Assembly (NCBI GenBank): GCA_943735955.1
Contig: OX030967.1
Location: 5,159,083-5,223,082, forward strand
Direction: 5' to 3'
Length of the DNA stretch: 64,000 bases
From: Piscicola geometra
Lineage: Eukaryota; Annelida; Clitellata; Hirudinida; Piscicolidae
In this document: positions 1-64,000 of the stretch, in pieces
Layout of the letters: every line of letters starts with the position of its first letter
How positions within the stretch are numbered: position 1 is the first letter of the stretch
Translations under genes and position numbers: made by a program
Notes under the pieces: generated by a model
What the model was told of the DNA's origin: nothing
The model's input: the letters and a program-made list of their open reading frames with translations, nothing else
Database searches by the model: none

Positions 1-375
1 GGGTGATGGTGATGGCTGGGTAGTGGTGATGTAGTGGGGATGATGATGATGGCTGTGTAGTGGTGATGTAGTGGGGGTGATGATGATGGCTGTGTAGTGG
101 TGATGTAGTGGGGGTGATGATGATGGCTGTGTAGTGGTGATGTAGTGGGGATGATGATGATGGCTGTGTAGTGGTGATGTAGTGGGGGTGATGGTGATGG
201 CTGTGTAGTGGTGATGTAGTGGGGATGATGATGATGGCTGTGTAGTGGTGATGTAGTGGGGATGATGATGATGGCTGTGTAGTGGTGATGTAGTCGGGAT
301 GATGATGATGGCTGTGTAGTGGTGATGTAGTGGGGATGATGATGATGGCTGTGTAGTGGTGATGTAGTGGGGATG
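1..375. repeat. 37-bp minisatellite
   Basis: About ten tandem copies of a 37-38 bp unit built from a GAT run followed by GGCTGTGTAGTGGTGATGTA and a G run. Copies differ mainly by GGGG versus GGGGG and GAT versus GGT. The array runs off the left edge and stops near 375 in unique sequence. Confidence 0.9.
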
Positions 376-519
376 ATGGTTGGAAGAGGATGATGAAGAT
401 TCGTATTGCTGAAACAGGTTGAAAGATTTAAAAAATGATTTCCAATTTTGAAATTTTAAAAATTAAAATTCTAATTTATTCACAAAAATTTAAATATTCA
501 AGAATGATATAGCGCTAAC

Positions 520-1203
520 TTTTTCTCCGATGGCCTTGAACTCGACGAGTCTCTGCTCCAGACACTCCAGAAGGTCACCAGCTGCGTCTTTGAGTGACCT
601 CATGTTGTGCACCTGATGATGATGTTGGTGGTGATGATGATGTTGGTGATGATGATGATGTTGGTGGTGATGATGATGATGTTGGTGATGATGATGATGT
701 TGGTCATGATGATTGTGGGGCTGGTTGTAGTGGTAGGTTTAACTGGACGGATGTGGGTGGAAGTTCTATGACGGGTGGGTGTAACAGGGAAGTGGTGGTC
801 CGTAGTGGTTTGTGGCTGAGTGAGTGAGTGAGTTAGTTAGTGAGTGAGTGAGTGAGTGAGTGAGTGAGTTAGTTAGTTAGTGAGTGAGTGAGTGAGTGAG
901 TGAGTTAGTGAGTGAGTGAGTGAGTGAGTGAGTTAGTGAGTGAGTGAGTGAGTGAGTTAGTTAGTGAGTGAGTGAGTGAGTGAGTTAGTGAGTGAGTGAG
1001 TGAGTGAGTGAGTGAGTGTTAGTGAAGGGAGATGATGGTGAGAGGGAAGTAAAAACGGATAGAGATATGCAGAAGTTTGAAGCTGATGACTGAGTGACAG
1101 AAATGCAGATGCTTCAACCGTGGTGATGGTTCAGAAGACAAAAAATGGTGTTTGAAACCTTCTTCTTGATGGCGTTCATGGTGTTGAAAGCGGCGTTGGC
1201 CAT
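520..1203 (-). CDS. Two exons of an unidentified coiled-coil protein (partial)
   Basis: I do not recognise this gene. One likely exon (1159-1203) encodes MANAAFNTMNAIKKK and ends at a GTTTCA donor; an AG acceptor lies directly before its ATG, so the Met may be internal. The next likely exon (520-612) begins after CATCAG, encodes 31 residues including RSLKDAAGDLLECLEQRLVE, and ends at a GTTAGC donor. Both exons are phase 0, so they join without a shift. The joined peptide is charged and helix-forming. The gene must continue to the left of the window, where only satellite sequence is visible. The weak resemblance of the first exon to a tropomyosin N-terminus (MDAIKKK) is too short to name it. 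Confidence 0.45.
613..716. repeat. GAT/GTTGGT microsatellite
   Basis: Irregular GATGATGTTGGTGGTGAT repeats directly upstream (in minus-strand terms) of the putative exon at 520-612. The end of the repeat supplies that exon's acceptor AG. Confidence 0.8.
817..1019. repeat. (GTGA)n / (GTTA)n tetranucleotide array
   Basis: Almost uninterrupted GAGT tetranucleotides with scattered GTTA variants, about 200 bp, lying in the putative intron between the two exons of the left-edge gene. Confidence 0.9.
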
Positions 1204-1694
1204 CTAGCGGTGGTTTTATAATTAATGATAATATAGCCCTAATTAATTGGTTTTGAAAAAATTGAAAATGTTAAATATTTTGTATTCAAGTTAAAATGTT
1301 AACCAAAACGGTTATAATCATCATCGTTATCAGTATTCCATCATCGTTATCATCACCACCACTAACTTTGCGAAGGTTAAGGGAGAGACAAGAGAAAGAA
1401 ACTGGATAATTGGTCAATTAGGTCATTAAATTAGTTCCGAATGTTAACGTGAACTTGAATTGTGCAATTAGTTTTTGCTTTAAAGTGGATTCCTTCTCAG
1501 ACCATCATAATTTAAACAATAAACGCTGGCAATTAAAGCTTAATTGGTATTAATTGGCAAATAGAGGTTAATATGAGTAATTAACGAATTTTAAATTAAT
1601 TAAGTTAATTAAAAAGACTTACATGTTCTCTGCAGTAATCCGATCGACAGCAACACTAGCAACAAGCCCCTATAACATCTATAACTGGGTATTT
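1204..1694. other. AT-rich unique sequence
   Basis: No coding exon, RNA gene or clear repeat family seen. AT-rich, with a short ATCATC-type run near 1318-1360. Confidence 0.5.
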
Positions 1695-2004
1695 ATACAT
1701 ACATACATACATACATACATACATACATACATACATACATACATACATACATACATACATACATACATACATACATACATACATACATACATACATACAT
1801 ACATACATACATACATACATACATACATACATACATACATACATACATACATACATACATACATACATACATACATACATACATACATACATACATACAT
1901 ACATACATACATACATACATACATACATACATACATACATACATACATACATACATACATACATACATACATACATACATACATACATACATACTTACAT
2001 ACAT
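1695..2004. repeat. (CATA)n microsatellite
   Basis: About 75 CATA units, nearly perfect. The long open frames on both strands here (HTYI or YVCM repeats) are only translations of the tetranucleotide, which lacks stop codons. Confidence 0.95.
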
Positions 2005-2059
2005 ACTTTCTGAAGATTCTATAAATAAACACATACGAGTTTAGCAAACAAATGCAAAA

Positions 2060-2970
2060 CTTAAAAACATGATGGTGGTGATGAAGATGGTGGTAGTGAT
2101 GATGATGCTAATAACGATGAAAAAGATTCTGATGATGATGCTCAAAAGAAGAAGATGATGATGATGATTAGAAGAATGGGGGTGGTGATGATGATGATAA
2201 TTGATGGTAGGCAGCAATGTTTTTATCTTCGAGCAATAGTTAAGTTCTGCAATGGTTTGCTCATCTGTATGGTATGTGTGTGTCTGTGTGTTTGTGTGTG
2301 TGAGTGTGTATGTATGCGTTTTTGTGTGTATGTCTGTGTGTTTGTATGTGTATGTCTGTGTGCGTGGTAAATGGATGTTTGTGAGATTGGATAAAAAAAT
2401 CTTGATACAAGTTCTATAAATAAATTCAATGTTGCATTCCACGCACTCACTTTGTCTTGTATGTTATACAATACAAATGTATGATGTGAGCTATTTATTT
2501 TATTAAAATAATAATTATTATTATTATGATTCTTATTAGCACTTAGTTTGTATTGTGGTACAACAAGATTAGATACACATTTTGTATATGTGGGCTTGTA
2601 TGTGTGTGTGTTGATACAAATTGAGGTGAATTGCATGCTGTGGAGTGGAATAGAGTGGAATAGGGGGATGGATGAATTGATGAATGAATGGTTAAATAGA
2701 TGAATGCATGGATTGGTGGATGGATAGAGGAAGGGATGAATGGATGAATGAATGGTTACATAGATGAATGCATGGATTGGTGGATGGATGGAGAGATGGA
2801 TGAATGGATGAATGAATGGACCGATGTATTAATAAGTGGATAGATGGATGGATGAAGGAGTAGAGGGATGGATAGATGGAAAAATAGGCTGAATGAATTA
2901 CCGAACGTGGAAATGAAGGAATGAATGCAGGTTGGAAGATGAGATTCTATAAATAGATGATGATGGAAAT
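2060..2970. repeat. Low-complexity GAT, GT and GGATGAAT repeats
   Basis: A GAT-rich stretch (about 2070-2210), a GT-rich stretch (about 2270-2370), and degenerate GGATGAATGAAT-type repeats (about 2660-2900). I see no supported exon here; the open frames follow the repeats. Confidence 0.7.
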
Positions 2971-3196
2971 GTAAGAATGGTGAAGGGCAATGAACAGAGT
3001 GAAGTTTAATTAGTTACTTGAGTATGTTCAATAAACATTAATATACCACGAAATGAAGGTTTTATGAGTTATCAAATAATAATCCACTTTCACTATTTTA
3101 ATATCTAACATTTTCCATTTTAAAAACCGGGAGTATCTGTGCTGAGCTGGATGAAAAAGTGCTCCAAGAGTTTCTCTAAAGGAAAGACAGCATTCA

Positions 3197-5633
3197 TCAG
3201 AGTCTTTGGATTCGCTTCCTAACCAGGCCTTGACCAAGTTTTAGGGGTCTGTCTGTGTTTGACTTGTGGCCGCTGCTGCCCTCTTTTGACTGTGTCGCAT
3301 CACTGAAGAAGTCTGAGTCATCCACCTCCTCCCCTTCCTTTTCTTCGTTGTTGTTGTTGTTGCCTTCACTGCTAATGCTGCTCATTTCTTGCGAGCCTGC
3401 CCATCTCGACCTTACCTTCCCTGCCCATCTCGACCTCACCTTCCCTGCCCATCTTGACCTCACCTTCCCTGCCCTTCTCGACCTCACCTTCCCTGCCCAT
3501 CTCGACCTCACCTTCCCTGCCCATCTCGACCTCACCTTCCCTGCCCATCTCGACCTCACCTTCCCTGCCCATCTCGACCTCACCTTCCCTGCCCATCTCG
3601 ACCTCACCTTCCCTGCCCATCTCGACCTTACCTTTCCTGCCCATCTCGACCTTACCTTCCCTGCCCATCTCGACCTCACCTTTCCTGCCCATGTCGACCT
3701 TACCTTCCCTGCCCATGTCGACCTCACCTTCCCTGCCCATCTCGACCTCACCTTCCCTGCCCTTCTCGACCTTACCTTCCCTGCCCATCTCGACCTCACC
3801 TTCCCTGCCCTTCTCGACCTCACCTTCCCTGCCCATCTCGACCTCACCTTCCCTGCCCATCTCGACCTCACCTTCCCTGCCCATCTCGACCTCACCTTCC
3901 CTGCCCATCTCGACCTCACCTTCCCTGCCCATCTCGACCTCACCTTCCCTGCCCATCTCGACCTTACCTTTCCTGCCCATCTCGACCTTACCTTCCCTGC
4001 CCATCTCGACCTCACCTTTCCTGCCCATGTCGACCTTACCTTCCCTGCCCATGTCGACCTCACCTTCCCTGCCCATCTCGACCTCACCTTCCCTGCCCTT
4101 CTCGACCTTACCTTCCCTGCCCATCTCGACCTCACCTTCCCTGCCCATCTCGACCTCACCTTCCCTGCCCTTCTCGACCTTACCTTCCTTGCCCATCTCG
4201 ACCTCACCTTCCCTGCCCATCTCGACCTTACCTTCCCTGCCCATCTCGACCTCACCTTCCCTGCCCATCTCGACCTCACCTTCCCTGCCCTTCTCGACCT
4301 TACCTTCCCTGCCCTTCTCGACATCACCTTTTCTGCCCATCTCGACCTCACCTTCCCTGCCCGTCTCGACCTCACCCTCCCTGCCCATCTCGACCTCACC
4401 TTCCCTGCCCTTCTCGACCTCACCTTCCCTGCCCATCTCGACCTCACCTTCCCTGCCCTTCTCGACCTCACCTTCCCTGCCCATCTCGACCTTACCTTCC
4501 CTGCCCATCTCGACCTCACCTTCCCTGCCCTTCTCGACCTTACCTTCCCTGCCCTTCTCGACCTCACCTTCCCTGCCCATCTCGACCTCACCTTCCCTGC
4601 CCATCTCGACCTCACCTTCCCTGCCCATCTCGACCTCACCTTCCCTGCCCATCTCGACCTCACCTTCTCTGCCCATCTCGACCTCACCTTTCCTGCCCTT
4701 CTCGACCTCACCTTCCCTGCCCTTCTCGACCTCACCTTTTCTGCCCATCTCGACCTCACCTTCCCTGCCCATCTCGACCTCACCTTCCCTGCCCTTCTCG
4801 ACCTTACCTTCCCTGCCCATCTCGACCTCACCTTCCCTGCCCATCTCGACCTCACCTTCCCTGCCCTTCTCGACCTCACCTTCCCTGCCCTTCTCGACCT
4901 CACCTTCCCTGCCCATCTCAACCTCACCTTCCCTGCCCATCTCGACCTCACCTTCCCTGCCCATCTCGACCTCACCTTCCCTGCCCATCTCGACCTCACC
5001 TTCCCTGCCCATCTCGACCTCACCTTTCCTGCCCATGTCGACCTTACCTTCCCTGCCCATGTCGACCTCACCTTCCCTGCCCATCTCGACCTCACCTTCC
5101 CTGCCCTTCTCGACCTTACCTTCCCTGCCCATCTCGACCTCACCTTCCCTGCCCATCTCGACCTCACCTTCCCTGCCCATCTCGACCTCACCTTCCCTGC
5201 CCTTCTCGACCTCACCTTCCCTGCCCTTCTCGACCTCACCTTCCCTGCCCATCTCGACCTCACCTTCCCTGCCCATCTCGACCTCACCTTCCCTGCCCAT
5301 CTCGACCTCACCTTCCCTGCCCATCTCGACCTCACCTTCCCTGCCCATCTCGACCTCACCTTCCCTGCCCTTCTCGACCTCACCTTCCCTGCCCATCTCG
5401 ACCTCACTTTCCCTGCCCATGTCGACCTCACTTTCCCTGCTTTTCTTGAACTCAGCAACCTTGGTGTTGTCATATTTATCTAGCCAGTAGATGGTGATTC
5501 TTGGTGTGGAAGGCAGCAACCAGCATGCATTTCTCATCCCGGGTAGCCGTGTCAGCAACGACTCTGGGCTTGACCAATAATGAAAGGTCCTAGGTTCAAG
5601 TGCAACCAATGCCCTAGTAACCCAAAGGCGCAA
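3197..5633 (-). CDS. Possible repeat-protein ORFs across a 24-bp minisatellite
   Basis: Two minus-strand frames stay open across the whole array. One (3197-5473, 758 codons) reads as an octapeptide of the form AGKVRSRW and then leaves the array into an acidic, Asn-rich tail with SSISSEG, NNNNN and DDSDFF. The other (3372-5633) enters through a protein-like lead (YWLDKYDNTKVAEFKKSRE) and reads as GREGEVEM or GREGEVEK, ending just after the array. The unit is exactly 24 bp, so every frame that lacks a stop in one unit stays open throughout. Base changes among units are silent at some sites in the first frame and change residues in the second, so they do not prove selection. It may be a real repetitive protein with a frameshift, or a plain satellite. 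Confidence 0.3.
3397..5452. repeat. 24-bp minisatellite, about 85 copies
   Basis: Tandem units of CTGCCCATCTCGACCTCACC plus TTCC. Recurrent variants are CCCTTCTCG, CCCATGTCG, CTTACC and TTTCCT. Blocks with the same variant order recur (for example near 3640-3730, 3960-4060 and 5020-5060), which indicates segmental duplication inside the array. Confidence 0.95.
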
Positions 5634-5720
5634 ATGAAAATATGCAGCCTAAGTGGCCTGGAAGCTCGTTCGGGTTATACGCCACTATAATAATGCTCGT
5701 CGTTATTGTTATTCCCCATG
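5535..5720 (+). repeat. tRNA-derived SINE-like copy 1
   Basis: Carries GTAGCCGTGTC and CGACTCTGGGCTTGACCAA, then a B-box-like AGGTTCAAGTGC, and ends with CGGGTTATACGCCAC before an AT-rich trinucleotide tail. The same order of blocks recurs at 5967-6260, so this is a dispersed family member. The tRNA origin is inferred from the B-box match only. Confidence 0.6.
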
Positions 5721-5751
5721 ACGCTTCTAAACCTTTTTTTGGTATACGAGC

Positions 5752-5811
5752 TAAATAGACCATGCCCAAAATAGACCATGCCCAAAATAGACCATGCCCA
5801 AAATAGACCAG
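5752..5811. repeat. 16-bp tandem repeat
   Basis: About three and a half copies of ATAGACCATGCCCAAA, directly followed by a 22-bp sequence starting GGAAAGACAGCATTC that is also found at 3181-3202. Confidence 0.9.
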
Positions 5812-5966
5812 GAAAGACAGCATTCATCAGAGCGTGAAGCAAGGAACTGCAGGAGCCAAGACCCTTGCACTAGCCTCTGCAACCTCGACCACACCATCAG
5901 ATTATTCAAGCTCATGAGATGATTTGAGGTGAGACGACTCACGGTATCAACACACTCAAGACTTAA

Positions 5967-6260
5967 AAGGTAGCCGGGTGTGTAACGACTCTCGGCTTGA
6001 CCAATGGTCAGTGGTCCAAGGTTCCAGTGCAATCGATGCCTTTGTAACTCTAGTCACGTGATAATCCTTATAGATTGCAGTGATGTGCCATGTAGATGTG
6101 GGAAATACTCGATTGAGCATTGAAAAGTTGTTGAAAGCGCACCAAGTAGTGTTTGTTTTCTACTCTAACAAGAGTCTGCTTAAGGTACAATATCTTCTCA
6201 GTTACTATGCATGGGTGGTCTTGAGGCTCATCCGGGTTTACGCCACGTTAATAATATTTT
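5967..6260 (+). repeat. tRNA-derived SINE-like copy 2
   Basis: Second copy of the element at 5535-5720: GGTAGCCGGGTGTGTAACGA, CTCGGCTTGACCAATGG, the B-box-like AAGGTTCCAGTGC, and a 3' part with CATCCGGGTTTACGCCAC. It holds an extra segment of about 110 bp between head and tail, so it is either a longer variant or carries an insertion. Confidence 0.55.
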
Positions 6261-6444
6261 GTTTTATTGTATTGTATTATTGTATGCACATGCAATAGTC
6301 CATTTTAAATAAATAAATACAAAATTAAAATGGACTAAAAAGAAATTACAGGTTTCCAACACGTCGATGAAAAATTGAACTAAATTTACTGCTAATGAAA
6401 AAGAAAACGAAAATTTATAAAAACTTTATATTAAAATAGTAATT

Positions 6445-6635
6445 ATCTATTCATTATATTTAAAATAATCGAATTATCGATTCATTTTGTTTAAAATAAT
6501 CGAATTATCGATTCATTTTGTTTAAAATAATCGAATTATCGATTCATTTTGTTTAAAATAGTAAAATTATCGATTCATTTTGTTTAAAATAGTAAAATTA
6601 TCGATTTATTTTATTTTAAAATAATCGAATGAAAA
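6445..6635. repeat. 31-bp tandem repeat in AT-rich DNA
   Basis: About five copies of a 31-bp unit containing TCGAATTATCGATTCATTTT and GTTTAAAATAA. It lies between the SINE-like copies and the 3' end of the TAF1B gene. Flanking 6300-6440 and 6640-6905 are AT-rich with nothing else recognised. Confidence 0.85.
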
Positions 6636-6905
6636 GTATGAAAGTGTAATAACATCACAGCTACCAACGGATTAACAGACTAAGGGACCGATTAACAGGA
6701 AAATGGAACGGCAGGTCATTAATTAATTAGTTAATTAATCCAAAGTTAACTTGAAGATTCTTGCGTCAGTATGAATAAAGAATCTGAAATTTTAAAAGAA
6801 GTATTACAACAATTAAAAATCTATATAATTATAAAACTATTAAAAATCTATGCAATAATGATATATATTAAAAAAGTGTTGAATATAAAAATAGAATATA
6901 AAAGA

Positions 6906-23240
<16,335 letters not shown>

Positions 23241-23964
23241 TTTTGAAAATTTTAGTCAATTTATCCTACTTTTAGATATGAAACAAATTTTTTTAAGTTT
23301 CAATTTTATAAAGTTCAAACATCAAGTATCGGAAAGCAACAATCTAAAAACTAAAATTAACTTTTAAAAACTGCTTAAAGTGAAAACTAGATGTAGAAGT
23401 TAAAACCAATTAATTATCTATTTTACTTCTCAAATTTTTTTCTCATTTGAAGTTATATACTTACTTATTATTATTTCATTTAAATTGAAACTACTATATT
23501 TATGAAATATAGGCTATTTCCAAATTTTTTGAAACTAATTTTGGAAAACAATAAAGAATTATCCCAATATAGCTAAAATGTGTCTTCAACTGTTGGTCCC
23601 GAGTTCAGCCTCAAGCCCTGGAACCAACACAATTAGTTTCTTCTCTACCATCAGCAAAGACGAGTATACAGTGTCTACATTTACATCAATGTCGTGCATC
23701 ACTGCAATCAAACTTGATTATTAAAAAAAGAAAGAAGAAGAAGAAAAAAAAAGAAGAAAAAGAAGTGTGTTTTGCTCATTTAAAACGCGCGTATTTACAT
23801 TTAACTTATAATTAGTTTTTGGTCTCAACTCAACGTCACTTTTTTTTCAAATAAATAAACGTTATTCTTCGTTTTTTTGTAGCCTAAATAATTAATTATC
23901 CCATGTCAGTTAATTAACTCATTAGTCCCATTAGAAGCCAACCAGTGCCAGCATTAAAATATAA
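23241..23964. promoter_or_regulatory. Shared 5' region of TAF1B (minus) and SAXO (plus)
   Basis: 724 bp between two start codons that face away from each other. AT-rich, with a purine run near 23720-23765 and no other exon. Promoters for both genes must lie here or in upstream untranslated exons. I cannot point to a TATA box or initiator with confidence. Confidence 0.6.
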
Positions 23965-29564
<5,600 letters not shown>

Positions 29565-29760
29565 TAGGGAGGGGGTTGGGAAGGTGGGTGATGGATAGGG
29601 AGGGGGTTGGGAAGATGGGTGATGGATAAGGAGGGGGTTGGAAAGGTGGGTGATGGATAGGGAGGGGGTTGGGAAGGTAGCTGATGGATAGGGAGAAGGA
29701 GGGTGGAAAGGGAGGTTGGGAGGGAGGGGGGTTAGGAGGGGGGGTTGTGAGATAAAAAGA
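29565..29760. repeat. G-rich repeat in the SAXO 3' region
   Basis: Four copies of a unit of about 31 bp, GGGAGGGGGTTGGGAAGGTG followed by GGTGATGGATA, just after the SAXO stop codon, so probably in its 3' UTR. Confidence 0.85.
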
Positions 29761-30055
29761 TGGAAGAATAGAAAAAGGATGATAATGATGATGATCATGA
29801 CAATGATGATAATGTTCATGGTAATGATATTGATGATGATGATGATGTTGATGATATCAATGATGATGATGACAATAATGAAAATGATGAATGAAAAAGA
29901 AGATTGGTGAGAATGGAACATTGAAGATGGATAAATTTAAGGTTGAGAGAAAGATTGTATTTGAGACTTCAAATATATGATGATAAACATGATGATGAAC
30001 TATATTAAACATAATTTGTGTGTTATTACATTTTTATTTTGTTTTTTTTTTCTTC

Positions 30056-30061
30056 AATAAA
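30056..30061 (+). terminator. Candidate SAXO poly(A) signal AATAAA
   Basis: First clear AATAAA on the plus strand downstream of the SAXO stop (about 490 bp), within a T-rich region and just before the converging minus-strand gene ends at 30093. Confidence 0.5.
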
Positions 30062-30092
30062 AATGATTTTTATACTTTTTTCCTCTGATTCT

Positions 30093-30662
30093 TCATGGAT
30101 CCACCATGTCAGCCATTGTGTACTCCTTGGATAGCCTCAATTCCTTCCTAGTCTTGCTCTTCTTCTTCTTTAACTTCCGTTTTTTATTTTTAATCTTTTT
30201 CTTTTCTTTTTCATCATCCTTGTTTTTGGCTACATCTTCCTCATCCCCATCTTTTTCCTCATCCTCTTCATTATTATTTCCAACAGCTTCAACCTCACAA
30301 ACCCACCCTTCTGGAAGTGAAACTGTATATACTTTCTTTGGTCCTTCCACTACATTATCACTACACCTGAAAATAGCATCAGATTTGTTGCAAAGGGAAG
30401 CGTTGTTATTGTTGCTTGTGGAGTTTTTATTGTCACTGTTTGAACATTTATAGCGTTTTTTGAACAACTTTTCGTAGAAGACTGGAATAAGGAATTTCAT
30501 ATTAGAATTAATAAATTATTATTTTTACAAGTTTTAAACTAATTAGTTCAAGTATTCTGATTGAAGAAAACGTACGATCCTCTTTTGCAGCTCCATCCAT
30601 TTGAAATTTAACACCATTATATTATCGTTACCGTTTCTGTATTTAAAGGGCTCACCATAGAT
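30093..30662 (-). CDS. Short lysine-rich protein of unknown function, at least two exons
   Basis: I do not recognise this gene. The last exon (30093 to about 30481) encodes FYEKLFKKRYKCSNSDNK, an Asn-rich stretch, VYTVSLPEGWVCEVEAV, an acidic stretch and a Lys-rich block with KKKSKTRKELRLSKEYTM, then a stop. Upstream, 30576-30662 is open in one frame (IYGEPFKYRNGND... to KWMELQKR) and ends at a GTACGT donor. Two joins are possible: a short start at 30600 (MDGAAKED, phase 1 to the TTCCAG acceptor) gives 137 residues; the longer frame needs a weaker acceptor at about 30460. The Lys block suggests a nuclear or nucleolar protein, by inference only. Confidence 0.5.
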
Positions 30663-30669
30663 ATCCTAC

Positions 30670-31650
30670 AAATAACAAGATACTATATCTATGAGGCTCG
30701 CTTTTTAGCATGAGAGTTTTAAAAAAAAATATAAATATATAAATAAATTTTAAGATAATAATATTTATAATACATTAAATTTAAAAGTTTTTCAGAGTTT
30801 TAGGCATTTAATGGTTGATTTATTCACAAGTGAAGGTTGGTGCATGAATGAATGAATGCATGGGCGCATTTTTTAATTCATCCGATGTACTCAATCCGTA
30901 TATTCGATGCGTTTTGAACATTGTTTAATTCATCCAGGTGTGTCGCGAATTTTTTTAGAGTTCGAGGCATTTTATGATTGATTTATTCACAAGTGAAGGT
31001 TGGCGCATGGGTGGATGAGTGAATGCATTATTAAACGTGAATGAATTCATTTTAAAATGAATGGAAGATGGTGAGGATGAATGAGTGGATAGATATAGAA
31101 GAATGAATGAATGGGTGGAAAATGATAGAGTAAAAAGTTCTTTGCAACAGTCAATTAGAGAAATATTACAACATCATCAATTGGCTCTCCATTTTTAATG
31201 CAATGTCGTAAAGATAAAAGCCTAGTTTTAATAATTACAGTAATAAAGCATCAATTGCACTCTATAGAAATATATTTAATTAAGTTTTAATAGTGGTGAT
31301 AATGATGAATATCAAAGAACGAATCTTCCATCAGACCACCATGTAGCAGCGAACCTGTTTGGTCTGCTTAACAGACATGTATAACTGCCACTACACCGGC
31401 AATACAACATTGTCTAAGTGAAATAATTAAACGCAACATCAATTAAATTTAAATTAACTTTTAAAGTTCTTTCTTTCAAACGTGAATTCGGGTGTTCATA
31501 TGGGATAGCCATCTTGAAATTCATTTAACTAAATCAATTAGTGTCCAGATATAAATTACTCTACTCTAAACTAACAAGTGGAGTACACACACATGTACAC
31601 ATACGCGCACACGTATGTACACACACATACAAGCAGACAAACACATACAA
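30670..31650. other. AT-rich intergenic sequence
   Basis: Between the 3' end of WTAP and the lysine-rich gene. It holds ATGAATGAATG-type degenerate repeats (30840-31110), and AAAGAACGAATCTTCC near 31315, which also occurs at about 20270. No supported exon. Confidence 0.5.
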
Positions 31651-31652
31651 AG

Positions 31653-34600
31653 TCAATAAGCCATCTTCGTTCTTCCATTCAAAAACTTGTCCTTACCACC
31701 CTTACTGACACCACCACCACCACCCCTACTGCCAGTACCACCCCCACCGATCTTACCACTACTAGTATCATAACCACCACTGGTCTTACTACCACTACTA
31801 CCATCACTGACCTTGATAAGACCCCCACTACTACCACTAATGGTCAGATTTTTTCTCATATCCCTATCTAAACCACCACCACCTCCACCACCAAAACCAC
31901 CACCACCACCAAGACCTCCACCTTTAGACCTTTCAACATCTCTTTTTTCACCAAAATTATTGGAAGCAGGACCATCATTACGTCTATCAGTGTAAATTCT
32001 ATTGTTCTCTTTCACATTTTTTATAGTTATATCTTTGATATCTTTATTATTATTTTTTCTCTTTTTAAAGTCATGACTACTACTACTACTTTTATGAGCA
32101 TCATCATCATGACCACCTGCTTCCATGTACCCTCTTTTTCTTCCTAGTTCACCACCACCACCACCACCACAACCACCAGCCACACCACCTGAACCACTTA
32201 CAATTCTGCCGCTCTTGCTACCCTTCCTGTCAGCATCTCTACCACTAACACCAACACCAACAGCCACAATGTTACTACTACTAATAACTTTAGCCCCACC
32301 ACCAACAACACTACTATTACTAGTACTCTTGCTTCCACCACCGACAAAATTGCTCCTACCACTAGTACTAGTACTACTACTATTACTAGTGGTATTATTA
32401 ATCTTGCCAACACCACTACCAACAACACCCCCACCATCATCATCTTTACTCTTCCCCACCAACTTAGTAGCAGCATCTTTGTAATGTATATTCAATCTCA
32501 CATCAGCGCCATCCTCCACACTCTTCCTCCTCCTCCTCCTCACCTCACTCCGTCCATCCTCACTCTTTGCCGCCTTTATTTTCGCGCCAAAAGCATCTGT
32601 TATTGAGGGGAAATCTCCACTCTTGCTTACTAAATCATTATCTTTATTATTTCTATTATTATTATTATTATTATTAGTAGTAGTAGTAGTAATAGTAGTA
32701 GTAGTAGTGGTGGTAGTAGTAGTAGTAGTAGTATCATTATCATCCTCGTTGTCGTGAAGCAGTTCCACCTCCTCAAAGGGACAAGTGAACAACTCTATAG
32801 TGTTTTCTTCATTGAATGACGTGGCAGTGACGTTACTATTATTGTTGTTGTTGTTATTGTTGGATGTGTCTCTTATGACGTCATTTTGTTTATGCGACTC
32901 TAATTCTTGTTCTTTTTGTTTTAATTGCTGCTCAGTTTGTTGTAGTTGTTGTTGTATTTGTTGCAGTTGTTGTTGAGATTGCAGTAGTTGTTGCTGAGTG
33001 AGTTTCAGGTCATTGTCGCCTAAAGTGTGTTCGTGTTGAATGTGTTGGAGTTGTTGTTGTGAATGTTGAATTTGTTGCTGTGAATCTTGTAGTAGTTGTT
33101 GCGAGAGTTGTAGTTGTTGTTGTGAGAGTTGTAGTTGTTGTTGTGATTGTTGTAACTGCGTCTCTAGATGTTGAATCTTGTTGGTCGACTCTTGCAACTG
33201 CTCTTGCAACTCTTGTTGTAGTTGTAGTTGTTGCAGACTGCTTGGTTGTTGATGTTGTTGCTGTTGTTGTTGGAGGATGGTGGCCTGCATCGCCTCCATG
33301 TCTTCGTCCATGTCTTGCAACACCTTCTCCGTCTCTGTGGTACAGTGTCAGCGCGGTGGAGATTGTCCCATTTGCCATCATCTTACTACTTCTACTACAT
33401 CGCTACCATCAACCCTAACCGCTCCCCAACCACACTAGAACATCAAACCACTGTCCTCGTCTACCCACCCCCACAACCTCCCCTCCCAACCCCCCACAAA
33501 AACCAGCTCCCCTCTCAACAGCCATAACCCTTCTCCCCCCTCTCACCAAACCACCCCCACCACTAAACAACCCCCCACCACCCCTCCCACCATGGTGATC
33601 CTTCTTCATCTCATTGATCACCTCCTTCTGCAGGGCCACCTCCCCCTCCAACTCGGCCAACCTACCCACCCTCATGCCACCAGCCAACTCCTCGTTTTCT
33701 TGCAGTAAGCGACGACACTTCGCCATTAGTCGTTTGCCCGATTGACTGTGGTGATGATAATGATTAGATCATCACCATCATCGCTACTGGTTGCTGTCGT
33801 CATCATCATCATCATCAGGAGCACCTATCAGGCGTGAACTTCCAAGCAGCAAGGTCCTTGTGAGCCTGATCCAGCTTGCCCTTCAAGTCCTTTATTTGCT
33901 CCTGGAGAAAGCAGTCATGATAGTGATCAGATCATCATCACTACTAAAACCATTTAGTTATCATTAACCTAGTACTAACATCACTTACCGCCACTAACAC
34001 TTATCCAACCACCAACCTTCCACCAATATCACAAAAATAACGATTTGATGATCATCATCATCAACAACAACAGAACCACTGCAACCACCACCACCACCAC
34101 CAAGCCACCCACCCACCTTCATCTCTTCAAAGAGCAGATTGACTGCGCGATCGACCAACGATCCACCCACCACCACCGCGTCACCCACCCTTGCCACCTT
34201 CACCTCCTCCAATCGCCTCTATCGTTGCCATGGTGATTATGTTAGCAGTTTGACTTCGTGAAAATGTTTGTTCATTAATATAACATGGTGATTATTTATT
34301 TAAACAATCAAATAATATAATGACTATTCAAAATAATTTATTTATTTGTCACGATAACATTAAATATGTTCTGCTCCATCCAGAAATGTAGAGTTAGAAG
34401 TGAATATTTCATTCTCATATTCCTTGCGCAGGCGCGTGGACACAAGGCTCGGAACTTGATGGACATTTGAGGAGATGAACCCTCACACAAGCCCCCTACC
34501 ACCCTGCCCCTCGCAAGGGATCATTGAAAACCCCGCATCACATTGTAACCCCCCCATCAAGAAACCACACAGCCACACCCTACCATGGAACCACACCACA

Positions 34601-37600
34601 CCCCCCATCAACAAACACGATATTATAATGATAAGCAACAATGACAAGGCCATGGCATGGCATGGATCAACATCACAAAACAACCCAACACTAACAACCG
34701 TGCCACCCAACAACCAACAACCACCCCAAAACCAACACCCCCCCCCCAACAACAACCACCCCAAAACCAACACCCCCCCCAACAACAACCACCCCAAAAC
34801 CAACACCCCCCCCCCAACAACAACCACCCCGAAACAAACACCCCCCCCCCAACAACAACCACCCCGAAACCAACACCGCCCCAACAACAACCACCCCGAA
34901 ACCAACACCCCTCCCCCCAACAACAACCACCCCAAAACCAACACCCCGAAACCAACTACCCCCCAACAACAACCACCCCAAAACCAACACCCCTCCCCCC
35001 AACAACAACCACCCCGAAACCAACACCCCCCCAACAACAACCACCCCAAAACCAACCCCCCCCAACAACAACCACCCCCCCCCAACAACAACCACCCCAA
35101 AACCAACACCCCCCCCAACAACAACCACCCCAAAACCAACCCCCCCCCAACAACAACCACGTACAGTGGCCTCGTGCAGTTGTTGTTGCTTGTTGGTGAG
35201 TTTGAGGAGGAGCAGTTGTTCAGCCCTCGAGGCCTCGAGCACCTGTGTGCGCAGTCGCTGCACTTCCTCTGAATGGGGGGTGGGTGCGGGTGGAGTGGTG
35301 TGAGTGTGGGGGTGGAGGTGGTGTGAGTGTGGAGGTGGTGTGGGGGTTGTGTTGGGGTGGAGATGGTGTGGGGGTGAAGGTGGTGTGGGGGTGGGAGTGT
35401 GGAGGTGGTGTGGGGGTGGAGGTGGTGTGAGTGTGGAGGTGGTGTGGGGGTTGTGTTGGGGTGGAGATGGTGTGGGGGTGAAGGTGGTGTGGGGGTGGGA
35501 GTGTGGAGGTGGTGTGGGGGTGGAGGTTGTGTGAGAGTGTGGAGGTGGAAAGAGTGTGTGGAAGAGGTGTGGGAGTGTGGAGGGTGTAGAGGAAGGAAGG
35601 GAAAAGAGGGAAGGAAGGTGGAGGAGTGAAAGAGAAGGGAAGAGAAAAAAGTGTGGGAGTAGAAGATGGAAAGAAGGAAGAGAAAGAGGGAGGAAAGGGC
35701 AAATGGAAGAATGATGATGGTGATGAATTGAAAGAAGGAAGGAGTGAGATGGTGAAAAAAGAAGGGTTAGATGTAGGAAAGAGGCAAAAAAAGAGTGGAA
35801 GGATGGAGGGTGTGGAGGTGGAGTGAGTTAAGATGGTGTATGCTGGAGAGTTATTGATGGAATGAAATGTTAGTTGTATAAAATGAGGGTGGGTGGGTGG
35901 TTATAATAAAAGTGGATCTAGAGAAGCTTTTAAAAAATGATGGATGAGGGTTGATTAATGGAGATGAGTGTACAGTGGATGGATGGGCGGAGGAGAGATG
36001 AGAATGGTGAAGAGTGGTGAAGTGAGATAGAAATGTGGAAAAAAAGAATTTTGTTGCATTTCAAATGAATGGAATGAATGTGAAGTAGGTGCTAGAAGAA
36101 TTGTGAAATAATGGAGGAACAAAAGAAGCTTTGAATCAAAATGTTTAATAATTTTTTTACAAATTGTAGAATTCACAGAGCAATGATTGATTCTAAAGTC
36201 AAGGAATGAACAAGAGAATAGTTAAAGGAAACCCTTTGATGCACTGGAGCTGAGTCTCTTTTGAAACGCCATCAGTCTGGGGAGGTTTGGTAAGAACTCA
36301 TGCAATCGTGCAGTGTTCTCAGCACATTAAAATCTATTGATTAGGCTTGTTATGCCGTGCCTAAGCAGATGTATTGGATCTAGTGTGAAAAATGATGGGA
36401 AATAGAGATGTAAGCATTTAAAATTTATATCCTATACATCTTTAAAATATAAATCTCCATTTAAATTTTAAATGCCACATCACTGCTTTCAGCGATAAGA
36501 TGGAAACTGATTGAGTACCTTGCAATCAACTCTTCCTTCTTCATCTTGGAAAAGTCTGGTGTTTTTGGTGTCTTTGCTTGCGTGCCTGATGGGAGAGATG
36601 AAGGGCTTTGCTGTGGAAGAGCCGTTGGGGGCTTGGTGGAAGATGGTGTCATTGATGGTGGAGTGGAAATTGCCTTTTGTTGAGACATTTCGATCTGAAG
36701 TGTTTTTGTTTATTTATAAATATTTTAATAAAGTTTTGATAATTTTATTGATGAATCTGTTAAATTAAGTGTAAATGAAGTAATAAAAATATTTTTAAAA
36801 GTATAAAATGTCAAACTTTTTAAAATCTCCAAAGAAGTTTAAGCAAGAAACGACTTCTCTGACTTATTCAACGATAATATTTCGGATATATATATATCTA
36901 CGATAAATACTCATTCGTAAGCGATTACCAATTTATTTGAAAACCCTGGAAAATAAACTAACTAATAAAAATATCATTTCGAAAAATTTTAATATATACT
37001 TAGAAATAATGTTCAAATATTCGTGTTATCTTAGAGAAACTAGGATTCATCATGATTCCGTGAAAATTGATTTTACATACAAGCTATATTACATTTGAAA
37101 TTTAATTAAAGCTATATTTAAAACAAATATTTGAAGGAAATTCTACAATAAATCGGCATGAAGAGACCATTTCTGAAATTCTGGTAAACAAATTTCCCCT
37201 CTTGCATTTATTTGTAGCCTAATTATATATTTAAAAAGTGTACATATTAATACATTTTTTACAAGTTCCAGGTATTGTGTATGAATTTGAAAGTATAAAT
37301 TTTAGGTGAGTTAAAAAATATACAATGAACTTGTGAAGAAATTTTGATGAATAAGATTAAGAAATATGATGATTATGTTTTGTGGTGATGATTATGCTGT
37401 ATATTAATACTGTGGTGATGATTAAGTTTTGTAATGGTAAAGACAATGATGATGTGGGTGAAGTTTGATTATTAAGATTGATTGTTTTTTATTTAAATTG
37501 ATATATATATATATAAGAAGATACACAGGATATTCTTATAAGATACACAGAATCATGTATCGAGTGTTACTATTTTCTAAATCATTTATGATTTTCCAAA

Positions 37601-37730
37601 TAAGTATTCGTGAATATTTCATTTTTATAATCTCTATTTTCAAGCGTCACCAAATATTGTATGTTATTTCTTTGATATCATGTACCAAAGAATAAAATAA
37701 CATCATTTCAAAACTAACCTTTTCCGCCAT
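31653..37730 (-). CDS. WTAP: WTAP / Fl(2)d homologue, m6A methyltransferase regulatory subunit
   Basis: WTAP is a nuclear coiled-coil protein that holds the METTL3-METTL14 writer in its complex and affects splicing. Exons: 37719-37730 (MAEK), 36519-36694 (PDFSKMKKEELIAR), 35165-35268 (LEASRAEQLLLLKLTNKQQQ), 34117-34206 (LVDRAVNLLFEEMK), 33825-33901 (LKGKLDQAHKDLAAWKFTPD), 33591-33745 (SGKRLMAKCRRLLQENEE, GRLAELEGEVALQKE), 31653-33334 (LQDMDEDMEAMQATIL, then low complexity). These follow the vertebrate order closely, with matching phases. One short exon for the segment after ELIAR is not found between 35.3 and 36.5 kb, and the phases show it is needed. The last exon adds about 560 residues: Gln-rich heptads, Asn and Thr runs, Gly/Ser-rich stretches and basic patches (RRRRKS, KKRKNNN). 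The protein exceeds 760 residues, against about 400 in vertebrates. Confidence 0.93.
34700..35160. repeat. CCCCAACAACAACCACCCC minisatellite in a WTAP intron
   Basis: Units of about 33-36 bp (AACAACAACCACCCCAAAAC plus CAACACCCCCCC) ending immediately at the donor of the exon at 35165. Confidence 0.93.
35280..35700. repeat. GTGGAGGTGGTGTGG minisatellite
   Basis: GTGTGGAGGTGGTGTGGGGG units up to about 35550, then AAGGAAGG-rich sequence. It lies in the WTAP intron where one expected exon is missing. Confidence 0.85.
35701..36518. other. WTAP intron, no exon recognised
   Basis: AT- and GA-rich sequence. I searched for the exon expected between KKEELIAR and the coiled-coil exon and did not find a frame with flanking splice sites that I would trust. 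Confidence 0.4.
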
Positions 37731-38327
37731 TTGATCAATATATCTTTCGTACGTGCGGAAATATAAGCTTGTTCTCAAATAAAGGTCAATCATACTTTTA
37801 AACTTTCTTTTTCATGTATTATTAACGATAGCCTTTCATAAATTCATTCCATTCATCTATTAGTCTGTAATCTTAATCTCAGACAGAATATTTAATGTAT
37901 AAAAATGGTGGGAAATTTTTTATAATATGGGTTTATTTCTAGCAAACAAATTTGAAGATTTTTTTGTGAATAATCTTTATAAATTGAAACTTCAAACATG
38001 AAAAATGTTATTTTAAAGCGCGGGGTTTTGCCGGCATTTTTTAGTTAACACGTAGATGAAATTACCTCTTTGGAAGTTAAAAGTAATTCAGATTTTGCAT
38101 TAATAGACTGTTTCCAACCTACTTACATTTTGCTTTTTTACGCAAATCCAAATGAAGCTTTCAAATGCGCGTTTGTAAAAATATCTTCCTTAAATCAATT
38201 TTGTATTCTACAAGTATCGTTTTTAACAACATATTAAATATTTTCTCCAAAATTTCAAACTATTCTCATAGCAATCTTTTCAAAAAATCCGCCATTATTT
38301 GCAACAGATAGATAGACACATAGAGAC
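37731..38327. promoter_or_regulatory. Shared 5' region of WTAP (minus) and the WFxH gene (plus)
   Basis: 597 bp separate the two start codons. AT-rich, no satellite, no other exon, so it probably holds both promoters. No core element identified with confidence. Confidence 0.6.
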
Positions 38328-39387
38328 ATGGACGCCAAAGCATATGCAGCACGCAACAGAGCAGGTAGCGACTGGTTCGGTCACAGCGAAGAAAAAGTTT
38401 CTCCTTCTGAGGAGAATAAAGCTCCTCCCCCTCAAATCACAGGTCTATCTCTTATGCAATCAATTCTTTTGAATACTTTTTTATAGACCTAAATCGATTT
38501 TTTAACGTCTAGTTTTCTAAGCTTTATAGTTAACCTTGAAATTGCAATAAATCGTTTGTCATATTCATTCCACATAAATTAAAACAATTTAAACCACATT
38601 TGACAAACTGTCTATACTAACTCTTGATTAACCATTAAACACCCTCACACATACACGTACATACACACACAAAGACACACACACACACACCATCATCTCC
38701 ACTACAGAGGCACCTGGGGAGCAGGTGGCGAAGACGGCACTCATCAAGCCGGTCTGCAACTCGAACCAGTGGTTCAGGCATGAGGGAAAAGGCTCTGAGG
38801 TGTGTGCGCGCGTGCTTTTGCATCTTATCAGCATTTATTCTTTAACTTTAAAATGCAAGATAACTCTAGTTCATTATGTAATATGAGCAAGTTAACATTC
38901 TTTGAAGTCATAACAAGATACCTTATCCTGGTTATATCACAATTCACATCTGCACCCCACTTCAACACAGGCTGCAAAGGATGCAGTAGATCACCAACAC
39001 GCCCACGGAGATCATCACCACCACCAGCAGCAGCAGCAGCAGAACCATGAAGCGAGGGCCAATGGAGAGGCAAAGGCGGCTGCAGAGGAGAAGGCGATAA
39101 ATGCTCCGATCAGCGACCAGGCCAGCAAGGAGGGCGAGGCTAATTGCCAACGTGACAAGGCCTCCTCTGATTGGTTCAGCCACCAGGACCCCTCGAAGCC
39201 GATAGCCAATCCGAGGGCAGGATCGGCTGAGAGCAGTAGTAACGCCCTGAAGATGAGGAATGAGAGTGAGAATTGGTTCTCGCACGACCCGAAGGCGCCG
39301 CCAGAGCCCCTGCACCCGTCGAGGGGAGGCACCACCAAGAGCAGGGGCAACCAGGAGATGTACAACATCTTCCACCACGGCCAGTGA
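38328..39387 (+). CDS. Four-motif W-F-x-H protein, 207 residues, 3 exons
   Basis: I do not know a name for this protein. Exons 38328-38442, 38708-38799 and 38971-39387 join in phase to 208 codons with TGA. The start ATG begins MDAKAYAARNRAG. Four short motifs are spread along it: SDWFGHSEE, NQWFRHEGKG, SDWFSHQDPSKP and ENWFSHDPKAPP. Between the second and third lies a His/Gln run (HHHHQQQQQQ) and an Ala/Glu-rich helix. The end is QEMYNIFHHGQ. There is no signal peptide or membrane segment, and it is hydrophilic and probably disordered, so the motifs may be short linear binding sites. The gene is head to head with WTAP. Confidence 0.85.
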
Positions 39388-40025
39388 GGGAACTATGCAG
39401 TGGTGGCCATCTTCCTTATCTTCTTCCTCTTCTCCTCTTTCATCATCATCATCTTCACACTCCTACTCTTCCATCATCATCACCACCCTACTGGTTCAAG
39501 CTGTTCTCACATACACAAACACATACATACATACAAAAACACAAACAAACAAGGACATACAAACACACACAAACAAAAAGCGCGAGTTAGTACTTACATG
39601 CTTGTTCCTTTCTAGCTTTCGACAACAACAACAACAACACCGAGGTGACTACGTAATTAAGTTATGACGCCATTGATATTTCGACTTCTCTTACAACCAC
39701 CCATGCCATCGGTCTTTTCATCACTATCATCGCCACATCATCATTACCATCACAACAGTATCATTATCGTCACAACAGTATCATTATCGTCATCTTCATT
39801 TTCTCAACTGCTGGCCTTTCGTGTATAATGCTACTTGTAACTTTTTATAATTTATCTTATTTTCACTATTTCATCCATCCACTAACATCAAATCTCTAGA
39901 AAAAGTCACCCCCACTCATCCATTCTTCCAGCCATCCTTTCTCCACCTGTCATCCATATGCAATAAGCATGCCAAATTATTCCATTCATTTTAAGTCTTT
40001 TCTACCTTCGGCATTTATACAACAC

Positions 40026-40065
<40 letters not shown>

Positions 40066-41190
40066 ATCCACATACAAAATACCAATCTTTCCGATTAGTT
40101 CTTTAAAACGTCTCAGAATCACCATTCGGCTTCCTAGCTTACTCTGAAATCTTGCTACTTTTATATAAGGAATTAGTTATTCATAGATCATATTCTCTAG
40201 ATTCTAGCCAATTAGGAACGCTGTTAAGAATGATGATTCATCAGCATCATCATCAGCATCACCAACCCTTTGTTATTAGCACTCAAACTGAGCCCCTTGT
40301 TACTTCATTATGAGCCTCTAATTAGTATTCATAACATCATCATCAAGATCATCATTCGTCATCGGTGTGCATGCATATTTATACTTTCTTTATGTACATA
40401 TGTGCATAATTCTCGGCATCCTCATCCCATTTTACTGCTTGTGTACCTCACTAAATCAGTGCGAATGTCTTTCTATGATATTCTTTCTTTTTGAGTCTTT
40501 CACTTCTCCTTTTTTCTTTTATTATTTTTTTCCCTCCTTCTGCATCATCCATAATTCCGTACAAACGTATGCTCAAATCATCACTTTGGTAGAACCTCAT
40601 TTCGCATTTCTGTCGTTTCAATCCTCTCTTACTTCCCCCCTTTATCTAAACCTTTCTCTTCCTTCCTTCCTTCTCCACCACTTCTTCCTTCCTTCCTCCC
40701 CATCCACCACTCACCTCCACTCTCCTTACCGCCCCTTAGACTTTATTTTCAACTTACATCTCCTTAAAAGCACCTGAGCACAAACACGAAAGTGTGACTC
40801 ATCATCATCCTCCACCTCCTGATGATGATGATCTAGCATTGCAAACACACACACACACATGCTGCACAACATCATCATCACCTTTGATCATCATCAACAC
40901 CATCATCGATCCGTTGTGTATCGTCTCATTCGCTTGCACGTGTCTCCATAAATATCTCCAAGTCTCCTTCTCAATGTCTCTCAGCCTACAACAACTATCA
41001 TCATCATCATCATCATTTCGTTCAAGTAGATGCAATTGTGTACGCAGACATACACACATGTGAGTGTGCGTGAGTCACATGCACAAAGGGGATTTGCTGT
41101 AGACACCTGTGCCACCACCTTAAGGTTCGTGTATGGGCGCCGATCGGTGCAGTATGCTATGTGTTCGCTAGGATAACAATAAAACTAGAA
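39388..41190 (+). other. 3' region of the WFxH gene
   Basis: No exon seen. It holds CATCATCATC runs, an (AC)n run (about 40025-40062), and TC-rich sequence. An AATAAA on the plus strand at 41178-41183 is a possible poly(A) signal if the 3' UTR is long. Confidence 0.4.
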
Positions 41191-42325
41191 GTAATTACGC
41201 ATGTGTGCGTGTGTGTGTGTGCTCGGTAGTGAAATGCATGCTTCGTATGTACCCAACAATAGTTTAACTATAGAGATCATCATCATCATCAGACTGGGCT
41301 GCATGGTCCTCTGTGGTGGCCACCTCAGCTTCTTAATCCTCGTGAAGTCGGTAGTAGTCACCTGCTTAAAGTTGCCATCACATGCCAGGAATCATCAACG
41401 ATTGCTCTAATCTGTGTGGCAGTAGTCGTCGTCGTCGTCGTAATTGCTGTTGTTGCTCGCTTCAACCACCATCTGCTTGTCGTGGCGACAGATGGAGATG
41501 TAACAGCACAAACTAGGGCGCTTCAAAGTTCGCTTCTCCCATTTCGAATTTCACGCAGTCGGTCTTGTTTGTTTGAGAATGCATTCATCTTTGCGACATC
41601 TCTTTCTTCACCGCCCCATTCTAAAAAACAAACGCTTCGCAAAGCAGTTGAAAGCATTCTTTTTGACATTTTCGGTAATTTGGTGGCTTTATAAATTCAA
41701 TTGGTTCTTCCTTAAATGTTCCTTTGATGTTTGTTTCATTTTTGTTCCTCAATTCTGCCCATTTATCTGAATATTTATATTTGAACTGATATTTGATTTT
41801 ATTCTAATTATTTAATCGCTTTTAAATTCGTACTTAGATGAAAATAATTCAATTAAATCTTTTGCAATCTCTGGCATGACCTCGGTCAAGTTGATCTCTT
41901 AGAATCCGCTTGCGTCAATGAAAAGGCCATTGAAGTCACTTCTTCATTTCCATTGTAAATTGCTTCTCAAGACGCTTAAGTACATCTAATTGTGACCGCC
42001 TAACTTGTCAAATTCTCAAATTTCTTCTCCCAATTCCCGCCAAAATCATTTCGCTTCCAATAATTTCGCTGCCAAATTCGTGGAATTATCGTGATTGAGT
42101 GAGTGTTGCACGCATTCATCAAGGCGAATAGTTATTCTTTAAAAGTCGAAATAACTGCTTCCATACTAGTTGGTTAGAGTTCCCGATGCAACATGATTGA
42201 AAAAGGCTAAACTATCGTCAAAGCTACGAATTAATCAGCAAAACGTTTATAAATTTTAATTTTCAAGTGGATGCCTTGGAATTATCATGGAAAAAGGCGC
42301 CATTTTGCTACGATGACGTAATCTC
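41191..42325. other. Intergenic region between converging genes
   Basis: No exon or named repeat recognised. The 3' UTR of the collagen gene probably lies in its right part. Confidence 0.4.
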
Positions 42326-42921
42326 TTAGGTGACTGCATCGCCCATCTCATGATTGGACAGCATCTTGGTCACGTGAGAAGAGAGTGAGCCTGATTGGCC
42401 AGTGTCTCGTCCAATGGCATGCTTCTGACCTCTTCTATGGTAGAGAGTGTTGACGAATGACCCAGTTTCCTTATCGGACCAGCCCTCATTGGTCAGAACG
42501 GAGGCCCTGGAGAAGGAGGGCATTGGTTGCTTGGAAGAGGAAACGGTGTCACGTGGTGGCTTCTCTTGAAGGTCAAAGAGGACGGGTTGTTTGGCAGGCG
42601 CAGTGGGAGGAGTCAGTTGCGAGTGGGCGTGGTTTGCGGCGGGAGGGGGAGGAGTCTTCTGCTTCATCCTCATTTGTATTCTTCGCATGCGTCTCCACGC
42701 CACTACGCACAACACGAACATCGCCAACGTCAAGGCAAGCACCCAGACAATACACAGCAGGAAGACCGTCTGGATGCTTTTGGTCTGGGAGATGAGAACG
42801 GTGAACTTGAGTTTCAGCTCCTCCAACGCGTCCGAGAGGCCGTCACCCGCAAAGAGGGAGTTGGAGTTGGAGTTGGTGAGTGCACTCGACCTGTAGAGGT
42901 TCTTCTCGATCACTTCGATGT
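42326..42921 (-). other. Collagen gene last exon: juxtamembrane helix, transmembrane segment, cytoplasmic tail
   Basis: The previous exon ends ...SVG plus A at a GTGAGT donor, and this one begins AC, giving Asn, so the join is in frame. It encodes a short helix ([18 protein letters not shown]), a hydrophobic span of about 27 residues beginning [20 protein letters not shown], a basic stop-transfer cluster ([14 protein letters not shown]), and about 115 residues rich in Pro, Ser, Gln and Lys ending at TAA. The basic cluster after the span predicts N-outside topology. Confidence 0.88.
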
Positions 42922-45900
42922 CTGTCGTGGTGGTGATTTGTGTGGTTATTTAGTGGTGGTATGTGTGGTTGTCGTGGTAATTTGAGTGGTTGTTTGGTGA
43001 TTGCCATGGTAGGTGCTTAATTAAAGTATTTATTTGTTTAGACTCCTTCAACTCCACCCCTCCATCCCCCATCCACACCCTCCATCCAGCACTCCACTCA
43101 CTCCCTCCACTCCTTCACTCTCAACCCCCTCACTCCCTCCTCCACTCCACTCACTTCCTCTACTCCATCTACTTCTTCACTCTCAACTCCCTCACTCCCT
43201 CCTCCACTCCACTCACTTCCTACAGACTGCGTTCCGATCTTGATGAGGAAGCAGCGGTGGTTGCCGTACGTGTTGACGCAGCTCTCACACGTGTCGTTGC
43301 AGGCCGAGGTCTTCTCTAGACATTCGTCAACATCTGTTGTGGTTGTTGTAGTTGTTGTTGTGGGGTGTGAATTTGGTTGTTGTGGTGGTGGTTGTTGGTG
43401 GTTTGTTGTTGATAGTGGTGGTGGTTGGTGGTTGTTGGTGGTGGTTTGTTGTTGATGGTGGTGGTTGTAGGGGTGTTTGTATTACTTGTTGTGTTTCATT
43501 TTTTCCGTAATTTTCAAGATGAAAAAAAAACTACAAACAACTCTTTGAAAGTCTTTTAAAATGTAATTTTAAAAAAGAATCCACACGAAGGAGCCGAACC
43601 TTCACATTTGAAGAGTGAGACGAGTTTGAAGCCAGTGTTGAAGCAGCCGCACCTGCTGGGGTTGCCACCTGAGGCTGCTATGCAAACCTGCGTGGTTGTT
43701 GTTGTGGTCGTTGTGGTTTTTGTGGTTGTTGTTGTTGTTGTGGTTGTTATGTGGTCGTTGTGAATGTTGTGTTGTTGTGGTGGTCGTTGTCGTCGTTGTG
43801 GTGGTTGTTGTGTTGTCGTCGTTGTGGTTGTTGCGTTGTGGTGGTTGTTGTGATTGTTTTTGTTGTGGTAGTTGTAGTAATTGTGGTTGTTATCGAAGTT
43901 ATAAGTTGTTTTTGGTGGTTTGAGTAGGAATAGTTGTAGTGATTCTAGATATTGCTGGCAATACTATAAAATTTTATTATTGTTATTATTATTTTAATTT
44001 AAATTTATTATTATTATTATTATTATAATTAAAAACGCACCTGTTGGCACCCCCCGTTGTTGATGGAACAGTCGATCTGCAGCTCAGTGGTGGGAGCAGT
44101 GCTGCCTGAGAAGTGTGAGTGCCAGGTTTGGGTCATTTTTCATTTTTTCATCTATTTTAACACTTCCTCACTCACTCACTCACTCACTCACTCACTCACT
44201 CACTCACTCACTCACTCACTCACTCACTCACTCACTCACTCACTCACTCACTCAATCACTCACTCACTCACTCATCCACTCACTCACTCACTCACTCACT
44301 CACCAGAAATGCAGTTTTTGTTGTTGAAGGCGAGAGTGAAGCCAGCCCTGCAACTACACTGAACCCTGAGGCTGCCCAGGTTGGTGCAGACCTGCTCGCA
44401 ACCGCCGTTGTCGTAGTTGCAAGGGTTCAGAGCTGGAAGAGTGAGTGAGTGTTGGAGGTGAGTGAGTGTTGGAGGTGAGTGAGTGTTGGAGGTGAGTGAG
44501 TGTTGGAGGTGAGTGAGTTGAAGGGTGAGTGAGTGTTGGAGGTGAGTGAGTTGAAGAGTGAGTGAGTGAAAGAGGTGAATTGAGGGATGAGTGAGTGAAA
44601 GAGGTGAGTTGAAGGTGAGTGAGTGAAAGAGGTGGATTAAGGGATGAGTGAGCGGTGAGGGTGAGATAAGATGTAAGTGGAGTCAAAATATAAAAAATAA
44701 ATCATCATAAGATTGCTTGATTAATAAAAAACGAAAACAAAAAGTGCTTTTGTACTATTGGAATTGCTATTTTACTATGCGACCAAATAATTATTCCAAT
44801 TAAAAATAATAAAAAGAATAAATAGTATTATAATTATAACAATTATTAATGTTGTTAATTCAATTATTAGAGGCCTACTGTTGCATTTGACGCTCTGATC
44901 CACCCTGACGACCCGGTCAACGACGGTGCACAGGCAGTACGCCTGCAAAACACCCCTCGAAGTCTGCACCACCTCACACAGTTGGTCGCAATTCAAACGG
45001 GAACAGAGGTCTTGTAGGGCTGTGGTGGTGGTGGAAGGGGTGGTGGGTTGAAGTGGTGGTGGAAGTGGTGGTGGATTTGTGGTGAATTTATAGTAGTTGT
45101 AGTAGATTTAGTAGTAGTTTTTGTAGTAGTGGTTGTAGTAGTGGTTGTAGTAGTGGTTGTAGTAGTGGTTGTAGTAGTCGTAGTTTGGTGTGGATAATCA
45201 TGCAAAAGAAATCTAGGGTGATGAGAAAAATGAAATAAAATTATATTCAATCAAAACAAATTCCAACAAAAACTCCAAAGAAAAACGAAGAAAAATAGTT
45301 AGAAAGAAAATATTAAGAAAAACAAAAACAAAAGTAAACTGACGGAGGTTTGAGCCAGAAGTGCCTGGGGAGCCTCTGGGACCAGGGTTTCCAGACGGAC
45401 CAATAGCTCCAGTAGAACCAGTGTAGCCAGTGTTTCCAATCACGCCACCGAAACCAAAGTTTCCCGTCGCTCCTGTACCTCCCGTGCTGCCGAATCGTCC
45501 TTCCTGGCCCGGTGCTCCTAACAGCCCACTAGGCCCCAAGACACCTTGAGGCCCTGGCATTCCCCGTGGTCCTGGACCTCCAAAGACCCCTAAAACACCT
45601 GTCCTTCCTGGCAGCCCCTGAGCTCCAGGCTGTCCCCTACTGCCTCTCAGTCCTGTTTCTCCAGTACTCCCCATCCTACCCGTGTCACCCAATGCCCCAG
45701 TAATTCCTCTGTTTCCTGGCTGACCCATTGGTCCAGAAGGTCCCATAACGCCTGGAGAACCATTCAGACCCGATGGTCCAACTGGGCCGGTGAAACCCGT
45801 GTCGCCATTGTCACCACGGGGTCCTGGTGCCCCAGAGTCTCCAGGAACCCCAGCTGATCCAGGGGGACCTGTGTTTCCAATCAAACCGGGGTTCCCGTCA

Positions 45901-48900
45901 GGTCCTGTGAATCCTGTGAAGCCTGTGCCTCCTTGCGCTCCTGGCCCACCTGGCTGACCATTCAAGCCAGGGAGTCCTGGACTACCCATCAGTCCATTGG
46001 GACCCAGTCCCCCATTGACACCAGGGTCACCAGGAACTCCAGGACTTCCTGGAAAACCTGGATTTCCAGGTCGACCCATATCTCCTTTCTGCCCTGGTGA
46101 ACCCGGTCCTCCCTTCGTGCCTTTGAAACCAACAGGCCCTGCTGGACCAGGAAAGCCTGGGTTTCCACTGGGACCAATGAGGCCTGTGGGTCCAGCAGGC
46201 CCAGTGTTTCCTGCAGGTCCAGGGGAACCTTGAGATCCTTTTGACCCGGGAGATCCAGTGTCGCCAGGACCACCTCTGACACCTGTTTATGTTGAGAGAA
46301 TCGAAAGTGTTTTGACGTGAATGACGATGATAGTTTATAATGAATGAAGTTTCTTACGAACTACTTGTCACATAACATGATTACATAAAAAAACATTTGT
46401 TAATTAGCAATATGTGTTAATGGAGCGGTACGATGCTTTTATAATAAATAATTGAAAATGTTTATTCTGAAAAAATTGGTAAAATACTGTCTTTGCAAAC
46501 AAAAATGCACCTTGAAGACCAGAAGGTCCTGGAAATCCTGTAGGTCCCTTGTTTCCAGGAGACCCAGGAAAGCCTGGAGCTCCAACAGCACCAAACGCTC
46601 CCACCGGACCAGGGGAGCCAGGCGGACCCAATGGTCCAGTGAAACCTATGGGTCCTTTCTGACCGGGTGAGCCAGGAAACCCTACAGGGCCGGTAGATCC
46701 TGCTACGCCATCAAATCCTGGGAGACCGGGCTGGCCTGGAATGCCTGGGTTGCCAGCAGATCCAGTTGCTCCTTGTGGTCCAGCAGGCCCTGGGGCACCA
46801 TTTGGTCCGGGAAAACCGTTAGGCCCTATTGCACCCACAACGCCATTGTTGCCTGGATTTCCTGGAAAACCACTATCTCCAAAGACTCCAGTACTTCCTG
46901 TAGCTCCGGTAGCACCGTTGACACCCATGCTGCCTGGAGTTCCTTCCATTCCAGGCCTGCCAGGCAACCCGGGAAACCCGTTTGGTCCGGGAAAACCAGT
47001 GCCACCTGGGATACCGTTTAATCCTGGAGAACCGTTAAAACCAGGTGAACCTTTCGAGCCTGCAAAGCCAGGTGAACCAGGACTGCCATTGTTGCCATTG
47101 AGTCCAGGTGCCCCAGTGTCTCCAGGTCCCCCTGGTCCGCCCGTTGGTCCAGGAAAGCCTGTAGGACCGGGAGATCCTGGAGCTCCATTGAAACCAGTTG
47201 CTCCTTGAGATCCTGGTTGTCCTGCAAAACCAGGATCCCCCGACAAACCGATAGGTCCTTTCGGACCCGGAAAACCATTGGGTCCAGTAGGGCCTTTGAA
47301 ACCGGGTTGACCAGTGTTTCCCGGAGACCCAGTGTCTCCTGTGAAACCCAGACTTCCAGCTCCTCCAGACAGACCAGGCTGACCAGGCACGCCTGGAAAC
47401 CCGTTTGCACCGGTGTCTCCAGGCGATCCAGGGAATCCTGCAGATCCAGTAAATCCTGAAGGTCCAGGGTCTCCCGTCGGTCCTGTGAAGCCCAAAGGAC
47501 CACTCGAACCAGGTGTTCCGGGTCTACCTGGGTTGCCAGGACTTCCTGGTAAACCAGATACTCCTGAAAAGCCAGTATCTCCAGTGCCTCCCACTCCGCC
47601 GCTCGGTCCAGTGTCACCTTGCGCTCCTATATTGCCTGCGGGTCCAGGAAAGCCTGGAAAACCTGGAGCTCCAGCCACTCCAGGAGAACCGCCTACCCCA
47701 GTTGGGCCTGGAACTCCTTTAGCACCAACTGCCCCAGTGTCGCCTTTGAAGCCGGGAAAACCTGGGTTTCCATTCAAACCAGCAGCACCAGGAGCTCCAG
47801 CAAAACCAGTGTTTCCAACTGCCCCGGTGTTTCCTGGTTGTCCTGGCATTCCGTTTGGTCCTGTTATTCCAGGCTGCCCTGTCGACCCAGTGGGTCCCCT
47901 GACGCCTGGACTCCCCTGGGAACCAAAGTTTCCATCTAAACCCAGTTGTCCTGGCGCTCCTTTACTCCCTGGCAGACCAGGAGCTCCCAGAAAGCCTGGA
48001 CTCCCAGCTGGTCCTGTTTGGTTAGTGTTTGAATTAGGCTTCGTTGTGTATTAGAGTGGTGATAGTGGTAGTGGGAAAAAGATGGCAATAAAATGCATTG
48101 ATAATATTATATTGAATTATTTTAATTGAAATTCGTGTTTTACAGTTGAAAATTACAGTTCATCCGCAAATATTGTTAAAAATCGAAAAAAGTAAAACAT
48201 ATAAAACCAGAATGAAAACAATTAGTAACATATGAGGTGAAACAAGCGTCGTTACCTGTATCTCCTATGGGCCCAGGTGAACCAGAATTTCCCGGTGCTC
48301 CGTCGCTTCCTCTTGCTCCCAACGGTCCAGGCGCCCCAGTAGCACCCATCATGCCCTGAGAACCATCGCTGCCTGGAGCACCTGGAAAGCCCTGATCTCC
48401 TTGTTGACCTACGTGGTGTGATGGTGGGGTGGATAAAAAGTTGGAAATGTAAACTGTGTTTTATAATTTTTTAAACGTATTAAAGAAGTATTTTAAAAGA
48501 ATGATGGAGCTTCCTTACCAATAGTTCCTTTAAAACCTGCATTTCCTCTGGGTCCAGGGGCTCCAGGACTTCCTGGACCACCGTTGAATCCTGGAGAACC
48601 TGGGTCTCCCGTATCCCCTGGAGTTCCAGAAACGCCTGAAGAACCAGTGAATCCTTGTTGCCCACCGAACCCTGGAGATCCAGGAGAGCCTGGTGAGCCT
48701 TTGGAGCCAGGAAAACCAGATGGTCCCACTGCTCCTGGGTTTCCTATAGTCCCTGTATCTCCAGGCTGTCCTGGGGAGCCTGGTCGACCCGGAAAACCAA
48801 CACCACCTAGAGTTCCGTTCAACCCTGGATCTCCAGTAGCTCCTTGAGGGCCTTCGAGTCCTGCATTGCCAGTGTTTCCTTGACCTCCAGGCGAACCAGC

Positions 48901-51900
48901 AGATCCGGGTACTCCTGGATCACCATTCAAACCAGGAAATCCAGGACTGCCTTTAAAACCCCTGGGACCCGGTGAGCCTGTAGCTCCAATGCCCCCACTA
49001 GGCCCTGGACTCCCTGTATTGCCATCAAATCCTCTTGGTCCTAAAGGTCCTTTGGGGCCTGATGGACCGTTAAAGCCAGGAGCACCAGGCTGACCAGCGA
49101 ATCCAGGATCACCACTGTTACCAGTACCTCCCAAGGCACCAGGACTACCGGGAAAACCTGGAGATCCTGTGTCACCAACTGCGCCTGTGTTTCCAACCGA
49201 GCCTGGAGTACCAGAAGCACCTATATTGCCAGGCGAACCGTTGGGTCCAGGTTGTCCTAGAGGACCAGTAGGTCCTTGAATCCCTGGATTTCCTGGGTTC
49301 CCAGGAAAGCCAATGGAACCTTTATTGCCTGGGAAGCCCGCTGAGCCCGGAGACCCGCTGTTTCCTGGTGAACCAGCAATACCGGGTGACCCTGAAAAGC
49401 CAGTGTTTCCCGTATCTCCAGTGAAGCCGAGTTGTCCGTCGGCTCCCCTAGGTCCTTTGACTCCTGCAACTCCCTGCAATCCAGGGTTTCCATTTGGTCC
49501 TGGCAAACCAGACGGCCCAGTATCTCCAGCAGCTCCTTTCCCTCCTGCCTGGCCAGTATCTCCTCGATCACCATCTGGTCCTCTGGCTCCAGTAGCTCCG
49601 AATGGACCAGGCTGACCCGGCAGTCCTGGGAGTCCAGTAGACCCCTTGAAACCGACATTTCCACTTCCCCCAGAAAGTCCTGGCAAACCAAAGTCTCCTG
49701 TGAAACCCTGACCACCTGGAGAACCAGCCCCTCCTTGCTCTCCTACTCTCCCATCTGAGCCAGGCTGTCCTGAAGTTGAAAAAAAAATAATTAAAATCAA
49801 AACGATCAACTTCATAGAACTTGTAAGATGAACGAAAACTATTAAGCTCGGAATTAATAGATATTTAAAAAAAGAGGATTATTAACCTGGGTTTCCATTA
49901 GGTCCAGGAGATCCAGCTAAACCAGGCAAACCTTTCAAACCAAGAGCTCCCACTGGTCCAGGACCCCCTGGGGCACCATTGTTGCCAGAGTCTCCTATCG
50001 CCCCCGGTAAGCCTGGAAAGCCTGCTTGTCCAGTATTCCCCTGCACTCCTGGTCTACCGGAAGGTCCAGGGAGTCCAGTGTTGCCGCTGGGTCCAGTCGA
50101 ACCGGGAAGACCAATTGGTCCTGGGAAGCCGATTCCCCCCGGAACTCCAGGTCCTCCTGGAGCTCCTTGCAGTCCTGTATCCCCTGCAGCTCCTGGAAAT
50201 CCCTGACCACCCGTGTCTCCTCGTGGGCCTGCGACACCATCTAACCCAGGAATACCTGGCGCACCCTGAGGACCGTTAGGACCAGGTGCGCCTTGTGCCC
50301 CGTTGGCTCCAGCAAGTCCCTGAGCTCCAGGTAATCCCGGGTTGCCAGATCGTCCAGTATCACCTCTATCTCCTGTTGCACCCAAGGCTCCTGGAAAACC
50401 TGGCGTTCCCGGAGAACCATTTGAACCGGCTACACCATCAACGCCCCTGGGTCCTGTATCTCCAATTGGCCCAGATGGACCCGTGAAACCATCGAGCCCA
50501 GAAAGTCCAGGGTTTCCTGGACTACCCGTGAAGCCTTGCGGTCCTTGAGGTCCTTGGCTTCCTGGTCCGCCTGGAGAACCATTTATTCCTGGTAATCCTT
50601 GAGGCCCAACAGGCCCTGGAAAGCCAGGAGCTCCTGGAAAACCAAGTGGACCTTGTTGGCCTGGTTGACCTGGAGCCCCGCTGAACCCAGGTAAGCCTTG
50701 CGAACCAAAAGTTCCGATGTCTCCAAAGGCCCCTGGATTACCTGGAAAGCCAGGACTGCCAGAATCTCCTTGTAATCCATTTGCTCCATTTGATCCAAGA
50801 AAACCTTTCGGTCCAGTGAAGCCTTTTGCACCAGGTGTGCCTGCTTGTCCTGGAATGCCTGGGTTTCCAGGCTGCCCGATACTTCCACTTTGTCCAGTTG
50901 CTCCTGGCAAGCCTGGTCTCCCTTGAGCTCCTGGAAGGCCTATAGGACCCTGTGGTCCAGGTTCTCCCGATGGACCAGGAAAACCTTGCCCTCCATCCCT
51001 CCCTCTTGGCCCTGGCAATCCGGCCTGTCCAAGACCACCAGGTGATCCTAATTCGCCTTTGGGACCATTTGGTCCGATAGGGCCTTTACCTCCAGTGGCT
51101 CCTGTAAATCCCTGTGGGCCTGCAAGTCCTTGTTGCCCATTTCCACCACCCGTGCCATCAAGTCCTGGAGGTCCTTGCGCACCCATAGCTCCAGTTCCTC
51201 CAGGCACTCCAGTGTCTCCTAAGGCGCCTGGACTGCCTGGAAATCCTGGTCTCCCCGCTGGTCCTGCCGGTCCAGTTTGACCCAAAGCTCCAATGGGTCC
51301 AGGGTTTCCTGTTGCTCCCAACGGACCTGGGTCTCCCATGTTCCCAAATGGTCCTTTGAAACCACTAGGTCCTTTTATTCCTTGAGGTCCTTGTGGTCCA
51401 ACGGGTCCGTTTAGGCCTGTACTCCCTTTCACTCCAGGAGCCCCAGAAAAACCTAGTTCTCCCACTGGTCCTGGCAAACCTGAGGATGTATTTTTAGGCA
51501 AGTAAAAATATTATTTTTTTACAAATTATTTCATCATATAAGTAATGAAATATTCTCAAATCTGAAGCCTAAAAATGAAATTTTATTGAAAAAACAATTT
51601 AAATAATTTAAACGCTACAATACCTGTATTTCCTAAGGGTCCTGGGAAACCAACTAAACCAGTAGCTCCAATGTTTCCTGGCTGACCAGTGCTTCCTTGA
51701 GGACCAGCCACTCCTGCAGGCCCAGCAAGCCCAGGGTTTCCAGGCGCTCCAGGTGACCCAACAGTTCCAACGTTTCCTTTTCTCCCGGGTCCCCCTGGTG
51801 AGCCGTTAGTTCCAGAAATGCCTTGATTGCCATTGAGGCCTGGCAGACCAGTTTGGCCACTAGCTCCAGGGCTTCCAGTGAAACCTTGACTTCCTTGTGG

Positions 51901-54900
51901 GCCTGGTGAGCCCGGCAGTCCCTGAGAACCAATCGAACCGGGAAAGCCAGCTTGCCCTGAGTTTCCAGGCGATCCAGCTATGCCGGGCAGTCCTTGCACG
52001 CCAGGACTGCCATTGCTTCCGTCAGGTCCAGGCAATCCAGGTGCGCCTATGAAGCCTGGCGCTCCTGAAAAGCCTTGAGGGCCTTGGAAGCCTTGACTGC
52101 CAGACAACCCTACAGGCCCTGTAGCGCCTGGGTTGCCAATGTTTCCTAATGTCCCAGGGTTTCCTGGGTTTCCAGGTTGACCTTGTGCTCCTGGTTGTCC
52201 TATTGAGAATTTATTTGTCGTTTGTATTTGTTTAAAAAGTTAAAAAATAATATATATATCAACAACATAATTTCAAAAGTATAGATTTGAATAAAAAAAA
52301 CAAAAGTAGATTATAACAAACCTGGGTTGCCAGATGGACCAGTTGCACCAGGAAAGCCTGGCGATCCAGCCTGGCCAGTGAATCCTTGCTGACCAACTAC
52401 TCCCTTGTTTCCAGGGTTTCCAGGGTTACCTGGGAGTCCTTCATCGCCGGGTAAACCTGGTGACCCGCTGAATCCTTGAAGACCCGGCGCCCCAGGGTTT
52501 CCGTTAGAGCCTGGATCTCCGTTGAAGCCCGTGTCACCAGGAGCTCCAGTGCTTCCTGTAAAACCTTGGATTCCAGGCAGTCCAGGCGCTCCCGGAAGAG
52601 CATCCGGTCCTGGAAAGCCAATGAAGCCGTTGGGACCAGGCTGTCCTGGAGAACCTTGTGGTCCAGTGAAGCCTGAAGGTCCATTTGCCCCTGATGGTCC
52701 GATCGAACCAGGATTTCCTGGGTTTCCATCTGAGCCTGGAGCACCAACTGAGCCTGTAGCTCCTAAACTGCCAGGCTGTCCCGCGAAACCAGTGCCTCCA
52801 GTAGCTCCAATCGACCCAGCAGCACCTGTCGCCCCCCTCAAACCAGAGAGTCCTGGAGCACCTGCTTGTCCAGGTCTGCCACTGCTGCCTGGAGAGCCTG
52901 CATTGCCAGTCGCACCAATGGGGCCTGTAGATCCGGGCTGACCAGTTGCCCCAATTGGCCCTTGAGGGCCTTGGAAACCCGTTTGTCCTAGAGAGCCTGG
53001 CGTACCTGGCTGACCTGCGGTTCCTGGAGATCCCGTGTCTCCGAAAGCACCTGGACTGCCTGGATTACCTGGTTGACCTGCGCTTCCTTGAACACCAGGC
53101 GTTCCCGGGTTTCCTGCAGAGTTTTCAGTTTAATAGTCTGAAAGTTTGCAATGTATCTTTTGAACAGGAATTTTTAACAAGATAAAATGCTCGTGGAGTA
53201 AACCTATGAGATTAAAAGTGAATCGAGTTTTTTTTAAACTAACCAGGGCCGCCTAGAGAGCCTCTATCTCCAGTGTCGCCTGCATCCCCAGAAGGGCCGG
53301 TGAAGCCAGTGAATCCATTCGGTCCCGGAGAACCAGGAGCTCCTTGCAAACCAGGAAGTCCTATACTGCCAGGGCTACCAGGTACTCCTGCATTTCCTGG
53401 CTGTCCATTCTGCCCTGGCGTGCCTGATGCCCCAGTAGCTCCTTTTGCCCCCTGTGCTCCGAGCCCACCAGGCTGCCCTGGGCCTCCCGGAGACCCTGCT
53501 GGTCCTTTAATACCTGGTTGACCTGTGTCACCAGCACTTCCAGGGTTTCCCGCTTGGCCAGTGAATCCTTGCGAACCTTTGGCTCCTGCTACTCCATCAG
53601 ATCCTGCTTGGCCAGGATTACCGGTGAATCCAGTGCCGCCTTGCACTCCTGGTGCACCTGTAGATCCGAGAGCACCTGGGCCTCCTACGGCTCCAGACTG
53701 ACCTGCTTGTCCTGCAGGACCAGTGTTTCCTGGCGGACCTTGTCGTCCTGCCAGTCCTGCAACTCCAGTCGCACCAACTAATCCTGCTCCTCCATTTTGT
53801 CCTGGACTTCCTGTTGCTCCCTGAGGCCCAGCAGTTCCCGTAGCACCCGTGAAGCCCGGAAAACCCAGGCCTCCAGATGGACCGGGAAATCCAAAAGGTC
53901 CTTGCGCTCCAGGCACCCCAGGCGCTCCTAGTACTCCAGGCTGGCCTACAATTCCAGGCTGTCCAGGCACTCCTGCTGAACCAGGAAAACCTGCCGTGCC
54001 TGGTTCTCCAGTGGCTCCCGTGAAGCCTGAAGCTCCTTGCACCCCTGGGTTCCCTGCCGATCCGGATAAACCTCTTGGGCCTTCAGGTCCTAAATGTGGA
54101 TGTGAGGTAATGAATAATAAGAGATGTCATAAATTATAATACTATTTTTAAACCATCACTATTGTAACCAAATAGGGTAGAATAAAAAGTAATAGTTGTA
54201 ATAAAATTTAATTTAAAAAAAACCATAAATGTTACAACCAACCTTGTAATCCAGGAGATCCTAGGGGCCCAAGCAATCCAGGCGCTCCAGCTACTCCAGG
54301 TGACCCAGGTGTGCCATCTTGGCCAGGGGGTCCTGTTGAACCAGGCAAGCCTGTGTTACCTGCGTTACCGGGAAATCCTGTGAAACCATCTGAGCCTCTA
54401 GCACCCTGCGAGCCTGGAGCCCCTGGTCCTCCTTTTAAGTGGTTAGAATATTGTTTAAATATTTATAACTTATTACTTCAAAATTGAAAGTATTCAGTTT
54501 TCTAAATTTTATTAAATTGGAATAAAAAATTCAAAATTGTCACCTGAGATTCCAGGCGCTCCTACAGGTCCAGTAAAGCCCGTTCCACCAGTAGCCCCTA
54601 CTACGCCAGAAGGCCCAACAGGTCCAGGACCACCGGGGGTGCCTGGGTTGCCAGCAGGGCCTGTCTGACCAATGGTGCCTGTGAAACCCGTGAAGCCAAC
54701 ACCCCCTTGAGGCCCTTGCTGACCCGGAAGACCAGCATTTCCTGGAGATCCAGTTGCTCCCTTGCTTCCTGGATCTCCATTCACCCCAGCCACTCCTTGC
54801 GGACCCATTGGTCCAGTTGAGCCCTTTGCTCCTGGTGAGCCGCTGAACCCAGGTAGACCGTTGTTGCCTGGATTACCGTTAGCACCAGGCGTTCCTTTAG

Positions 54901-57900
54901 GACCGGCAACGCCTATAACGCCTGGATTCCCTGGATTTCCCGCCACACCTGTGTCTCCTGCAAGACCTGTAGCACCGGTAAAACCTGTCCATCCAACCCC
55001 CCCATCAACACCAGCAAAACCAGGAGATCCAGGCTGTCCTGGAGATCCGGCTGATCCTGAAAAGCCTTGTGGTCCTTGTGGGCCTTGGAGCCCTTGTAAA
55101 CCAGGCGACCCTTGTGCCCCTTGTCTCCCAGCTCCTCCAGGGTTCCCAGGCGTTCCAGCTGACCCTGGTAATCCTACCAAACCAGGTAGACCCGTTGGTC
55201 CCAAAGAACCAGGAGTGCCTGGGTTACCGGCCTGACCCACACTGCCTTGAGGACCAGTGAAACCTTGCGGTCCTGTGTCTCCAGGCAAGCCGAGAGGGCC
55301 TGGTGATCCGGGTTGACCACTCGTACCAATCGGCCCTGAGTCACCAATAGCTCCATTTGCTCCTGGACTTCCTATGGATGCGGAGGTAACTGTCATGACT
55401 TTTCTGTCACTACTTTATTTATATATTTAACATTTATTTAACAATGTTGATTCTAACATTTGTAACTAAGTAATATGCAATACATTACTTAGATGCCTAT
55501 TTTTTTTCGATTTTTATTTTACATTTATTTCGTATGATGAGGAATAAAACCCGTTCGTTAGAGTTTATAATTAGTTTTTGGTTACCAACCTTGCGGTCCG
55601 ATTGGTCCTTTGAATCCTTGTTGTCCAGGAAACCCTACACTTCCGGCAGGACCTTATTAAAAAAAGTGAAAAGTTGTTAAAAGCAAAACTTAATTTTTGA
55701 GTTTTATTAAAAAATAAAAAAACTTTTTATTTAGACTAAAAAATAAAAAACTTTTTATTCAGACGAAAAAATTATGTAATTTAACCAGTGTTTCCTTGTG
55801 ATCCTAAACCTCCAGAGATTCCCGGAAGTCCTGGTTGACCTTGTGGGCCTTGCTGTCCTGGAGAGCCATTAGGGCCAGGAACTCCTGTTCAAAAAGTTAT
55901 TTCGATAGTTCAGAAAGATAGTAAAAAATTTAAAAAAATAACTTGTTGAGAGTAAAAATAAATATTTCTTATAATTAAAAGTAAATATATAAAATTAACA
56001 ATTTTCCAACTGATGAAAGCATAATTCACCTGAAACGCCAGGAGCTCCAGTACCTCCTTGCACACCAGGACCTCCCAGCGGACCAAAAGCACCTTGTGCA
56101 CCGGGGGCACCAGAAGGGCCAAGAGAACCAGGTTGTCCTGCCTGTCCTGGACTTCCAGCCACTCCAGGGATACCAGGGGAACCATTTGTACCAGGAAAAC
56201 CAGGCGTTCCGGGTTGGCCAAGCGAACCAGCAGCCCCATTGGGTCCCGTAGGTCCTACTAGTCCGATGTTTCCCGTGTTTCCGGGCAGCCCAGGTGCACC
56301 AGGGGAACCAGTGAATCCAGATTGTCCAACCGATCCTGGAAATCCAGGCTGTCCCGGATTGCCATTGAAGCCTGGAGAGCCTGGTCCTCCTCTTACCCCG
56401 GGAGACCCAGGCAAGCCAGATGACCCGGTGAACCCTGGCAAAGATCAAACTTGATGTTTTAGTTTATTTGAAAAAATACTTTTGAGAAGAAAACATTCTT
56501 TTTGATAAAATACTGTGAAAAATACATCTTGGTTTTTTAAACTAATAATTCAATTGCATTCAAAGTTTCTTTAGTTACTAATTATAAAATATTTATATTG
56601 TTTTTCTCAATCGTTTTAGTTACTCTTGCTGAATATATTTTGATTTCAATTAAAAGTTTTCCAAACCTGTAGCGCCTTGCGAGCCGGGGAATCCAGGACT
56701 TCCAGAAGAGCCAGGTGATCCAGCACTTCCAGGAGCTCCAGCCACTCCAGGTGTCCCTGTGGCTCCTGTGAAGCCCTGAGGCCCATCCAAACCAGGCAAC
56801 CCTGCAGCTCCTGGAGAGCCCAATGGTCCAGCGGGTCCTGTTGGTCCTGTCGAACCCAATGGGCCCGGAGAACCAATAACTCCTGAAAAGTAATAAAAGT
56901 GTTTATTACGTTGTGAGAAACTTTTCTGAAAAATCAAATCAATGAGTTAATCAAATTCACGAATCTTACATGTTTTAATAGACATACAAATATATATTAT
57001 ATATTAGTGTATATGTTGCGGTGTTTCACGCCTGTCAAGAGTGACAGTTGCGTACCTTGATGCATTTTAACAACGTATAATTTTTTAAATATATTTTTAT
57101 TATTTATTTACATTTATAGATTGTATAAACCTTTATTCGATAAAAAGATGTAATTTTGTATGCAAAAAATCAAATAATTGCTCCATACCAGCTGAGCCTG
57201 GAAATCCCGGGAGTCCAGTAGCTCCGAGCTGTCCAGGTGTTCCATCCGTGCCACGATTACCCGCCTGACCCGATGGTCCAGTGGGTCCACTTGGTCCAGA
57301 AGGTCCTGCCGGTCCGGGAAGGCCTTGAGGTCCGGCAAAACCAGGCTGTCCAGGAGTTCCAGAAGCGCCTGCAGATCCAGGTGCTCCAGCTAATCCAGTA
57401 GCTCCTTCAGGGCCTGGAAACCCTGGGGCTCCAGAGGGTCCAGTGAATCCAGGAGCACCTGGCAATCCCGGAAGACCTGCACCACCGGGAAAACCAGCAC
57501 TGCCCGGGGAACCAGTGTTTCCCGTAGGACCTAGTTGACCAGGGTTACCAGGAGTTCCCGGGTTGCCCGCTGGTCCAATTACACCTTGTACCCCGGGTAG
57601 ACCTGCAACTCCGACTGTTCCAGGCAAACCAGGCTGTCCTGTATTGCCTTGAATACCTTTAAATCCTGGTTGGCCTGAAAAGCCTTGTTCTCCCTGGAAA
57701 CCAGGAGACCCATTGGGTCCTGGTGATCCAGAAAAACCTGCATATATTGAACAATTAGTGGTATAATTCATCATGAATTAAAACATTTAAATATTTAAAG
57801 TACTCATTTCATGAAAGAAATTCAACAATAAATAATAAAAAGAATAGAAACTCATAAAAATCACCTTGTGGACCAACATCGCCAGTGACTCCTTGGACTC

Positions 57901-60900
57901 CCTGCTGGCCAGGTGCACCAGGGCCTCCAGGAAACCCTCCAGAGCCACTTCTTCCAGTCGGTCCAGTGTCTCCAGGCGCTCCCTGTGTTCCAGGCAGACC
58001 CGGAGAGCCTTTCAAACCACTTTGTCCATTCAAGCCTGGATTTCCAGGCGCTCCAGGACCCCCAGACGCGCCGGTTCCTCCTGGTGAACCCTTGACTCCT
58101 GCTTGGCCTGGCTGTCCCTGGTTTCCTGGGTCTCCTTGCCTTCCCGCTGGTCCAGTGAAGCCGGGTCCTCCATTAAGACCTGGTAAGCCTGGAGCTCCAG
58201 GTGATCCCACAACACCCGGAAAGCCCACTCCGCCAGAATTGCCTGTGTATGAAATACATTTTAAAACAGTGTATTTTTTATTTTAAAACTTAAAAAAAAA
58301 AGAATTTTGAAAACAACGTATAAAAACACAAAAATAAAAATCATAACTAAAAAACGAAAACCCCACATAAAGATCTCCGGTTAATGTACTCATGAAGCAT
58401 GAATAATTCTATGATGCACACATGAGCGACATGGCTTACCGGGCAGTCCAGGGCTTCCAGCGGGTCCAGTGGCTCCCAGAGGACCAGAAATACCTGGAGA
58501 ACCCGTATCTCCCGCGGCACCAGCACTGCCTGGCAAGCCTACAGCTCCGACAGCCCCTGGAGAACCGGGTAGACCACTATTTCCTGTGTCTCCTTGCTGG
58601 CCAGCTCTTCCGTTTCCTCCAGGTGCACCTGAAGGACCTTGAGGTCCTGGGAAAAAATGAAAAAGGTTTAATTATTTTCAAGGAAATTAATTAATGAAAT
58701 AGGATAGCTAGCTATAAAGCATTAAATACTTGAAATTATATGCTTACCAGGAAATCCTCGATTTCCAGGGTTTCCAGGTGAACCAGCAACTCCAGGAAAG
58801 CCAGTACTTCCAAGAGGCCCAGGACTTCCAGTGGAGCCCTTTGGACCTTGGTTTCCTTGCACTCCTGGTCCACCATTGGGTCCAGTTGGGCCTGGTTGAC
58901 CAGCAGGTCCTGTGTTTCCAATGGGACCGGGGTTTCCAGGAGCTCCAGGACTTCCTGGAGAACCCCTGTCTCCCGGCAGACCAGCATCTCCTGGGCTCCC
59001 AGGAAAGCCTGCAGGTCCTGAAACACCTTTGCTGCCTGGTGTGGAAGAATCAATCGAAAAACTTTTCGACACCAAACTATTTTATTTTTCAGAAATCAAT
59101 TGATCAAAGTTATAGTCACTTAAGTTTTATGAGAAAACTAGTTTTAATAAAAATCATGATTTCACTCAAATAATAATTCTACCTGGAGATCCTAGGCTAC
59201 CGGGTGATCCAGGGGAGCCAGAAGGTCCAATGCTTCCACTGGCTCCAGTACCGCCTGTTTGACCTTGCGTACCAGGCAATCCTGGACTTCCATTAGCACC
59301 CGGACTGCCAGCCGAACCAGCAGGACCAGTGTCTCCTTGGATACCAGCGTTACCAGGCACCCCTGGAGTGCCTGGAGAGCCAGATGGTCCAGTCATTCCT
59401 GCTGGACCAGGTGCTCCGGGAGATCCAGGTGGACCTTGTGAACCAGGAGTTCCTGGAAATCCTGTGGAACCCGGAGCTCCTTGACTGCCTGGCAAGCCTG
59501 GAGCTCCTTGAACGCCTGGATTTCCAGACACTCCAACGAGACCAGTTAATCCTTGAGGGCCTGCTGAACCTGTCGCCCCTTTCACACCTGGAGACCCCAC
59601 AAAACCACTGGCCCCTGTGTTACCAGCCTCCCCAGGTCTTCCTGAAAAACCTGTCGATCCAGCTGGGCCCGGACCACCCGGCTGACCTGGACTGCCTGCT
59701 GTACCTGTGAAGCCTGTGTCTCCTGGAGCGCCTGTAGCAGAAAAACAGTTTAGTAAAAAAGATTTTTGTTATTAAAAAAATTATTAATTATATCTAAATT
59801 TGTAAAGTGGATTTAGGATTTCTCTAAAGCTGCCGCTGTGGCTTTGCTTGAAATAGTAATCAAAAGATTAAGATCCCACCTGCTGGACCAGGTGCGCCTG
59901 GTGACCCATTAGGAGAAGGGTCACCAAGAGGGCCACTCGCTCCAGGACCGCCTTGACTTCCAGGAGCTCCAGCCACACCTGGAAGACCAGGAGCGCCTGG
60001 GTTGCCAGCTTGACCTGGTAAACCATTCAATCCCGGAGAACCCGCAGGCCCTAGCCTTCCTGGAGCCCCCGCGAGACCCGTAGATCCTGGAAAGCCAGGT
60101 AAACCATCGCTTCCTGTGGCGCCTTTCGTGCCGGTTAAGCCTGTGCCCCCTGGTGCCCCAGGGAATCCTGCACTGCCAGCTTGACCACTTGGGCCTGGAC
60201 TGCCTTTTGGACCTGTCGCACCGCTGTCCCCATCAATACCTGGAACACCTACATTACCCGTGAAGCCTTGCTGGCCAGAAGAACCTGGTAGCCCATTTGG
60301 ACCGGCCACACCAGGTAAACCTGTGAGTTAAAGTTGAAATAAAAAAACAACTTGATTTATTTAGTGTATTTTAAATATATATAAAATAAATTAAACAATG
60401 GAAGAAAAAAGAATTTTTTGAAATGTGAAATAAATTTGCAGCCTAACAAAGAAAAAAACTTTTAACTGACCAACAATGCCGGGCTGACCGGGAGAGCCAG
60501 CACTACCAGGCGCGCCTTTAGAGCCCACGTCTCCAGCATCTCCTGGGAGTCCAGTTGCCCCAGCAGACCCCGGTGTTCCAGTAAATCCCTTTGAGCCATC
60601 CTGACCCGGAAAGCCAGGTGCCCCATTTAAGCCCGGATTTCCAGAAGGTCCGGGTGCCCCTGGGGTTCCAGTGTTTCCGGGAGTTCCCAGTGGCCCTGTA
60701 GCTCCAGGCTGGCCCCTGTCTCCAACTGGTCCAGTGAAGCCTTGTGGGCCTGTTGGGCCTGGAAAACCTTGGAATCCTGTATTGCCCGGAGTGCCTGCAC
60801 TGCCTCTCGGACCAGGAACCCCAGGACCACCGTTTTGACCTTAAAAGTAGTTTTGTATTTAATCACAATAACACAAATTAGTAATAAGTAATTTTCCAAT

Positions 60901-63900
60901 AATATAGTTTTAAAATATATACAAATAATTTTTTTAATATTAATGTATTATAATATGCAAACTCATACCGGGTGTCCCAGGGGAACCAGCAGACCCTGGG
61001 TTTCCTTTGGTACCCGGTAGACCAACTGGTCCAGAGAGGCCTGTAGGACCAGTGGGTCCAGGCAGCCCTGGGAAGCCCTGAGATCCGGGTCCTCCAGGAA
61101 TGCCTTGGTTTCCAGAAATTCCGTTGTTACCAGGAAGACCTGGTTGGCCACTAGGTCCTGTTGAACCAGCTGGACCAGGTGCGCCGTTGTTGCCTTGGGG
61201 AGGGTGAGTTGGGTTGGAGTCTGGTTTTTATGTAGCGATCCGTTAATAATCACATGGATTATTTAATTAATAATGACATGAAAGCAAATTAAATTATAAA
61301 TGTTTAATAAATTGAAAATTTTAAATAGTTTTATACTATTATTAACATCTACATATTCCTTACTAAATTCTTGATTGGAAAATACAGAACCTGGATTTCC
61401 CGGTAAGCCTTTCTCTCCTGGAAGACCAAGACCACCCAGTGGTCCTTTAGAGCCAGGAAGTCCTATTGTTCCTTTGAGGCCTGGGAGACCTATCGTACCA
61501 GTAGCCCCTATGCTTCCTGATCGACCAGTGGCTCCGGTGGGCCCAGGGGCTCCTGCCTGACCTGGAAACCCGGCTTGGCCATTTGGACCTACACTGCCTG
61601 TGCCCCCTGTGAATCCCACTCCTCCTGTGGGCCCTGGACGTCCAGGAAAGCCGATGGAACCAGGGGTCCCGTCTTGACCATTCAGTCCTGGCTGGCCTGA
61701 ATTTCCTGTTGTAAATTTGGGTTCATGTTAATCATTCAGTGAAACTACGTTATATTTTTTGCTATTCATAAATACCAGATTTAAATTATTAAATCTTATA
61801 AATGCAATACTGAATCATTTATTTTTAAAAAATGTTAAATTAAAAGTTGAATCGTAAAAAAATTTATAACTTTTGATACTCACCTTGCAAACCGGTTGCG
61901 CCTTCAAATCCCGTTGCTCCTTGTGGCCCAGTGGGTCCTTGAGGGCCGGGATTTCCAGGTGACCCGGGAAAGCCAGAATTTCCTGGATTTCCTGGAAGCC
62001 CTAGAGAGCCAGTCGCTCCAGTGAATCCGATAGTTCCTGCAGTTCCTGGGAAACCGGGAAGTCCTGGCAGGCCAATGGGTCCAGTCTGCCCAAGAGGACC
62101 TGAAGAACCTGGTAAACCAGCTGCTCCTGGACCTCCCGAAACCCCAGGTTGTCCTTGAACGCCCTGTGAGCCAGCATTGCCTGGGAGTCCTGGTGCCCCT
62201 TTCGAGCCGGGAGAACCAGTGCTGCCAGCATTTCCATTCAGTCCAGGTAAGCCAGCATTGCCAGGGTTTCCCGCTGGCCCTAAGATGCCAGTGTCTCCCG
62301 GAAGTCCTGGAAAGCCTGTTCCTCCAGCCTGTCCAGGAGTGCCTGCACTTCCAACTCTCCCTGGTCCGCCTGCTGGTCCTTGTGCTCCGGGACTTCCGGC
62401 CGGACCAAACCCTCCAGGGTTTCCTGACGGTCCTTTAGGGCCAGCAGGACCAGGAGCACCATTTGTTCCAGGATTTCCAGTGTCTCCAGCCTGTCCCGGT
62501 TGACCTTGTGATCCGGGTAGTCCATCACTGCCCGGCGCTCCTGGAAGCCCGTTGGAGCCTGGAAAGCCAGCAATTCCTAATGGCCCGGGTTGACCACTTT
62601 GTCCCTGAGGTCCCGTAACACCTGGGTCACCAGCAGCTCCTGTTCGCCCAATAGCCCCTCTCACTCCCACCACTCCAGTTGGCCCTAATGGTCCGGTCGA
62701 TCCTGTGGCACCCGGAAGACCAATCCCTCCAACGTTTCCAATCTGACCAGATAATCCAGTACCTCCGATGGAACCTGTGTCTCCAACAGGACCTGGGTCT
62801 CCCTTGATACCTGTAGCTCCTATACCATTGCTAGGTCCCGGGGGCCCGGGAGCACCCGTACCGCCTGTAGATCCTTGCTGACCTGGCGCCCCTAGCGGTC
62901 CCTGAACTCCTTGGAAGCCCACTCCTCCCGCTGCCCCAGTCGATCCAACGGGTCCAGGATTGCCTGGGATACCATCTATTCCGGGGGGACCTTGACCGCC
63001 AGGAAAGCCTGGACTCCCGTTAGGCCCTGGTGCACCAAGATTTCCAAGAGCTCCTTGCTGACCCACACCACCAGTATCACCTATTGGTCCTGGTAAACCA
63101 GTTGCTCCCACCTGTCCTATTGGCCCAGTTGGTCCAGGCAAGCCTGTGTTGCCAGTTCCTCCTTTTTGCCCTACAAAACCGGGAAATCCAGGATTTCCTG
63201 CGAGACCAGTGGAACCTCTAGGACCAGTATCACCAGGGGCTCCATCATTTCCTCTCGCGCCAGGAAAGCCTGGAGAACCAGGAGATCCGGGTATTCCCAC
63301 AACTCCTTTGGCTTGAGATCCCCCTGGAGTTCCTGGCAATCCGGGAGGTCCTGCAACTCCAGGGCTTCCGAACATCCCCACAGAACCACTAGGACCCGTG
63401 CTGCCCTTTGTGCCTACTGGTCCCGGGTCACCAGGACTCCCTTCGGGTCCTGGAGGTCCTTTAAGTCCTGCTGGTCCAGGATTACCTGGAAACCCTTGAG
63501 AGCCTGGATTGCCTGTTTGAATTTATTATTGTTATAAATATTCTAGAAGTTTGTTTTTGCTTAACAAATTCAACATTGTGCATCCTTCTCACAAACCTAA
63601 GACTCCTGGAGCGCCTCTCCCGCCTTCAGGTCCTGTGAAACCGGTCGTTCCGGTGTCTCCAGGTACTCCTTGAGCTCCTGGAAATCCAGTGGCTCCTAGA
63701 ATTCCTGGAGAACCTTTGATGCCTGGAATGCCTGCAGAACCTGGAATTCCCGCAAGTCCTGGGGGGCCCTGCTGCCCTGGATCACCCTTGCCTCCTTGTC
63801 CACTACCCGAAGGTCCTGTGTTTCCAACTAGTCCCGTGTCACCTTGTGCCCCCTGTGGTCCTGGTAGACCTGGATTTCCGTTTGGCCCACTCGGCCCAGG

Positions 63901-64000
63901 AAGACCAGGTGACCCAGGCATTCCTACAATGCCTGGATCACCATTCGGGCCAATTGTTCCTCTGTCCCCTGATGGGCCTTTGAGTCCCGGAAAACCAATG
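42326..64000 (-). CDS. Giant transmembrane collagen with EGF-like repeats (5' end outside the window)
   Basis: The minus strand encodes a long triple-helical protein. At least 25 Gly-X-Y exon blocks (about 45344 to beyond 64000) splice in phase into five exons with EGF-like Cys patterns (43217-45010), and then into one exon with a membrane segment and tail (42326-42921). About 4,900 collagenous residues lie inside the window plus about 375 after them; the N-terminus is not seen. Block junctions that I checked split a Gly codon after its first G, as is common in type IV rather than fibrillar genes. There is no fibrillar C-propeptide and no NC1 domain. The expected product is a type I membrane protein with an outer trimeric collagen stalk. 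I do not recognise a named orthologue. Frames on the plus strand here are antisense shadows. Confidence 0.93.
43217..45010 (-). other. Collagen gene: EGF-like exons
   Basis: Five exons: 44879-45010 ([14 protein letters not shown] ... YCLC), 44304-44432 ([16 protein letters not shown] ... CSCRAGF), 44041-44105 plus 43600-43687 (together [12 protein letters not shown] then VCIAASGG ... [11 protein letters not shown]), and 43217-43333 ([18 protein letters not shown]). The NGGCxQ and VDEC patterns are typical of EGF modules; VDEC suggests calcium binding. Phases agree throughout, and the first joins the last collagen exon as C|AC (His). Confidence 0.85.
43340..45190. repeat. Satellites in the introns between EGF exons
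   Basis: GTTGTTGTGGTGGT repeats (43340-43470 and 43695-43880), ATT repeats (about 43975-44030), a (TCAC)n array (44166-44302), GAGTGAGTGTTGGAGGT repeats (44440-44660), and AGTGGTTGTAGT repeats (45090-45185). Confidence 0.85.
45344..55372 (-). other. Collagen gene: ten large Gly-X-Y exon blocks, membrane-proximal half
   Basis: Approximate blocks: 45344-46282, 46510-48015, 48256-48408, 48520-49769, 49887-51481, 51624-52200, 52321-53113, 53245-54089, 54243-54431, 54542-55372. Each reads uninterrupted Gly-X-Y over long stretches, with donor and acceptor sites at the ends. The several blocks longer than 1 kb (up to about 1.6 kb) contrast with the short 45- and 54-bp exons of fibrillar collagen genes. 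Introns are short (about 100-230 bp), AT-rich and free of satellites. Confidence 0.9.
55590..64000 (-). other. Collagen gene: fifteen Gly-X-Y exon blocks, distal part
   Basis: Approximate blocks: 55590-55653, 55787-55885, 56029-56440, 56669-56882, 57190-57738, 57866-58242, 58439-58646, 58748-59037, 59183-59729, 59880-60320, 60472-60838, 60968-61193, 61388-61706, 61884-63512, and 63597 to the edge. Small interruptions of the triplet frame are visible, for example [12 protein letters not shown] in the block at 61884-63512 and [17 protein letters not shown] near 63800. There is no signal peptide, so the start lies beyond 64000. Confidence 0.88.

Follow-up and report, generated by a model that had tools for sequence, protein, structure and literature searches.

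A giant collagen gene of the leech Piscicola geometra with EGF-like modules and a C-terminal membrane span

The genome of Piscicola geometra carries, on the minus strand of chromosome 13, a gene (C13) whose splice model comprises 36 exons and 35 introns and encodes, with no internal stop, a protein of 5,749 aa. This protein begins with a signal peptide and a ~175-aa N-terminal domain; Gly-X-Y then occupies 5,176 aa and is followed by four EGF-like modules, a membrane span with a basic cluster after it, and a tail. A collagen anchored by its C-terminus via EGF modules is the opposite of the known membrane collagens. This topology of the C13-type collagens (type I, with a C-terminal anchor) is well supported, the signal peptides at the 5' ends (recognized by eye) indicating a type I orientation, the reverse of that of MACITs. 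The gene models, which include both ends, have an unexpected topology of signal peptide, helix and C-terminal membrane anchor. They raise the possibility that the worm builds its skin collagen as cell-tethered rods, point to the membrane as a possible start of trimerization, hint at how rods of 1.5-2.5 micrometres fold and are placed, and make chain composition testable.

Structure of the chromosome 13 gene

The window analysed is a stretch of 64,000 nucleotides (contig OX030967.1, positions 5,159,083 to 5,223,082). The 5' end of C13 lies ~3.1 kb past the window end, where positions are given as window equivalents. The features are as follows.

42326..42921, minus strand: terminal exon, with juxtamembrane segment, span, basic stop-transfer cluster, 125-residue cytoplasmic tail and stop TAA (sequence and hydropathy)
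43217..43333, minus strand: EGF module 4 (DVDEC...), calcium-binding type, partial (Pfam EGF_CA 4.4e-4, under cut-off)
43600..43687, minus strand: EGF module 3, second half (joined to the first half in phase 0)
44041..44105, minus strand: EGF module 3, first half (splice model)
44304..44432, minus strand: EGF module 2 (FXa_inhibition 7.8e-10)
44879..45019, minus strand: EGF module 1, six cysteines, first exon past the helix (splice model)
45344..46282, minus strand: last collagen exon, 939 nt (splice model)
46511..63485, minus strand: 23 collagen exons, no stop, all junctions phase 1
Exons 1-8 of these 23, minus strand: 46511-48013, 48256-48408, 48519-49769, 49887-51470, 51624-52199, 52322-53113, 53244-54089, 54243-54431
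Exons 9-16, minus strand: 54544-55371, 55590-55652, 55786-55884, 56030-56434, 56667-56882, 57189-57737, 57865-58242, 58440-58646
Exons 17-23, minus strand: 58748-59035, 59183-59731, 59880-60320, 60471-60839, 60969-61193, 61391-61705, 61884-63485
63597..64000, minus strand: in-window part of collagen exon 2, which as a whole spans 63597-64688 and contains four of the N-terminal helix interruptions
64851-64922, minus strand, past the window end (locus L025): first collagen exon
65471-65690, 65883-66052 and 66310-66441, minus strand, past the window end (locus L025): N-terminal domain exons
67073-67133, minus strand, past the window end (locus L025): signal-peptide exon

The initial annotation had estimated about 4,900 Gly-X-Y residues within the window, and the splice model places 4,924 there without a stop. 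The giant collagen that it described was confirmed, but the gene overruns the window end and the helix carries eight small interruptions, six of them within the first ~610 residues. With the collagen helix rise of 0.286 nm per residue, the 5,176 residues correspond to a rod of ~1.48 micrometres. All 35 introns are GT-AG, 33 of them in phase 1 and two in phase 0; all 25 collagen-collagen junctions are in phase 1, and the length in nt is divisible by 9 in 23 of the 24 internal collagen exons. An earlier splice model, in which short introns were forced at the helix interruptions, was discarded in favour of the final one, which permits register shifts there. The splicing is supported by intron phase and paralogy, with two public proteins, P0001 and P0002, supporting the EGF-membrane part only.

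The C13 span (21 residues) has a mean hydropathy of 2.99, and the 15 residues that follow contain six K/R and no D/E. The hydrophobic start, MIASKLLLLLLLSAVCRSQ, is signal-peptide-like. Read by eye and by hydropathy, a signal peptide together with one stop-transfer span, positive inside, makes C13 a type I membrane protein, which sets it apart from the MACITs with their type II topology and N-terminal span. Pfam recognized FXa_inhibition in the EGF part above its cut-off, as well as cEGF (8.2e-6) and EGF_CA below theirs, and modules of the FXa_inhibition/cEGF type also occur in fibulin, MEGF6 and SCUBE relatives. As had been proposed, neither an NC1 nor a COLFI domain was found at C13, either by Pfam in the C-terminal part or at the locus among genome-wide profile matches. 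Both families are present elsewhere in the genome, with 19 COLFI and 12 C4 (NC1) matches, none of which falls at the seven giant collagen loci described below; C13 lacks the C-terminal COLFI propeptide that marks fibrillar collagens and the C-terminal NC1 domains that mark type IV collagens. The N-terminal domain had no Pfam or PDB relative (best E 0.095 and 0.81, chance-like), and a length-matched homologue search recovered a full-length relative in 0 of 1,450 candidates, with only two unrelated EGF proteins matching.

P0001 and P0002 are independent public proteins in which a single open frame encodes the EGF-membrane module. As both are without Gly-X-Y, the link from helix to EGF to membrane is known from the P. 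geometra genome alone. In the EGF-membrane protein search, query coverage by the other 40 matches does not exceed 63%. The predicted structure of P0001 is of low confidence (mean pLDDT 51.5), with residues 174-216, which include the pre-span segment, below 50; its one long helix (213-252) corresponds to the span, and residues 221-240 reach block means of 83-86. The support that the model gives is confined to the predicted span helix.

Two paralogues, on chromosomes 2 and 12, and a possible shared register

Two further genes, C2 and C12, have the same architecture: in each, a 5,188-aa helix is followed by four EGF modules and a span, the membrane exons having been located by position and hydropathy. 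Both begin with a signal-peptide-like sequence, and the N-terminal domains of C12 and C13 are 36% and 31% identical to that of C2. The EGF part of C13 matches C2:14423138, adjoining the giant collagen of chromosome 2, with 45% identity. The proposed order, in which the helix splices in phase to EGF exons and then to a transmembrane exon with a basic cluster, holds in the C13 model and recurs in two paralogues; outside these genes, P0001 and P0002 show the EGF-membrane part without collagen.

Comparisons among C13, C2 and C12 revealed exon boundaries common within 18 nt in 16/25, 13/25 and 17/19 cases (maxima of 6, 8 and 7 in 2,000 shuffles) and helix interruptions common within 12 residues in 5/8, 6/8 and 4/5 cases (maxima of 3, 4 and 3 in 200,000 random placements). 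No clear signal of a common X/Y register was detected between the three helices (best 0.120-0.163 versus means of 0.106-0.146).

Taken together, we consider it fairly probable that these are type I membrane collagens, the three co-registered chains of one heterotrimer, which tether or feed the cuticle. The C13 domain order, the two like genes, the near-equal helix lengths and the matching interruptions are read from the sequence; trimer partners, shedding and a location in the cuticle are what we infer. A serious, if somewhat less than probable, alternative is that C13, C2 and C12 form separate homotrimers, their equal length reflecting inheritance or a packing period. The three genes lie on different chromosomes, and because no clear X/Y register identity was seen, near-equal length may have been inherited without co-assembly. 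However, helix length has stayed within 12 residues of ~5,180 and the interruptions have stayed in place while X and Y changed past recognition, a pattern that would be imposed if the chains had to keep a common register.

Under the heterotrimer reading, three chains, probably one each from chromosomes 13, 2 and 12, would meet at the ER membrane via the C-terminal EGF/heptad region, and the triple helix would zip outward from the membrane, from C to N. The rod would then stand at the apical epidermal surface, its foot held by the cell and its N-terminal domain outermost, and would either connect the cuticle with the epidermal cell or be cut in the EGF/juxtamembrane stalk and join the cuticle.

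EGF-less giants and comparison with known collagens

In four further collagen loci (C1, C5, C7 and C14) the helix leads to a C-terminal span with no EGF modules in between. The genome contains at least seven giants, a minimum because 150 of 28,049 candidates were scored. The 3' ends of C1, C7 and C14 were read, and helix length is known for C13, C2, C12 and C5 only. The C5 helix, which follows a signal-like start, is ~8,570 aa or ~2.45 micrometres long, and 15 of the 60 internal exons in its model depart from the 9-nt rule. Phase 1 joins from helix to anchor are possible for all four loci; for C1, C7 and C14 the joins were scored without score limits over a widened stretch, and in C7 the helix-keeping join ranked only third of five.

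All seven giants, read to the 3' end, possess a hydrophobic 21-residue span with a mean hydropathy of 2.07-2.99. Within 15 residues of the span, K/R are more numerous on the C side in six of the seven and equal in C14, and neither C5 (two K/R, three D/E) nor C2 (five and five) has a net positive charge after the span. Heptad scores before the span were weak (C14 p 0.56, C7 0.11, C1 0.05). With the C1 anchor as query, none of 234 candidate proteins matched at E 1.

At the protein level, annelid cuticle collagens have been known for a long time; their helix is 2.4-2.6 micrometres long and Thr-rich at Y, and in Riftia the Thr is reported to be glycosylated. C13 shares with them a very long, near-unbroken helix, an extra globular domain and a Thr-rich Y: Thr occupies 15.4% of Y positions in C13, 17.4% in C2, 15.8% in C12 and 13.9% in C5 (2-4% at X) and, for C1, C7 and C14, 10.8-23.5% in the pieces from the 3' end, compared with 0.7% in a type-IV-like locus, the one contrast locus used. 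Collagen matches on chromosomes 3, 4 and 11 yielded no stretch usable for Thr composition in their 3-kb loci, and a cluster on chromosome 15 was set aside, as the 6 kb read (L045) of its 30 kb opens in a (GQQ)n low-complexity array. In length, C5 agrees with cuticle collagen, whereas C13 is shorter, at ~1.48 micrometres, and has EGF modules.

Other proteins also present a collagen on the membrane. Colmedins/gliomedin, collagen XVII and scavenger receptors are type II and are not known to have an EGF stalk or a length like that of C13. Streptococcal collagen-like surface proteins have a similar order of outer domain, collagen rod and C-terminal surface anchor, but they are bacterial, wall-anchored and short, and the likeness is one of analogy only. 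The initial annotation described known transmembrane collagens as mostly type II with shorter helices; the length comparison is general background, MACIT helices being far shorter than that of C13. The type II topology is borne out for MACITs (collagens XIII, XXIII and XXV; C. elegans COL-99), whose cytosolic domain is N-terminal and whose helices are interrupted (PMC4678570). Like C13 they are membrane-anchored, whereas their span lies at the N-terminus and that of C13 at the C-terminus.

Giant annelid collagens of 7,719-8,859 aa, the size class of C5, are already in print (PMC12403961), which limits, as regards length, the suggestion that no such family had been described. The giant-collagen section of that paper mentions neither membrane anchoring nor EGF modules, and the portion of PMC11766948 on annelid cuticle collagen mentions no membrane anchor. 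Across titles and abstract openings, a coverage that leaves out most subscription journals, we found neither a C-terminally anchored giant collagen nor a complete annelid cuticle collagen gene described with both ends.

The EGF-less C1, C5, C7 and C14 may be the main cuticle collagens, manufactured in the same way. As a tentative extension, quite possible though short of probable, the body-wall collagen of leeches, and perhaps of annelids at large, would consist of at least seven C-terminally anchored giants, one of ~2.5 micrometres; the three with an EGF stalk would form one heterotrimer, its register frozen over ~5,180 residues while X/Y turned over, and folding would proceed membrane-outward, in mirror image of MACITs, making the cuticle a lawn of tethered rods.

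It is also quite possible, if somewhat less than probable, that the span serves as a biosynthetic anchor only: the chains would trimerize on the ER or plasma membrane and be cut in the EGF/juxtamembrane stalk to give a soluble cuticle collagen, the EGF-membrane part being a C-propeptide in function. An analogy is offered by transmembrane MACITs and nematode cuticle collagens, for which cleavage at dibasic sites may bring about release (PMC10538796), and the annelid cuticle collagen is described as having globular domains and a helix of great length (PMC11766948). The C13 terminal exon, moreover, lacks a strong sequence match among its paralogues (best E only 0.002 against the rest of the genome). 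Against this, the segment between the C13 helix and span contains no dibasic pair and a single RXXR (RVVR), which lies inside EGF 1, and cytoplasmic tails of 27 (C2), 50 (C5), 112 (C1) and 125 (C13) residues are encoded.

Continuity of the gene and of the assembly

It is highly improbable that the collagen blocks belong to one gene and the EGF/membrane exons to an adjoining one, although the C13 join was modelled from the genome alone and P0001 and P0002 are without collagen. Between 45.34 and 45.02 kb, where a break into separate genes had been envisaged (45.34-45.01 kb), the helix joins EGF 1 across an intron of 324 nt that is in phase 1 on both sides and has stops in the EGF frame; neither a start nor a signal-peptide exon was visible within it. 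A like adjacency recurs on chromosomes 2 and 12, where EGF exons adjoin giant collagens across short introns.

An assembly artefact inflating the repetitive collagen, a known risk that the Alvinella authors name for their own giants (PMC12403961), is extremely unlikely, given a HiFi assembly at 76-fold and QV 51.3 (PMC11134150), no N within C13, C2, C12 and C5, near-equal helix lengths on three chromosomes, and the repeated 25-mers (49 in C13, 2 in C2, 0 in C12 and 23 in C5), none of which has all copies in modelled exons and only five of which, in C13, touch an exon with at least one copy.

The gene model and the helix-EGF join

The genome searched comprised 171,024,195 bases in 66 contigs, with the window at 5159083-5223082 of chromosome 13. 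Using a Viterbi model that rewarded Gly at every third codon, heavily penalized stops, and permitted GT-AG introns and helix interruptions, we resolved the collagen part of the window gene into 26 exons encoding 5,176 amino acids with no stops. Among the internal collagen exons, 23 of 24 were multiples of 9 nt, and all junctions between collagen exons were in phase 1. Both ends of the model were assembled manually on the basis of splice sites. Upstream of the helix, a signal-peptide exon precedes three exons that encode a ~175-residue domain; downstream of it are five EGF exons and then a terminal exon. The complete model contains 36 exons and 5,749 residues, and all 35 introns are GT-AG (median length 178 nt).

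42326 to 67133 (window numbering), minus strand: window gene, with its start ~3.1 kb beyond the window in L025, the locus holding its 5' part

The initial annotation had proposed about 4,900 Gly-X-Y residues in the window, spliced in phase to EGF exons; 4,924 were counted inside it, and the phases match across the 324-nt intron that separates the last collagen exon from EGF 1. In the intron at this doubted join, no separate start with a signal peptide was seen, and stops were present in the EGF frame. The strongest evidence for the join, judged from sequence, is the recurrence of the same plan in paralogues on chromosomes 2 and 12 (C2 and C12; the window gene is C13). As an artefact check, no N was found in the C13, C2, C12 or C5 genes (C5 being an anchored collagen on chromosome 5), and none of their repeated 25-mers (49, 2, 0 and 23, respectively) had every copy inside modelled exons, although five in C13 had at least one copy touching an exon. 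The assembly is reported as HiFi, 76-fold and QV 51.3 (PMC11134150).

The window also has a very high density of tandem repeats (184 listed), and a 24-bp unit present in 85 copies at 3396-5440 lacks stops in several frames of both strands. By eye, non-LTR retrotransposon-like frames (endonuclease/reverse transcriptase with a YADD motif, and RNase H) were noticed at 9038-13677 (plus strand), with a zinc-finger-like frame upstream. An open frame at 31653-33347 (minus strand) encodes 564 amino acids and is Gln-rich and coiled-coil-like, with microsatellite-like runs.

Length and register of three EGF-bearing chains

When the EGF part was compared with the genome, a match was found at C2:14423138 (45% identity, E 4e-14) and a weak one at C12:6264740 (E 1e-3), each adjoining a giant collagen. 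Both genes have a signal-peptide-like start and an N-terminal domain resembling that of the window gene (identity to C2 36% for C12 and 31% for C13; LYGNN and IWRP invariant). Searches of Pfam and PDB with this domain (loci L025, L031 and L033, which hold the 5' parts of the three EGF-bearing genes) revealed no convincing relative, and the ~175-residue LYGNN...IWRP... domain is possibly a new family. The C-terminal parts of C2 and C12 carry EGF modules whose cysteines align, together with an IDEC/INEC module and a membrane span, repeating the collagen-EGF-span order first noted for the window gene. Downstream of the C12 collagen, open frames in locus L036 resemble, by eye, an NHL/amidating-lyase gene.

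The helices of C2 and C12 are 5,188 residues each, and that of C13 is 5,176. With the 3' end as reference, exon boundaries matched within 18 nt in 16/25 (C13-C2), 13/25 (C13-C12) and 17/19 (C2-C12) cases, compared with maxima of 6, 8 and 7 in 2,000 shuffles of exon order. Within 9 nt, C2-C12 retained 17/19 matches, whereas C13-C2 (2/25) and C13-C12 (1/25) were no better than shuffles (reached by 228/2,000 and 1,320/2,000), because C13 is displaced, in most cases by 7-16 nt. Measured from the C-end, helix interruptions matched within 12 residues in 5/8 (C13-C2), 6/8 (C13-C12) and 4/5 (C2-C12) cases, against at most 3, 4 and 3 in 200,000 random placements; this null is uniform, though real interruptions cluster near the N-end. 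The X/Y residues showed no clear shared register, with best shifts of 0.125 (C13-C2), 0.163 (C13-C12) and 0.120 (C2-C12) against means of 0.106, 0.146 and 0.107. Hence, length and register were retained through turnover of the letters. We read this as three chains held in step by selection within one molecule, a putative heterotrimer; the rival explanation is that equal length and register reflect inheritance alone.

Anchored collagens without EGF modules

The C5 gene runs from a signal-like start straight into Gly-X-Y. Its helix of ~8,570 residues (a rougher model, in which 45/60 internal exons obey the 9-nt rule) joins in phase 1 to LQDEFNDVQ..., after which come a span and a tail rich in Ser. 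At the collagen loci C1, C7 and C14 (chromosomes 1, 7 and 14), Gly-X-Y matches extend across 35, 28 and 26 kb, and the 3' ends resemble that of C5: helix, short segment (ALQDELSES, QLRSELDD and ALTDNNEDV, respectively), span and basic residues. The splice links were picked from 3, 5 and 13 possibilities, the chosen link scoring best for C1 and C14 and third for C7. No EGF module was seen between helix and span in C1, C5, C7 or C14. The initial observation is confirmed, and the analysis supports its interpretation, extending it beyond a single gene to a family of seven or more anchored giants.

Neither NC1 (12 matches in the genome) nor COLFI (19 matches), the type IV and fibrillar C-terminal domains, occurs at the seven giant loci, in agreement with their reported absence from the window gene. 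Antistasin-domain matches number 43 genome-wide, many on chromosomes 2 and 10. In C13, C2, C12 and C5, the Thr share is 13.9-17.4% at Y and 2.4-4.1% at X; by contrast, at one collagen locus of 149 triplets (C12:6168632), near NC1 domains at C12:6172 kb, Y is 0.7% Thr and 28% Lys+Arg. This is the single locus available for contrast, as three further ones yielded no stretch that could be used. The C-terminal span distinguishes the window gene from the MACITs, which are described as type II (PMC4678570). Its helix is too short for an annelid cuticle collagen, a class that C5 fits. A (GQQ)n array on chromosome 15 (L045, 1718401-1724400), at the end that was read of a collagen-like cluster at 1.694-1.719 Mb, is hit by the Pfam collagen model but was rejected as low-complexity.

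Assembly at the membrane and relatives elsewhere

In most kinds of collagen, the chains associate at one terminus, where zipping begins. The model of the window gene is a rod with its C-end fixed to the membrane, and the juxtamembrane segment is heptad-like in C13 (p 0.03), C2 (0.01) and C12 (0.01), and weakly so in C1, C7 and C14. This segment and the cysteine-rich EGF stalk may form the trimer nucleus at the membrane, from which the helix would zip outward. The rod would then project ~1.5 micrometres from the cell, its N-domain at the outer tip, and might bind cuticle to cell while tethered or be released into the cuticle. Giant annelid collagens of 7,719-8,859 amino acids have been published, in a section that mentions neither anchors nor EGF (PMC12403961). 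The kind itself, giant annelid collagen, is already known; what is new is the C-terminal type I topology, the EGF stalk and the frozen length of three chains.

A profile of the C13, C2 and C12 C-terminal parts, run against 5.8 billion proteins, gave 42 matches. Two, from different sources, span the module including the membrane span (P0001, 325 amino acids, E 2e-65; P0002, 274 amino acids, E 1e-50); for the other 40, query coverage does not exceed 63%. In both P0001 and P0002 a single ORF encodes EGF modules, the juxtamembrane segment, the span and a tail, P0002 lacking most of the first EGF module. The initial annotation had suggested looking for the collagen-EGF-span order elsewhere: the EGF-membrane module was found, but Gly-X-Y is absent from both proteins, so neither extends the link to a helix beyond the leech genome. 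P0001 and P0002 share 34-43% identity with the leech chains, which share 32-35% with each other, so the family looks old. No full-length homologue was found among 1,450 length-matched candidates, nor any homologue of the chromosome 1 anchor among 234. An AlphaFold2 model of P0001 from a two-row alignment was poor (mean pLDDT 51.5, pTM 0.23), its sole clear element being a helix at 213-252, the span.
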